From the NCBI GenBank assembly GCA_017458265.1, contig JAFTFV010000030.1, positions 1 to 52,632 on the forward strand: a DNA stretch of 52,632 nt, written 5' to 3'. Below the pieces are notes generated by a model. The model did not search any database, had not been told where the DNA came from, and worked only from the letters and a program-made list of their open reading frames with translations. Positions 1 to 52,632 of the stretch are shown here, in pieces (position 1 is the stretch's first letter; each line of letters starts with the position of its first letter). The position numbers and the translations under genes were made by a program. The stretch is from Bacteroidales bacterium. Lineage in GTDB: Bacteria; Bacteroidota; Bacteroidia; Bacteroidales; UBA932.

Positions 1-298
1 CAACAGGCGGAGGCCGCATAGTTGAGCCTCTCAAACGGTTCCGAAACGGAGTTCTCACAGGAGGACTCCAGGGTGAAAGTGGAAAAACAACGCGAAATAC
101 GGGCGATGGAGCCCCGACTCGGCGACCAAACAGTATAAAACGACGAGTTTGATGCGTCAGCAACAAGGGATGGCTCCCGCACGACTCAAATAAAAAACAT
201 TAAACGACAATCCCTAGAGTAGATATGTATTGTTGATAAACAGATACACCGCATCCAAATCCTCAAAATTGGTTCGATAATTGTCCCATTGCCAGCAC
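1..298. other. Non-coding stretch of unknown nature before a terminator
   Basis: No open frame of convincing length is present on either strand and I recognise no protein. Forward frame 1 gives protein-like text but is broken by stops at 19-21 and 145-147. The stretch ends directly at a strong rho-independent terminator, which suggests that the 3' end of a transcript (a structured RNA or a decayed gene) lies here. I compared it mentally with tmRNA and RNase P RNA and could not match the conserved parts of either, so I do not assign it. Confidence 0.3.
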
Positions 299-325
299 AA
301 AACTCCCGGCGGAGGGAGTTTTTTT
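299..325 (+). terminator. Rho-independent terminator
   Basis: AAAACTCCC and GGGAGTTTT (299-307 and 314-322) form a 9-bp stem with a 6-nt loop, followed by a run of T. It would end a rightward transcript coming from 1-298, just before the promoter of the next gene. Confidence 0.8.
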
Positions 326-337
326 GTGTCTTTTTTG

Positions 338-345
338 TATATTTG
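338..345 (+). promoter_or_regulatory. Bacteroidota -7 box (TATATTTG) of the DUF6922-like gene
   Basis: TATATTTG matches TAnnTTTG and lies only 7 nt before the ATG at 353. A transcript starting at the usual distance would have little or no leader. This start is preferred over an upstream in-frame ATG at 281, which would lie before the terminator and the promoter. Confidence 0.6.
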
Positions 346-352
346 CGAAGAT

Positions 353-658
353 ATGTCTAAGAAAGAGTGCATACAAGGCTTTTCGGACTACATCTTCTGG
401 GATGTGGACCGGTCTTCCATTGATCCGGTTGCCAATGCACCATACATTGTCAAAAGAGTATTGGAATACGGCCAATATGAGGACTGGAAGCATCTGCTCG
501 CATATTATGGTCTTGATAGTATCGTCGATACTGCCAAGAAACTGAGAACACTCGACGCAAAAGCTCTTTCTTTTATAAGCACCGTTTCCAGAACCCCTAT
601 CGAACAGTTCCGATGCTACAATACCAGACAATCTATCCCGCAACACTCCAGCTTCTGA
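353..658 (+). CDS. DUF6922-like antitoxin, orphaned
   Basis: A 101-residue protein with the pattern of DUF6922-type proteins: a DYIFWDVDRSSID start, a central EDWKHLLAYYG segment and a C-terminal PIEQFRCYNTRQS tail. In Bacteroidota such small proteins usually stand just upstream of an AbiEii-type nucleotidyltransferase toxin and are taken to be its antitoxin. Here the next reading frame begins at 613, overlapping this gene by 46 bp, with text like the AbiEii N-terminus. That frame runs into a glycoside hydrolase after 31 codons, so the toxin body is missing. The gene is more AT-rich than the enzyme genes that follow, as expected for accessory DNA. Family assignment is by recalled pattern. That it is an orphan antitoxin is inference. 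Confidence 0.65.
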   Translation: MSKKECIQGFSDYIFWDVDRSSIDPVANAPYIVKRVLEYGQYEDWKHLLAYYGLDSIVDTAKKLRTLDAKALSFISTVSRTPIEQFRCYNTRQSIPQHSSF

Positions 659-705
659 AGGATCTTCAGTCGCTTGAATTGCTTAAGGAGTGCCGTCTTG
701 TAGGC
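613..705 (+). pseudogene. Truncated AbiEii-like toxin N-terminus, in frame with GH5
   Basis: The first 31 codons of the 613-1965 frame read MLQYQTIYPATLQLLKDL and onward to ECRLVG, typical of the start of AbiEii/AbiGii nucleotidyltransferases. In those proteins RLVG is followed at once by the catalytic GGTALAL region. Here the sequence switches to a signal peptide at exactly that point, so the nucleotidyltransferase core is absent and the fragment cannot be an active toxin. It could still be translated as an N-terminal extension of the GH5 if ribosomes start at 613. Confidence 0.55.
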
Positions 706-1965
706 GTGAAACGTTCCAGTCTGCATGCAGTAATTGCACTTTGCCTATTCGTGGCGGCGGGGTGCTCGAGTGATCCCCTCACCAGGGAATGGGGCAGTGA
801 AAAGCCTGCTAAACCCAATACAGACCCTGTAACGCCGGAGCCGCCGGAGGAAGGATTTGAATCGGCCTTCAGTGCGGTGGTGAACATGGGGGCCGGCTGG
901 AATCTTGGCAATACTCTGGACAGCAACAGCGGAGAGCTCACGCACATGTGGCTGGAGGCATGGTCTGACCGCAGTCCCAAGGCTTACGAGACAGCATGGG
1001 GGCAGCCGCAGGCCACCCGGGAACTTATCCACATGTTCAAGGAAGCGGGCTTCGGGGCCATCAGGGTGCCTGTTACGTGGTATCCCCACATGGGAACCAT
1101 AACGCTTCATGACGGTGCAAACTGGGACCCTGCAACCTGGAGCGGTACGGCTGTTGACCCTGCCTGGATGGCAAGGGTGAAGGAAGTGGTGGATTACGTG
1201 ATAGACGAAGGGCTGTACTGCATACTCAATGTCCACCATGATACCGGCGCATCAGATACGGCATGGCTTGTGGCCAGCGAGGAAGGCTTTGCCGCCGCCA
1301 AGGACCGTTACCAGTCCCTGTGGGAGCAGATTGCGGCCGAGTTCCGGGATTACGGGGAGAAACTCCTTTTCGAATCCTATAACGAAATGCTGGATCCTTA
1401 TGACTCCTGGTGCTACGCCTCCCGTGAAGCCAATGCTGCAAGGTACGATGAGAACGCGGCCAGATCGGCCTACAATGGCATAAACAGTTATGCGCGCCTG
1501 TTCGCAGAGACGGTTAGGGCAACCGGCGGGAACAATGCCGAAAGGAACCTCGTGGTGAACACTTACGGCGCCTGCAGCGGAGACGGCACCTGGAACTCCC
1601 ACCTGAAAGAGCCCCTGGACTACATGCAAAGCCCTGAAATATCAGAGCACATTGCCGTAGAGGTGCATAGCTACTGGAACGCCGACAAGTTCGACGAGCA
1701 GAAGGCCGATATCGACAGGCTCTTTGTCAATCTTCAGGAACGCATAGTCAAACGGCTTGGCGTGCCGGCGATTATCGGCGAATGGGGAGGCGGCTCCGGC
1801 GAGGACAGCGACGCCAACGTACGCTTTGCCTCCTACTTCTCCGGCAAGGCCAGGGAGGCAGGCATTGCAACTTTCTGGTGGATGGGCCTTTCCGACGGCG
1901 AAGACCGAAGCGTCCCCCGCTGGACCATGCCCCGCACCAAGGACGCTATCCTGCAAGGGAACTAA
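706..1965 (+). CDS. GH5 family endo-glycanase, lipoprotein
   Basis: A secreted GH5 (beta/alpha)8 enzyme. I choose the GTG at 706 as the native start because it opens a complete lipoprotein signal (VKRSSLHAVIALCLFVAAGC, lipidated Cys20). An in-frame ATG at 613 would put a truncated toxin N-terminus in front of it. AAGGAG at 685-690 may serve as ribosome binding site, though it is distant. Catalytic domain landmarks: GWNLGNTLD, IRVPVTWYPHMG, LNVHHD, the acid/base Glu in YNEM (codon at 1384) and the nucleophile Glu in IIGEWGG (codon at 1780). This fits endo-beta-1,4-glucanase-like GH5 subfamilies; mannan or xyloglucan activity cannot be ruled out. The stop overlaps that of the convergent gene at 1962. 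About 420 residues, complete. Confidence 0.8.
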   Translation: MKRSSLHAVIALCLFVAAGCSSDPLTREWGSEKPAKPNTDPVTPEPPEEGFESAFSAVVNMGAGWNLGNTLDSNSGELTHMWLEAWSDRSPKAYETAWGQPQATRELIHMFKEAGFGAIRVPVTWYPHMGTITLHDGANWDPATWSGTAVDPAWMARVKEVVDYVIDEGLYCILNVHHDTGASDTAWLVASEEGFAAAKDRYQSLWEQIAAEFRDYGEKLLFESYNEMLDPYDSWCYASREANAARYDENAARSAYNGINSYARLFAETVRATGGNNAERNLVVNTYGACSGDGTWNSHLKEPLDYMQSPEISEHIAVEVHSYWNADKFDEQKADIDRLFVNLQERIVKRLGVPAIIGEWGGGSGEDSDANVRFASYFSGKAREAGIATFWWMGLSDGEDRSVPRWTMPRTKDAILQGN

Positions 1966-2384
1966 TCATATCTTATCTCTTCGCCGGTGGATAGGCGGAA
2001 GAGAGCCTTCTGGTGCTGCGCTCTGCCAAAGCGGAGGGCGGCCGCGAGGGAATCTTCAGGGAATACGCGCACGCTGTCAAAGTAGTAAAGGCTGTCACGG
2101 GCATCCATCCAGCCTCCTACAAACCCGTCGTGTGCGGCGGCATGCGCCACAACCGCATCCAGCGAAGAGCGGCTGTGGCTGCTTTGGGTGGCTTCATATG
2201 CCACGCAAAGCCCCCGGGCCGGTTCCGTCATGGTGGCCAGTTCCAGCGTGAACCCGTCGGGATGCGCCAGGCTGTAGGTCCACACCGCATCGGCAACAGA
2301 GGCCATGTGCCCCATCCGCTTCACCGGCCCGCAGGACGCAAGGAGCAGCAACATGGCGGCAAGTATTGCGATGTATCGTTTCAT
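1962..2384 (-). CDS. Small lipoprotein of unknown function
   Basis: A 140-residue predicted lipoprotein: MKRYIAILAAMLLLLASC gives a signal peptide with lipidated Cys18. The mature part is a compact domain with GFVGGWMDARDSLYYFDSVR and a C-terminal ALRFGRAQHQKALF, which I have seen in hypothetical Bacteroidota proteins without a known role. It converges on the GH5 gene, the two stop codons overlapping by 2 bp (1963-1964). Its own promoter is a near-perfect TATTTTTG box 5 nt before the ATG. It is divergent from the ThuA-like gene. Confidence 0.7.
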   Translation of the reverse strand: MKRYIAILAAMLLLLASCGPVKRMGHMASVADAVWTYSLAHPDGFTLELATMTEPARGLCVAYEATQSSHSRSSLDAVVAHAAAHDGFVGGWMDARDSLYYFDSVRVFPEDSLAAALRFGRAQHQKALFRLSTGEEIRYD

Positions 2385-2389
2385 CTTTG

Positions 2390-2397
2390 CAAAAATA
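2390..2397 (-). promoter_or_regulatory. -7 box (TATTTTTG), near-leaderless promoter
   Basis: Read on the minus strand, TATTTTTG is separated from the ATG (2384-2382) by only 5 nt. Transcription would begin at or next to the start codon. Confidence 0.6.
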
Positions 2398-2418
2398 CAA
2401 AAAAAGGCCGAATGATGC

Positions 2419-2450
2419 CGGAGGTCTGCCGATAAGGTGGACCACCTCCG
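2419..2450. promoter_or_regulatory. Nested inverted repeats between divergent genes
   Basis: CGGAGGT (2419-2425) pairs with ACCTCCG (2444-2450), and inside it GGTGG-A-CCACC (2436-2446) forms a second palindrome. It sits between two divergent promoters, so an operator is more likely than a terminator. No bound protein is known. Confidence 0.35.
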
Positions 2451-2507
2451 ACATTTGATTATTTGGCGATTCTGAGTATATTTACGGCAGCTAAACTGTG
2501 AATCTGT

Positions 2508-3284
2508 ATGAAAAGACTTGTTTTACTTGCGATGATCCTTGTTGTGTCGATGTGCGGAAACAGGGGGCAAAACTACCGCCAGGCCGACTATGCCGGAGCA
2601 CCGCGCTTCAAGGCGCTGCTCTATTACGATGACTATGCAGAGGAGGCGCACGTGCAGTTCGACCATCAGGCGATAGAGTTTTTCACCAAACTTACGGTTG
2701 GCGAGGGATTCATAGTGGACAGCACTCAGAATCTTGCAGACTACACCCTGGAGGAGCTCAAGGATTATTCGGTGATAGTGGCTCTCAACGCGCAGCCCTC
2801 AGGCGATGCCAGAAAGCTGTTTGAGCAGTATATGGAGCAGGGAGGAGGCTGGCTTGGCTTCCATGCCGCCGGCTACAATGACGCAGGCACCGGCTGGCCG
2901 TGGTTCGTGAAATTCCTTGGCTGCGGCACGTTCAAATGCAACAACTGGCCGCCGCAGCCGGCACTTCTGGATATTGAGACGCACAGTCACGCCATTACCA
3001 AGAACATGCCGGATTCATATGTGGCACCCGCAAGCGAGTTCTATCAGTGGAATCCCGGTCCGCGCCGCAACCCGGATATCCAGATACTCCTGTCGCTTTC
3101 CCCGAAGAACTATCCCTTCGGCATAAAGGACATAGTTTACGGCGGAGATTTCCCCGTAGTCTGGACCAACCGGAACTATCGCATGGTCTATATGAACATG
3201 GGCCACGGAGACGAGCAGTTCACGGACGCCACGGAGAAACTCCTCTTCATCAATGCCCTCCGCTGGCTGGTCTACGGCAATTGA
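2508..3284 (+). CDS. ThuA-like domain protein, exported
   Basis: A 258-residue protein of the ThuA-like (trehalose utilisation, PF06283) glutamine-amidotransferase-like fold. Landmarks are FKALLYYDDYAEEAHVQF, the LNAQP turn, a GGGWLGFHAAGYN loop, and the C-terminal PVVWTNRNYRMVYMNMGHGD and FINALRWLVYGN segments. The N-terminus (about 15 hydrophobic residues, Cys16 preceded by VVSM) is a signal peptide. The -1 Met makes lipidation less certain than in neighbouring lipoproteins. Members occur next to sugar-oxidoreductases and hydrolases in Bacteroidota but the reaction is not established. Single gene, with an imperfect TATATTTA promoter about 20 nt upstream of the ATG. Confidence 0.8.
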   Translation: MKRLVLLAMILVVSMCGNRGQNYRQADYAGAPRFKALLYYDDYAEEAHVQFDHQAIEFFTKLTVGEGFIVDSTQNLADYTLEELKDYSVIVALNAQPSGDARKLFEQYMEQGGGWLGFHAAGYNDAGTGWPWFVKFLGCGTFKCNNWPPQPALLDIETHSHAITKNMPDSYVAPASEFYQWNPGPRRNPDIQILLSLSPKNYPFGIKDIVYGGDFPVVWTNRNYRMVYMNMGHGDEQFTDATEKLLFINALRWLVYGN

Positions 3285-3314
3285 TACCGTTCCTTCGCAA
3301 CTCCTGCAGCCGTT

Positions 3315-5519
3315 TTAAAGATCCAGCATGATGCTGCGGTAGTCGTCGATGTCTTTCTGTGACACTCCTATCTGGAGGAGGTACTTCTCTATCCTTTCCT
3401 GGTATGTGCCGGAGTCCGTCTCCTTGAAGATTGTCTTGCGGACAGAAGGATACGAGTAGTTGTTTCGTGTGTGCTGGTAGGAACCCTGGTACATGCTCCA
3501 GTCGGCAGGGGAGAAGTATGTGAGCTCATAGTCTTTGGCCATGTCGCTTTCGCTCACTCCAAGGACGCCGAGCAGGAGGATTGCCATCGTCCCGGTGCGG
3601 TCACGGCCTGCCGCGCAGTGGAAATATACCGGTTTCCCCTGTCTGAGGCAGTTCACGACGTATTCGAAGGAGAGCTTGACTTTGGGCTTGTTGTCCCGCA
3701 CCATGGTGTTGTAGCCGCTGTCGAAGCCCGGGGCATAGAAGGTCACGCTGCTGCCAAGGGGCGAACTTGACGGGACGTCCTCGGCCTCGCGGAGGTCCAG
3801 TTCGGCGCGGATGCCCTCGGCCAGCATTTCCTTCTTGCCGGTGCTGCTGCAGTATTTTCCGTCGATGCGGCCGCCGCGGTAGACCTTGCGGTAGGCTACG
3901 GTTTTTCCGCCAAGGCCCTTGTAGCCGCCAAGGTCACGGCCGTTTCGGACGTTGGGCTCGAAGTAGACCTGATGGAGGTTGCCGCGAGTCTTGAAGCTGC
4001 CGCTTGCCACAACCTTGCTGCCGGATGTCACAAGATACCGGTATGTGGTTCCGGGGACGAGATTGGTAATTGTCTGTTTGGATACGCCGGAAGAAAGCGT
4101 GTACTCCCTGCTCCAGCTGCCTTCCCAGACCTTCAGGACCTGGCTGCCTGAAGCGGCCGTCCAGCTTATGGTGTACACGGGGGGGATATCGGCCTCGCCG
4201 GGACCGCCGCCGGGATAGTCGAGGATGCGGGTGGTGGTGTATTCGGTGTCGGTGTACTCCACTTCCTCCATGAATTTCTGGACGTAGGGGTTGGTGGCCA
4301 GGAAGGCCTCAGAGTCCTGGTTCCAGCCGGGGAGGAGTTCCCTTGCCACGGCCTTGGAGAGGGTCCAGGTGTTGTCATCGGCCTCGATGTTCCAGTACAT
4401 TGCGCCCAGGAGGCCTTTTCCCTTGGCGTAGGCGGCCTTGAGGCCCACGGAGATTTCGTCATCGTAGCTCAGGACCATTTTGCCGGAGGCGTCGGCAAGG
4501 TAGGGAACCTGCGCGGCGCTGTCCCAGCACACGGTATAGCCGGCGGGGTCGATTTCGTTGAAGTCTACGCTCTCGGAGGTGAATGCCGACCCGTCCCCAT
4601 GCCCGTAGAACGGTATTCCGAGGACCATCCTGTCGTAAGGGACGCCTGCGCTGTAGTGCAGGGCCACGGATTCATCGCAGCTCCTTTTCGTTGCCGATGA
4701 CTTATATAGCCCCGCATTGTGATACGGCGGCTTGCCCATGTCGTACGTCATGATGTTGACGAAGTTCATGTACGGCATCGCGCTCTTGAAATCCACGTAT
4801 TTGGCACTTGCCGATGAAGCCATGGTGATGAGAAGGTCGTTCCCAAGCACCTCGCGGAGGTCCTTCAGGAGAAGGGTGAAGTTCTTTGTGTCGTCCGGGG
4901 AAGAGCTTATCCCTGCCGATGAGCTGGTAGGGTACTCCCAGTCCAGGTCGATGCCGTCCAGGTTGTACTTCTTCACGGCGGCAAGGCAGTTGTTGCAGAA
5001 GTTCCTGCGGTGGGTGGCATCGGCGGCCATCTCGCTGAAGTTGCCTGCGCCCCAGCCGCCAACCGAAAGGAGAACCTTAAGTGATGGATTGCCGCTCTTG
5101 AGGGCGACAATCTTCCTGAGCCGGGATTCCGTCTTGATATCCAGCGTCTCGAAGTCACTCTTTATATGGGCGAAGGAGTAGTTGATGTGCGTAAGATATG
5201 CGGGATCCGGGATGGTTGTGTCCCAGTAAGTCGCATAGCCCACGATGACCGGCCCGGCCACCGGAGGGAGCTGGGGGTCTTCGCTGGTGCCGGGGTTTTC
5301 CTGACCGCCCTGGTTCTCGTTATTACCCTGGTTCTCCTGGTTGCCGTTTTCACCGTTTTCGCCCTGGCCATTTTGGTTGTTCTCACCGTTCTGGCCGGAG
5401 TTCTGCTGGGTGTTCGGCTTTGTGTTAGGATCCGGAATAGTATATCCCTGAATTGGTTTTTCGCAGCTGAGAAGAAGTGCGAAGATGCAGGTTATTATTA
5501 TGTGCCACTGTGATTTCAT
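3315..5519 (-). CDS. GH18 / FN3-like / tyrosine phosphatase fusion lipoprotein
   Basis: I choose the ATG at 5519 because it opens a lipoprotein signal (MKSQWHIIITCIFALLLSC, lipidated Cys19); a longer frame from 5630 adds 37 residues without function. Of 734 residues, 22-85 are a Gln/Asn/Gly/Glu-rich linker and about 90-400 are a GH18 barrel with the full DxxDxDxE motif (D188, D191, D193, E195 in DGIDLDWEYP). About 445-512 look like a fibronectin-III-like module, and 515-734 form a PF13350-type tyrosine phosphatase with NGRDLGGY and the CX5R loop HCAAGRDR (H634 to R641). GH18 enzymes cut chitin or the chitobiose core of N-glycans. A surface phosphatase on the same chain is odd; both active sites look intact. 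It probably sits on the cell surface. Confidence 0.85.
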   Translation of the reverse strand: MKSQWHIIITCIFALLLSCEKPIQGYTIPDPNTKPNTQQNSGQNGENNQNGQGENGENGNQENQGNNENQGGQENPGTSEDPQLPPVAGPVIVGYATYWDTTIPDPAYLTHINYSFAHIKSDFETLDIKTESRLRKIVALKSGNPSLKVLLSVGGWGAGNFSEMAADATHRRNFCNNCLAAVKKYNLDGIDLDWEYPTSSSAGISSSPDDTKNFTLLLKDLREVLGNDLLITMASSASAKYVDFKSAMPYMNFVNIMTYDMGKPPYHNAGLYKSSATKRSCDESVALHYSAGVPYDRMVLGIPFYGHGDGSAFTSESVDFNEIDPAGYTVCWDSAAQVPYLADASGKMVLSYDDEISVGLKAAYAKGKGLLGAMYWNIEADDNTWTLSKAVARELLPGWNQDSEAFLATNPYVQKFMEEVEYTDTEYTTTRILDYPGGGPGEADIPPVYTISWTAASGSQVLKVWEGSWSREYTLSSGVSKQTITNLVPGTTYRYLVTSGSKVVASGSFKTRGNLHQVYFEPNVRNGRDLGGYKGLGGKTVAYRKVYRGGRIDGKYCSSTGKKEMLAEGIRAELDLREAEDVPSSSPLGSSVTFYAPGFDSGYNTMVRDNKPKVKLSFEYVVNCLRQGKPVYFHCAAGRDRTGTMAILLLGVLGVSESDMAKDYELTYFSPADWSMYQGSYQHTRNNYSYPSVRKTIFKETDSGTYQERIEKYLLQIGVSQKDIDDYRSIMLDL

Positions 5520-5631
5520 GGCTGCAAGAAAACGATTTTTCTCCGTTATTACGGAACAATTTGCGAAAAGATACCCCAAATTTGCGCACACTCCATTCTC
5601 CCACGCCCAGTCCGAACCCCCAGCAGCCATT
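5520..5631. other. Upstream region of the GH18 fusion gene
   Basis: Short AT-rich leader and promoter region of the minus-strand GH18 gene. A TATCTTTT sequence on the minus strand is a weak candidate -7 box. No other gene is visible. Confidence 0.3.
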
Positions 5632-5757
5632 TTGATACATTCAAACTAACACTTTCTGCCCTGGAACGCCATTTTTGGTGGTTTGACACGCTTTAAACAA
5701 CGCCAAACCACCGTTTTCGGCCTCTGACGCGCTGAAACGGTGGTCTGAATGTATCAA
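5632..5757 (+). repeat. Family-1 REPIN-like palindromic repeat, copy A
   Basis: 126 bp bounded by a perfect 11-bp inverted end, TTGATACATTC and GAATGTATCAA. Inside are two hairpin units with the words CCACC and GGTGG, separated by a CTTTAAACAACG spacer. The left hairpin has lost its left CCACC arm (CTAACAC instead); the right one is intact. Copies B, C and D share the architecture, and two short remnants exist. It lies downstream of the 5852 lipoprotein and upstream of the GH18 gene. Confidence 0.85.
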
Positions 5758-5767
5758 GTGTGCGCTG

Positions 5768-5851
5768 TTAATTGACGGTTATCTCGAGCGTGAGGACCTC
5801 GGTGCCGCCGTAGGTGTAGGTGAGGCGGGCTTCGTCAAAGTACCAGGTTGC
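5768..5851 (-). pseudogene. C-terminal gene remnant in frame after a stop
   Basis: Directly after the TAA of the lipoprotein at 5852, the same frame continues for 27 codons (ATWYFDEARLTYTYGG, then TEVLTLEITVN) to a TAA at 5768. The remnant is GC-rich like the host genes, while the lipoprotein before it is AT-rich. I read it as the end of a resident gene whose front was replaced when the island arrived; readthrough is an alternative. Confidence 0.45.
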
Positions 5852-6436
5852 TTAGTCTTCTAGTGCCCGAGTGTCCCAAAATCTTGATTTCGAAATGCAA
5901 AACTTCCCATTCTTAATCTCATTGGTCTTCCCCGGTTCTTCCTTGTTTTCGAGGGTGATTTCAAAAATGCCTTCGATTGAGCAATAGCCCTCTCCCCAAT
6001 AATCAAGGTCACCTTTCTGTTCGAAATTCGTGAACATGACTCTTCCAGCGAGTGCAATAATATCGTTGTACTGAGGTAAGGCTCTGTCGTATTGAAGCTT
6101 GGCGAAGGACTCCCAGACGTAATCAGTTTCTTCTGATGGCAGGCTGTACCATTTATTAACCATAAATTCTTCGCCGGAACTAATCAACATCTTTAACGAT
6201 ATCGGTCTCTGATATAAACTTGTCCTAATATAGAAACTGAAGGAATGGTTTCTCAGGATGAATTTGGAAGAAATCCTTTCCGGATTGTCTTCTTCCATAT
6301 ATAATCCGTTATATTCCATCTCCACATGAGTAATCTCCGGCTCCTTCTCAGGTGCAGTCCCAAAATTCAGTAATTTTGAGCATCCGGAAGAAATGAATAC
6401 AAGAACTATGACAATAATTCGGGTAACTCTATTCAT
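5852..6436 (-). CDS. Lipoprotein of unknown function
   Basis: Start taken at the ATG at 6436, which opens MNRVTRIIVIVLVFISSGC (lipidated Cys19); a longer frame from 6463 adds nine residues before this signal. About 194 residues, mature part beta-rich and acidic, no family recognised. It overlaps the upstream lipoprotein (6429-6995) by 8 bp, so the two are co-transcribed and probably translationally coupled. The base composition is clearly more AT-rich than the flanking enzyme genes, which points to acquired DNA. Confidence 0.65.
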   Translation of the reverse strand: MNRVTRIIVIVLVFISSGCSKLLNFGTAPEKEPEITHVEMEYNGLYMEEDNPERISSKFILRNHSFSFYIRTSLYQRPISLKMLISSGEEFMVNKWYSLPSEETDYVWESFAKLQYDRALPQYNDIIALAGRVMFTNFEQKGDLDYWGEGYCSIEGIFEITLENKEEPGKTNEIKNGKFCISKSRFWDTRALED

Positions 6437-6995
6437 AATCTTTGTAATCAAGTTTAACATCAAAATTGCCCTTGGTTACCGAAATGCGTTTTACGTTGCC
6501 GTTGTACTCCAACATGTCGCAGTCAAAGTTGAAATTGCCAGAAAGAATTCCTTCTGCCTGATTCCACGTTCTGAAACTTAAATTACCGCAAACAAGTTCT
6601 GTATACAAATACTCAAAATGAGTTCCCCCTTCTGAATATAAACATGGTGGTAGAGGCGTTTTCTTATAAAGGTACTCTAAAGCGATATTGGGATTTGTAA
6701 TACCATGTTCGGTGGAAATCTGTGCAATGGCAATCTTTATCGTAATGCCTGGAAATGAGGAACTGTTAAGTCGTGCGTAGATTTCAAGTGAATCAGCATT
6801 GATTTGTCTTGTATATACGCAATGCTCATAGGGGTATGATGAAGGAAATCCGCCGCTTGTTGTGTATGACACCTTTTCGCCATCAAGAAAGAATCCCAAC
6901 ACATTGTTCCCTTTGTCGGTCTCTTCAAAGGGATCCATTTTCTCGCAGCTTGCCGCAATGAGAATTACAGATAATATGTGGAAGAGTCGTTTCAT
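6429..6995 (-). CDS. Lipoprotein of unknown function
   Basis: A 188-residue predicted lipoprotein: MKRLFHILSVILIAASC, lipidated Cys17. The mature part starts with a DGEKVSYTTSGG strand pair and ends in VTKGNFDVKLDY, a layout typical of small Bacteroidota beta-sandwich lipoproteins of DUF6252 type; I cannot confirm the family. First gene of a two-gene unit with 5852-6436. A TATTTTTG -7 box stands 5 nt before the ATG, so the message would be nearly leaderless. Confidence 0.65.
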   Translation of the reverse strand: MKRLFHILSVILIAASCEKMDPFEETDKGNNVLGFFLDGEKVSYTTSGGFPSSYPYEHCVYTRQINADSLEIYARLNSSSFPGITIKIAIAQISTEHGITNPNIALEYLYKKTPLPPCLYSEGGTHFEYLYTELVCGNLSFRTWNQAEGILSGNFNFDCDMLEYNGNVKRISVTKGNFDVKLDYKDYE

Positions 6996-7000
6996 ACTTG

Positions 7001-7008
7001 CAAAAATA
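7001..7008 (-). promoter_or_regulatory. -7 box (TATTTTTG), near-leaderless promoter
   Basis: On the minus strand TATTTTTG ends 5 nt before the ATG at 6995-6993, the same arrangement as at 2390. Confidence 0.6.
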
Positions 7009-7038
7009 CAAAAAAGGCGGAATAATCTGCAAATCGGA

Positions 7039-7053
7039 GGTCTGAATGTATCA
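7039..7053. repeat. Family-1 repeat remnant supplying the hepT stop
   Basis: GGTCTGAATGTATCA is identical to the right end of copies A and B. On the minus strand it reads TGATACATTCAGACC, and its first three bases are the stop codon of the HepT gene. The rest of the repeat is missing. Confidence 0.7.
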
Positions 7054-7392
7054 CATCTGTATGGAAGTGATATAATCTTTTAGTCGCGGCATGTCGTTTT
7101 CAATAATTGACCAAATCATATTCATGCTTACCTGATAATAGTCATGGACAAGAACATGTCGCAAGCCTTCGATGGCCTCCCAGTCAGCACCGGGATGTTT
7201 TGAAATGAACTCATGACTTAGTCTATAGACGTTCTCTCCTATGCATTGAAGATTGTAGATTACAGCATGACAAAGAAGTTTGTTGGATTCGAATGCGTCA
7301 TAACTGCCTATGTTCTTCATGAACGATTCGATGTTCCCTATTTCCTCAAGCATCAGTGAGAGCCTGGCCTCGTCATTTATTCTATCTCTCAT
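7051..7392 (-). CDS. hepT: HepT-like HEPN ribonuclease toxin (DUF86)
   Basis: A 113-residue all-helical HEPN protein with the RX4HXY motif of HepT toxins (R78, H83, Y85 in LRHVLVHDYY) and the preceding IGENVYRLS helix typical of DUF86. HepT toxins cut RNA and are neutralised by a MNT nucleotidyltransferase, which adds AMP groups to the Tyr. The partner is encoded directly upstream, overlapping by 11 bp (7382-7392), so the pair is co-transcribed in antitoxin-toxin order. The stop codon lies in a remnant of the family-1 palindromic repeat. Motif intact, so probably functional. Confidence 0.85.
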   Translation of the reverse strand: MRDRINDEARLSLMLEEIGNIESFMKNIGSYDAFESNKLLCHAVIYNLQCIGENVYRLSHEFISKHPGADWEAIEGLRHVLVHDYYQVSMNMIWSIIENDMPRLKDYITSIQM

Positions 7393-8323
7393 ATATCAGG
7401 TATTTGTCTTTTTCTGCTGATGGAACAGCAAATGGCTTGAGGTGTCCGTTTTCGATTAGATCCACTTCTCGGCCGATGAGCTTTTCCAAGTCAAGTTGAT
7501 ATCGTACTATGGTAAGAAGGGAGAGATTACTATGGGAATCATAGTCCACCAGAAGATCCAAGTCACTGCCTGCGGTTTCTTCTCCTCTGGCAAAGGAACC
7601 AAAAACCCATGCTCTGGTTATTCTGGTTGACGGCAGAAAGCCCTGAACGGCAGAGAACAGTTTCATCCGTTCATAATTAAGGCCCTGTTCAAGAGATGAC
7701 AACTCCTCAGATACTCCGCGCCTTGATGCATATCGTAGCAAACGGTTATGATTTAGCGGATAAACCTCGGCTATTTTCTGGAACTCAAAGGGAGAAAGCG
7801 TCTCCTTTTTGTTGCAGATTCTGTCTACGATGTCTTTTTCCAACGAACTGACATATACACCTCCCACATCAGATAATGGCGCTTCTGAAACCATTGGTTC
7901 CAGAAGTATGTACCCGTTCAATTCGTTCGGAAACAAATCGGCATCCTTTTTCAGCGCCACCTTTCTTCCGTCGCTTTTCAAAACACTCATTACCGTGTTG
8001 ATATCATACTTGGGCGTTGCCAGAATAATATTGCCGGCAACCTTCTTCAGGCAGAAATCTACACCTTCACACTTGTCTATGAGAAACCAGTTTAAATCTT
8101 CCATTTCCGGTGTGATTTCGTGAATAAAGGACGGCTTATGAATAGCGGTATACCTCCCTTTGCCAACAGGGGTAATTACACCATTGTTTACGAGTTCCCT
8201 GATCCTTGCATAGACAGTGGTTATGGGCGCATTCGAAAACAGCGACGAAAAATCACTGACAGAGAGGACCTTATCGGCAGAGAGCAAGGCCTTGAGTTTC
8301 TGTTTGTCGTAGTCGTACTTCAT
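7382..8323 (-). CDS. Antitoxin: AbiEi-like winged-helix plus MNT nucleotidyltransferase
   Basis: 313 residues in two parts. Residues 1-230 look like an AbiEi/DUF6577-type regulator: a winged helix (about 10-60, with TTVYARIRELVNNGVITPVGKGRY) and a following domain. Residues 231-313 are a minimal nucleotidyltransferase with GSFARGE (G242, S243) and SDLDLLVD (D254, D256). MNT antitoxins AMPylate HepT. The fused DNA-binding part suggests that the protein also represses its own promoter, and the 18-bp perfect inverted repeat upstream is the obvious operator. First gene of the pair with HepT. The AT-rich composition matches the island. Confidence 0.8.
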   Translation of the reverse strand: MKYDYDKQKLKALLSADKVLSVSDFSSLFSNAPITTVYARIRELVNNGVITPVGKGRYTAIHKPSFIHEITPEMEDLNWFLIDKCEGVDFCLKKVAGNIILATPKYDINTVMSVLKSDGRKVALKKDADLFPNELNGYILLEPMVSEAPLSDVGGVYVSSLEKDIVDRICNKKETLSPFEFQKIAEVYPLNHNRLLRYASRRGVSEELSSLEQGLNYERMKLFSAVQGFLPSTRITRAWVFGSFARGEETAGSDLDLLVDYDSHSNLSLLTIVRYQLDLEKLIGREVDLIENGHLKPFAVPSAEKDKYLIYER

Positions 8324-8339
8324 GTCAACTCATTTGCTG

Positions 8340-8391
8340 CAAAGGTAATTATAAATCGGCAAAATCAAAATACTTTTGCCGATTTATAATT
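8340..8391 (-). promoter_or_regulatory. Promoter overlapping an 18-bp perfect inverted repeat
   Basis: AATTATAAATCGGCAAAA (8347-8364) and its exact reverse complement (8374-8391) flank a 9-nt spacer. On the minus strand a -33-like TTTTG (8370-8366) lies in the spacer and the -7 box TACCTTTG (8347-8340) touches the proximal arm, 18 nt apart. Protein bound to the repeat would block polymerase. Its position before an HTH-containing antitoxin suggests autoregulation. Confidence 0.75.
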
Positions 8392-8516
8392 TGTAACACT
8401 CAAACCACCATCTTGGCCCCTGGAACGCCGTTTTTGGTGGTTTGACACACTTTAAACAACGCCAGACCACCGTTTCAGCGCGTCAGAGGCCGAAAACGGT
8501 GGTCTGAATGTATCAA
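8391..8516 (+). repeat. Family-1 REPIN-like palindromic repeat, copy B
   Basis: Same orientation and architecture as copy A: left hairpin with CAAACCACC and GGTGGTTTG, spacer CTTTAAACAACG, right hairpin, end GAATGTATCAA. The left end reads TTTGTAACACTC instead of TTGATACATTC. The loop of the right hairpin is the exact reverse complement of that in copy A. It stands downstream of prmA, 6 bp or less from the operator of the toxin-antitoxin unit. Confidence 0.85.
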
Positions 8517-8574
8517 AGTTTATGACTATGACGTCCTAAACAGGTTTATAGAGGACGGCCCCTATCTTATATAG
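8515..8574 (+). pseudogene. Possible C-terminal coding remnant
   Basis: Beside copy B the plus strand reads KVYDYDVLNRFIEDGPYLI then TAG. The text looks protein-like and has no start. It may be the tail of a gene cut by the repeat or island. Nineteen codons are too few to be sure. Confidence 0.2.
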
Positions 8575-8605
8575 GTTCCTGAGTGATAACATTACGCTTC
8601 AAAAC

Positions 8606-9448
8606 TTATTTCACAAATTCCAGGCAGGCCCAGGTCTCGCGGGCCGATGAGCCGGTGAGCCTGAGTCCAAGGGCCTCTGCGGCGGAGATGATGGCGGGGG
8701 AGTCTGCCTCGTAGAAACCGCTCACAAGGAGGCGGCCGCCGCGCCTAAGTGAGCGCACGTAAGTGGGCAGGTCTTCCAGGATGATGTTGCGGTGGATGTT
8801 GGCAAGGAGGATGTCGTAGGTGCCCATCTGGAGTAGCGAGGCGTCACCGCAGGCGGTCTCCACCCGCGTTCCCACCTTGTTCCAGCGGCAGTTTCCCCAT
8901 GCCGAGTTAGCCGCCACTGCATCGATGTCCACGGCGAACACCTTGCGGGCACCCATCTTTGCGGCAAGGATGGCAAGGATGGCCGTGCCGCAGCCCATGT
9001 CCACTACGTACGAGCCGCGCACCGGCAGTGCCAGGAGCCGCTGCATCATCATGTATGTAGTGTGGTGATATCCCGTGCCGAAGGCCATCTGAGGGTCTAT
9101 CCAGATATTGTACCTTGTGCGCGGGACATCGGTATTGAACTTTGCCTTGACGGTAACCGTTCCGTCTACCACGATGGGCTCGAAACTGTCTTCCCAGGCC
9201 TTGTTCCAGTTCTTGCCCTGGACAGGTACGGCCTCGAAGGAAACGGCCGCAGGATAGCCGCTCAGGACTACTTTCAAATCCGAAACCTTGTATTTTTCCG
9301 TTTCGATGTAACATTTCAGGAAGGGTTCTTCCGTGACAAACATGTCATAGGGAAGTTCCTCAGAGAGCTCTGCGGTGAGGATTTCGGCCATCTCTTCAGA
9401 GAACGGCTCTATGCGGATAGCAACCTCTATGTACTCGAAAGTGTTCAC
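8606..9448 (-). CDS. prmA: Ribosomal protein L11 methyltransferase
   Basis: A 280-residue class I methyltransferase that trimethylates ribosomal protein L11 with S-adenosylmethionine. Seen: PQMAFGTGYHHTTYMM (the PrmA-specific substrate loop), motif I VVDMGCGTAILAI, the acidic VFAVDID end of motif II, and ANIHRNI in the place of the catalytic NPPY-like motif. Length matches the shorter Bacteroidota PrmA. The ATG overlaps the TGA of the AsmA-like gene (ATGA), so it is the last gene of a three-gene coupled operon with the NtrC-like regulator. Cytoplasmic. Confidence 0.9.
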   Translation of the reverse strand: MNTFEYIEVAIRIEPFSEEMAEILTAELSEELPYDMFVTEEPFLKCYIETEKYKVSDLKVVLSGYPAAVSFEAVPVQGKNWNKAWEDSFEPIVVDGTVTVKAKFNTDVPRTRYNIWIDPQMAFGTGYHHTTYMMMQRLLALPVRGSYVVDMGCGTAILAILAAKMGARKVFAVDIDAVAANSAWGNCRWNKVGTRVETACGDASLLQMGTYDILLANIHRNIILEDLPTYVRSLRRGGRLLVSGFYEADSPAIISAAEALGLRLTGSSARETWACLEFVK

Positions 9449-12400
9449 TTTTTCTTCTTTTTCTTAGATTTCTCGACTACGCCTTCGGCTTCGCTCGAAA
9501 TGACAGGGGAGGCTTCGCTCGAAATGACAGGGGAGACTTCGCTCGAAATGACAGAGGAGGAGCCGGAGGCCTTGCGCTCGAGCTCGATGACTTCTGCCTT
9601 GATGGTTTCAAGGCGGGCGGCAACGCGGTCGGTGACGTTCCCGGTTGTGGATTCCATCTGCTCCAGGGAGGCCATGATAATGTCGTCCATGGCGGTGGTG
9701 TCGGCATAGTCCGTGTATCCCACCTGGCTGATGCGGTCCTCAAGGAAGGTCTGGGAGGTGTTTTCTGCCATGGCGCCGTCTACGCCAAGTTCAAACACAT
9801 TGTGGATTGCGGCCACAAGGTTGTACTGGACGGTGTCCAGCTGCTTGGTGAAGACAGGTACGTTTGGAGATGTGTAGCGCGCCTTCCCCAGGCCGTACTT
9901 GATGTGGTCGAAGTCCTCTCCCCATGCGTTGAGGCCGAATTTCAGGACCAGCGGGGAGCGTATCACGGAGATATGGTAGTTGAAGCTCTCGTCCAGGTTC
10001 TGGATGCCGCTTGCCGCCATCATGTAGCGGTCTACGTCCAGAACGAAGGGGAACACTTCCAGTTTGTTGCTCCTCACCATTCCGGTCACCGACATGTTGT
10101 CTATGACCACCTTGCTCCTGTCCTTGAACAGGAGGAGGGTGGCAATCTTAGTGAATTCCTTGCTGTCCTTGAGCGCCAGCTGACGCCCGGTGAAGCGCAT
10201 GATGCCGTCAAGCGAAGGCAGCACCACGTTCATGGTGGTGTCGATTTCAGTGGTTGCCGCAATCTCCATGTCCAGGTCTCCGGAGAAGGAGTTCATGATG
10301 GGCATCTCCTTCTTTACGTCCGGGAACATGGTGAGGACCTTCTCTGCCGATATGTCCACGATATTGAGGTCGAATCCGGCCTTGATGTCGTCCTTTGCGC
10401 GGGTGGCGTAGAAGCCTTCCACGTACAGGTCTCCCATGTTTGAGGCGGCAAGGCCGTTGGTGATCTGGAGGGTGCGCTCCTTCATCACGATATCGGCGGC
10501 GAGCCAGTTCACCAGGAGGCTGTCATACTTGATTCCGGTGTTTTCCAGCATCACGTTCACGTCCAGGTTTGAAGGAAGCACCAGAAGGGCCGATGAAGCC
10601 GTGTCCGCAGGAGCCTTTTCCTCCACCTCGGACGTGTCCTTTGCCGGCATCATCCCCCGCAGGGCCGCCATGAGCTCGTTTGCGTCGATGTAATTGCTTG
10701 TCGCCGTGGCGTTTGCGTAGATGTGTGGCTTGCCGCGCCCGGTGAGGAGTCTCCTGATACCGGTGATCGTGGCGTTTGCCGATATGTCCGACTGCCCTGC
10801 CGTAATGGTGATGTTGTCAAGGGCGACCTTGTCGTTGTTGAAGTTGCCGGCGACGTCCGTGATCTCCGGCGTGAGCGACAGTCCGTCCACGTTCAGGCGG
10901 GCCAGTTCAAGGCCGATGGAACCGTCGAAATCCCACTTGCGGGCCATTTCCTGTGAGGATTTGGAGAGGGATAGCATGACATCGGCACCGGCGAATTCAT
11001 CCTTGAGCTGGGAGGCCATCCTTTCCATGCGGGCCTTGCGGAAGAGGGAATCGCGCGGGGTGCCGGGGTATACCCTCTGGAGGGAATCCAGGATGCGGTT
11101 CCGCCTTTCCCTGTTGGTGGTCCTGGCGTGTTCCCTTGCCGATACGCTTGCCGTAAGGTTCCTCGCTGCCACGTTGTTGCCCTCCATCACTGCGGCGATG
11201 GCGTCGTTCTCCGTGGTTATCTTCATGAGGGGCTTGCCGCCTTTTTCTTCGGCAGGGATGATGCGGAAGCGGTCTACGTTGCCCCTCAGAGCCACGTCTA
11301 TGCCGTCATAGTCCCGCAGGCTCAGGCGGTCTACCTTGAGAAGGCCCATGAGGGGGGTGAGCTGCTTGCCGCCCTTGAGGATGTCGGCAGAGTTCTGGGC
11401 AAGGAGCTTTATGCCGCTGCCGCGGGCATATACGTTTTTGCCGTATGTGGCGTTGAGGGTGTCGATGTCGGCCTTGAGGGAAAGGACGCGGGCGCCCTTG
11501 GGGAGGTTGGAGTCTATCCTGTTGCCGGCCGTGGCGGCATTGAGCGCTATGTTGCGGATGAAGGCGTGGACGGAGTCCTTGGGCATGTCGACGGTGAGGT
11601 CGGTGCCGCTCATGTCGGCCCGGATGTTGGCCTTGGCGATGCGGGACATGTCCGTGAGCTGGGACAGTTTTGCCTTTCCGTGGACCTCGCCTTTCAGGAT
11701 GCCGCGGCCGTCGATACCGTCCAGGAAGGCCCTGGTGAGGGAGTCGAGGCGGGCACGGAAGGTGCCGTCAAGGGTGAAGTCGGGGTCGTCGCCGGTGACG
11801 TCGCTGCCGCTGGCAGAGATGTCAAGCTTGGCGCCGGCAATGTCGGCATAGAGCTTGTGGACGGTGGCGTCGATGACGTCGAAGTTGTCTGTAACGACGT
11901 CTGCGTCAAGGGAAAGGCGGCCCTTTCGGCCAACGCCCTGGATATCCACGGTGGAAAGCGGGACCAGCAGTTTCGCGTTCACGGCGGGCATCTTTCCTTC
12001 GGCAATGGTGCCCTCTGCGTGGGCGTCAAGGGAGAGGCGGGCGTCGGTGTCTATCTTCTTGAAGAATTCTATGTTGTCCCGGAATTCCTTCATGAGGTCT
12101 CCGATGGGGCAGTCTTCGATGGCGGCGTCGATGTCAAGGTCAAGGCCGCCGGGATGGTTCAGGATGTCGCCCTTCGCCTTGAGTTCCAGGGAGGAAACAC
12201 GGGCGGTGAGGGAGTGGATGTTCACGCCCAGTTCGGCGTCTTTGTGCCTGGGAACCGTTGCATCGGCATCCAGGTGGATGGGTAGGCGCAGGCGGCCCAG
12301 GGAACGGGTCATGAGGAGGGCGCGGGCATCGGCATCAAGGATTACGTTGCGTCTTTTTACGCTGGCAAAGAGGTGCTCGAGGCCAAGGGCGAGGGTGTCG

Positions 12401-13122
12401 GCAGGAAGGCGGCCGGAGACGAAGAGGCTGTCTCCTTCGAGGGTGGAATTCGCGTCCTCGTAGTCCTGCAGGCGCAGTTTTCCGTCAAGGGCAAGGCGTT
12501 TTCCCCTTATTGCAAGGAAGGTGGTGTCCTTGGGAGAGGTGTACACCACGAAAGGCTTCTGATCCAGCGAAATCTTGTGGAGGATTATGTTCGCCATCCC
12601 GGAAGAGGTGGTATCCTTTTCCTTGTCTCCTGAAGCGAAGATGTCAAGGTTGGAGGCGGTGGAGTCGAAGACATGCATGAAGAAGCGGGGTTTCTCCAGT
12701 TCCACCTTGTGCACGTCTATGGCGCCGCCGGCAAGTGAAATGTAGTTAAGGCTGGCGTAGAGCCTTCTTGCAGAGAGGAGGGTGTCGATTCCGGAGCCGT
12801 CGCGGGCGTTTCCGGCCTTCATGAGGTTGAACCTGCGCTGAGTGTCTCCGGCAAGGGAGTCAAAGCGGGCGTATCTTTCGTGGGGGTAGGTGAGGGCGAC
12901 GCCTTCCGCCTCAAGGCTCACGAAGGGGAAACTCTTGATTACGTGCGCACTGATGCGGGAGAACTCGAGGTTCCCGCCTTCGATGAACTGGGGAGCATAC
13001 TTGTTCACCAGTCCCGTGAGGACAGAAGGCCTCAGGGCTATCTGAAGGCCGATGAGAACAATTGCCAGGAGGACAACTATGCCGATGAGTATGCCCCTTG
13101 CTACCTTCCAGAGCTTTTTCAT
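9445..13122 (-). CDS. Large AsmA-like inner-membrane-anchored protein
   Basis: 1225 residues. One N-terminal membrane segment (about 9-31) is followed by a very long periplasmic region with the AsmA pattern (SRISAHVIKSFPFVSLEAEG near the N-terminus and a conserved C-terminal domain ending in VPVFTKQLDTVQYNLVAA). AsmA/TamB relatives are thought to bridge the envelope and move lipids or assist outer-membrane assembly. The extreme C-terminus is odd: three in-frame 24-bp tandem repeats encode VISSEVSP, VISSEASP and VISSEAEG, followed by VVEKS and a run of six Lys. Both ends overlap their neighbours as ATGA (regulator upstream, prmA downstream), indicating coupled translation. Confidence 0.8.
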   Translation of the reverse strand: MKKLWKVARGILIGIVVLLAIVLIGLQIALRPSVLTGLVNKYAPQFIEGGNLEFSRISAHVIKSFPFVSLEAEGVALTYPHERYARFDSLAGDTQRRFNLMKAGNARDGSGIDTLLSARRLYASLNYISLAGGAIDVHKVELEKPRFFMHVFDSTASNLDIFASGDKEKDTTSSGMANIILHKISLDQKPFVVYTSPKDTTFLAIRGKRLALDGKLRLQDYEDANSTLEGDSLFVSGRLPADTLALGLEHLFASVKRRNVILDADARALLMTRSLGRLRLPIHLDADATVPRHKDAELGVNIHSLTARVSSLELKAKGDILNHPGGLDLDIDAAIEDCPIGDLMKEFRDNIEFFKKIDTDARLSLDAHAEGTIAEGKMPAVNAKLLVPLSTVDIQGVGRKGRLSLDADVVTDNFDVIDATVHKLYADIAGAKLDISASGSDVTGDDPDFTLDGTFRARLDSLTRAFLDGIDGRGILKGEVHGKAKLSQLTDMSRIAKANIRADMSGTDLTVDMPKDSVHAFIRNIALNAATAGNRIDSNLPKGARVLSLKADIDTLNATYGKNVYARGSGIKLLAQNSADILKGGKQLTPLMGLLKVDRLSLRDYDGIDVALRGNVDRFRIIPAEEKGGKPLMKITTENDAIAAVMEGNNVAARNLTASVSAREHARTTNRERRNRILDSLQRVYPGTPRDSLFRKARMERMASQLKDEFAGADVMLSLSKSSQEMARKWDFDGSIGLELARLNVDGLSLTPEITDVAGNFNNDKVALDNITITAGQSDISANATITGIRRLLTGRGKPHIYANATATSNYIDANELMAALRGMMPAKDTSEVEEKAPADTASSALLVLPSNLDVNVMLENTGIKYDSLLVNWLAADIVMKERTLQITNGLAASNMGDLYVEGFYATRAKDDIKAGFDLNIVDISAEKVLTMFPDVKKEMPIMNSFSGDLDMEIAATTEIDTTMNVVLPSLDGIMRFTGRQLALKDSKEFTKIATLLLFKDRSKVVIDNMSVTGMVRSNKLEVFPFVLDVDRYMMAASGIQNLDESFNYHISVIRSPLVLKFGLNAWGEDFDHIKYGLGKARYTSPNVPVFTKQLDTVQYNLVAAIHNVFELGVDGAMAENTSQTFLEDRISQVGYTDYADTTAMDDIIMASLEQMESTTGNVTDRVAARLETIKAEVIELERKASGSSSVISSEVSPVISSEASPVISSEAEGVVEKSKKKKKK
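9467..9560 (-). repeat. VISS repeat: three tandem 24-bp units within a CDS
   Basis: CTTCGCTCGAAATGACAG occurs at 9489-9506, 9513-9530 and 9537-9554, a strict 24-bp period. The flank GATTTCTCGACTACG at 9467 completes one full palindromic element. The same element occurs in the GH3 gene (36445) and in the second MFS gene (42469). All copies keep the frame. Confidence 0.85.
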
Positions 13123-14267
13123 ATTACGTAATCTTTGACGTCCTGTGCGCTGACGGGGTTGCCTCCAAGGATGAGGAGGCGTTCAACCACGTTCCTGAGT
13201 TCGCGGATGTTTCCGGGCCAGGACCTTTGCCTGAGAAGTTCGATGGCTTCGTCGGAGAAGGGGCGCACGGGCTTTCCGCTTTCGGAGGAAATCATGGCCG
13301 AGAAGTGATTGATCAGGAGGGGAATGTCGTCCTTCCTGTCGTCCAGGGCGGGCACCCTGAGGACGATGACGCTGAGCCTGTGGTAGAGGTCTTCGCGGAA
13401 GTTGCCCTTGACGATCTCTTCCTGCAGGTTCTTGTTGGTTGCTGCGATAACCCTCACGTCCACGGTGATCTCCTTGTCTCCGCCTACGGGGGTAAGTTTC
13501 CTCTCCTGGAGGACGCGGAGCACCTTTGCCTGTGCTGCAAGGGACATGTCTCCGATTTCATCCAGGAAGATGGTGCCGCCGTCGGCCTGTTCGAACTTTC
13601 CCTTGTGGTCCTTTATTGCCGATGTGAACGAGCCCTTCTTGTGGCCGAAGAGTTCGCTGTCGATGAGCTCGGAGGGGATGGCGGCGCAGTTCACTTCCAC
13701 GAACGGCATCATGGAGCGCTGGGACATCTGGTAGATGCCCTGGGCGACGAGTTCCTTGCCGGAGCCGTTGGGCCCTGTGATGAGGACGCTTGCCTGGGTG
13801 GGGGCGACCTTCTCCATCATCTCCCTCAGGTGGCCTACAGTGGATGATTCACCTATCATTTCCCGGCCGTAGATCTTCTTTTTCAGGATCTTTGTTTCCT
13901 TGACAAGGGTGGCCTTGTCGGTGGCGTTCTTGAGGGTGATCAGGATGCGGTTCAGGTCCAGGGGCTTCTCGATGAAGTCGAAGGCGCCGCGCTTGATGCA
14001 GTCTACGGCGGTCTGGATGTCGGCATGGCCGGAAATCATGACGACGGGGCTCTCGATGCCCTCTTCGATGAGCTTGGAGAGCACTTCGTTGCCGTCCATC
14101 ACGGGCATCTTGATGTCGCAGAAGATGGCGTCGAATTTGTCCTTGCGGGCCTTTTCAAGGCCTTCTTCGCCATTTTCGGCGGTTTCAACCTCATAGCTTT
14201 CCATCTCCAGAATTTCCTTCAGGGAATAACGGATAGCCCTTTCGTCGTCGATTACCAGAACTTTCAT
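13119..14267 (-). CDS. NtrC-family sigma-54 response regulator lacking a Fis domain
   Basis: 382 residues. Receiver domain 1-120 with phosphoacceptor D51 (FCDIKMP) and FIEKPLD. AAA+ domain about 140-365 with Walker A ITGPNGSGKEL, a GSFTSA sequence where the sigma-54-contacting GAFTGA loop is expected, Walker B GGTIFLDEIGD, and WPGNIRELRNVVERL. It stops at SAQDVKDYVI with no room for the usual C-terminal Fis helix-turn-helix, so DNA binding must be absent, indirect or by partner. The nearest sensor is the NtrY-like kinase at 19320. First gene of the operon with the AsmA-like gene and prmA; its stop and the next ATG overlap. Confidence 0.85.
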   Translation of the reverse strand: MKVLVIDDERAIRYSLKEILEMESYEVETAENGEEGLEKARKDKFDAIFCDIKMPVMDGNEVLSKLIEEGIESPVVMISGHADIQTAVDCIKRGAFDFIEKPLDLNRILITLKNATDKATLVKETKILKKKIYGREMIGESSTVGHLREMMEKVAPTQASVLITGPNGSGKELVAQGIYQMSQRSMMPFVEVNCAAIPSELIDSELFGHKKGSFTSAIKDHKGKFEQADGGTIFLDEIGDMSLAAQAKVLRVLQERKLTPVGGDKEITVDVRVIAATNKNLQEEIVKGNFREDLYHRLSVIVLRVPALDDRKDDIPLLINHFSAMISSESGKPVRPFSDEAIELLRQRSWPGNIRELRNVVERLLILGGNPVSAQDVKDYVI

Positions 14268-14308
14268 GAGTTGTTACCTTTAATTATGCAAATATCGTAA
14301 AAAATCTT

Positions 14309-14316
14309 TACTTTTG
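14309..14316 (+). promoter_or_regulatory. -7 box (TACTTTTG) of cmk
   Basis: TACTTTTG ends 7 nt before the cmk ATG at 14324. It lies in the 56-bp divergent gap with the NtrC-like gene. Confidence 0.55.
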
Positions 14317-14323
14317 TGTCATT

Positions 14324-15010
14324 ATGAAAATTCCTGACATCATTATAGCCGTGGATGGATGCTCGTCCACCGGAAAGAGTACTTTCGCAAAGATGGTCGC
14401 GGGGGCCTTCGGCTTCCTGTATCTTGACAGCGGTGCAATGTACCGCGGAGTGACGCTGTATGCCATGGAGAGTGGCATCATCGGCCCGGACGGGAAGATT
14501 GACGAGGCTTCCCTGAAGGCGGTGATTGACGGGCTGGACCTTTACTTCGCAGCAGACGGGCTGCATCTCGGAGAGAGGTGCATCGAGAAGGAAATCCGCA
14601 CCCTGGAGGTGTCCTCGCACGTTTCGCCGGTGAGCGCCATCGGCTTTGTGAGGGAGTTCGTGGACTCAAAGCTGCACGCCTTTTCAGAGGGCGGCAGGGT
14701 TATCATGGACGGCCGTGACATCGGCACAACCGTGTTCCCCAACGCAGAACTCAAGATATTCATGACGGCATCGGACAACGTGCGCGCACAGAGGCGCTAT
14801 GACGAGATGATCGCAAAGGGCGAAACTCCCACCTTCGAGGAGGTCCTTGCAAATCTCCGCGAGAGGGATTACATCGACTCCCACAGGGAGGTCTCCCCGC
14901 TCACGCAGGCTCCGGATGCCTTTGTACTTGACAATACTGAGATGACCCTCCATGAGGAGCTGGTATGGATCCAGGGGCTCATCCAGGGGCGTTTCGGAAT
15001 CCTATGCTAA
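14324..15010 (+). CDS. cmk: Cytidylate kinase
   Basis: A 228-residue CMP/dCMP kinase, cytoplasmic, using ATP to make CDP and dCDP. P-loop GCSSTGKST at about residues 12-20, then YLDSGAMYRG, the CMP-binding MDGRDIGT, FMTASDNVRAQRR with the Arg-rich lid, and LRERDYIDSHREVSPL, all typical for Cmk. The ispH gene starts 7 bp before its stop, so the two form an operon. The promoter lies 7 nt before the ATG. Confidence 0.93.
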   Translation: MKIPDIIIAVDGCSSTGKSTFAKMVAGAFGFLYLDSGAMYRGVTLYAMESGIIGPDGKIDEASLKAVIDGLDLYFAADGLHLGERCIEKEIRTLEVSSHVSPVSAIGFVREFVDSKLHAFSEGGRVIMDGRDIGTTVFPNAELKIFMTASDNVRAQRRYDEMIAKGETPTFEEVLANLRERDYIDSHREVSPLTQAPDAFVLDNTEMTLHEELVWIQGLIQGRFGILC

Positions 15011-15876
15011 CGGTAGAGACAGACCCGGGCTCCGGCTTCTGCGGAGGGGTTATCCGGGCAATTTCCAGGGCTGAGCAGTACCTGTCTTCCGGTGAAACTT
15101 TGTATTCGCTGGGCGCTATCGTGCACAACGAGGCTGAGCTTGCCCGGCTTGGAGACAGGGGACTGGTCACGGTCTCTTCGCCTTCTGACGTGCCCGTGGG
15201 CGCTTCAATGCTGATACGCGCCCATGGGGAGCCGCCTTCCACGTATGTCGCAGCAATGGAGAGGTCGCTGACGGTCATCGACTGCACGTGCCCTGTGGTG
15301 CTGCGGCTGCAGGGACGTATCCGCGAGGCTTATTCGCGCCTGCATTCTTCGGGGGCTCACGGAACCGTAGTGATTTTCGGACGTGTGGGCCATGCAGAGG
15401 TTCTCGGCCTTCTGGGCCAGGTGGGCGGTGACGCCGTGGTGGTGGAGAATGCCGCCATGCTCTCAGAGGCGCTGTCTTCCGGCCTCATAGACGTCTCCCA
15501 GCCTGCCGAAATCTTCTCCCAGACCACCAAGAGCCCTTCCGAGTATGTGCAGATATGTTCTCAGCTGCGCGCCGTGGTGCCGTCACTGGTGGTTCACGAC
15601 ACCATCTGCGCCCAGGTGGCGTCCAGGCACACTTCCCTGGCCTCTTTCGCCCGTGCACATGACGTTGTCATCTTCGTTTCCGGCAAGTCTTCTTCCAACG
15701 GCAAGGTCCTCAGCGACCTTTGCCGCCACGAGAATCCCCGTACCTATATCGTTGGCGGTCCTGCAGAGATTGATTCATCCTGGTTCGCCGGCGCTTCCAC
15801 CGTGGGCGTCTGCGGCGCCACCTCAACCCCGCAGTGGCTCCTGGAGCAAGTCGCGAATGCCGTACGCGAGCTGTAG
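15004..15876 (+). CDS. ispH: 4-hydroxy-3-methylbut-2-enyl diphosphate reductase
   Basis: The last step of the MEP isoprenoid pathway (HMBPP to IPP and DMAPP), an iron-sulfur enzyme. The start is taken at the ATG at 15004, where MLTVETDPGSGFCGGV begins; an upstream in-frame ATG at 14965 lies inside cmk. Cluster and active-site landmarks: Cys13 in GFCGGV, IVHNEAEL, RAHGEPPS, DCTCPVV, FSQTTKSPSEY, HDTICAQVASR, SGKSSSNGKV and CGATSTPQWL. 290 residues, usual length. The first MEP step, dxs, is at 50530. Family-1 repeat copy C starts 19 bp after its stop. Confidence 0.93.
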   Translation: MLTVETDPGSGFCGGVIRAISRAEQYLSSGETLYSLGAIVHNEAELARLGDRGLVTVSSPSDVPVGASMLIRAHGEPPSTYVAAMERSLTVIDCTCPVVLRLQGRIREAYSRLHSSGAHGTVVIFGRVGHAEVLGLLGQVGGDAVVVENAAMLSEALSSGLIDVSQPAEIFSQTTKSPSEYVQICSQLRAVVPSLVVHDTICAQVASRHTSLASFARAHDVVIFVSGKSSSNGKVLSDLCRHENPRTYIVGGPAEIDSSWFAGASTVGVCGATSTPQWLLEQVANAVREL

Positions 15877-15894
15877 CGCCCGTTGCTTCGTCTT

Positions 15895-16018
15895 TTGATA
15901 CACTCAAACCACCGTTTTCGGCCCTGTAGCGGCGTTTTTGGTGGTTTGCCCATGTTTAAAAGACGTCAAACCACCGTTTTCGGCCCCTGGTGAGCCAAAA
16001 CGGTGGTTTGAATGTATC
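15895..16018 (+). repeat. Family-1 REPIN-like palindromic repeat, copy C
   Basis: Begins TTGATACACTC and ends GAATGTATC. The two hairpins each carry CAAACCACC and GGTGGTTTG and are separated by CCCATGTTTAAAAGACG. It fills the gap between the convergent ispH and efp genes, where it could also act as a terminator for both. It is an almost perfect inverted copy of copy D. Confidence 0.9.
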
Positions 16019-16052
16019 TAGGCAATGATGCCAGGGCGGCAATCGGCCTGTA

Positions 16053-16622
16053 TTACTTCACCCTCTGTCCGTAGGAACGGTCGGTGGTGTTGACGGTGAT
16101 GATTTCACCGGTCTCGATGAAGAGGGGAACCATGATCTTGGCGCCGGTCTCCAGGGTGACTTCCTTAAGTGCGGAAGTGGATGCGGTGTTACCTTTGACT
16201 GCGGGCTCTGAGTAGGTGACCTCGAGGGTTACATAGGTAGGGAGTTCGCAGGTGAGGCAGCGCTCTTCGGGTTCGGTGAGGAACATCATTTCCACATGCT
16301 GGCCTTCTTTCATGAGGTCTGCATTTTCGACTACATCATGAGGAAGGGTGATCTGTTCGTAGGTTTCCTCGTGCATGAAGTTGAATGCTTCGCCATCGTC
16401 ATAGAGGAACTGGTAGGGGCGGCGCTCTACGGTGATAGTGTCAATCTTTGCACCGGCGGTGAAGGTGTTCTCCAGGATGCGGCCGTTCTCCAGGTTGCGG
16501 AGCTTGGTCTTTACGAAAGCGGGGCCCTTGCCGGGCTTTACGTGCTGGAAGTAAACTACAACGCAGGGCTTGCCATTGAAGTCAATGTAGAGTCCGTTCT
16601 TGAAATCAGCAGTTGTTGCCAT
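16053..16622 (-). CDS. efp: Elongation factor P
   Basis: A 189-residue EF-P, which enters the ribosomal E site and relieves stalling at polyproline. KOW-like N-terminal domain with the loop HVKPGKGPAFVKTK (K32 at the modified tip position), middle OB domain (RRPYQFLYDDGEAFNFM), C-terminal OB domain (TLETGAKIMVPLFIETGE and NTTDRSYGQRVK). Single gene. The promoter lies at 16664-16695 on the minus strand, with a leader of about 35 nt. The gene lies inside the segment bracketed by repeat copies C and D but is a core gene, so those copies probably landed on either side of it. Confidence 0.95.
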   Translation of the reverse strand: MATTADFKNGLYIDFNGKPCVVVYFQHVKPGKGPAFVKTKLRNLENGRILENTFTAGAKIDTITVERRPYQFLYDDGEAFNFMHEETYEQITLPHDVVENADLMKEGQHVEMMFLTEPEERCLTCELPTYVTLEVTYSEPAVKGNTASTSALKEVTLETGAKIMVPLFIETGEIITVNTTDRSYGQRVK

Positions 16623-16663
16623 AAATTATTTGATATTTGGTGTTAGTCGTGCTTTACAGACTG

Positions 16664-16695
16664 CAAAAATAACGAATTGCTGTTTTTTATGCAAA
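16664..16695 (-). promoter_or_regulatory. efp promoter
   Basis: On the minus strand TTTG (16695-16692), 20 nt spacer, TATTTTTG (16671-16664), a good match to the Bacteroidota consensus. Confidence 0.6.
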
Positions 16696-16744
16696 TTTTT
16701 GATTGTCTGCAGGGTCGCGGCAGGAATCCCGAGTGCAAAAAGTG

Positions 16745-16906
16745 AAACGGATAATCGGCCATGCAAACCGATGAGAGGACGTTTTTGGCGGCTTTGTCAA
16801 GGTTTTTACTGCAAATAAACGTTTGTGAAACGTTTCATATCGGCCCTGGAGCGCTATGGGATGGCTTTTATCCGTTTTATCCGTTTACCATTTTTTTAAA
16901 CGGATA
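16745..16906. promoter_or_regulatory. Four TATCCGTTT boxes before the HTH-RAYT operon
   Basis: AAACGGATA at 16745-16753, two abutting direct copies of TATCCGTTT at 16869-16877 and 16878-16886, and an inverted copy at 16898-16906, which makes a palindrome with the second copy over an 11-nt spacer. A 9-mer is expected less than once in a window of this size. The same box occurs upstream of the second RAYT (37921-37929). Candidate operator for the HTH protein or RAYT binding site. A TACCTTGC near 16915 is a weak -7 candidate. Confidence 0.65.
16776..16860 (+). repeat. Strongly diverged family-1-like sequence
   Basis: GACGTTTTTGGCGGCTTTG resembles the GCCGTTTTTGGTGGTTTG arm, and CGGCCCTGGAGCGC resembles the loop CGGCCCCTGGAACGC of copy B. 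Between them an AAACGTTTGTGAAACGTTT palindrome replaces the usual centre. Perhaps an old copy in the promoter region of the cassette. Confidence 0.35.
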
Positions 16907-16931
16907 GGCTCTGTTACCTTGCGGGCGGAAT

Positions 16932-16950
16932 CCCTTGCACGGGGCAAGGG
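16932..16950 (+). promoter_or_regulatory. Leader hairpin before the HTH gene
   Basis: CCCTTGC and GCAAGGG form a 7-bp stem with a 5-nt loop, 27 nt before the ATG at 16978. If transcribed it would lie in the leader and could affect ribosome access. Confidence 0.4.
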
Positions 16951-16977
16951 AAGTAACACTTAAACCATTTTATTTAT

Positions 16978-17358
16978 ATGCCAAACAGAAGTACAGCTTT
17001 CCTTCCGCAGGAAAAATTCGATCAGATCAGGGCTGCTTATGCCCGTTTCAACGAGCCTTGGCTGCCAAGCGAAGTGGAGGAATTGAAGGCTATGGCCGAA
17101 GAGAAAGTCACGGAAGAAGACATGGCGGCCCAGTTGCAGCGCACGCCGTCTTCCATACGGCTGAAACTGAAGTCGTTGGGACTGTATGTCGCAAAACCGG
17201 CACCGGCACGCTGGAGTGAAGAGGATGATGAAATGCTTGTTGAACTGTTCAAAAACGGATCCTCGCCAGAGTATCTTGCAGAAAGGTTCGGCCGCTCCCT
17301 TCGCGCCGTCATCTACCGCCTAGTCCAACACCGCATGAACGTCTTCGACCATGTTTGA
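16978..17358 (+). CDS. Tandem helix-turn-helix (Myb/SANT-like) DNA-binding protein
   Basis: A 126-residue protein with two similar three-helix DNA-binding modules: about 27-70 (W, three acidic residues, EEDMAAQLQRTPSSIRLKLKSLGL) and about 79-119 (RWSEEDDEMLVELFKNG, then EYLAERFGRSLRAVIYRLVQ). Both end in the R-S/T-x-x-x-[IV]-x-x-[RK]-L recognition helix typical of Myb/SANT and GcrA-like proteins. It overlaps the RAYT start by 8 bp, so both are made together. Four TATCCGTTT boxes lie upstream. Inference: an accessory or regulatory protein of the RAYT, perhaps binding those boxes or the repeat. I know of no standard RAYT system with such a partner. Confidence 0.75.
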   Translation: MPNRSTAFLPQEKFDQIRAAYARFNEPWLPSEVEELKAMAEEKVTEEDMAAQLQRTPSSIRLKLKSLGLYVAKPAPARWSEEDDEMLVELFKNGSSPEYLAERFGRSLRAVIYRLVQHRMNVFDHV

Positions 17359-18211
17359 CGAACCCGTCAGCGACTATTGGCACGTCTATTCCGACGGCAA
17401 ACGTGCAGACATTCCTTTCGCGACCGACAAGGATAAGGTTTTTGCGATGAACGCAATCGCAATATGCGCATTTCAGAGCGATATGGAGGTGATATGCCAG
17501 GAGGTGAATGACACCCATCTTCACAGCATCCTGAGGGGGCGATTCCCCGAAAAATTCCGCGCAGGAATGAAAAAGAGGATCAGTACGTGGCTGAACAGGA
17601 AAGGAACGGACCGGTCTGGTGAATTTTACCTGTCCTTCAACGAGATAACAAGCAGAAGGGAACTGCTTACAAAAATAATGTACACATACAGGAACAGCCT
17701 GGATTGTTATTGTGGAGCGCCATGGAATTACCGATGGGGTGTCGGGAATCTCTATTTTGCCCCAAGGATTTCTTTGGGTACGCCGCTGCGAGATCTCACC
17801 GCCAGACAGCAGCGGGAACTCCTGTCTTGCTGGCAGGAACTGCCGCAGGACTGGAGAATAGACGGTAGCGGCATGCTTCTTCCTTCCAGCTACATCAATG
17901 CCGACCTTGTTGAATCACTATTCGGTTCGGTGAGAGTGTTCCTCGCATTCTTGTACGTAAAAAGGGATGATGAACTGCAGATGAAACAGGCATTAAGCCA
18001 GTACTATATGAATCAGCGCAGCATGGAGGACTTGAGGCAGCATGCAAACAGGCTTGCTCACAATAAGTACAACAAGTCGCTAAGAAGCATCGATTTTGAA
18101 TCCAGGCTTGAAATTGCCGCGAGCATGCTCCGTGGCGGGTCCGGCAGCCGTACTGAAAACTTCGCCAAAGCCCTCTATCTCAAAAAAGCGGATATCGACC
18201 GACTGTTGTAG
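17351..18211 (+). CDS. REP-associated tyrosine transposase (RAYT), divergent
   Basis: A 286-residue Y1/HUH single-strand DNA transposase relative. The N-terminal core matches RAYTs: HVYSDGKRADIPF, the metal-binding H-x-H (H56, H58 in NDTHLHSILRG, where most have PNHxH) and the helix MYTYRNS with the probable catalytic Tyr111, followed by YRWGVGNLYF. The C-terminal 150 residues include PSSYINADLVESLFGSV and a final helix pair (TENFAKALYLKKADIDRLL) likely to recognise the repeat. The second RAYT (36952) has the same architecture. Its TAG stop uses the first base of repeat copy D. Known RAYTs cut and join REP hairpins as single strands. Motifs are intact, so it may be active. Confidence 0.8.
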   Translation: MFDEPVSDYWHVYSDGKRADIPFATDKDKVFAMNAIAICAFQSDMEVICQEVNDTHLHSILRGRFPEKFRAGMKKRISTWLNRKGTDRSGEFYLSFNEITSRRELLTKIMYTYRNSLDCYCGAPWNYRWGVGNLYFAPRISLGTPLRDLTARQQRELLSCWQELPQDWRIDGSGMLLPSSYINADLVESLFGSVRVFLAFLYVKRDDELQMKQALSQYYMNQRSMEDLRQHANRLAHNKYNKSLRSIDFESRLEIAASMLRGGSGSRTENFAKALYLKKADIDRLL

Positions 18212-18331
18212 ATACATTCAAACCACCGTTTTGGCTCACCAGGGGCCGAAAACGGTGGTTTGACGTCTTTTAAACATGGGCAAACCACCAAAAACGCCGC
18301 TGCAGGGCCGAAAACGGTGGTTTGAGTGTAT
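18211..18331 (-). repeat. Family-1 REPIN-like palindromic repeat, copy D
   Basis: Reverse complement of copy C with very few differences in about 120 bp (for example TGCAGCGG against TGTAGCGG). It begins GATACATTC at the last base of the RAYT stop and ends GAGTGTATT, 2 bp before the stop of the convergent DUF4783 gene. Confidence 0.9.
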
Positions 18332-18333
18332 TA

Positions 18334-18789
18334 TTAATACGCTCCGGCTTGGCGGGTGATGGAGAGCTGCTGGATCTTGTAGGTGTCGCCGGCAGAGGCG
18401 GTGGCGTAGATGGTGACTTCGAAGAGTTCGCCGCCGGCATTGAGAAGGCCTATCATGTATTTCTTGTTGGATTCGGAAGCCTTGTGGGTAACCTCGAAAG
18501 AACGCGGGGTATAGGTTCCGAAGAAGGTTCTGAGTATCTGCCGGGCCTGGTTGCGCGAGCAGTTGCGGGTGGATGAGATTACAGTGACGTCCAGATTGTC
18601 TGCGAACCAGCTGGAAAGGGAGGCGGCGTCTCCTGCAATCAGGTATTTGGTAATTGAATTGAATACGGCGAAGTCTCCGTCAGGGGACTGTGTATATGTG
18701 CGGGCAACCGGTGTTGCATGCACCTGGGCAAAGCCTGGGATGGCAGCCGCCATCGCCAAAAGGCATAGTATCTGTTTCATTTTTTTCAT
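18334..18789 (-). CDS. DUF4783-like exported protein
   Basis: 151 residues with a signal peptide (MKKMKQILCLLAMAAAIPGFAQ, likely cut after the Ala before Gln). The mature part has the DUF4783 pattern: ITKYLIAGDAASLSSWFADN, then SRNQARQILRTFF and a C-terminal pair of strands ending QQLSITRQ, a small cystatin/NTF2-like fold. Function unknown. An alternative start at the Met at 18780 changes little. It converges on the RAYT with repeat copy D between, and is divergent from rlmH. Confidence 0.75.
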   Translation of the reverse strand: MKKMKQILCLLAMAAAIPGFAQVHATPVARTYTQSPDGDFAVFNSITKYLIAGDAASLSSWFADNLDVTVISSTRNCSRNQARQILRTFFGTYTPRSFEVTHKASESNKKYMIGLLNAGGELFEVTIYATASAGDTYKIQQLSITRQAGAY

Positions 18790-18840
18790 CCGGTCGGTTA
18801 TTTATGCAAATTTCGAGCCGTGATTGAGAAAAGATTTTTG

Positions 18841-18848
18841 TACATTTG
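18841..18848 (+). promoter_or_regulatory. -7 box (TACATTTG) of rlmH
   Basis: TACATTTG ends 5 nt before the rlmH ATG at 18854, so the message is almost leaderless. This also argues against the in-frame ATG at 18824, which lies upstream of the promoter. Confidence 0.6.
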
Positions 18849-18853
18849 CAAAG

Positions 18854-19327
18854 ATGAACGTAAAACTGCTCACTGTTGGGGAAACCGTGATTCCCTGGGT
18901 AAAGGAAGGTCTGGAACTGTACTGTTCCAGGCTTAAGCATTATGTGCCTTTCTCCGTGACGGAGATTCCGGAGCTCAAGAAGGTGTCGGCACTGAGTGAA
19001 GAGCAGATAAAGGAGAAGGAAGGAGCGCTGATACTGAAGAATATCGGCCCGCAGGATACCCTGATACTGCTGGACGAAAAGGGGAAGGAGTTCCGCTCGG
19101 TTGAGTTTGCCGCCTGGCTGGAAAAGCAGATGGCCGGCGGGGCGAAAAACCTGGTTTTCGTCATCGGCGGGGCGTACGGATTCTCCAAGGAAGTGTACGG
19201 GAGGGCCGGAGGAAAGATATCCCTATCAAAAATGACCTTCTCCCATCAAATGGTTAGAACGATTTTTGCAGAGCAGCTCTACCGCGCCTGCACCATACTC
19301 AAAGGCGAGCCTTATCACCATGAATAG
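18854..19327 (+). CDS. rlmH: 23S rRNA pseudouridine1915 N3-methyltransferase
   Basis: A 157-residue SPOUT (knotted) methyltransferase that methylates pseudouridine 1915 of 23S rRNA on the assembled ribosome, using S-adenosylmethionine. It starts at MNVKLLTVGE. Knot and SAM-binding landmarks: LILLDEKGKEFRS, FVIGGAYGFSKEVYGRA, and the C-terminal ISLSKMTFSHQMVRTIFAEQ followed by LYRACTILKGEPYHH. Full length. The histidine kinase gene starts inside its last codons (8-bp overlap), which links the two in one operon. Confidence 0.93.
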   Translation: MNVKLLTVGETVIPWVKEGLELYCSRLKHYVPFSVTEIPELKKVSALSEEQIKEKEGALILKNIGPQDTLILLDEKGKEFRSVEFAAWLEKQMAGGAKNLVFVIGGAYGFSKEVYGRAGGKISLSKMTFSHQMVRTIFAEQLYRACTILKGEPYHHE

Positions 19328-22300
19328 GAAGAGGAACATCTGGCTTGTGACCGCCGCACTGCTTCTTGCCGGAGCCGTGGCGTTCACCGTGGCCTCGTTC
19401 CTTTCAGACGGTTCGTCAAATACTGAATCGGCTGCTAAGGCGCTCGGGAAAAGGGTAGAGTACCGCCTTGCCCTTCTGGAAAGCAGCATGGAAAAGGCCC
19501 TTTCCAGCAACGAAGCCACCTGGACAGAGCTGGAAAACCTCCCTGCCGACATGGTCGTTTACCGCTATGTCGAAGATACCCTGCAAAGCTGGGCGAACCG
19601 CTTTCCCATCCGCAGTGACGATATCCGCACCAGCACCATCGTGCGCCGCCTGGGAGAATCCCGGAGCGATGCGGTGTCGCCCCTGAAGGACGTCGGCCCC
19701 GAATGGTCCTTCACCAACCTTGGCCCAAAGTGGTACCTTACCAAGGCCGCAACGGATGGTGAGACGGGAGTCATCGCCGGCCTGGAAATCGTAGACGAAC
19801 TGCGCGCCGGTTCCATGAACGGCAGCAACCGCAGGCTGAGGATTCCGGAAGTCTTTTCCGTGAAGCCGCTTTCCTCTAGTGTAGGCGCACCCGTGACGGT
19901 GAATGGGGAGCCGCTCTTCAAGCTTGCATCGGAAAAGATGGAAAGCAGTACCGGCGGGCATAACTTCGACCTGCAGCTCATCGCAATTGCACTGCTGATA
20001 CTTGCTTCGCTGGCATTTCTGGCGGCCGGGCCATCGGCAGGAAAACTTGTCCTGGTCGCGGTTCTGCAGACGGCACTGCTGGTCTGGACATACCTCCGCG
20101 GCAGGGGCGAGACCTCTGCTCTTTTCTCCCCGCTCCTCTATGCCGACGGCCCCATACTCTACTCCCTTGGCGCAGTAATCCTGCAGAGCCTCAACATAGT
20201 CCTTCTGGTAACGGACCTCTATATCGGCAGGAGGACACTGTTGAGGGAGGTGCGCAGAAAGGACAGCCGGGCGTTGGAGTGGACGCTTCTCGTTGCAGGC
20301 CTTGCGGCGGCTGTGCTCATCGGCACGTATTTCCATTTCGTTTTCAAGAGCATCATCGTCAACTCCGACATAAGCCTGGAACTGTATATAGTTGTAAGGC
20401 TGTCGGTCTACACGGGTATTGTCTATGCCGTTTTCATTGCCCTGGCGCTGTCCCTGGTGGTGCTGCTCCAGATGCTGTCGCCGCTGGCGCGTTCGCTCTT
20501 CGGCCTAAGGTATGACCTGTTCTCCGTGCCATCCAGGGCCGTTTTTTCCGCAATTCTGGGTCTGTACTTCGTGTCGATGACCGCGCCGCTTGGCTTCCAC
20601 AAGGAAGAGCGGCGGATTGACGTCTGGGCAAACCGCCTCGCAATGGACAGGGACGTAGCTCTCGAAATCCAGCTCAGAAGCGTCGAGGGCCAGATTGCCG
20701 ATGACCAGATGTTCGGAGCCCTTGCCTCCCTTTCCGGCGGGGCCGATGTTATCCGCGGCCGCCTGGTGAGCAACTACATGGCCCGTATCTCGCAGGACTA
20801 TGACATATCGGTTCTCGAGACCGGCGGCAACCTTGGGGCGAATCCGGTGTTCCAGGAAAGGGTGCGCAGCGGAGTGCGCCTTTCTGACAATTCCAACTTC
20901 TTCTACAGTCCCCTTGGCGCCGGCAGGGTGGCCTATACCGGCGTGTTTACATGGTACATATCCGGAGTGGGCTCCACCTCGATGCTCATTTCGGTAGAGT
21001 CCAAGCGGAACAGGGAAGACAGGGGCTACCTGCGCCTTCTTGGCGTGTCGGACCCCGGACGTGTAAGCCTGCCCTCTGTCTATTCATGGGCGAAATATGT
21101 AGACGGAAACATGGTGCAGTATACCGGCGCCTATGCATATCCTACCGTGCTTTCCGGCAAGTTCCTCCACGAGGGGCACATGAACCTCGAAGGCTGGTGC
21201 CACTTTGTGAGAAATGTCTCCGAAGGGGAAGTGATAGTGATTTCACGTGAGCGTACGGCCTTCCTTGACTATGGCGTAGCCGGGCTCATGCTGGCCATAC
21301 TCACGTTCTTCTTCCTAAGCGCCATGGCTGCCGGCAGGGGCCGCAGCTCCACCTCCCGCTACTATCAGAACAGGATAAGCCTTGTTCTGTACGTGTCTCT
21401 GTTCCTGACGCTTATCGCGATGGCCGGTTTCAGCGTATGGTTCGTGTACAAGAGAAACGCATCCGACATACAGAACGTCATGATTTCCCGCGTAAACACG
21501 CTCCAGGGCATGATGCAGGAACGCCTGCGCTCGCTTGACGGCATCCAGGGGAACGGCGTCCGCGCAGAGATGGAAAGCATCGGCAACAGCCTCCATACTG
21601 ACATTACGCTGTTCGACCCTTCCGGCCACATGGCATACAGCACCACGCCGGAAGTATATGACCGCATGATACTGAGCCATCGCATTGACGAAACTCCGTA
21701 CTACAATATAATGTACGCCCACAAGCGCTACTTCATCCAGAAGGAGAAGGTGGGACGCAGGAGTTTCTACGCCATGTATGCTCCCGTATTCAATTCCGGC
21801 GGGCAGATGATAGCCATCCTGGCCTCTCCCTTCACCAGCATGACAAGGAATTTCGAGGCCGAAGCCGTGAGCCACATCGCCACCGTCATCACCATATTCT
21901 TCCTGCTTCTGCTGCTGTCCCGCGTGGTTACTTTCGAGGTGGTGAGCCGCCTCTTCAGGCCCATCACGGAGCTCAGCCGCAAGATGAAAGTCACGGACGT
22001 AGACCATCTGGAAACGCTGTCCTACGACGGTGACGACGAGATTACACCGCTTGTGAACGCCTACAACCGCATGGTACTGGACCTTGGCGACTCCTCCCGC
22101 CGCCTTGCCCAGGCCGAAAGGGACAAGGCCTGGACAGACATGGCCCGCCGCGTCGCCCACGACCTCAAGAACCCCCTCACCCCCATCAAGCTGCAGATCC
22201 AGCTCCTCATGAGGATGAAGGCCTCCGGAAATCCTGCCTGGCAGGACAAACTCGAAGAAGTTGCCGGCACCGTCCTCTACCACGTAGACCTCCTTGCCGA

Positions 22301-22784
22301 TTCTGCCGACCAGTTCTCCACCTTCGCCAAGATGTACGACCAGGCTCCTGAACGCTTTGACCTTGATGCGCTCATCCGCCAGGAGGTAGACCTCTTCGAC
22401 TCCCGTGACGACGTTCAGCTGGATTATTTCGGCCTTGCCGATGCCTACGTGCTTGCCCCCCGTCCGCAGCTGACGCGGGTAATCGTGAACCTTCTTACCA
22501 ACGCCTTCCAGGCGCTGGACGGCGCCGGACGCATCCAGGTGGCGCTCCGCAACTCCTCAGAGGACGGATTCTACGATATCGTAGTGGAGGACAACGGCCC
22601 AGGCGTCCCCGAAGACATGACAGAGAAGATATTCTCTCCCGATTTCACCACGAAGACCAGCGGCTCCGGCCTTGGCCTTGCCATCTGCCGCCGCATAGTG
22701 GACCACTGCGGAGGCTCCATCTCCTACTCCCGCTCCTTCACTCTGGGCGGCGCCTGCTTCACGGTCAAGTTTCCTAAAAACTAG
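19320..22784 (+). CDS. NtrY-like membrane histidine kinase
   Basis: Start at the ATG at 19320 (MNRKRNIWLVTAALLLAGAV); a longer frame begins inside rlmH. 1154 residues: an N-terminal membrane segment, an extracytoplasmic region, a block of several membrane segments (about 220-430), a second sensor region, a membrane segment near 860-880, HAMP-like linker (FRPITELSRKM), HisKA with phosphoacceptor His947 in AHDLKNPLTPIKL, and HATPase with NLLTNAFQAL, DNGPGVP and GSGLGLAICRR. The H-box is of the NtrY/NtrB type, which pairs with NtrC regulators such as 13119-14267. Signal unknown. The stop is followed by a 17-bp remnant of the family-1 repeat. Confidence 0.88.
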   Translation: MNRKRNIWLVTAALLLAGAVAFTVASFLSDGSSNTESAAKALGKRVEYRLALLESSMEKALSSNEATWTELENLPADMVVYRYVEDTLQSWANRFPIRSDDIRTSTIVRRLGESRSDAVSPLKDVGPEWSFTNLGPKWYLTKAATDGETGVIAGLEIVDELRAGSMNGSNRRLRIPEVFSVKPLSSSVGAPVTVNGEPLFKLASEKMESSTGGHNFDLQLIAIALLILASLAFLAAGPSAGKLVLVAVLQTALLVWTYLRGRGETSALFSPLLYADGPILYSLGAVILQSLNIVLLVTDLYIGRRTLLREVRRKDSRALEWTLLVAGLAAAVLIGTYFHFVFKSIIVNSDISLELYIVVRLSVYTGIVYAVFIALALSLVVLLQMLSPLARSLFGLRYDLFSVPSRAVFSAILGLYFVSMTAPLGFHKEERRIDVWANRLAMDRDVALEIQLRSVEGQIADDQMFGALASLSGGADVIRGRLVSNYMARISQDYDISVLETGGNLGANPVFQERVRSGVRLSDNSNFFYSPLGAGRVAYTGVFTWYISGVGSTSMLISVESKRNREDRGYLRLLGVSDPGRVSLPSVYSWAKYVDGNMVQYTGAYAYPTVLSGKFLHEGHMNLEGWCHFVRNVSEGEVIVISRERTAFLDYGVAGLMLAILTFFFLSAMAAGRGRSSTSRYYQNRISLVLYVSLFLTLIAMAGFSVWFVYKRNASDIQNVMISRVNTLQGMMQERLRSLDGIQGNGVRAEMESIGNSLHTDITLFDPSGHMAYSTTPEVYDRMILSHRIDETPYYNIMYAHKRYFIQKEKVGRRSFYAMYAPVFNSGGQMIAILASPFTSMTRNFEAEAVSHIATVITIFFLLLLLSRVVTFEVVSRLFRPITELSRKMKVTDVDHLETLSYDGDDEITPLVNAYNRMVLDLGDSSRRLAQAERDKAWTDMARRVAHDLKNPLTPIKLQIQLLMRMKASGNPAWQDKLEEVAGTVLYHVDLLADSADQFSTFAKMYDQAPERFDLDALIRQEVDLFDSRDDVQLDYFGLADAYVLAPRPQLTRVIVNLLTNAFQALDGAGRIQVALRNSSEDGFYDIVVEDNGPGVPEDMTEKIFSPDFTTKTSGSGLGLAICRRIVDHCGGSISYSRSFTLGGACFTVKFPKN

Positions 22785-22796
22785 CCGGCTTCTCCC

Positions 22797-22813
22797 GGTT
22801 TGAATGTATCAAA
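22797..22813 (+). repeat. Family-1 repeat remnant
   Basis: GGTTTGAATGTATCAAA matches the right end of copy C, in the 37-bp gap between two convergent stop codons. Only the end is left. Confidence 0.65.
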
Positions 22814-22821
22814 GTCCAGGG

Positions 22822-25035
22822 TTACCTGGCTTCCAGAAGGAAGATGGCAGAAGAGTTGGTCTGGTGGAGGACGGGGTTGAAGGCGCTGCCGCTCATGAGG
22901 AAGTCGCCTGAGAAGGATTTCCCGTTACCCCACCAGCAGGAGGAGTCGACGTTCTGCTCGGTGACCAGATACTTGCGTGCCGGGTCAAGGCCCCGGAGGG
23001 CGAAGGGATGCCCGCCGGTGGCGCGGTTCTGATAGCGGAGGCAGAAGGCGAAGACTACTGCCTTGGACTTGTCTTCGGATACATACATGAATGCATAGTA
23101 GTCGGAGCTGTAAGGGTCTGAGAGCCTGTAGAGGTCTCCGCCGAAGACCACGTCGCGGAATCCCTTGTAGGATTTGATGCAGCGGTCGGCAAGGGCGCGC
23201 TCGGAGGCCGTGAGGTTCTTGGGCTGGAGCTCCATGCCAAGGCGGCCGGCCGCGGCCATGTCAAAGCGCATCTTGAGGGGAGTGATGTTGCCGCTCTGGT
23301 GATTGGGCACCGCAGACACGTGCGATGCCATCGCGCATGCGGGATATATCATCGAAGTGGCATACTGGATGCGTACGCGGGAGATGGCGTCCGTGTTGTC
23401 GGATGTCCAGAACTCGTTGCAGTACTTCATTGCGCCGTAATCCACGCGTGAACCGCCCGAGGAGCAGCACTGGACAAGCACCTTGGGATACTTTTCGCGT
23501 ATCCTCCTCATCACTGAATACAGGCCCTGGACGTATTCTACGTAGAATCTGTCCTGCTCTGCGCCAAGATATGTGCTGCCGAAGGAGTATATCGGCCTGT
23601 TGCAGTCCCACTTGATGTAGTCGATTCCGGGAGCGAGCTGCATGGTGCGGTCGAAGATGCCGAAGACGAAGTCCTGCACCTCGGGGTTGGAAAGGTCAAG
23701 CACCCACTGCCAGCGGGCCTCGTAGAGCTGGCGGCCGGGGCTCTGGACCACCCATTCGGGATGTGTCTCGGCAAGGACGGACACGCCGGAAACCATCTCA
23801 GGCTCTATCCAGATGCCGAATTTGAGCCCGCGCTCATGTGCGTAGGAAGCCAGATAGTCTATACCCTCCGGAATCTTTGCAGTGTTGGGTTCCCAGTCTC
23901 CGAGGGAGGTGCGGTCCGAATCGCGCGGATACTTCTCCCCGAACCAGCCGTCGTCCAGCACGAACATCTCCAGGCCCATTGCGGCGGCATCGTCAATCAT
24001 GCCGGTGAGGGTTGAGGTGTTGAAGGTGAAATAGGCTCCTTCCCAGCTGTTCAGAAGCGTGGGATTCACTGCTCCGCCGCCGTAGATGCCGTAATGGCGG
24101 GCCCAGCGGTGAAGGTTCCGGGAAGCGCCGCCGGCACCGTCGGCAGAATATGTCCAGAGCATGGACGGGGTTTCGAAGCTTGCGCCGCCCGCAAGGGGAT
24201 ATGCTGACGCAAAGGGCGAAATGCCCGACAGGATGTTGAGCCTTCCCGTTTCGTCCCTTTCGAAGGCGATGCGGAAATTGCCGCTCCAGGCGAGAGCACC
24301 TGCAACGGCGGCACCGGAAGTTTCGGAAAACTCCTTGCCCAGGGACACGATGAATGAAGGATTCTCGGTCTGGGTGGCCTGGGTTCCGCGGCGGCTTTCA
24401 ATCACCTTGGTGCCAAAGTCCAGCATCTCCCGGGAGGTCTGCATCTCGTAAGCCCAGCCCCCGTGGAAGTGCGTCAGGAGGAAATCGTCCCCCTCCAGCC
24501 TCATCAGTGCCGATGCGTAATTCTCCAGCTGAACGGCCTTCTTCCCGGGATTCAGTATCTCAGTATGGGCCGATATCACATCCTCCTTCCGGTAAGCCTC
24601 GTAGATGAGATTCACCTGAAGGCCGGTGACGTAGTCCTTCATCTTGACTGTGGTCTTTACCACACCGGAGGCCGATTCCACATTGTGGCCGGTGTAGCGG
24701 AGCTCCGTGTTGTGGTTTCCGTCGGCATATTTCACGTGGAGGGCGGGTTCGCCCAGGAAAGTGCCGCCGGCCGCGGGATATGCCTCAGCCGCGACGCCCT
24801 GGAAATCCAGGAACTGGGCGGGATTGCTGACGGGCTCCCCGTAGTGGCGGATTACCACCTGGCGGTTTCCGAGGACTCCCAGGAGAAGCTGTGTGTTCTC
24901 CGTTTCCACCGCAATGACCTGCGGCTCTACGGAAGGTATCTCTACTGTCTCGTGAACGAACTTCTTTGCCTTGCGTGCTTCTGAAGGAACGGCCGCCGCA
25001 AGGAGGGCGGCAAGGAGGATGACGGTGTGTTTCAT
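22822..25035 (-). CDS. GH36 alpha-galactosidase, exported
   Basis: 737 residues with a signal peptide (MKHTVILLAALLAAAVPSEA). Bacterial GH36 layout: N-terminal beta-supersandwich, barrel with FVLDDGWFGEKY, FGIWIEPEMV, the nucleophile Asp in YIKWDCNRP, CCSSGGSRVDYG, and the acid/base Asp in WTSDNTDA, then a C-terminal beta domain. It releases alpha-1,6-galactose from galactomannan and raffinose-type sugars. Length and motifs are complete. It faces away from the mannanase run at 25184 and shares the 148-bp gap with it, so it probably supplies the debranching step for that locus. The export signal points to the periplasm or surface. Confidence 0.92.
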   Translation of the reverse strand: MKHTVILLAALLAAAVPSEARKAKKFVHETVEIPSVEPQVIAVETENTQLLLGVLGNRQVVIRHYGEPVSNPAQFLDFQGVAAEAYPAAGGTFLGEPALHVKYADGNHNTELRYTGHNVESASGVVKTTVKMKDYVTGLQVNLIYEAYRKEDVISAHTEILNPGKKAVQLENYASALMRLEGDDFLLTHFHGGWAYEMQTSREMLDFGTKVIESRRGTQATQTENPSFIVSLGKEFSETSGAAVAGALAWSGNFRIAFERDETGRLNILSGISPFASAYPLAGGASFETPSMLWTYSADGAGGASRNLHRWARHYGIYGGGAVNPTLLNSWEGAYFTFNTSTLTGMIDDAAAMGLEMFVLDDGWFGEKYPRDSDRTSLGDWEPNTAKIPEGIDYLASYAHERGLKFGIWIEPEMVSGVSVLAETHPEWVVQSPGRQLYEARWQWVLDLSNPEVQDFVFGIFDRTMQLAPGIDYIKWDCNRPIYSFGSTYLGAEQDRFYVEYVQGLYSVMRRIREKYPKVLVQCCSSGGSRVDYGAMKYCNEFWTSDNTDAISRVRIQYATSMIYPACAMASHVSAVPNHQSGNITPLKMRFDMAAAGRLGMELQPKNLTASERALADRCIKSYKGFRDVVFGGDLYRLSDPYSSDYYAFMYVSEDKSKAVVFAFCLRYQNRATGGHPFALRGLDPARKYLVTEQNVDSSCWWGNGKSFSGDFLMSGSAFNPVLHQTNSSAIFLLEAR

Positions 25036-25124
25036 AAATTGCGATTAGTCGCCATAAAGTTAGCAATAAATACAAAAATGGTACAAAATTACTCTAAAAA
25101 GTATCATCTTTTGACACATTAATG

Positions 25125-25156
25125 TTTGCGCGCGCACATATAAATTCATAAATTTG
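25125..25156 (+). promoter_or_regulatory. Promoter of the mannan/glucan enzyme operon
   Basis: TTTG (25125-25128), 20-nt spacer, TAAATTTG (25149-25156), then about 27 nt to the ATG. The -33 element overlaps the palindrome TGCGCGCGCA (25127-25136), which might bind a regulator. Confidence 0.65.
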
Positions 25157-25183
25157 TAAACTAATAAAGTGTAACACAGCATA

Positions 25184-26443
25184 ATGAAACGAACACTCAA
25201 AACTCTTGTTCTTGCACTGTCGGTCCTGGCCCTTGCGGCATGCTCCGGAAAAGGCTTCGTGACAGTCAAAAACGGTCGCTTCGTGCGTGACGGAAAACCC
25301 TACACCTATATCGGCACAAACTTCTGGTACGGCCCAATCCTGGCATCCGAAGGCCGCGGAGGGGATATCGCCCGTCTGGAAATGGAGCTGGATGCCCTGA
25401 AGGAACTGGGCATAGAGAATCTCCGCGTCCTTGTGGGCGCAGACGGTCAGGATGGCGTCTTCTCCCGAGTAGAACCCACCCTGCAGACCGCTCCCGGCGT
25501 GTATAACGACACCCTTCTGGTGGGCCTCGACCGTTTCCTCGTGGAACTTGGTAAGCGTGACATGCAGGCCGTTCTCTATGTGAACAACTCATGGGAATGG
25601 AGCGGCGGCTACGGCCAGTACATGGAGTGGGCAACCGGAGAAAAAGCCCTTATCCCGCTTGTGGACGGCTACTGGCCCTTCATGCAGCAGATGCGTAAGT
25701 TCCAGACCTCCAAGGAGTCCCAGGAGCTGTATTTCAACCATCTCAGAAACATTGTCGGGCGCACTAATTCCATCACCGGAAAGCCCTACAAGGAAGACAA
25801 GGCCATCTTCTCCTGGCAGCTCGGAAACGAGCCCCGCTGCTTCTCGGACGACCCTGAAATCCGCGCCGGATTCATCGGCTGGATGACTGAGGCCGCCCGC
25901 ATCGTCAAGGAAATCGACCCCAATCACATGGTCTCCACAGGTAACGAGGGCCTCATGGGCTGCGAACAGGATCCGGAGCTTCTGCGTCAGGTGAATTCCA
26001 TCCCCGGAATCGACTACATGACCATCCACATCTGGCCCTATAACTGGAAATGGGTGAATCCTGAAAGCCTTCTGGAAGACATGGAAGGGGCTATCGGCAA
26101 GACCAAGGAATACCTTGACCTTCACCGCACCCTTGCCGATGAACTTGGCATCCCGGTGGTGGCAGAGGAGTTCGGTTTTCCCCGCGACGGTTTCAAGGCC
26201 GATATGTCGGCCACCACACGCGCACGCGACGTCTATTACACCTACGTCTTCTCCCAGGTGGGCACCCTCCTCGACGGTGCCAATTTCTGGGGCTGGAGCG
26301 GTTTTGCAGTGCCCCTTCACGAGCAGTGGGAGAGCGGAGACCCATACACCGGAGACCCTGCCCAGGAGGCCCAGGGCCTCAATGGTGTCTATGTTACGGA
26401 CACCACGGTTGATGTTATCTCTGAATTTATAGAACAGCTATGA
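25184..26443 (+). CDS. GH5 subfamily 7-like endo-beta-1,4-mannanase, lipoprotein
   Basis: 419 residues, lipoprotein signal MKRTLKTLVLALSVLALAAC (Cys20). The catalytic domain begins with the mannanase hallmark FVRDGKPYTYIGTNFWYG. Acid/base Glu216 lies in QLGNEPR and nucleophile Glu329 in VAEEFGFPRD; IHIWPYNW and GANFWGWSG line the cleft. These features fit GH5_7 mannanases, which cut inside beta-1,4-mannan chains. First gene of a seven-gene run with gaps from -4 to 23 bp. Its stop overlaps the next ATG (ATGA). Lipidation suggests a cell-surface or periplasmic site. Confidence 0.88.
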   Translation: MKRTLKTLVLALSVLALAACSGKGFVTVKNGRFVRDGKPYTYIGTNFWYGPILASEGRGGDIARLEMELDALKELGIENLRVLVGADGQDGVFSRVEPTLQTAPGVYNDTLLVGLDRFLVELGKRDMQAVLYVNNSWEWSGGYGQYMEWATGEKALIPLVDGYWPFMQQMRKFQTSKESQELYFNHLRNIVGRTNSITGKPYKEDKAIFSWQLGNEPRCFSDDPEIRAGFIGWMTEAARIVKEIDPNHMVSTGNEGLMGCEQDPELLRQVNSIPGIDYMTIHIWPYNWKWVNPESLLEDMEGAIGKTKEYLDLHRTLADELGIPVVAEEFGFPRDGFKADMSATTRARDVYYTYVFSQVGTLLDGANFWGWSGFAVPLHEQWESGDPYTGDPAQEAQGLNGVYVTDTTVDVISEFIEQL

Positions 26444-28014
26444 AAAAGCTTGTCTGCGTACTTATGATGGCACTTGCCATCGCATCCTGCAAGAAACCTG
26501 AAGATTCATGGAAAAACAACGGCACAAACGCGCCTACGGCCATATCGGCAAGTCCCTCTTCTATAGACGCCTCGATGAGCGGCGGGACTTACACCATAAC
26601 GGTGAAGGCTCCGGCGCAGCCAACGGCACTGGCATCGGAGAGCTGGGTGAGTATCAGTTCATCGGCCTTCAGGAACTATCAGACCACACTTACGGTGACG
26701 GTGGATCCCAATCCCTCCAGCGTCAACAGGTCGGCAGAGATTACGCTTACCAGCCGCGGCGCTTCAAGCGTGAAGATTCCGGTGGCACAGGCCGCACGCG
26801 TGGACGTGGGTGAGCTCTCGCTGCCGGAGACCGGCGCACTTGCCATGTCCGATGCCCTTGCGCTTGGCTGGAACATGGGAAATCACTTTGATGCATACTA
26901 CAGCGGCTCCTGGGCCGGTGCGAACGAAGGCTACCCCGCAGAGGATGCCTGGGACGGCGTCAAGGCAACTCAGGCAACGTTCGACGGCGTCAAGGCCGCC
27001 GGCTTTACCAGCACCCGCATCCCCATTTCCTGGCTCAAGATGATTGGGGACGCTCCGGACTACAAGATAAACGAGGTGTGGATGAACCGCATCTATGAGG
27101 TTGTCCAGTATGCACATACCGCAGGCCTGTACGTTATCATCAACACCCATCATGATGAGAACCACGGCGTGGACAACACCTATCAGTGGCTGGATATCAA
27201 GAACGCCGCTGCCGACCCTGCCCTCAACGAGACCATCAAGGCCAAAATCAAGGCTGTATGGGCTCAGATTGCAGAAAAGTTCGCCTCCTGCGGCGACTGG
27301 CTCATCTTCGAGAGCTTCAACGAACTCAATGACGGCGGCTGGGGCTGGAGCGACGAATTCAAGAAGAACCCCAAGGCGCAGTGCAATATTCTGAACGAAT
27401 GGAACCAGGTGTTCGTTGATGCCGTCCGCGCAACCGGCGGCATCAACGCCGTGCGCTGGCTTGGAATCCCCACCTATGCCGCAAGTCCGGAATTTGAAAA
27501 GTATGCAACCATCCCTTCCGACCCCGCCGGAAAGGTCATGCTTGCAGTCCACTACTATGATCCTTATGATTATACCATCGGCGACAAGCAGTATCCTCAG
27601 TGGGGCCATACGGCCGCTGCCGGAAAGAAGCCTTCAGACGGCGAGGAACGCGTACAGAGCGTCTTTGGCAACCTTCACGACAAGTATGTCGCCAAGGATA
27701 TTCCCGTGTACATCGGGGAGTTCGGATGCTCCATGAGAGACAAGAACGACGCCGTTGCCTATGCATTCTTCAGCTACTACCTTGAGTATATCGTCAAGGC
27801 CGCCAAGGAGTATGGCATGCCTTGTTTCCTCTGGGACAACGGCGCCATCAAGTCAACCGATGTAGGCCAGGAAAAGCATGGCTACATAAACCATGAAACC
27901 GGAGAAATCGGCCCCAATGCGGCGGGCGCTCTCCAGGCCATGAACCGCGCCCGTTACACTGAAGACGCAGCATACACCTTGCAGTCTGTGTATGATTCGG
28001 CGCCCCGTTTTTAG
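26440..28014 (+). CDS. BACON domain plus GH5 endo-glucanase, lipoprotein
   Basis: 524 residues. Signal MKKLVCVLMMALAIASC (Cys17). Residues about 35-125 are a BACON module (ESWVSISSSAF, LTVTVDPNPSS, RSAEITLTSRG), a spacer or mucin/glycan-facing domain common in Bacteroidota. The GH5 barrel starts at ALGWNMGNHFDAYY, with IINTHHDENHG, acid/base Glu295 in ESFNELND and nucleophile Glu427 in YIGEFGCS. The GWNMGNH start and BACON pairing recall GH5_4 endo-glucanase/xyloglucanases. This would fit the GH31 and GH3 downstream, but mannan or other beta-glucans are possible. Translationally coupled to the mannanase gene. Confidence 0.85.
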   Translation: MKKLVCVLMMALAIASCKKPEDSWKNNGTNAPTAISASPSSIDASMSGGTYTITVKAPAQPTALASESWVSISSSAFRNYQTTLTVTVDPNPSSVNRSAEITLTSRGASSVKIPVAQAARVDVGELSLPETGALAMSDALALGWNMGNHFDAYYSGSWAGANEGYPAEDAWDGVKATQATFDGVKAAGFTSTRIPISWLKMIGDAPDYKINEVWMNRIYEVVQYAHTAGLYVIINTHHDENHGVDNTYQWLDIKNAAADPALNETIKAKIKAVWAQIAEKFASCGDWLIFESFNELNDGGWGWSDEFKKNPKAQCNILNEWNQVFVDAVRATGGINAVRWLGIPTYAASPEFEKYATIPSDPAGKVMLAVHYYDPYDYTIGDKQYPQWGHTAAAGKKPSDGEERVQSVFGNLHDKYVAKDIPVYIGEFGCSMRDKNDAVAYAFFSYYLEYIVKAAKEYGMPCFLWDNGAIKSTDVGQEKHGYINHETGEIGPNAAGALQAMNRARYTEDAAYTLQSVYDSAPRF

Positions 28015-28037
28015 TAAATTATTAAAAACAAATACTT

Positions 28038-29120
28038 ATGAAAAACGCCTTGCCGATAATCATTGCGCTCTGCGCCCTTACTGCCTGCGGCGGTGGAAAC
28101 AAAAAGCCCATGGAAACGCCCAAGGACAAGCTTGTGCATCAACTTTTCACCTATGCCCAGGAGGGCAAGATTGCCTACGGGCATCAGGACGATCTCTCCT
28201 ACGGCCATGCATGGAAGGTAGAGGACTGGGAGAATGACAACCTGGAGCGTTCAGACGTGAAAGCTGTCACAGGGAAGTATCCCATGGTGGTTGGCTTCGA
28301 CCTTGGAGACATCGAGCACGGCTCAGAAAAGAACCTTGACAGGGTGCCCTTCGGCCTTATGAGGAAAGCTGTAGCGAAGCACATTGAAAGGGGAGGCATC
28401 GTAACTTTCTCCTGGCATCCGGACAATCCTCTTACCGGTGGTGATGCATGGGATATCTCATCGGACCAGGTGGTGAAATCCGTCCTGCCCGGAGGGGAAA
28501 ACGAGCGCCTTTTCCGCAGCTGGCTTGAACGTGCGGCCGATTTTGTCGAAAGCCTTGGCGACGTAGCCGTGATCTTCCGCCCCTGGCATGAGAATCTTGG
28601 AAGTTGGTTCTGGTGGGGCAAGAAGCTCTGCACTGCGCAGGAGTATATCGACCTTTACAGGCTCACCTGGGTGTATTTCACCAAGGAGCGCGGACTCACC
28701 AATATCATCTGGTGCTACTCTCCCAACGGGGACACTACTCCTGAAGAGTACATGAGCCGCTATCCCGGAGACGAATACGTCGACATGGTCGGCTTCGATA
28801 CCTATGGCCATCCGGGGGAGGAAGCAAGAGTGCGCTTCATGGAGAACGTCAAGCGCAACCTTACGTTCCTTACCGCCATCGCCTATGAGCATGAAAAGCT
28901 CCTTTGCTTTGCAGAAACGGGCCTGGAGGGCCTTGTGGAGCCGAATTGGTGGACAGAGACCCTGGTCCCTTCAGTCAAGGGCTTCCCTGTGAGCTACCTT
29001 CTCACCTGGAGGAATGCCTGTGACATTCCCACGCATTTCTATGCTCCGTGGGAAGGCTTTGAGAACACAGAGGATTTCATTGAGTTCAGTAAACTTGACA
29101 ATATAGTATTCTTAGACTAA
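28038..29120 (+). CDS. GH26 beta-mannanase, lipoprotein
   Basis: 360 residues with signal [17 protein letters not shown] (Cys17). GH26 barrel with [32 protein letters not shown], acid/base Glu185 in [15 protein letters not shown] and nucleophile Glu293 in [11 protein letters not shown]26 mannanases of Bacteroidota often release mannobiose, which is exactly the substrate needed by the epimerase/GH130 route encoded nearby. The gene lies 5 bp upstream of the GH130 gene, and this GH26-GH130 order recalls the known mannobiose operon of Bacteroides fragilis. Confidence 0.92.
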
Positions 29121-29125
29121 GAGAT

Positions 29126-30277
29126 ATGAATTTTGAAGAAAGACTTGCCTTCCTGAAGGAAAACCACAGGAAGCTCATTGAGAAGAAGAATGCCCCCGTC
29201 GAGGGCAACGGTATTTTTGAGAGATGGGAGAATCCCGTCCTTACTGCAGCCCACGCTCCGCTGGAGTGGAGGTACGACCTGAACCCCTCCACCAATCCTT
29301 TCCTGATGGAGAGAATCGGCGTGAATGCAGTCCTTAATGCCGGAGCAATCAAATGGAATGGAAAGTATGTTGTGGTTGCCCGTGTGGAGGGAAATGACCG
29401 CAAGTCCTTTTTCGCTGTGGCCGAAAGCCCTAATGGCGTGGACAATTTCAAGTTCTGGGACAGGCCCGTGACCATGCCCGAATGGGGAGAGCCGGCAACC
29501 AATATCTACGACATGCGCCTCACCGCACATGAGGACGGCTGGATTTACGGCGTGTTCTGCGTTGAGAGGAAGGATCACTCTGCAGAAGGGGACCTTTCTG
29601 CGGCAACCGCGGCAGCCGGCATCGCCCGCACCAAGGACCTGGTGAACTGGGAAAGGCTTCCGGACCTCAGGTCTGCAAGCCAGCAGCGCAATGTGGTGCT
29701 GCATCCGGAGTTCGTGGACGGCAAGTATGCATTCTATACCCGCCCGCAGGACGGCTTTATCGACGCCGGAAGCGGCGGCGGCATCGGCTGGGCCCTTGTC
29801 GATGATATCGAAAACGCGGTGGTGACCGAGGAGAAAATCATCAACCGCAGGTTCTACCATACCATCAAGGAGTCCAAGAACGGAGAGGGCCCTCACCCCA
29901 TCAAGACTTCCAGGGGCTGGCTGCATCTTGCGCATGGCGTACGCGGCTGCGCAAGCGGTCTCCGCTATGTTCTCTACATGTACATGACCGCCCTCGATGA
30001 TCCTACAAAGGTCATCGCTCAGCCAGGCGGTTACTTCATCGCCCCCCAGGGAGAGGAGTATATCGGCGACGTGATGAACGTCACCTTCTCCAACGGCTGG
30101 ATTGCCGACCCTGACGGCAAGGTCTTCATCTACTACGCTTCGTCAGACACCCGTCTCCACGTTGCCACCTCTTCTATAGACCGCCTTGTAGACTACTGCT
30201 TCAATACTCCGGCAGACGGCTACAGGACCGGTCTTTCCGTTGAAACGATAAACAAACTTATTGATAAGAATAAATAA
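29126..30277 (+). CDS. GH130 mannosylglucose phosphorylase
   Basis: 383 residues, no signal peptide, so cytoplasmic. Five-bladed propeller of GH130 with [73 protein letters not shown] and HGVRG. The first third is characteristic of the GH130_1 group, which phosphorolyses 4-O-beta-D-mannosyl-D-glucose to alpha-mannose 1-phosphate and glucose. The mannosylglucose comes from mannobiose through a 2-epimerase, here the gene at 38048. A mannobiose- or oligomannan-specific phosphorylase is the alternative. Set in the enzyme operon, 5 bp after GH26 and 6 bp before the esterase. Confidence 0.9.
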
Positions 30278-30283
30278 TTCATC

Positions 30284-31726
30284 ATGAAGAAATTATTCTT
30301 ATTTTTCTCTGCTTTGTCAGTCTCTGCACTTCTCAGTGCAGAGACACTCAAAGTAGCTCATATTTTCTCGGATCACATGGTGCTTCAGAGGGAGACCAGT
30401 GTCAATATTTGGGGCTGGGGAGAACCCGGGAAAAACCTTCGGGTTAGTACATCATGGGACAGGATGTCATATAAGGCAACTGTTCAGGAGGACAGCACTT
30501 GGCGTGTAACAGTGCCCACCGGAGCTGCCGGAGGCCCTTATGTGATAAGTATCACTTCCGGCAATGAAAGGCTCCAGATAGCCGATGTAATGCTGGGCGA
30601 AGTATGGCTCTGCAGCGGGCAGTCCAATATGGAAATGCCCGTAAGCGGTTTCGGCTTCCAGGAAGTGGAAGGCGCCACGGATGCCATCATGGATGCGATG
30701 GAAACGGCTAAGGACGTGCGTGTTTTCAACATAAAGACTCCCAAGAAAACAGAGCCTGTCAAGGATGTCGATGCCACTTGGGCGCTCTCTACGCCGGATG
30801 TGGTGGCGTGGACATCGGCAGTGGGATACTTCTTTGCGAAGAGGCTCACGAAGAGCCTGGGCGTGCCTGTGGGCATTATCGTAAATGCCTGGGGCGGAAG
30901 CAGGATAGAACCCTGGATGACGAAGGAAGTAATAAACAATGCAGGTCTTACCAAGGAGGAACTGGATGCAATCTATGCAATCCAGGAACAGCCGGACCGC
31001 TGGCCCGAGACTCCGGAACTCATCTGGAACGGGCGCGTGGCTCCCATCGCCGGTTATGCAGCAAAGGGCATCATCTGGTATCAGGGGTGCTCCAATATCG
31101 GCCAGAAATGCTATGACAAGCTCCAGAAAGCCATGGTGGAAATGTGGAGAGAGGCCTGGGGACAGGACCTTCCCTTCATCTTCACCCTGCTCGCTCCCTA
31201 TGAGCATGGCGATGCCGACGGCCGCTGGCGCAGCCACTTCGTTGAGAACCAGCTCCACACGGAGAAGATCCTCAGCAATTCCTGGGCGGTGTGCACCGAG
31301 ACCCTGGGAAACAAGGTCACCGTGCATCCCTCCAAGAAGAGGGAAGTTGCCGACATGATGGTCCAGCGCGCCCTTCAGAACGTCTACGGCATCAACCCCG
31401 GCGTCTCCATCGAACTCCCGAGGCTTGACACCTGGACCGTGGAGGCTGACGGCTCCGTAAAGGTGCGCCTCACGCAGGTCTGGAGCAACCTCGGCTCAAT
31501 TTCCTCCCGCGAGGTAGTGGGCTTCGAACTTGCCGGCGAGGACCGCAATTTCCACCTTGCCGATGCCGAAATCGACTGGGACGGCCAGACCATCATCGTC
31601 CGCTGTGCCGATGTCCCCAAACCGGTGGCTGTCCGCTACGGCTTCCGCAACTGGATGGGTGCAAACCTCCGGAAATCCAACGGCATTCCTGTGCCTCCTT
31701 TCCGCTCAGATGACTGGGAATACTAG
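30284..31726 (+). CDS. SGNH (sialate O-acetylesterase-like) carbohydrate esterase
   Basis: 480 residues with a signal peptide (MKKLFLFFSALSVSALLSA). The SASA/DUF303 layout is clear: an N-terminal beta-sandwich (FSDHMVLQRE, VNIWGWGEPG), then LCSGQSNMEMPV with the nucleophile Ser, the NAWGGSRIEPWM oxyanion loop, GIIWYQGCSN, and a late VHPSKKREVADM with the catalytic His. Relatives remove O-acetyl groups from sialic acids or from plant glycans. Between mannan enzymes, removal of acetyl from acetylated (gluco)mannan or xyloglucan is the likely job. That substrate is inferred from context only. Confidence 0.85.
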   Translation: MKKLFLFFSALSVSALLSAETLKVAHIFSDHMVLQRETSVNIWGWGEPGKNLRVSTSWDRMSYKATVQEDSTWRVTVPTGAAGGPYVISITSGNERLQIADVMLGEVWLCSGQSNMEMPVSGFGFQEVEGATDAIMDAMETAKDVRVFNIKTPKKTEPVKDVDATWALSTPDVVAWTSAVGYFFAKRLTKSLGVPVGIIVNAWGGSRIEPWMTKEVINNAGLTKEELDAIYAIQEQPDRWPETPELIWNGRVAPIAGYAAKGIIWYQGCSNIGQKCYDKLQKAMVEMWREAWGQDLPFIFTLLAPYEHGDADGRWRSHFVENQLHTEKILSNSWAVCTETLGNKVTVHPSKKREVADMMVQRALQNVYGINPGVSIELPRLDTWTVEADGSVKVRLTQVWSNLGSISSREVVGFELAGEDRNFHLADAEIDWDGQTIIVRCADVPKPVAVRYGFRNWMGANLRKSNGIPVPPFRSDDWEY

Positions 31727-31729
31727 AAT

Positions 31730-34471
31730 ATGCGTAAATCAATAGTCTGGCTGCTTGCAAGCCTCGCGCTGCTCTCATGCAGCAAAAATACAGTTACGGT
31801 AAAGTGCAGTGACGGCAGCGCCGTGCGTCTCAAGGTGGTTTCGCCGGAGATAGTGCGCGTTACCGTGAGTCCCGACGGGAAGTTCAACGACAGGAAAAGC
31901 CTCGCGGTTCTGCCGCAGAAGGGCTGCACGGACTACGAAGTGTCCGACGCCATGGGCAAGGTGCACCTTACCACTTCCAAGCTGGCCGTAGACGTGTACA
32001 AGGCCAGTGGAGAGGTGAACTTCTTCCGTGCCGACGGTACCCCTCTCGCCCTTGAGGGCCATTCTTCCTTCACTCCCACGGAGGTCGAGGGCAAGAAAGC
32101 TTGGAGCACTTCAGTGAGTTTTGCCTCTGAGGAGTACGAAGCCTTCTATGGCCTTGGACAGCACCAGGCCGGCGAGCTTAACCACAAAGGTCTCAATGAG
32201 GAACTCTATCAGTACAACACCAAGATAAGTATCCCCATGGTTGTTTCCAACAAGGGATACGGTATCCTTTTCGATGCCTATTCCTACAGCCGCTGGGGCA
32301 ATCCGGAGCCGTACAGGCAGCTTGGAGAGGTCTTTGACCTTGAGCTTGAGGGGACCTATACTCCCAAGGATGGGAAGCCTTTCACGCAGAAGGAGGATTC
32401 GCTCTACTATGAGAACGAGTTTGCAATAAGGAACCTTCCAAAGGGGCCTTTCAGCAAAGTTGTATATGAGGGAACCATAACGGCTAAGGAGAGCGGAAAA
32501 TACTATTTCACGCAGTACTATGCGGGTTTCCAGACTACGGAGATAGGCGGCCGTGAGGTTATGTCCCGCCGCTGGAGGCCGGCATGGAACCCCAACAGTT
32601 ACAAGTATACGGTAGATCTTGAGAAAGGCGTGAAAACGCCCGTGAAGATAGTCTGGGAGCCGGACGGCGATGTGTCATACATCGGCCTCAGGGTGGCGCC
32701 GCTCCGCCCGGAAGAAGAGCAGAAACGGCTCACTTTCTCCTCTGAATTCGAGCCTTCGCTGGACTATTACTTCATCGAAGGGGAGAACTATGACAATGTG
32801 ATAAAGGGATACAGGCAGCTCACCGGCAAGGCGCAGGTGATGCCCAAGTGGGTCCTTGGATTCTGGCAGAGCCGGGAGCGCTACGCCACCCAGGAAGACC
32901 TGGTGGAAACGCTTGCGGAAATGCGCAGAAGGCATATTCCGGTAGACAACATAGTCCAGGACTGGCAGTACTGGAAGGACGACCAGTGGGGAAGCCACGA
33001 GTTTGATGAGACCCGCTATCCCGACCCCGAAAAGATGCTGGACGACGTCCACGCCATGAACGCCCGTTTCATGATTTCCGTTTGGCCCAAGTTCTATACA
33101 AATACAGATCATTACAAGGAACTCAAGGCTGCGGGATATGCATATACACATGCAGAGGAAGACGGCCTTACGGACTGGCTTGGAAATAAGCAGTCATTCT
33201 ATGACGCCTATGCAGAAGGCGGCCGCAAGATGTTCTGGAGGCAGATGGACGAGACGCTTTATTCCCGGTACGGGAAGAAAATCGATGCCTGGTGGATGGA
33301 TGCGTCCGAACCGAACCTCCGAGACTGCCTTCCCATGGACTACTTCAAGTGGCTCGTTAGCCCCACTGCGCTGGGGCCTTCCACCGAGTATCTCAATGCA
33401 TATTCACTGGTCAATGCAATGGCCATATATAACGGCCAGCGCTCCGTCAATCCGGACCAGCGCGTGTTCCTCCTCACCCGCAACGGTTTTGCCGGACTGC
33501 AGAGGTATTCCACGGCTTCGTGGAGTGGGGATATCGGCACAAGCTGGACGGATATGCGAGTTCAGATGGCGGCCGGCCTCGGGTACAGCATGAGCGGCGT
33601 GCCGTTCTGGGGAATGGATATCGGCGGATTCTCCGTGATGAGCAAGTTCTACGATGCTGCAAATGCCGATGAGTGGCAGGAACTGCAGACGCGCTGGCAT
33701 CAGTTCGGCACTTTTGTTCCGCTGTTCCGTGCGCATGGGCAGTGGCCCCGCCGCGAGCTCTGGAACATCGCTCCGGAGGGCTCTGAGGCCTATGAGAGCA
33801 TCCTCTGGTACATGAGGCTGCGCTACAGGCTCATGCCTTATCTCTATTCACTTGCCGGTGCAGTGCACTTCGAGGACGCAACAATCATGCGCGGCCTGCC
33901 GATGGACTATCCTTCAGACCCGGAGGTCCGGGACCTTTCGGACCAGTGGATGCTGGGCCCCGCGCTGATGCCGTGCCCGGTGTATGAATACAAGGCCCGG
34001 AGCCGCAGCGTCTACTTCCCGATGGGCCTATGGTACGACTTCTACACCGGAAAGCCCATGGTGGGCGGCAAGCGCTTCACGATGGAGGCTCCCTACGGAA
34101 GAATGCCTCTGTACGTTCGTGCAGGGTCGATTCTGCCCATCGGCCCGGAAATGGAATGGTCTTCTGAAAAGCCTGCCGATGATATCCTCCTTGTGGTTTA
34201 CGCCGGGGCCGATGCGTCCTTCACCCTTTACGAAGACGACGGCCTTACCTACGGGTATGAGAAGGGGGCTTATTCGACCATCGGCCTTGAGTGGGACGAT
34301 GCTTCACGCACGCTTACGATAGGGGAGAGGAAGGGCTCCTTCCCCGGAATGCTCGAAAGCCGCCGTTTCAGGGTGGTGGTTGCAGACCGCGAACATCCCT
34401 TTGCCTATGACCCTTCTGCGGCAGGAGTCGCCGTGGATTATAACGGAAAAACTTGTACTTTAACCATATGA
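31730..34471 (+). CDS. GH31 alpha-xylosidase-like enzyme with PA14 insert, lipoprotein
   Basis: 913 residues, signal MRKSIVWLLASLALLSC (Cys17). After the N-terminal beta domain (EAFYGLGQHQAGELNHKG) an insert of about 140 residues (GPFSKVVYEGTITAKESG to VSYIGLRV) has the PA14 form. This is the arrangement known from xyloglucan-specific GH31 alpha-xylosidases such as Cellvibrio Xyl31A. Barrel motifs are DWQYWKDDQWG, nucleophile Asp524 in WWMDASEPN, acid/base Asp601 in WSGDIGTSW, and FRAHGQWPRRELW. It would take xylose from the non-reducing end of xyloglucan oligosaccharides. Its stop overlaps the GH3 start (ATGA). Confidence 0.9.
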   Translation: MRKSIVWLLASLALLSCSKNTVTVKCSDGSAVRLKVVSPEIVRVTVSPDGKFNDRKSLAVLPQKGCTDYEVSDAMGKVHLTTSKLAVDVYKASGEVNFFRADGTPLALEGHSSFTPTEVEGKKAWSTSVSFASEEYEAFYGLGQHQAGELNHKGLNEELYQYNTKISIPMVVSNKGYGILFDAYSYSRWGNPEPYRQLGEVFDLELEGTYTPKDGKPFTQKEDSLYYENEFAIRNLPKGPFSKVVYEGTITAKESGKYYFTQYYAGFQTTEIGGREVMSRRWRPAWNPNSYKYTVDLEKGVKTPVKIVWEPDGDVSYIGLRVAPLRPEEEQKRLTFSSEFEPSLDYYFIEGENYDNVIKGYRQLTGKAQVMPKWVLGFWQSRERYATQEDLVETLAEMRRRHIPVDNIVQDWQYWKDDQWGSHEFDETRYPDPEKMLDDVHAMNARFMISVWPKFYTNTDHYKELKAAGYAYTHAEEDGLTDWLGNKQSFYDAYAEGGRKMFWRQMDETLYSRYGKKIDAWWMDASEPNLRDCLPMDYFKWLVSPTALGPSTEYLNAYSLVNAMAIYNGQRSVNPDQRVFLLTRNGFAGLQRYSTASWSGDIGTSWTDMRVQMAAGLGYSMSGVPFWGMDIGGFSVMSKFYDAANADEWQELQTRWHQFGTFVPLFRAHGQWPRRELWNIAPEGSEAYESILWYMRLRYRLMPYLYSLAGAVHFEDATIMRGLPMDYPSDPEVRDLSDQWMLGPALMPCPVYEYKARSRSVYFPMGLWYDFYTGKPMVGGKRFTMEAPYGRMPLYVRAGSILPIGPEMEWSSEKPADDILLVVYAGADASFTLYEDDGLTYGYEKGAYSTIGLEWDDASRTLTIGERKGSFPGMLESRRFRVVVADREHPFAYDPSAAGVAVDYNGKTCTLTI

Positions 34472-36801
34472 AAAAGATTTTAGCGTTTTCTGCTGCGGCT
34501 CTGGTGATCGCAGCTTGCGGCAATAACGGCGTGAAGCCTGTGATTCCTTCAGACAAGGCCGTTGAGGCCAAGGTAGAGAAGGTTCTGCGGGGAATGACCC
34601 TGGAGGAGAAGGTTGGACAGATGGTCCAGCTGAACATTTCCACGTTGGAGGATGCTTCGCGTGAGGCTATCGACCCGGCAAAGCTGGACGAGATTATCGG
34701 CAAATATAAGGTGGGCTCCATCCTGAACTGCATGCACGACAGGGCGCACTCCCGCGATTTTACCTATGACATGGTGAAGCAGATTCAGGAGAAGTCAATG
34801 GCCGAAATCGGCATTCCGTGCATCTACGGCCTTGACATGATTCACGGCGCCACTTACCTGACGGACGGTTCCTTCTATCCGCAGGAGGTGAATATCGCAG
34901 CTACATTCAACAGGAAGTATGCGCGCATGATGGGTGAGGCGATGGCCTATGAAACCCGCGCTGCAGGTGTGCCGTGGGTGTTCTCTCCGGTCATGGACCT
35001 TGGACGCGACCCCCGCTGGCCGCGTCTGTGGGAAAGCTTCGGCGAAGATCCCTACCTCCAGGCCGAAATGGCCCGCGAGGAGACCCTTGCCATCCAGGGC
35101 CCCAATCCCAACGAGATTGACGATGAGCACTGCGCCGTCTCCATAAAGCACTTCATGGGCTATGGCGTGCCTCATACCGGAAAGGACCGTACACCCGCAT
35201 ATATTGCCGACAATGACCTCCGCGAGAAATTCTTCGCTCCTTTCCTGGAGTGTTTCCGTGCCGGTGCGCTCACCGCAATGGTGAACTCTGCATCCATCAA
35301 CGGCATCCCCACCCACGCCAATCACAGGCTGCTGACTCAGTGGGTGAAGGAGGAGCTTGGCTGGGACGGCATGTTCGTGACGGACTGGGCCGATATCGAC
35401 AATCTCTTCAATCGTGACCACGTTGCTGCAAACAAGAAGGAGGCCGTGGCCCTTGGCATCAATGCCGGCATTGACATGATCATGGATCCCTATTCCGTGG
35501 AATGCTGCACGGTGCTTCTCGAGTGCGTGAAGGAGGGCCTTATTCCCATGTCACGCATCGACGACGCCGTGCGCCGCGTGCTGCGCCTGAAAGTGCGTCT
35601 CGGCCTCTTTGACGAGCCAGTTCCTTCAAAGGTATATTCCGATTTCGCTTCCGAGCGCTTTGCCGCCGAGTCATATCAGGCGGCAGTAGAGTCCGAGGTG
35701 CTTCTGAAGAACAACGGCATCCTTCCCCTTAATGAGAAGTCCCGCATCCTCGTGTGCGGCCCCAATGCCAATTCTTTGAGGACTCTCAACGGCGGCTGGA
35801 GCTACACCTGGCAGGGCGCTGCCGATCTTTTTGTTCCCCAGTACAATACCATTCTGGAGGCTCTGCAGAACAGGTTTGCGAGCGTTGTGTATGAGCCTGG
35901 TGTGAAGTATGAGGGATATAACTGGCAGAGTGACGTGGATGCCGGCATTTCCAAGGCTGCAGCTGCAGCCAGGAGAGCCGACGTAGTTGTTGTCTGCGTG
36001 GGCGAGAACTCCTACTGCGAGACTCCCGGAAACATGGATGACCTGAACCTCTCTGCCAACCAGAAGAACCTTGTGAAGGCCGTAGCAGCTGCCGGAAAGC
36101 CCGTTGTGCTGGTGCTGAATGAAGGCCGTCCCCGTCTCATCGGCGACATCGAGCCGCTTGCCGCAGCGGTGGTTGACGTGCTTCTTCCTTCCAACTACGG
36201 CGGAGATGCCCTTGCCGCGCTTCTTGCAGGAGACGAGAACTTCTCCGGCAGGCTTCCGTTCACCTACTCGAAGCATATCAATGCACTGCATACCTATGAC
36301 TATAAGGTGAGCGAGCACCGCGAGACCATGGCCGGCTCCTACAACTACGACGCCGTCATGGACGTCCAGTGGCCCTTCGGCCACGGCCTCAGCTACACCA
36401 CCTTCGAATATTCAGACCTGTGTGTCGTTTCGAGCGGCTCTTCTGTCATTTCGAGCGGAGTCGAGAAATCTGAATTCGATGCCGATGATGTGTTGAAGGT
36501 TTCCGTGAAGGTTACCAATACCGGTTCCCGTGCCGGCAAGGAGACTGTCATGGTTTACAGCTCGGACATCGTGGCGTCCCTCATCCCTGACGTGAAGAGG
36601 CTGCGTGCATTCGAAAAAATCGACCTCGAACCCGGTGAGACCAAGGAGGTGGAATTCGAGATCCCCGCATCTGTCTTCGCCTTCGTGGGTGCCGACGGCC
36701 GCTGGCGCCTCGAAGAGGGCGACTTCCGCATCTCCTGCGGCGGCCTTGGCGCCATGACCCGCTGCTCCGCCACCAAGGTCTGGGATACCCCCAACATCTG
36801 A
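34468..36801 (+). CDS. GH3 beta-glucosidase, lipoprotein, with VISS insertion
   Basis: Start at the ATG at 34468 (MKKILAFSAAALVIAAC, Cys17), which overlaps the GH31 stop; a frame from 34453 adds five residues. 777 residues: GH3 N-terminal barrel with IYGLDMIHGATYLTD, FSPVMDLGRDPRWPR, SIKHFMGYG and nucleophile Asp306 in FVTDWADID; alpha/beta sandwich with SEVLLKNNGILPL and CVGENSYCETPG; FnIII-like end (VKVTNTGSRAGKETVMVY). Substrates are short beta-glucosides from xyloglucan or mixed glucans. Residues about 653-669, between sandwich and FnIII domain, hold two tandem VISS-type repeat units (one partial, one full) that orthologues should lack. Last gene of the operon, before a terminator. Confidence 0.9.
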   Translation: MKKILAFSAAALVIAACGNNGVKPVIPSDKAVEAKVEKVLRGMTLEEKVGQMVQLNISTLEDASREAIDPAKLDEIIGKYKVGSILNCMHDRAHSRDFTYDMVKQIQEKSMAEIGIPCIYGLDMIHGATYLTDGSFYPQEVNIAATFNRKYARMMGEAMAYETRAAGVPWVFSPVMDLGRDPRWPRLWESFGEDPYLQAEMAREETLAIQGPNPNEIDDEHCAVSIKHFMGYGVPHTGKDRTPAYIADNDLREKFFAPFLECFRAGALTAMVNSASINGIPTHANHRLLTQWVKEELGWDGMFVTDWADIDNLFNRDHVAANKKEAVALGINAGIDMIMDPYSVECCTVLLECVKEGLIPMSRIDDAVRRVLRLKVRLGLFDEPVPSKVYSDFASERFAAESYQAAVESEVLLKNNGILPLNEKSRILVCGPNANSLRTLNGGWSYTWQGAADLFVPQYNTILEALQNRFASVVYEPGVKYEGYNWQSDVDAGISKAAAAARRADVVVVCVGENSYCETPGNMDDLNLSANQKNLVKAVAAAGKPVVLVLNEGRPRLIGDIEPLAAAVVDVLLPSNYGGDALAALLAGDENFSGRLPFTYSKHINALHTYDYKVSEHRETMAGSYNYDAVMDVQWPFGHGLSYTTFEYSDLCVVSSGSSVISSGVEKSEFDADDVLKVSVKVTNTGSRAGKETVMVYSSDIVASLIPDVKRLRAFEKIDLEPGETKEVEFEIPASVFAFVGADGRWRLEEGDFRISCGGLGAMTRCSATKVWDTPNI
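36424..36471 (+). repeat. VISS repeat within the GH3 gene
   Basis: A partial unit (GTCGTTTCGAGCGG, 36424-36437) and a full palindromic unit (36445-36471, starting GTCATTTCGAGCGG and ending GAGAAATCT) encode VVSSG and SVISSGVEKS. The frame is kept. Confidence 0.85.
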
Positions 36802-36810
36802 TGCACATTA

Positions 36811-36836
36811 AGGCACCCTTCACCGGGTGCCTTTTT
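36811..36836 (+). terminator. Rho-independent terminator of the glycan operon
   Basis: AGGCACCC (36811-36818), 6-nt loop, GGGTGCCT (36825-36832), then T residues, 10 bp after the GH3 stop. Confidence 0.9.
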
Positions 36837-36862
36837 CGTCCCCTGCCGCCTTCTCGACGTCT

Positions 36863-36954
36863 GCGGTAACGTTTTTGGCTATTATTGTTTCCCTGGAAGT
36901 CACCCATGACGTGGGTGGTAACACTTTTGGCCGTTTTTGTTCCCCTGGAGGTCA
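36863..36954 (-). repeat. Family-2 repeat: two direct 40-bp units at the RAYT2 3' end
   Basis: Unit 1 (36863-36902) and unit 2 (36915-36954) align over their full length, sharing GGTAAC, TTTTGG, TTGTT and CCCTGGA words. CACCCA-TGACG-TGGGTG (36901-36917) is a perfect palindrome joining them. The last three bases of unit 2 are the RAYT2 stop codon on the minus strand. Related units lie at 39230-39318 and 40339-40371. Confidence 0.8.
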
Positions 36955-37869
36955 GATGGTTAGGTGCCGGTAGTCCTTGGCGTTGATAACCTGCTTCACG
37001 ATGACTTCCTTGAGGAAGATTGATGTAGAAATCTGATAGGAGTTAAGCGTGTATGTCCTTGAAAGGATGACTGCAAGTTTGCATTTTTCATCCTGGCTTA
37101 ATGACTTGAGACTTCTTCCGCCGTAGTGCTTCTGAAGAACCTGTCCTACGATGTCATGTATTTCCAAAGAAGAGAACTCCACTGACTCGTCAAGTTCACG
37201 AGCGGTTTTGACATATGCCTCGTAGTCTTTTACGAGTGCACTTTCAAAGTCTTTGACACCATCAAAGAGTTTGTATACCATACCGGTGTCTACGAATGAA
37301 GATGGACTGAGTCCGAGGACCGGATGGAAAATCCATTCTGCCGGGACAGAATCCTTAGTCCCGGTTCTTCTCCTTATTTCCCTTTGTGACATTTCAGCCG
37401 CTTTCTCGCCGGTTATGAGCCGCGGCATATCTGAGTAATATAGCCATCCGGAACTCCACATGTAGCCGCCCGGTGTTGCAAAGTTTTTCTCGAAGCCATT
37501 CCTGAGGACATAGATTATTTCTTTTCTCATCTGTTCCTTGTCCTTTATTTCCACCAGTTTGAAACCATAATCCTCAAGTGGCGGAAAACCGTTTTTCACC
37601 AAATTGGCAGAAATCATCTTGCACATGTAGTCGAAGGACTTGAGTGCATTCGCCCCCGTCCCTTTCATAATAATGTGTATATGGTTTGGCATAAGGGAAA
37701 AGGCATAGATGGTTATGTCGAATTTGAGCACGATGAGGCCTAGCACAGTCATTCCATATGCATATTCAATGATGCTATTGAACAGCTTCCTGTCTTTCAG
37801 GCCATCTGTACACAGGTGGAAGTATCCAAGCGGCTTACCCTTTACCTTTTCTCTTTGTGTCCTTGTCAT
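36952..37869 (-). CDS. REP-associated tyrosine transposase (RAYT), second copy
   Basis: The start is taken at the ATG at 37869 (MTRTQREKVKGKPLGYFHLC); an upstream TTG frame exists but is less likely. 305 residues. Y1 transposase core with the full RAYT motif SLMPNHIHIIMKG (H63, H65) and IIYVLRNGFEKNF with catalytic Tyr120, then GGYMWSSGWLYY. The C-terminal extension (SPSSFVDTGMVYKLFDGV and a final helix pair) aligns with that of the RAYT at 17351, so both belong to one extended family. It sits between the GH3 terminator and the epimerase gene, splitting the glycan locus. Its stop lies in a family-2 repeat unit. No HTH partner is adjacent, but the same TATCCGTTT box lies upstream. Confidence 0.85.
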   Translation of the reverse strand: MTRTQREKVKGKPLGYFHLCTDGLKDRKLFNSIIEYAYGMTVLGLIVLKFDITIYAFSLMPNHIHIIMKGTGANALKSFDYMCKMISANLVKNGFPPLEDYGFKLVEIKDKEQMRKEIIYVLRNGFEKNFATPGGYMWSSGWLYYSDMPRLITGEKAAEMSQREIRRRTGTKDSVPAEWIFHPVLGLSPSSFVDTGMVYKLFDGVKDFESALVKDYEAYVKTARELDESVEFSSLEIHDIVGQVLQKHYGGRSLKSLSQDEKCKLAVILSRTYTLNSYQISTSIFLKEVIVKQVINAKDYRHLTI

Positions 37870-37900
37870 AACAATCCTTTTTTGCAAAGGACGCAAGAGT

Positions 37901-37929
37901 TATCCGTGTACGCAAAGGTGAAACGGATA
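37901..37929. promoter_or_regulatory. TATCCGTTT-type box pair upstream of RAYT2
   Basis: TATCCGT (37901-37907) and AAACGGATA (37921-37929) form an inverted pair 32-60 nt before the RAYT2 ATG. The 9-mer is identical to those before the HTH-RAYT operon. Confidence 0.55.
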
Positions 37930-37981
37930 AAGGTATGGAAAGGGCTCCGGACAGCATTGAAATGCGGTTTTTTGAAAATTA

Positions 37982-38026
37982 TTGTCAACGGTTTTGCGTT
38001 AAATCCGTTGACAAAACTTATATTTG
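37982..38026 (+). promoter_or_regulatory. Promoter and 10-bp inverted repeat of the epimerase gene
   Basis: TTGTCAACGG (37982-37991) and CCGTTGACAA (38005-38014) are exact inverted copies 13 nt apart. They span the -33 region (TTTTG, 37992-37996), and the -7 box TATATTTG (38019-38026) follows, with a leader of about 15-20 nt. It looks like a repressor operator; the regulator is not in the window. Confidence 0.6.
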
Positions 38027-38047
38027 TAAACGCAAACGGCTATACCT

Positions 38048-39220
38048 ATGGATACAAAACAGCTTTTAGAGGACGTACAGTCCGTACTCGAGAATAACAT
38101 TCTGTCATATTGGCTCACACTCAAGGATCCCCGCGGCGGTTTTTACGGGGAAGTCCTCTCTGACGGTACTATCCTGTATGATGCCCCCAGGGGCGTAATC
38201 CTGAACGCCAGGATTATCTGGTCTTTTGCCGCGGCATACGCCGCCCTTCACAAGACTGAATATCTTGTGGCCGCCGTACACGCAAGGGACTATTTCCTTG
38301 ACAAGTTCTGCGACCATAAATACGGCGGAGTGTATTGGAGCGTGAGCTCAAAGGGCGAAAGGCTGGACACTAAAAAGCAGCTCTACGCACAGGGATTTGC
38401 CATTTACGGCCTTTCGGAATTATACAAAGTAACCAAGGACGACGAGGCCCTCAAGGCTGCGGTAAACCTTTTCCATGTGGTGGAGACCAAGTTCAAGGAT
38501 ACCGGAAACGGCGGCTACAAAGAGGCCCTCGCCCGCGATTTCTCCCCTCTCGAGGACATGTCCCTGAGCGCCCACGACATCAATGCCGACAAGACCATGA
38601 ACTCCCACCTTCACATCCTCGAGGCCTATGCCAACCTGTACAAGGTATGGCCCGATGAATCCCTGAAGGATGCCGTTGAGGCGCTTCTGGACATCGTCGG
38701 CACCAAGGTCATGGGGGCCGACGGTCATCTCCAGCTCTACTTCCACGACGACTGGACAGTCATCCCCGGCGCAGTATCCTACGGCCATGACATCGAAACC
38801 TCATGGCTTGCCCTCGAGTGCGCAATGGCCGTCAAGGACATCGACATCGTTACCCGCGTCCGTCCCTGGGCTCTTGCCATGGGCCGCGCCGGCAACGAAG
38901 GCCTTCTTCCGGATGGCTCCATGCTTTACGAGAAACTGACGGACGGTACCGTCGACGCCTCCCGCCAGTGGTGGGTTCAGGCAGAAGCCGTCGTCGGCAA
39001 CCTGTGGCTGTGGAAATATCACGGAGATGCCGATGGCGCTGGGAGGGCGGTATCGGCATGGAAATACATCCAGGGACATCTTGTGCGGCCAGACGGCGAA
39101 TGGCACTGGGCCATCCTTCCGGACGGTTCTCCCGACATGTCCCAGCCGCGTGCCGGTTTCTGGAAATGCCCTTACCACAACACCCGCATGTGCCTCCAGG
39201 TGCTCTCCATCTTCGACTAA
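38048..39220 (+). CDS. Cellobiose/mannobiose 2-epimerase-like enzyme
   Basis: 390 residues, no signal peptide, (alpha/alpha)6 barrel of the N-acylglucosamine 2-epimerase superfamily. Landmarks of cellobiose 2-epimerases: DPRGGFYGEVLSDG, RGVILNARIIWSF, GGVYWSV, KQLYAQGFAIYGL, MNSHLHILEAY, SYGHDIETSWL with one catalytic His, RQWWVQAEAVVG, and the closing FWKCPYHNTRMC with the second His. It would turn mannobiose into mannosylglucose, the substrate of the GH130 at 29126. It has its own promoter and is separated from the enzyme operon by RAYT2. N-acylglucosamine epimerase is a less likely alternative because of the CE-type WKCPYHN end. Confidence 0.88.
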   Translation: MDTKQLLEDVQSVLENNILSYWLTLKDPRGGFYGEVLSDGTILYDAPRGVILNARIIWSFAAAYAALHKTEYLVAAVHARDYFLDKFCDHKYGGVYWSVSSKGERLDTKKQLYAQGFAIYGLSELYKVTKDDEALKAAVNLFHVVETKFKDTGNGGYKEALARDFSPLEDMSLSAHDINADKTMNSHLHILEAYANLYKVWPDESLKDAVEALLDIVGTKVMGADGHLQLYFHDDWTVIPGAVSYGHDIETSWLALECAMAVKDIDIVTRVRPWALAMGRAGNEGLLPDGSMLYEKLTDGTVDASRQWWVQAEAVVGNLWLWKYHGDADGAGRAVSAWKYIQGHLVRPDGEWHWAILPDGSPDMSQPRAGFWKCPYHNTRMCLQVLSIFD

Positions 39221-39229
39221 ACGACACCA

Positions 39230-39318
39230 GCGGGCACAAAAACCGGGGTTTTTGTTGCCGCCCACGTAGGAGATGACGTCTGCGGACACAAAAATGGGCA
39301 AAAGTGTTACCGTGAGTT
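39230..39318 (-). repeat. Family-2 repeat: two units after the epimerase gene
   Basis: On the minus strand CGGTAACACTTTTGCCC begins one unit like those beside RAYT2. A second, more diverged unit contains the perfect hairpin ACAAAAACC-GG-GGTTTTTGT, which could also end transcription of the epimerase gene. The patatin start follows within 5 bp. Confidence 0.65.
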
Positions 39319-39322
39319 TAAA

Positions 39323-40342
39323 ATGCAATATATGGAAAAGAAGAAAGTGGCGCTTGCACTGGCAAGCGGCGGACCGCGCGGGTTCGCATACATCGGCGCA
39401 ATAGAGGAACTCCTGGAGAGGGGGTATGAGATATCGGCAGTGGCGGGGGCATCGGCAGGCTCGCTGGTGGGCGGTATTTATGCGGCTGGAGGGCTGCAGG
39501 CGTTCAAGGAGTGGCTGTTCGGCCTGGATCCCCTGAAGGTGGTGTCCCTGATGGACTTTTCCGTTAGCAAGAATTATCTGGTGAAGGGAGACAAGGTCAT
39601 CGAGGCCATAAAGGAACTGGTTCCGGAGAAGAATATCGAAGACCTTCCCATACCTTTCACTGCCGTGGCTACAGACCTTTATACAGGCGAGGAGGTGCTG
39701 TTTGAAAAGGGTCCTCTTTTCGATGCCATACGTGCCTCCATTTCAATCCCTTCCATGTTCAGGCCGGTCAATTGGAACGGGCGTGTGCTCGTAGACGGCG
39801 GCATGGCTAATACCTTCCCCCTGAACCGTGTAAAGCGCACTCCCGGGGATATTCTGGTAGGCTTCAACGTGAACAGGATAGATGCAGAGGAAATCGGAGA
39901 GTTCCTGGAAAACCGGAACGCCCTTGAAGAAAGCGGGGACATGCTCCGAGACAAGGCCAAGGCACTTCTTCTGAATGCTTTCAAACAAGAAAAAGGCAAG
40001 GTACGTGATAATCTGAAAGCGGCCGGGCTTGCCATCAAGGAAGGCCTCGAGACAACCATCCAGGCACGCCACCTGGAGTCTGAAGGACGCGAAAACCATC
40101 TTCCCACCGGGGCCGACGACAATTACGCCACCATCCTCCAGCGCAGCTTCGGAATCATGAACCACACCATTTCACGCATGGCTGCAGAATTCTACCATCC
40201 GGATATTCTCGTGAACCTTCCCTTTGATTCCTACCACGGCGTTTACGGTTACTCCCATGCCGAAGAAATCTCCACGATAGGCCGCACCCTCATGGCCGAT
40301 GCCCTTGACCGCTACGAGGCGGGGCTTTCCCGCCGGAGTTGA
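39323..40342 (+). CDS. Patatin-like phospholipase
   Basis: 339 residues (an alternative ATG at 39332 shortens it by three). Patatin-like Ser-Asp hydrolase: oxyanion loop ASGGPRGFAYIG, nucleophile in GASAGSLVGG, catalytic Asp in VDGGMANTFPL. The C-terminal half is helical and charged, with no signal peptide, so the protein is probably cytoplasmic or membrane-associated; RssA-type proteins are the nearest I recognise. No visible link to the glycan genes. A family-2 repeat sits just before the start and another begins at its stop codon. Confidence 0.85.
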   Translation: MQYMEKKKVALALASGGPRGFAYIGAIEELLERGYEISAVAGASAGSLVGGIYAAGGLQAFKEWLFGLDPLKVVSLMDFSVSKNYLVKGDKVIEAIKELVPEKNIEDLPIPFTAVATDLYTGEEVLFEKGPLFDAIRASISIPSMFRPVNWNGRVLVDGGMANTFPLNRVKRTPGDILVGFNVNRIDAEEIGEFLENRNALEESGDMLRDKAKALLLNAFKQEKGKVRDNLKAAGLAIKEGLETTIQARHLESEGRENHLPTGADDNYATILQRSFGIMNHTISRMAAEFYHPDILVNLPFDSYHGVYGYSHAEEISTIGRTLMADALDRYEAGLSRRS

Positions 40343-40371
40343 CACTTGGGGCCGTTTTTGTCAATGCCGGC
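40339..40371 (+). repeat. Family-2 repeat unit overlapping the patatin stop
   Basis: TTGACACTTGGGGCCG and the following TTTTTGTCAA match the GTAACACTTTTGGCCGTTTTTG core, with TTGACA and TGTCAA as inverted ends (40339-40344, 40359-40364). The TGA stop of the patatin gene is inside it. Confidence 0.6.
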
Positions 40372-40402
40372 GCCGGATGGCAGAAGTGAAACGAAAAATT
40401 AT

Positions 40403-40410
40403 TATCTTTG
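40403..40410 (+). promoter_or_regulatory. -7 box (TATCTTTG) of the MFS pair
   Basis: TATCTTTG, 22 nt before the ATG at 40433, fits the consensus. Both MFS genes would be driven by it. Confidence 0.55.
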
Positions 40411-40432
40411 AGGTCGATTAAAGATTGATACA

Positions 40433-41800
40433 ATGTCAGAGAAAGTAAACAAATTGATGAATGACAGTGCTGCGTTAAGATGGACGGCACTTGTGCTCAT
40501 TGCACTGATGATGTTCTTCGCATATCTCTTCGCAGATATCCTGTCACCGCTGAAATCCACCCTGGAGGCAACCAGAGGCTGGGACAGCGCAATCTTCGGC
40601 ACATATGCCGGCGGTGAGTATTTCCTGAACGTGTTCTGCTTCTTCCTCATCTTTGCCGGTATCATCCTTGACAAGATGGGCGTGAGGTTTACCGGAATCC
40701 TTTCCGCTTCACTCATGGTTATAGGTGCCGTAATCAAATACATCGGCGTAAGTGAATGGTTCCAGGCAACTGCAATGTGCGACTGGCTCAACAGCTGGTG
40801 GACTTCCTTCCCCGGAAGCGCAAAGCTCGCAACCCTGGGCTTTATGATATTCGGCTGCGGCTGCGAAATGGCCGGCACAACCGTTTCCAAGGCCATCGCA
40901 AAGTGGTTCAAGGGCAAGGAGATGGCTATGGCCATGGGCGTTGAGATGTCTATCGGCAGGCTTGGCGTCTTTGCCGCCATGTGGCTGTCTCCCGCCATTT
41001 CCAAGGCATTTCCGGATGCCGTCGGCTCTCCGGTGCTGTTCGGCGCGCTGCTTCTGTGCATCGGCCTCATCAGCTTCACCGTGTTCACCGTGATGGACAG
41101 GAAGTTCGACGCCCAGCTGGACGCCATCGGCGAGGCAGACACCTCCAAGGCCGACGAATTCGAAATCAAGGACCTTGGAAAGATATTCTCCTCCAAGATG
41201 TTCTGGATAGTGGCAATCCTGTGCGTGCTTTACTACAGCGGCATTTTCCCCTTCCAGAAGTTCGCCCCCAACTACCTTGAGGTCACCCTTGGCGTAGAGC
41301 CGGACTTCGCGGCAAAGCTCTTCAGCGTGTTCCCCATCCTTGCCATGGTGCTCACTCCTTTCCTGGGACTGTTCCTGGACAAGAAGGGCAAGGGCGCTTC
41401 CATGCTGCTCATTGGTGCAATCATCATGGTTGTGTGCCACCTGAGCTTCGCCTTCGTACTTCCCCTGTACAAGGCCTCATGGCTCGCCGTGGTCCTCATC
41501 CTGGTACTTGGCGTAAGCTTCTCGCTGGTTCCCGCAGCCCTCTGGCCCAGCGTTCCCAAGATCATCGACGAGAAGATCCTTGGCAGCGCATACTGCCTCA
41601 TCTTCTGGGTGCAGAATATCGGCCTCTGGGGCGTTCCGCTGCTGATTGGCAACCTTGAAAAGGCAACGGGCGGCTACACCGTGCCGATGATTGTCTTCGC
41701 CAGCTTTGGCGTGATTGCATTCATCTTCGCCATTCTCCTCAAAATCGAAGACAGGAAGAAGGGCTACGGCCTTGAACTTCCCAATATCAAGGAAGACTGA
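40433..41800 (+). CDS. MFS transporter, first of a tandem pair
   Basis: 455 residues, about 12 membrane segments in two halves, with the MFS loop ILDKMGVRFTG between segments 2 and 3 and SLVPAALWPSVPKIIDE plus FWVQNIGLWGVPLL in the second half. This last pattern resembles MFSD1-like carriers; sugar, peptide or acid transport cannot be told apart by eye. Its neighbour at 41800 is a clear paralogue, overlapping by one base (TGATG). A role in importing mannobiose for the cytoplasmic GH130 route is possible because no other sugar importer is visible, but that is inference from position only. Confidence 0.8.
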   Translation: MSEKVNKLMNDSAALRWTALVLIALMMFFAYLFADILSPLKSTLEATRGWDSAIFGTYAGGEYFLNVFCFFLIFAGIILDKMGVRFTGILSASLMVIGAVIKYIGVSEWFQATAMCDWLNSWWTSFPGSAKLATLGFMIFGCGCEMAGTTVSKAIAKWFKGKEMAMAMGVEMSIGRLGVFAAMWLSPAISKAFPDAVGSPVLFGALLLCIGLISFTVFTVMDRKFDAQLDAIGEADTSKADEFEIKDLGKIFSSKMFWIVAILCVLYYSGIFPFQKFAPNYLEVTLGVEPDFAAKLFSVFPILAMVLTPFLGLFLDKKGKGASMLLIGAIIMVVCHLSFAFVLPLYKASWLAVVLILVLGVSFSLVPAALWPSVPKIIDEKILGSAYCLIFWVQNIGLWGVPLLIGNLEKATGGYTVPMIVFASFGVIAFIFAILLKIEDRKKGYGLELPNIKED

Positions 41801-43140
41801 TGGCGGCCGTTCAGACTAAAAGGCATGCGTGGCTCCCGTGGGCCGCGCTTGCTTGTTTGGTAGTGCCGATGTTCGCATCGTACTACTTTGACGATATGTT
41901 CTCCAGCATATCGTACCTCTTCGAAAATCCTTCTCTCACGGCGCTCGGATGGGATTCTGCAGGATACGGCCTCTATGCCAGCGGATACAGCGTGCTTTGC
42001 GTGTTCGGCGGGCTTGTAATAGGCGGAATCCTCCTTGACAAGTGGGGCGTGCGTGTGAGCGGCTCGCTCTTTGTGGGCATGATGGTGCTGGGTGCAGGGC
42101 TGGTGACCTTTGCGCTGCTGCATGGCGGCTCGGGCGCCCTCAGGCTCGCTTATGCTGGCGTGATGCTCTTCGGCCTTGGCAGCGAAATTGCCGGAACGGC
42201 CGTCACGCGCTCAATCGCCAAGTGGTTCCGCGGCGGGCCGATGGCTCTCGCCATGGGCCTCCAGCTTGCCATCGCACGTCTTGGCACCGCCTTCGCGCTG
42301 GTTCTGAGCCCGCGCCTGGTACAGCAAATACCGGATCACGTCTACACCCTGTCCGAGACTGCCCGCCCCGCCATTGTGGGCATGGGGCTCATGGCCGCCG
42401 GCCTCATCCTCTGGGCCATATTCGTGGCGCTTGACGCCAAAGCCTCCGCCCAACCGACAACCCCTTCTGTCATTTCGAGCGAAGTCGAGAAATCCAATGA
42501 AGACGAATTCCGTTTCAAGGATGTCCTGGGCGTGCTGGGAAACCGGAATTTCTGGATCCTGGGCCTTCTCTGCGTGCTTTTCTACAGCAGTATAATAGCG
42601 TTCAAGAAGTTTGCGGGCGCTATACTGATACCCCGCTTTGACATTCCGGCGCAGGCTGCAGGCTGGATGGTATCCATGCTGCCCTTCTCTACCGTGATAT
42701 TCGCGCCGCTGTTCGGCATGCTTGTGGACAAGGCCGGCAAGGGCACGCGCTGGATGGTGCTGGGTGCTGTTCTGGCACTTGTTGCGCACCTCCTTCTGGC
42801 ATTCGCTCCGCAGGGCGTCCCGTTCTGGGGCTATCTCGCAATGGTGTTTCTGGGATTCGGCTACTCGCTGGTTCCCGCGGCGCTGTGGCCGTCGGTCCCC
42901 AAGATTGTCCCGGACAAGGTGCTCGGCACCACGTTCGCGCTCATTTACTGGGTGCAGAACCTTGGCCTCATGAGTTTCAAATGGATAGCCGGCGTCATCC
43001 TTGGCGGTAGCGCAGACGGCCCTGTCTCCGTGGAACTGATGTTTGTGGGCCTCTGCGTCCTTGCCCTTGTGACCGCGCTTGTCTTTGCGGCAACCTCAAG
43101 ACGTCATCCGGAACTCCGCCTTGACACCCCCAACAGTTGA
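41800..43140 (+). CDS. MFS transporter, second of a tandem pair, with VISS insertion
   Basis: 446 residues and about 12 membrane segments, homologous along its whole length to the preceding MFS protein (GGILLDKWGVRVSG, SLVPAALWPSVPKIVPD, YWVQNLGL). The central cytoplasmic loop between the two halves holds a VISS repeat (SVISSEVEKS, residues about 223-232), while the paralogue has unrelated sequence (AIGEADTSKA) at that place. Two coupled paralogues may act as a pair or on different substrates. No substrate can be named. Confidence 0.8.
   Translation: MAAVQTKRHAWLPWAALACLVVPMFASYYFDDMFSSISYLFENPSLTALGWDSAGYGLYASGYSVLCVFGGLVIGGILLDKWGVRVSGSLFVGMMVLGAGLVTFALLHGGSGALRLAYAGVMLFGLGSEIAGTAVTRSIAKWFRGGPMALAMGLQLAIARLGTAFALVLSPRLVQQIPDHVYTLSETARPAIVGMGLMAAGLILWAIFVALDAKASAQPTTPSVISSEVEKSNEDEFRFKDVLGVLGNRNFWILGLLCVLFYSSIIAFKKFAGAILIPRFDIPAQAAGWMVSMLPFSTVIFAPLFGMLVDKAGKGTRWMVLGAVLALVAHLLLAFAPQGVPFWGYLAMVFLGFGYSLVPAALWPSVPKIVPDKVLGTTFALIYWVQNLGLMSFKWIAGVILGGSADGPVSVELMFVGLCVLALVTALVFAATSRRHPELRLDTPNS
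42469..42495 (+). repeat. VISS repeat within the second MFS gene
   Basis: One 27-bp palindromic element (starting GTCATTTCGAGCGAAG, ending CGAGAAATCC) in frame in the loop between membrane segments 6 and 7. Confidence 0.85.
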
Positions 43141-43237
43141 TGCCATCAAGGCCTTGCCGAGCCCCTTTAAAGGCTGATTTGTACAATTTGAAAGAAACTT
43201 TTTACGTTCCGTCAGTCAGTCAAAGGTTTCCAATCCT

Positions 43238-43245
43238 TACCTTTG
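43238..43245 (+). promoter_or_regulatory. -7 box (TACCTTTG) before the lipoprotein gene
   Basis: TACCTTTG ends 14 nt before the first possible ATG (43260) and 23 nt before the ATG at 43269. Confidence 0.5.
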
Positions 43246-43259
43246 AGTAAACCAATCAT

Positions 43260-44168
43260 ATGATGACCATGAAAAACAAAGCACTGCTTCTTTTTGCCGC
43301 AATAGCCCTTATTGCCGCTTGCGGAAAAGACAATACAGAAGGCACCGCACTGGATGGCAAGTGGATTGCCCATACTGGAACACCGATGGACAGCCACCAT
43401 CCGATTGACATAACCTTCAGCGGAAACACTTATATCTGGCATGTGGGAGGTTATTCTCCGATGAAGGAAGAAGGCACCTTTACGTATGAAAACGATATAA
43501 TCACCCTTACGGGCACTGCTTTCTGGACCTGCGAAGTAGATTGGTCGCAGTCCCAGCAGCAGGGCGGCGCTCCCGTTGAATCCGGGGCATGGGTGAAAGC
43601 GGAACTCACATTCCCCAGCCACAAGTATAAAGTGCTTTCCTTCGAGGCCGATGTCCTTACCGTTGAGCAGCTGGAAGATGATGTCATCTCCAAAGGCATC
43701 ACTCTTGTCATGACTCGCGGAGAGTCCTTCCCCGCCGAAAGTGAGCTCAAGGGCACTTGGGAAGGCACCAGTGACAGCGGAAAGCAGTACCGCATAAGCT
43801 TTGAAGGGAAGAACTTCACCCGCTGGGAAGTATATTCGCAGTACGGCAAACTGGCGGAAGGCGGCGATTATGTCACATTCAAGGCCTGCATCAAGGAATC
43901 CGGAACGTGGAAATATGCAAAGGGAGAGCTCCAGCTCACTCCGGATCACAGATGGAATTCCTATATCATCCACGCAAACCAGTACGGTACGCCTTTATAC
44001 TACGAGTGCTCCCCGATAAACGAGACCACGCTCGAGGCCGAAACATGGTGGGAAATTACCGGCGGGGACCTCTGGGAGTCCACCTGGGGGCTCACCAAAG
44101 TGGCAAGTGACATGTACGTGGAAGTCAAGTATACCAACATGGACTTCTTCGTAATGAAGAAGAAGTAA
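43260..44168 (+). CDS. Two-domain lipoprotein of unknown function
   Basis: About 300 residues. The true start may be the third Met (43269), which gives a clean signal MKNKALLLFAAIALIAAC (Cys18). The mature part holds two similar beta-barrel-like halves, each opening with LxGxW (LDGKWIAHTG and LKGTWEGTSDSG), suggesting duplicated lipocalin-like domains. No catalytic motif is seen. It lies 5 bp upstream of the GNAT gene, and both may be co-transcribed. Function unknown. Confidence 0.65.
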   Translation: MMTMKNKALLLFAAIALIAACGKDNTEGTALDGKWIAHTGTPMDSHHPIDITFSGNTYIWHVGGYSPMKEEGTFTYENDIITLTGTAFWTCEVDWSQSQQQGGAPVESGAWVKAELTFPSHKYKVLSFEADVLTVEQLEDDVISKGITLVMTRGESFPAESELKGTWEGTSDSGKQYRISFEGKNFTRWEVYSQYGKLAEGGDYVTFKACIKESGTWKYAKGELQLTPDHRWNSYIIHANQYGTPLYYECSPINETTLEAETWWEITGGDLWESTWGLTKVASDMYVEVKYTNMDFFVMKKK

Positions 44169-44173
44169 GCCGG

Positions 44174-44662
44174 TTGAACGTAAGATCAGCCATACCTGCC
44201 GATATCCCCGCAATCATGACCGTCCTTGAGGCGGCCAAGGGTATCATGCGCGCTTCCGGCAATCACGGGCAGTGGGTGAACGGCTATCCTTCCGAGGAAG
44301 TAGTCGTGGGTGACATATCGGCACAAGTGGGATATGTGCTGGAGGAATCCGGCAAGGTGGTGGGGTATTTCGCCTTCATCCCGTCCCCGGAACCCACCTA
44401 TGCGAAGATTTACGGCGGCCGATGGCTGGACGACGGCCCGTATCACGTCATTCACCGCATCGGCAGCCTCCCTCAGGTGCACGGCGTCTTTGCCGCAATC
44501 ATGGACTTCGCCTTTTCGGAGGACAGGAGCATCCGCATCGACACCCACAGGGACAACCACATCATGCAGCACAACCTGCAGAAGCACGGTTTCTCCTACT
44601 GCGGCATCATCTATTTGGAATCCGGCGACGAGCGCCTTGCCTATCAGCGTACAACTCTGTAG
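44174..44662 (+). CDS. GNAT family N-acetyltransferase
   Basis: 162 residues starting at a TTG (44174), because the family N-terminus (NVRSAIPADIPAIMTVLEAAK) begins there and no ATG fits. Typical of a Bacteroidota GNAT group with GNHGQWVNGYPS, VVGYFAFIPSPEPTY, VIHRIGSLPQVHGV (acetyl-CoA-binding region) and RIDTHRDNHIMQHNLQKHGF. Acceptor unknown. It converges on the TolC-like gene with an 11-bp gap. Confidence 0.8.
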   Translation: MNVRSAIPADIPAIMTVLEAAKGIMRASGNHGQWVNGYPSEEVVVGDISAQVGYVLEESGKVVGYFAFIPSPEPTYAKIYGGRWLDDGPYHVIHRIGSLPQVHGVFAAIMDFAFSEDRSIRIDTHRDNHIMQHNLQKHGFSYCGIIYLESGDERLAYQRTTL

Positions 44663-44673
44663 TGGGGGAAATC

Positions 44674-45987
44674 CTATAGCGCCAGCGTACCGCCGCGGTA
44701 GAAGTTCACGAGACGGGTCTGGAAAAGGTACTCGTAGGTGGCCTGGACGCAGTCAGAACGCGTCTTTAGCATCTGGGCGCGGGACTCATTGAATTCAGTG
44801 ATGGCAGTCTTGCCGTTCTCATACTTTGCAAGGACCAGTTCAAAAGCGTCGGCGGCGGCATCGGCGGCAAGAAGGGAGGCGTCATATTTGGCGCGGGCTG
44901 CCACGGCTCCGTTCCAGGCCTGCTGTATTTCCTTGTAAAGCTGCTGCTGCACCTGGCGCAGACGCACCTGCTGCGACATCCTGTTAAGCTGCGCGCTGCG
45001 CACCTGGTTGCGGGTAGAGAACCTGTTGAATATGGGTATGCTCAGCGACAGCCCGATGTACTGGCTGAAGTTGTCGTTCATCTGCTCCCAGAAGCCCTTG
45101 CCGCCGTAATTGGAATAGTAATTGGTTCCGAGGCCGGCGCTGAGGGACAGGGACGGCATGTATGCCGCCTGGGCTATGGCAATGGTCTTTTCCGATGCAT
45201 CCAGCCGCAGCTGCTCTGCACGGATTGCCGGCCTCAGCCCGCAGGCCTCGTCATAGATATCGTCCGGAGTGCCAAGGTAGAAATCCTCCACCTCAACCTT
45301 TGGCCTCACAACCGAGAACTCCTCCCAGGAAGGAAACTCCAAGAGCTGGGCAAGGTCCAGAATGGCAACGCGGAGATTGTTCTCTGCCTGCACCAGCGTC
45401 ACCTGACTCTGTGCCAGGGACGCCTTCTGCTGCGATACCTGAGCCGATGAAGCCTTCCCGGAAGCCATCATGCCCTCCAGGCGGGCCACCTGCATGGAGT
45501 CGATGGCTATCTGCTGCCTTGCGACGTCCAGTATCTCGTAATTATACAGTATCTGCACGTATGCACGGGCTACGGATACACGGATATCGTCACGTGCCTT
45601 CTCCAGGTCCTGCGTAGCGGCGTCAAGGTTCAGCCTGGCCAGCGAAATGCGGTTAGGCGTTGCCAGCCCGTCGAAAAGGTTCATCCCGCCGCCTATGGAG
45701 AAGCCGGTGGTGGAAGAGTTCCCGGATGCATAGGTGTTGTCCCCGCCGAGTCCCCTTCCAAAGTTCCAGTTCTCAGAGGCCGATGCCTGTACCGACGGCG
45801 CCAGCGACCACTGCGCCGTATTCAGCTCTATCTCCGAATTCTGACGGCTCATCTCCTGCTGAACCACGTTCAGATTATGCTCCAGAGCCCATGAGATGCA
45901 TTCTTCCAGACCCCAGGGATGGGACAGGTCCGGGGTGGCCGCGGTATCCACCGCGACTGCCAGTATCATTGTCAAAAGTGCTGTCAT
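44674..45987 (-). CDS. TolC-family outer-membrane efflux protein
   Basis: 437 residues with an N-terminal signal-like segment (MTALLTMILAVAVDTAA). Two repeats of long helices as in TolC: LEECISWALEHNLNVVQQEM opens the first, and the second ends with LVLAKYENGKTAITEFNESR, the family's typical final motif. It forms the outer-membrane channel of a tripartite exporter. Last gene of the five-gene minus-strand operon, 3 bp after the adaptor gene. Confidence 0.88.
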   Translation of the reverse strand: MTALLTMILAVAVDTAATPDLSHPWGLEECISWALEHNLNVVQQEMSRQNSEIELNTAQWSLAPSVQASASENWNFGRGLGGDNTYASGNSSTTGFSIGGGMNLFDGLATPNRISLARLNLDAATQDLEKARDDIRVSVARAYVQILYNYEILDVARQQIAIDSMQVARLEGMMASGKASSAQVSQQKASLAQSQVTLVQAENNLRVAILDLAQLLEFPSWEEFSVVRPKVEVEDFYLGTPDDIYDEACGLRPAIRAEQLRLDASEKTIAIAQAAYMPSLSLSAGLGTNYYSNYGGKGFWEQMNDNFSQYIGLSLSIPIFNRFSTRNQVRSAQLNRMSQQVRLRQVQQQLYKEIQQAWNGAVAARAKYDASLLAADAAADAFELVLAKYENGKTAITEFNESRAQMLKTRSDCVQATYEYLFQTRLVNFYRGGTLAL

Positions 45988-45990
45988 GGC

Positions 45991-47088
45991 CTACTTCTTT
46001 TTGATGTCCGCAATCTGGGCGCCGCGCACCTTGTCCCCTTCGGCAAGGCCGCTCTTTATCTCGATGTTGATTCCGTCAGAGATGCCGGTCTTCACGTAGC
46101 GCCTCTCGTCACCGAGGTCCGTACGCAGATAGACATAAGTATCCTCGCCGTCGAACTGGATTGCCGACTCCTGCAGCACCACCACGTCGCGGGCTTCTTC
46201 CAGTACTATTTCCGCGTTGGCGCTGTATCCTGAGCGCACGGTCACATCGGCAGGGACCTTGACGGAGGCCTTGATCTCGAACTGGTTGGCGCCATTGTTC
46301 TCAGTGGCCTTCGGGGAGATGTACTCCAGGGAAGCGTCAAAGCTGAAGTCCTGTATTGCGCCGATGGTGATACGGACCGGCATCCCGCCGCGCAGCTTTC
46401 CCACCTCCGTCTCGTCGATGTTGCCGTCAAAAATCAGGTCGTCCATATCGGCCACAGTCGCAATGGTGGTGCCGTCGTTGAAGGTGTTTGACATGGTCAC
46501 GGAATTGCCCACCTTGACCGGGACATCCAGTATGAGTCCGGAAATCGTGGAACGGATAAGGGTGGAGCTTCCCGACGCATTGGAGGACGAAACGCCGTCC
46601 CTGATAATCTCCAGGGCCTCTTTTGCCGATGCATATTCCTCGTTTGCCTGCTGCAGCTGCTGGTAGGACTTCTCATATTCGTCGGCACTCACCAGGTTCT
46701 TGTCATAGAGCTGCTTCTCCCTCTCATAGTCCGTCTTGGCCTGCTTGGCGTTGACCTCTGCCAGGCGGACGCGGCTCTGTGCCGATGAAAGCTGGTTCAT
46801 GTCGGGAATCACCTTTACCTTGGCGATGATTTCCCCCTGCTTGACCTTCTGGCCGGCTTCCTTGTACAGCTCGGATATGATACCGCTTATCTGCGGCTTT
46901 ATGTTAACCTCGTCACGCGGCTGGATTTTCCCCGTGACTATGGTGCTTCTGACAATGGTGCCGATCCCGGCCTCCAGCGTCTCATACTGCACTTCCGCCG
47001 GCTTGGAACGGCGGAAAAGATACATGAAAGTGCCGGCAAAAACTGCCACAATCAGCACTGCGAGAAGGATTTTACCAAGTTTTTTCAT
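45991..47088 (-). CDS. MacA/HlyD-type periplasmic adaptor
   Basis: 365 residues: an inner-membrane anchor (about 5-25), lipoyl/beta-barrel strands (RSTIVTGKIQPRDEVNIKPQ), a helical hairpin (residues about 97-160, SAQSRVRLAEVNAKQAKTDY to YASAKEALEI), then membrane-proximal strands. It links the MacB-like permeases to the TolC-like channel. The gap to the preceding permease gene is 15 bp. Confidence 0.9.
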   Translation of the reverse strand: MKKLGKILLAVLIVAVFAGTFMYLFRRSKPAEVQYETLEAGIGTIVRSTIVTGKIQPRDEVNIKPQISGIISELYKEAGQKVKQGEIIAKVKVIPDMNQLSSAQSRVRLAEVNAKQAKTDYEREKQLYDKNLVSADEYEKSYQQLQQANEEYASAKEALEIIRDGVSSSNASGSSTLIRSTISGLILDVPVKVGNSVTMSNTFNDGTTIATVADMDDLIFDGNIDETEVGKLRGGMPVRITIGAIQDFSFDASLEYISPKATENNGANQFEIKASVKVPADVTVRSGYSANAEIVLEEARDVVVLQESAIQFDGEDTYVYLRTDLGDERRYVKTGISDGINIEIKSGLAEGDKVRGAQIADIKKK

Positions 47089-47103
47089 ATCTGTTTTGTT
47101 TTA

Positions 47104-48348
47104 TTATTCGTCTCTCATGGCGTCTACGGGTTTTATTCCCATGGCGCGTACGGCCGGCATGAGTCCGGCAAGGACGCCAAGCACGGTAAGAAGCAGTGCA
47201 GCCGTCACGGCAGTGCCGAACGGCACCTGAAAAGCTGCCTTGAGCACCCCGTCCTGAGTCATCGCAAGCTCCACCACGGCAAGGATTCCCACGCTCACCA
47301 CTATACCCATCATCCCGGCCACCACAGTAAGGATCACGCTCTCGCTCATTATCTGTCCCAGGATCTGCCTGGGCGTTGCTCCTATGGCGCGGCGGATGCC
47401 AATCTCCACGGTTCTCTCCCGCACCGACACCATCATTATGTTCGACACTCCTATCGCTCCGGCAAGAAGAGTTCCAAGGCCGATGAGCCAGATAAGGAAA
47501 TTGATCCCCTTGAACAGATTGTCCACTATCCCGAAAATGAGCTGCGTGTTTATGAGCTGCACGGCCTGGTTGTCATCCGGAGATATGCTGTGGGCCCTCT
47601 GGATGATGCTCCTTATCCTTGGGATAATGGATGACATTTCCACTCCCGGCTTTGCCGTGACGCACAGAAGGCCTATCCTCTTTCCGAAATTATATGCCTT
47701 CCGCATGGTTGTGTACGGTACGGAAATGGTCTCGGTGGCGCGGCCGTTGACGCTCATGTTGCCCTCGTTGTAATCCACGCCCACTACCGTATAATATATC
47801 CCGGAAATGGCTATTCTCTGCCCTGTGGGGTCTCCGCCTTCGGGGAAAAGTTGCTCGTAGATGCGCTTGCCTATCACGCAGACCTTTTTCTCATCGGCAA
47901 GGTCCATCTGGTTTATGTATCGGCCATAACGGATCTTGGGGGTTTCTACGCCCACGTATTCCGGTTTGACGCCTTTCATGCTGCCTGAGGCCGTGTTCTC
48001 CCCCTTTACGGCGGTCTGCCCCCAGCGTGAAATGATCGGCGTTACGATCTCCAGTTCCGGGACCATCGCCCTTACCCTGTCAACGTCGGTCTCGGTCATG
48101 CCCCACCAGCGTCCCTTCCGGTAGCCTTTGTAGGCTTTGGAGGTCTGCTCGGGATATACTATGCAGGTATTCTGGGCAAAGCCGTCGAAGTTCTTCTCCA
48201 GAAGCTGTTTCAGGCCCTGACCGCCGCCAACCAGCAGCATGAGCATGAATACACCCCAGAAGACTCCGAAGCCGGTGAGAAGGCTCCGGCTGCGGTTTCG
48301 CAGCAGGCTGTCAAGGATTTCCCTGAATGTGTCACGGTCCAGTCTCAT
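47104..48348 (-). CDS. MacB-like ABC permease 2
   Basis: 414 residues: an N-terminal membrane segment (residues about 20-42, LTGFGVFWGVFMLMLLVGGG), a large periplasmic MacB_PCD domain, and three C-terminal membrane segments of the FtsX type with SVRERTVEIGIRRAIGATPRQI, the motif that contacts the ATPase. It overlaps the preceding permease gene by 4 bp (ATGA). The two permeases are homologous and would form a heterodimer around the single ATPase. Confidence 0.9.
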   Translation of the reverse strand: MRLDRDTFREILDSLLRNRSRSLLTGFGVFWGVFMLMLLVGGGQGLKQLLEKNFDGFAQNTCIVYPEQTSKAYKGYRKGRWWGMTETDVDRVRAMVPELEIVTPIISRWGQTAVKGENTASGSMKGVKPEYVGVETPKIRYGRYINQMDLADEKKVCVIGKRIYEQLFPEGGDPTGQRIAISGIYYTVVGVDYNEGNMSVNGRATETISVPYTTMRKAYNFGKRIGLLCVTAKPGVEMSSIIPRIRSIIQRAHSISPDDNQAVQLINTQLIFGIVDNLFKGINFLIWLIGLGTLLAGAIGVSNIMMVSVRERTVEIGIRRAIGATPRQILGQIMSESVILTVVAGMMGIVVSVGILAVVELAMTQDGVLKAAFQVPFGTAVTAALLLTVLGVLAGLMPAVRAMGIKPVDAMRDE

Positions 48349-49589
48349 TCCGCCCTGAGTGCTTCTATGGGTTTAACTTTCGCCGCCTTTCGCGCCGGTG
48401 CCAGCCCGGCGATGGTTCCTGCCACCACCAGAAGGAGAGTGGCCGCAAGGGCCGTGTCCAGCCCAACCGTGGGGTTCTCCAGCATCCTTATCTGGGTGAA
48501 GCCGATATCCACGGCATTGGCCCCTGCCGTTTTGTCCAGCACCCCGCATGCAATCATTCCAAGGAACATTCCTATATATCCGAACAGCGCCGTAATGGTT
48601 ACGCTCTCTGCTATTATGAGCGAGAGGATGCTGCCGGGGCAGGCTCCGATGGCCTTGCGGATTCCGAACTCATGGGTTCGCTCCTTCACGGTGATGAGCA
48701 TAATGTTGGACACGCCCACGATGCCGCTTATGAGGGTGAGGATGCCTATTATCCAGAGGGCAATCCTGAGGATGTTCTGCGCCTGCGTCATCTGCACGTT
48801 CTGGCTGAAACGGTTCCATATCCAGATGGCGGAAGGGTCGTCGGGGTCGGCCTGGTGGCGGGTTTTGAGGCTCCTTGAGTATCCGCCCTCAAACTCGTCG
48901 CTTTCCTCGATGTTGTTTACGCCCCGGAATGTCATGATGATGCTGCTGATCTTGTCTGAGGGGTCAAAAATGCCCTTGTAGGTACTGTAGGGGATGTAGA
49001 GGTTGGACTGGAAGTCGTTCTCGTCACCGTGGTACACACCGACAACCCTGAAGACAACGCCTGCGATGGTTATCCATCTGCCGATGACATCGTCCCCAAG
49101 GTCCTTGAGGTGGGTGGTGCTCAGGACTGCAACCTTGGCGGCATCCTTCTCGTCCAGCGGATTGATGAAACGGCCTTCTTTCAGGGACACTTTCTGTATT
49201 TCAGAGTATTCCGCCGTCACGCCCATCATGTAGGCCGACACCGTCTTGTCTCCCATGACTATGGTGCCCATCGTCCCGTTTGTGACGGTGGCAACCTTCT
49301 CCACCTTGTCGGAATAGTCTTTTGTGAGCCGTACGTCCCCGTTATCAAGCTGAATCCACCGGCCCTCCCTGTATCCGTTTGCAGGCATGGAGGTGCGGCC
49401 GCCATAGACCTGGATGGAGTTCTGCACGAACTGACCGCTGTTGGACAGCAGGGAATTGGTGATTCCGTTTCCGGTTCCCAGCAGGCATATAAGGAGAAAT
49501 ATCCCCCAGCTCACCGCAAAGCCGGTGAGCGCAGTCCGCAGCTTGTTGTTGCGGATGGAATTATATATCTCTCCGAAAAGGTCTCTCAT
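48345..49589 (-). CDS. MacB-like ABC permease 1
   Basis: 414 residues with the same layout as its partner: N-terminal segment ([21 protein letters not shown]), periplasmic MacB_PCD domain, and C-terminal FtsX region with [21 protein letters not shown]. It starts 2 bp after the ATPase gene. MacB systems drive export by moving a periplasmic machine rather than by a membrane channel; the cargo is not known here. Confidence 0.9.
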
Positions 49590-49591
49590 AA

Positions 49592-50308
49592 CTACTTGAT
49601 AAGTGCCGAATTCCAGTTGTCATGCTTTACATTCTCCTCCACCTTCCCTATTATGCCGTCGCTGATGTGGATTATCTTGTCGGCTTCGTTGGCGACGCCG
49701 CTTTCGTGGGTGACTACGATTATTGTCATCCCGTCTTCCCTGTTCAGCTTGGTGAGGAGGTTCATCACTTCCACGCTGGTTTTGGAGTCAAGGGCGCCGG
49801 TGGGCTCATCGGCAAGGATGATGCGTGGGCTGGTTATGAGGGCACGGGCTATGGCGACGCGCTGCTTCTGGCCGCCGGACATCTCATTGGGATAATGCGA
49901 CGCCCACTGCGCAAGGCCAAGCCTGTCCAGGTACTCCATTGCCATGGCGTGGCGCTTCCTGCGGTTCACGCCCTGGTAGTAAAGCGGCAGTTCGACGTTC
50001 TCCACGGCCGTTTTGAAGCCAATGAGGTTGAAACTCTGGAAAATGAAGCCTATCATGCGGTTGCGGTAGTCGGCGGCCTGTTTTTCGGAAAGATCCTTGA
50101 TGAGCTTTCCGTCCAGGATGTATTCCCCGGTGTCGTAGTTGTCAAGGATACCGAGAATATTCAGAAGGGTGGACTTCCCCGAGCCGGATGCGCCCATGAT
50201 GGACACGAACTCCCCGCGCCCTATCTCAAGGTTTATTCCTTTGAGCACATGGAGAGGCTGCGCCCCCTGGTAAGTCTTGTTGATGTCTTTAAGCTCGATC
50301 AATGCCAT
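49592..50308 (-). CDS. MacB/LolD-type ABC transporter ATPase
   Basis: 238 residues: Walker [14 protein letters not shown]-loop FIFQSFNLI, signature [15 protein letters not shown], Walker [13 protein letters not shown] and switch VVTHES. The TGALDSKT signature and neighbours place it in the MacB/LolD group. First gene of the exporter operon; cytoplasmic face of the inner membrane. Its promoter is TATCTTTG on the minus strand at 50350-50343, with a leader of about 30 nt. Confidence 0.93.
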
Positions 50309-50342
50309 ATCACTTCTACTGTATTAGTGACCTATTACACTG

Positions 50343-50350
50343 CAAAGATA
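50343..50350 (-). promoter_or_regulatory. -7 box (TATCTTTG) of the exporter operon
   Basis: On the minus strand, about 34 nt before the ATPase ATG, in the 221-bp divergent gap shared with dxs. Confidence 0.55.
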
Positions 50351-50515
50351 TAACGGTTTATTTGAAATGCAAAATATTTATGCAATTTCTTTGCCCGCCG
50401 CCATAATAATGACGGAGAAGTGCGCAATTTGTTAACTGCGCACAAGCTACGGACGGAAAATGGCCAGGGAAAACCGGCGGCGGGGAGAAGATGGGAGAGT
50501 TTGGGAAAATATTCG

Positions 50516-50523
50516 TATATTTG
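50516..50523 (+). promoter_or_regulatory. -7 box (TATATTTG) of dxs
   Basis: TATATTTG ends 6 nt before the dxs ATG at 50530, which would give an almost leaderless message. It also excludes the in-frame ATG at 50491, which lies upstream. Confidence 0.6.
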
Positions 50524-50529
50524 CACAAT

Positions 50530-52407
50530 ATGCTAAAACTACTCGAATCAATCGATTCTCCCGAGGATCTTAGGAAACTTCCAAAAAAGAAGCTGCCCCA
50601 GTTGTGTGCAGAGGTCAGGGAATACATGGTTCAGTGCTGTGCGGAAAACCCCGGCCACCTTGGTTCAAGCCTCGGTGCGGTAGAACTGATCACGGCCCTT
50701 CATTATGTATACAATACTCCGAAGGATAAACTTATATTCGACGTGGGGCATCAGGCCTATGCCCACAAGATTCTGACCGGAAGGCGCGAAGCCTTCAAAC
50801 AGAACCGCAAGCGTGACGGCATAAGCGGCTTCCCCAAGATGTCTGAAAGCCCTTATGATGCCTTCGGGGCCGGACATTCCTCCACTTCCATCAGCGCGGC
50901 GCTGGGTTTTGCCGAGGCCGCCAGGATCATGAGCACCGGCGAAAGGGTGGTGGCGGTAATCGGCGACGGAGCCCTCACCGGCGGCCTGGCCTGGGAAGGC
51001 CTCAACAACGCGGGCAATTCCAAGGCCGATGTCCTCGTAATCCTGAACGACAACAACATCTCCATAGACGAGGCCCGCGGAGGTCTTCACAACTATCTCC
51101 TGAAGGTTACAACGTCTTCCTTCTACAACCGCCTCAAGGGCAAGATTTGGCACAGCCTTGGCGAAGGAAAATTCCGCAACTGGCTGCAGCGGTTCGTGAT
51201 CAACTCCAAGTCCAGTCTGGTGCGCGGCAGCGGCGGCGCCCTCTTCGAATCCATGGGCTTCCGCTACTTCGGCCCCATCGACGGCAACGACATAGACCTT
51301 CTCACTGCCGTCCTGAAGCGCCTCAAGGGCATCAAGGGCCCCCGCATCCTCCATATAATCACCAAGAAGGGTAAGGGCTACGCCCCCGCCGAGGCCGATC
51401 CAGTCACCTGGCATGCCCCGGGCCGCTTCAACCCCGTCACGGGCGAACGCATCAAGACCGTATCGGCAGTGAGCAAGTACCAGGACGTGTTTGGAGACAC
51501 CCTGGTGGAACTGGCGGGAAAGGACAACAGGGTGGTGGGCATTACCCCCGCCATGGCGTCCGGCTGCGGAATGACCGGCTTCCAGAACGCTTTCCCCGAA
51601 AGGTTCTTCGACGTGGGAATCGAGGAAGGACATGCCGCAACATTCTCTGCAGGCCTTGCTGCTGCGGGCATGAGGCCGTTCTGCAATATATATTCGTCAT
51701 TCTCACAGCGCGCATACGACAATATCATCCACGATGCCGCCTTGCAGGAGCTCCCGGTAGTGTTCTGCCTGGACCGCGGCGGTTTGGTAGGGGAGGACGG
51801 CGCCACCCATGCCGGAACCTTCGACATGCAGGCATACAGGGCTGTCCCGGGCGTGACGATATCGGCCCCAAGGAATGAACTGGAGCTCAGGCGCCTTATG
51901 CATACGGCCCTCGGCCACAAGAGCGGACCTTTCTTTATAAGGTACCCGCGCGGGTACGGGGAAGGCGTACAGTGGAAGGATGTCCCTGCCGATACCCTCC
52001 CGGAGGGGAAGGGCGAAAAGCTTCTGGACGGAAAGACCGTGGCGGTGCTTGGCATCGGCCCTGTGGTGAACCGTGCGGTTGAGGCTGCGAAGAGGCACAA
52101 GACCGATTATTGGACAGGCCCCGCCGTCTGGGACATGCGCTACATCAAGCCCCTGGACAAGGATATCCTGGAAGAGGCCGCGAAATATAAAGTGATAATC
52201 ACCGTGGAGGACGGCAGCATGGCCGGGGGACTCTTCGGCGCCGTTTCCGAGTACTTCGCAGCCCGCCCTGACGCTCCCGCCATCAAGGGAGTAGGCGTTC
52301 CTGACAGGTTTATAAAGCAGGCGTCGAGGAGCGAGCAGCTTGAGGATTGCGGCCTGGATGCCGAAAGTCTCTTCGACCTTTTCATCAGCGCGATGAAAAA
52401 TATTTAA
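50530..52407 (+). CDS. dxs: 1-deoxy-D-xylulose-5-phosphate synthase
   Basis: 625 residues, the first enzyme of the MEP isoprenoid pathway: pyruvate plus glyceraldehyde 3-phosphate to DXP, thiamine-diphosphate dependent. Start at MLKLLESIDSPEDLRKL. Landmarks: NPGHLGSSLGAVELITALHY, FDVGHQAYAHKILTGR, GAGHSSTSISAALG, the TPP motif GDGALTGGLAWEGLNNAG to NDNNISI, the transketolase domain with DVGIEEGHAATFSAGLA and LDRGGLVGEDGATHAG, and the C-terminal TVEDGSMAGGLFGAV. Complete. ispH of the same pathway lies at 15004. Cytoplasmic. Confidence 0.96.
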   Translation: MLKLLESIDSPEDLRKLPKKKLPQLCAEVREYMVQCCAENPGHLGSSLGAVELITALHYVYNTPKDKLIFDVGHQAYAHKILTGRREAFKQNRKRDGISGFPKMSESPYDAFGAGHSSTSISAALGFAEAARIMSTGERVVAVIGDGALTGGLAWEGLNNAGNSKADVLVILNDNNISIDEARGGLHNYLLKVTTSSFYNRLKGKIWHSLGEGKFRNWLQRFVINSKSSLVRGSGGALFESMGFRYFGPIDGNDIDLLTAVLKRLKGIKGPRILHIITKKGKGYAPAEADPVTWHAPGRFNPVTGERIKTVSAVSKYQDVFGDTLVELAGKDNRVVGITPAMASGCGMTGFQNAFPERFFDVGIEEGHAATFSAGLAAAGMRPFCNIYSSFSQRAYDNIIHDAALQELPVVFCLDRGGLVGEDGATHAGTFDMQAYRAVPGVTISAPRNELELRRLMHTALGHKSGPFFIRYPRGYGEGVQWKDVPADTLPEGKGEKLLDGKTVAVLGIGPVVNRAVEAAKRHKTDYWTGPAVWDMRYIKPLDKDILEEAAKYKVIITVEDGSMAGGLFGAVSEYFAARPDAPAIKGVGVPDRFIKQASRSEQLEDCGLDAESLFDLFISAMKNI

Positions 52408-52411
52408 AAAG

Positions 52412-52444
52412 TTTTGGAGGATTGAAAAAAAGTTAATACCTTTG
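52412..52444 (+). promoter_or_regulatory. Promoter of the tRNA cluster
   Basis: TTTTG (52412-52416), 20-nt spacer, TACCTTTG (52437-52444), about 30 nt before the tRNA-Thr 5' end. Confidence 0.65.
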
Positions 52445-52474
52445 CAGTCCTTTCAGCAGATGAAGGATTGAGCT

Positions 52475-52548
52475 GCCGATATAGCTCAGTTGGCCAGAGC
52501 ACGTGATTTGTAATCTCGGGGTCGTGGGTTCGAATCCCTCTATCGGCT
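52475..52548 (+). tRNA. tRNA-Thr (anticodon TGT)
   Basis: 74 nt cloverleaf without encoded CCA. Acceptor GCCGATA pairs with TATCGGC, with discriminator T; D arm GCTC/GAGC; anticodon loop TTTGTAA with TGT at 52509-52511; T arm GTGGGTTCGAATCCCTC. The anticodon stem CGTGA/TCTCG has one T-T mismatch. Reads ACA. Confidence 0.92.
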
Positions 52549-52571
52549 CAAAGGACTTTGAAATAACACTT

Positions 52572-52632
52572 GGGAGGATCGCATAGTGGCAATTGCGGCG
52601 GACTGTAAATCCGCTCCCTCAGGGTTCGGTGG
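52572..52632 (+). tRNA. tRNA-Tyr (anticodon GTA), cut by the window end
   Basis: It starts GGGAGGA. The anticodon stem GCGGA/TCCGC encloses loop CTGTAAA with GTA at 52605-52607, and a long variable arm follows, as in bacterial tRNA-Tyr. The T arm and 3' end lie beyond the window. A tRNA-Thr/tRNA-Tyr order is usual in Bacteroidota, often upstream of tuf. Confidence 0.88.

Follow-up and report, generated by a model that had tools for sequence, protein, structure and literature searches.

A REPtron-like RAYT locus with a linked HTH gene in gut and rumen Bacteroidales, and signs that repeat-framed gene blocks flip or change place between sister species

The usual picture of RAYTs is one of immobile, domesticated transposases that maintain families of REP or REPIN repeats. 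A RAYT (TnpA-REP) gene flanked by REPs is termed a REPtron in the consulted sections of PMC6006769, PMC8266576 and PMC3686654, and those of the first two see no evidence that REPtrons or tnpAREP are mobile. In a related arrangement, the TIRtron or TIRYT, a subclass with HTH-bearing enzymes accounts for 20 of 26 examples (consulted sections of PMC3733652; subclass 2.1 in PMC6006769).

We analysed a locus in a 52,632-nt contig of a Bacteroidales bacterium, hereafter the window (Table 1). The locus is REPtron-like and belongs to a divergent Y1/RAYT group of gut and rumen Bacteroidales. Its RAYT-like protein has an HxH motif and one catalytic Tyr in Y1 order, the residues H56, H58 and Tyr111 already picked out by a sequence-only reading. 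H58 and Y111 were invariant and H56 at least 90% conserved in an alignment of 17 divergent homologues, whose other members share 15-91% identity with the window protein. In a profile alignment, H59, H61 and Y115 of E. coli RayT fell on H56, H58 and Y111. This match was weak (E 0.0036, score 26.0, probability only 9%; nine decoys scored 9.9-19.6), as were the only three matches of a PDB search up to E 1, all to chains named transposase (E 0.085-0.089). Around the Tyr the protein reads YTYRNS, and YxxRN occurs in 13 of the 17 sequences; the YxxNP-like subclass signature in the table of PMC6006769, as consulted, is absent from the window protein. Pfam and NCBIfam gave no match to it even at E 10, PHROGs gave a single match (E 0.038), PADLOC matched neither it nor the HTH protein, and Rfam at gathering scores yielded only a tRNA in the window. 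Its own genome contains no near-identical copy of the gene, and paralogues reach at most 33% identity.

Table 1. Coordinates of the features discussed, numbered from the first letter of the window
Feature	Position	Strand	Remarks
Element copy (family 1)	5635..5762	+	Further copy in the window
Element copy (family 1)	8396..8514	+	Further copy; second hairpin in reverse orientation compared with the 5635 copy (98% inverted, 66% direct)
Left copy of two-hairpin palindromic element (family 1)	15898..16020	+	Downstream of efp
efp (elongation factor P)	16053..16622	-	Core gene inside the bracket; Pfam EFP domains
Four ACGGATA sites, candidate operator	16745..16906		AAACGGATAA at 16745, 16868 and 16877; AAACGGATA at 16898
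Dyad TATCCGT-N15-ACGGATA	16878..16906		Within the four-site candidate operator upstream of the HTH gene
HTH gene	16978..17358	+	126 aa; tandem Myb/GcrA-like HTH protein
Divergent RAYT-like Y1 gene	17351..18211	+	286 aa; H56, H58, Y111
Right copy of element, inverted	18209..18331	-	Starts at the RAYT stop codon
GGTTTGAATGTATCAA	22797..22812	+	Lies in the gap that the block occupies in sister species UBA4360 (G057); first 14 nt match the end of the element
Second RAYT-like gene	36952..37896	-	PF01797 at about its cut-off
Dyad TATCCGT-N15-ACGGATA	37901..37929	-	Directly precedes the second RAYT-like gene

The end of the HTH reading frame overlaps the start of the RAYT-like one by 8 nt, as the earlier reading had noted from the same frames. 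Its description of the upstream product as a double Myb/SANT-like DNA-binding protein was borne out by tandem Myb/GcrA-like HTH matches and a match to the D5-like regulator phrog_323 (E 8e-18). The HTH family is nearly confined to one genus: at E<=1e-12 it was found in 2 of 393 genomes sampled across the order, the own genome included. Between genomes G000 and G057, dN/dS was 0.09 for the HTH gene and 0.12 for the RAYT gene.

The near-identical palindromic elements of about 120 bp reported in opposite orientation were recovered as two arms of 123 nt each, 99% complementary and separated by 2188 nt. Identity of this degree over such a length rejects a chance origin. The right arm indeed touches the RAYT stop codon, but the bracket encloses efp, HTH and RAYT rather than HTH and RAYT alone, one arm standing at the downstream end of efp and the other at that of RAYT. 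Folded as single-stranded DNA (129 nt), the element reaches -32.7 kcal/mol as a hairpin, whereas shuffled sequences average -14.5 (z -6.2), and none of 200 shuffles was equal or better. The two ends of one copy pair across the whole element, the REPIN feature of two REPs in one long hairpin. About 20 copies exist genome-wide; one count gave 19 sites, 15 of them at least 119 nt long. All 15 full copies lack a GT[AG]G foot at the left end (13 read GATACA, one AATACA and one GTAACA), and we therefore class the locus as REPtron-like rather than canonical. GTAG does occur at the block copies of UBA4360 and, overlapping the RAYT stop, at the right arm's outer end.

Within the genus the element was present in 4 of 101 genomes. 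Three of these carry this RAYT and the HTH gene, and the fourth (G051) has the HTH gene, a RAYT remnant and one partial repeat. Repeat presence thus follows the RAYT, the outcome of a comparison that the sequence-only reading had proposed. As no nearer relatives were found than these four genomes, part of this co-distribution is explained by shared descent, and their copy numbers are lower bounds because only 8 of the 12-44 first-look candidates in each were scored. The own genome has nine further RAYT-like places, and repeats of their own frame 6 of the 8 other RAYTs tested there; together with the dispersed element copies, this places the window locus among REPtron-like systems. No bracketing repeats were found at the second RAYT-like gene of the window. 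Flanking inverted palindromic repeats also occur at two other HTH loci, L113 and L115. The repeats around the block in genome G054 were rejected as a dispersed family, with only the two block copies present in the G054 DNA searched.

The HTH gene recurs beside RAYTs far more often than chance would place it there. A same-strand RAYT starts within 364 bp downstream at 17 of 34 HTH loci, counting one RAYT remnant (L114) and one split gene (L120), compared with 1 of 478 control genes, all from G000 and from stretches partly chosen around RAYTs. The 34 loci are those left of 36 after two weak HTH matches (L147 and L148) were set aside. In all, 19 loci have the RAYT on the same strand on the downstream side, against only 2 with it upstream. 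The linked RAYTs spread over four clades of a tree of 46 profile-found rows (L120 left out; only drawn clades used, since the change counts disregard rows without a label). Since the rows were chosen partly through the HTH and partly through the RAYT, only the separateness of the clades is informative and the share of linked rows is meaningless.

From the gene pair of the window the earlier reading had inferred a dedicated partner or regulator, and hence a two-component system; the linkage held, whereas the dedicated partnership was not supported. If HTH and RAYT formed a dedicated machine acting jointly on the repeats, the 8-nt overlap, the spacing of a few nt at L113, L115, L135 and L141, and the correlation of HTH and RAYT identities (19 pairs, Mantel r 0.75, a value reached in none of 5000 permutations; L120 left out) would all be in line with it. 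That correlation is however absent over the 123 divergent comparisons (r -0.08), and RAYT presence changes at least six times on the HTH tree. Within the DNA examined, 13 of the 34 HTH genes have no RAYT; at L114 the HTH persists after RAYT deletion, and at L138 it stands without one. Conversely, of the 22 RAYTs that make up the wider group (E<=1e-30), 19 lack an HTH in the roughly 1.5 kb on each side and three have one, an outcome that the sequence-only reading had named as refuting its view. HTH-less RAYTs are still bracketed by repeats in 4 of 6 tested cases. These counts reject the HTH protein as an obligate partner, and it is most likely not an obligate subunit of the nuclease. We regard a joint machine as decidedly unlikely.

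The heptamer ACGGATA is a candidate operator. Of 35 HTH upstream regions 29 contain it, whereas it occurs in 288 of 6282 random windows; counted by genes, it lies upstream of 20 of 26 HTH genes, 7 of 42 RAYT genes and 64 of 1033 others; the RAYT enrichment is weak (Fisher p 0.017, with non-independent rows). In 349 kb of own-genome stretches, chosen around repeats and RAYTs, all six exact copies of AAACGGATAA lie upstream of the HTH gene or of RAYT genes, and a further 258 kb contained none. The motif is no proof of HTH control over RAYTs, as it also precedes RAYTs in HTH-less genomes (6 of 16) and does so in only 5 of 32 cases in HTH genomes; another protein may therefore bind it. In G057, moreover, a lipoprotein-like gene is preceded by four copies of ACGGATA. 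Both observations would fit an HTH that is a bystander, with a third regulator binding ACGGATA and controlling HTH and RAYT genes that merely share insertion-tolerant loci. Such a bystander would not by itself account for the excess and direction of the HTH-RAYT linkage, nor for a motif far commoner at HTH than at RAYT promoters, and we consider it unlikely. Our preferred reading is that the HTH protein is itself the regulator.

The core gene efp does lie between the repeat copies, as had been stated. It has a match in 59 of 61 genus genomes, a single one in 57 of them. Among draft assemblies, the named ones mostly MAGs, the bracketed block stands in four gene orders in four species. In the sister pair it changed sides of a DUF4783-rlmH-kinase segment cleanly, with boundaries at the repeats, whilst its orientation relative to that segment is the same in all four species; element remnants were found at both alternative sites. 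G000 and G057 also differ by the inversion of three other repeat-bracketed segments. These comparisons suggest that repeat-framed gene blocks can flip or change place between sister species. The inference that the unit is probably not a simple composite transposon, drawn from the presence of efp inside it, needs revision: efp is inside, and it moved with the block.

The RAYT might accordingly transpose the whole unit from repeat to repeat through a single-stranded intermediate in the manner of IS200/IS605, with efp as passenger. The clean change of place, the constant orientation, the repeat boundaries and the remnants are all consistent with this, as are two cases of clean RAYT presence or absence: at L137/L138 a RAYT with flanking palindromes (1.27 kb) is present in one and absent from the other of two loci 93-96% identical, and the same holds for L142/L144 at 81-84% identity. 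Three inversions among three palindromic repeats would however yield the same result. The other inverted segments are explicable by recombination; in one of them (C4) the gene inside is not a RAYT, and for C46 no RAYT match came up at E<=1e-6. Moreover, the efp neighbourhood is reshuffled genus-wide, also where HTH-RAYT is absent, so the block move may be ordinary genome shuffling. The sections of PMC6006769 and PMC8266576 cited above, which see no evidence of mobility, also speak against it. A firm claim of RAYT-driven transposition was rejected on the reshuffling and the inversions; whole-unit transposition is rather unlikely, though it carries some weight.

Near-identical inverted repeats could also mislead assembly, and several G057 contigs do end at family-1 repeats, one whole 3.4-kb contig being the segment between two copies. 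The block move, by contrast, requires different unique flanks on both sides, together with separate remnants at each alternative site. Repeats often break the assemblies instead of being joined across, and the elements are shorter than the span of a typical read pair. We therefore judge faulty assembly a very unlikely source of the block move and the inversions.

The explanation we consider probable is a REPtron-like locus with a RAYT that maintains its repeats, an autoregulated HTH regulator that is no subunit of the enzyme, and a bracketed segment that can be inverted or relocated. Its residues and the co-distribution make it very probable that the RAYT acts on its cognate two-hairpin elements in single-stranded form, nicking and joining them and thereby keeping the small copy family alive. 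The HTH protein would most likely be an autoregulated putative DNA-binding regulator reading ACGGATA singly or as a dyad, at its own promoter and perhaps at those of some other RAYT genes. As the inverted end copies are near-identical, the enclosed segment is a unit open to inversion or relocation, and recombination between them, with or without the RAYT, could bring about either.

At this locus a RAYT is accompanied by a candidate operator and by a separate, regulator-like gene that recurs beside RAYTs. A repeat-bracketed block including a core gene moved as a unit between sister species and similar segments invert, which matters since such enzymes are usually thought to stay put. RAYT control, and chromosome rearrangement by RAYTs or their repeats, become directly testable. 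A more far-reaching and doubtful proposal is that RAYT-repeat systems act as genome-shuffling units in this genus, the HTH serving as a switch through the ACGGATA dyad and the RAYT moving or flipping core-gene blocks such as that of efp; if true, domesticated Y1 enzymes would drive local gene-order change.

Compared with REPtrons, as described in the consulted sections of PMC6006769, PMC8266576 and PMC3686654, the locus likewise has an HUH-Tyr enzyme, a gene of its own for each repeat family, inverted copies on both flanks and palindromic copies scattered elsewhere; in both, repeat abundance goes with the cognate RAYT, and orthologous RAYTs have different repeat classes. It differs in that most copies lack the GT[AG]G foot, in its YxxRN instead of a YxxNP-type signature, in its separate upstream HTH gene and in a bracketed unit whose position and orientation vary from species to species. 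Bacteroidetes TnpA-Y1 subclass 2.6, in the consulted part of PMC6006769, is likewise from Bacteroidetes and has atypical secondary structures that flank the gene and recur elsewhere in the genome, but its signature is NH[LIV]H with YIH[QN]NP whereas the window has THLH and YTYRNS. TIRtrons also place a Y1 gene between long inverted repeats, and some TIRs form repeat families (PMC3733652, as consulted). Their HTH is however a C-terminal domain of the enzyme rather than a separate gene, and most of their TIRs share GGGG[AT][CG]A[CG] whereas the window elements are hairpins (PMC3733652 and PMC6006769, as consulted). IS200/IS605 transposases have the same HUH and single Tyr and hairpin ends, but the window RAYT lacks near-identical gene copies in its genome and has 286 aa against the 140-143 aa of the matched PDB transposase chains. 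The HTH protein resembles the D5-like phage regulator (phrog_323) and GcrA/Myb HTH proteins in its tandem HTH, and differs from them in being a 126-aa chromosomal, RAYT-linked protein of nearly one genus only.

The HTH and RAYT-like ORFs of the window, contig C57 of the 2.13-Mb draft genome G000, overlap by 8 nt. The 123-nt family-1 elements at the ends of the segment are 99% complementary, one touching the RAYT stop codon, confirming the cassette arrangement described in the sequence-only reading; efp lies between them. The RAYT ORF matched no Pfam or NCBIfam family. In a profile of 17 sequences, reaching down to 15% identity with the window protein, the catalytic residues named from sequence alone held up, with H56 conserved in at least 90% and H58 and Y111 in all, and 13/17 had YxxRN at the tyrosine. 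Against E. coli RayT, H59/H61/Y115 fell on H56/H58/Y111, with an alignment score of 26.0 versus 9.9-19.6 for nine decoys, although the probability was only 9% for this one template sequence. With E allowed up to 1, a PDB search yielded no more than three matches (E 0.085-0.089), all to chains named transposase (2xm3, 2xo6, 2xma) which we take to be ISDra2 TnpA. One own-genome paralogue passed the Y1_Tnp cut-off at the DNA level (23.9 vs 23 bits; 22.8 as protein). From these comparisons the ORF is accepted as a predicted divergent Y1/RAYT-like enzyme.

The HTH protein is tandem Myb/GcrA-like, with the D5-like regulator phrog_323 as its best PHROG (E 8e-18). Strong homologues (E<=5.2e-28) were found in 14 of 101 genomes of the genus, with weaker matches in seven more, and at E<=1e-12 the protein occurred in only 2/393 genomes of the order, own genome included. 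Between G000 and its sister species UBA4360 (G057), dN/dS was 0.09 for HTH and 0.12 for RAYT; both genes are under purifying selection.

G000 holds about 20 family-1 copies, 15 of them at least 119 nt. An alignment of 15 copies showed two hairpins apiece, and as single-stranded DNA the whole element folds into one long hairpin, with GATACA/TGTATC closing it. At window 5704-5747 and 8463-8506, the second hairpins of two copies are 98% alike inverted and 66% direct, with the left parts direct; single hairpins may themselves invert. Two direct copies at window 5635-8514 enclose a HepT-like ribonuclease gene and an AbiEi/nucleotidyltransferase fusion, likely a toxin-antitoxin pair, plus two other genes, and this stretch has no DNA match at the corresponding place in G057. 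Elsewhere, a 31-nt repeat (97%) within two coding regions (window 36440-36470 and 42464-42494) adds a VISSEVEKS-like peptide; similar peptides occur in further translated genes.

Coordinates of features at the window locus and in related DNA
Feature	Location	Strand	Basis or remark
HTH ORF	window 16978-17358	+	ORF
RAYT-like ORF, 286 aa	window 17351-18211	+	ORF
Left family-1 element, 123 nt	window 15898-16020	+	repeat comparison
Right family-1 element, 123 nt	window 18209-18331	-	repeat comparison; starts at RAYT stop codon
HepT-like ribonuclease gene	window 7051-7392		
AbiEi/nucleotidyltransferase fusion	window 7382-8323		
Inverted segment, presumed beta-glucosidase-like gene	G000 C4:16855-19237 (L040:16855-19241)		fills space between two near-identical inverted element copies
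Inverted segment	C46:8499-12872 (aligned)		second repeat visible in G057 only; G000 contig ends
Inverted segment, REPtron and two further genes	C61:19046-23495		G000 arms 96% inverted; G057 arms more alike direct
Four-site ACGGATA promoter, same arrangement as HTH promoter	L255:2530-2700 (G057 C2 ~84.5 kb)		precedes unrelated lipoprotein-like gene

The block comprising repeat-efp-HTH-RAYT-repeat (B) adjoins DUF4783-rlmH-kinase (D), flanked by ispH and an alpha-galactosidase-like gene. The efp, ispH, DUF4783, kinase and alpha-galactosidase families were assigned by Pfam; the other names around the block (e.g. rlmH, cmk, ntrC) are our presumed assignments from translations. Gene order is B D in G000, D B in G057, inverted B then inverted D in the near relative G054, and inverted D then inverted B in another, G051, where B has no repeats and retains HTH with a RAYT remnant carrying a large internal deletion. 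From 8606 to 26443, where G000 and G057 proteins are 89-99% identical, B alone switched sides. The ispH-DUF4783 gap of G057 contains a solo hairpin of the element family, and the kinase-galactosidase gap of G000 an exact 14-nt end of the element. RAYT-driven transposition of the whole of B would explain this move in a single step, and would also explain why B always keeps the same orientation towards D. A parsimony estimate over the four species gave about three events with transposition and about six with inversions only, a hand count of our own rather than a test.

Three further segments (C4, C46, C61) are inverted between G000 and G057. The flanks of the C4 segment meet within 26 bp in G051, where the segment is missing. 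Recombination between near-identical inverted hairpin elements accounts for such inversions, and a series of three inversions of this kind would account for the block move too. The two genomes agree in gene order at C50 (right side), C14, C2:101249 and C1:34094. Between the copies of the C29 repeat pair lies an entire G057 contig, which takes this pair out of the comparison, and for the remaining element sites the G057 DNA searched gave no match. Over the genus the neighbours of efp vary: among the 30 loci listed it sits next to ispH-cmk, rlmH-kinase or ntrC in different orders, and does so where HTH-RAYT is absent as well.

Pairing of the two genes was assessed in an HTH scan of contigs reaching close relatives (36 loci, 34 kept for counts). 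A same-strand RAYT starts within 364 bp downstream in 17/34 (one remnant, one split), lies at 1.2-1.7 kb in two and upstream in two; none was found in the DNA examined around the other 13. As a control, 1/478 own-genome genes had a RAYT within 600 bp at the equivalent position. RAYTs with an HTH gene upstream belong to four well-supported clades in the tree (the window's, the L129-L142 group, the L116/L117/L119/L135/L141 group and L125), and unlinked own-genome RAYTs stand in two of them as well. Mapped onto the HTH phylogeny, RAYT presence switches at least six times (11 in the best tree) and shows no clustering, 219/500 shuffles being as low. HTH proteins share 38-66% identity where their paired RAYTs share 19% (median, 123 comparisons). 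Loci L137 and L138, 93-96% identical, share one HTH and differ by the clean presence or absence of a RAYT with its palindromes downstream. L132 and L134 have HTH blocks 92.5% identical, but the RAYT region behind the block gives no DNA alignment and one flank aligns only when reversed, which points to RAYT exchange and inversion in a second clade. The proposal of a dedicated HTH partner is not supported among related RAYTs, as 19/22 have no adjoining HTH. The two genes are thus found paired repeatedly, though neither requires the other. In one lineage (L119, L122, L123; L065 and L119 denote one locus) a conserved 116-aa ORF lies directly 3' of HTH, followed in L119 and L122 by a presumably serpin-like gene.

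The motif ACGGATA is present in the 350 bp preceding 29/35 HTH genes, compared with 288/6282 random windows from the same loci. Counted by genes, it precedes 20/26 HTH, 7/42 RAYT and 64/1033 others (RAYT vs others p 0.017, rows not independent). Exact AAACGGATAA appears six times in the 349 kb selected around repeats and RAYTs of the own genome, always upstream of HTH (three) or of the RAYTs at window 36952, C50 and C20, and zero in 258 kb of unselected own-genome DNA. Three places in the own-genome DNA scanned carry the dyad TATCCGT-N15-ACGGATA: HTH, the second window RAYT and the C20 RAYT. Counter to HTH control, ACGGATA is found at 6/16 RAYTs from HTH-less genomes and 5/32 from HTH genomes, and a similar four-site promoter precedes a G057 lipoprotein-like gene. 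Weighing counts and counter-cases, HTH autoregulation through this candidate operator is likely and control of other RAYTs possible.

The profile located 10 RAYT-like places in G000 and 7, 13 and 4 in three relatives. Own repeats, inverted or direct, frame six of eight other own-genome RAYTs tested; those of C39 and window 36952 have no framing repeats. The expected dependence of repeats on the RAYT was borne out in part: the family-1 element occurs in only 4/101 genus genomes (many copies in G000 and G057, one site each in G054 and G051), and G000, G057 and G054 have both window-type RAYT and HTH, but these four are also the closest relatives, so shared descent contributes. Element presence agrees with the dependence of REP abundance on a cognate RAYT described in PMC3686654. 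A different inverted repeat stands at the ends of the G054 block, as in the orthologous RAYTs with different REP classes of that paper.

Because most element copies lack the GT[AG]G foot and the enzyme departs from the published tyrosine signature, the locus is filed as REPtron-like rather than as a canonical REPtron. A literature search, with subscription papers mostly outside its reach, turned up no RAYT with an HTH partner encoded by its own gene. In PMC6006769, the HTH domains of subclass 2.1 enzymes are C-terminal parts of the enzyme, whereas in the window locus the HTH is a separate gene.
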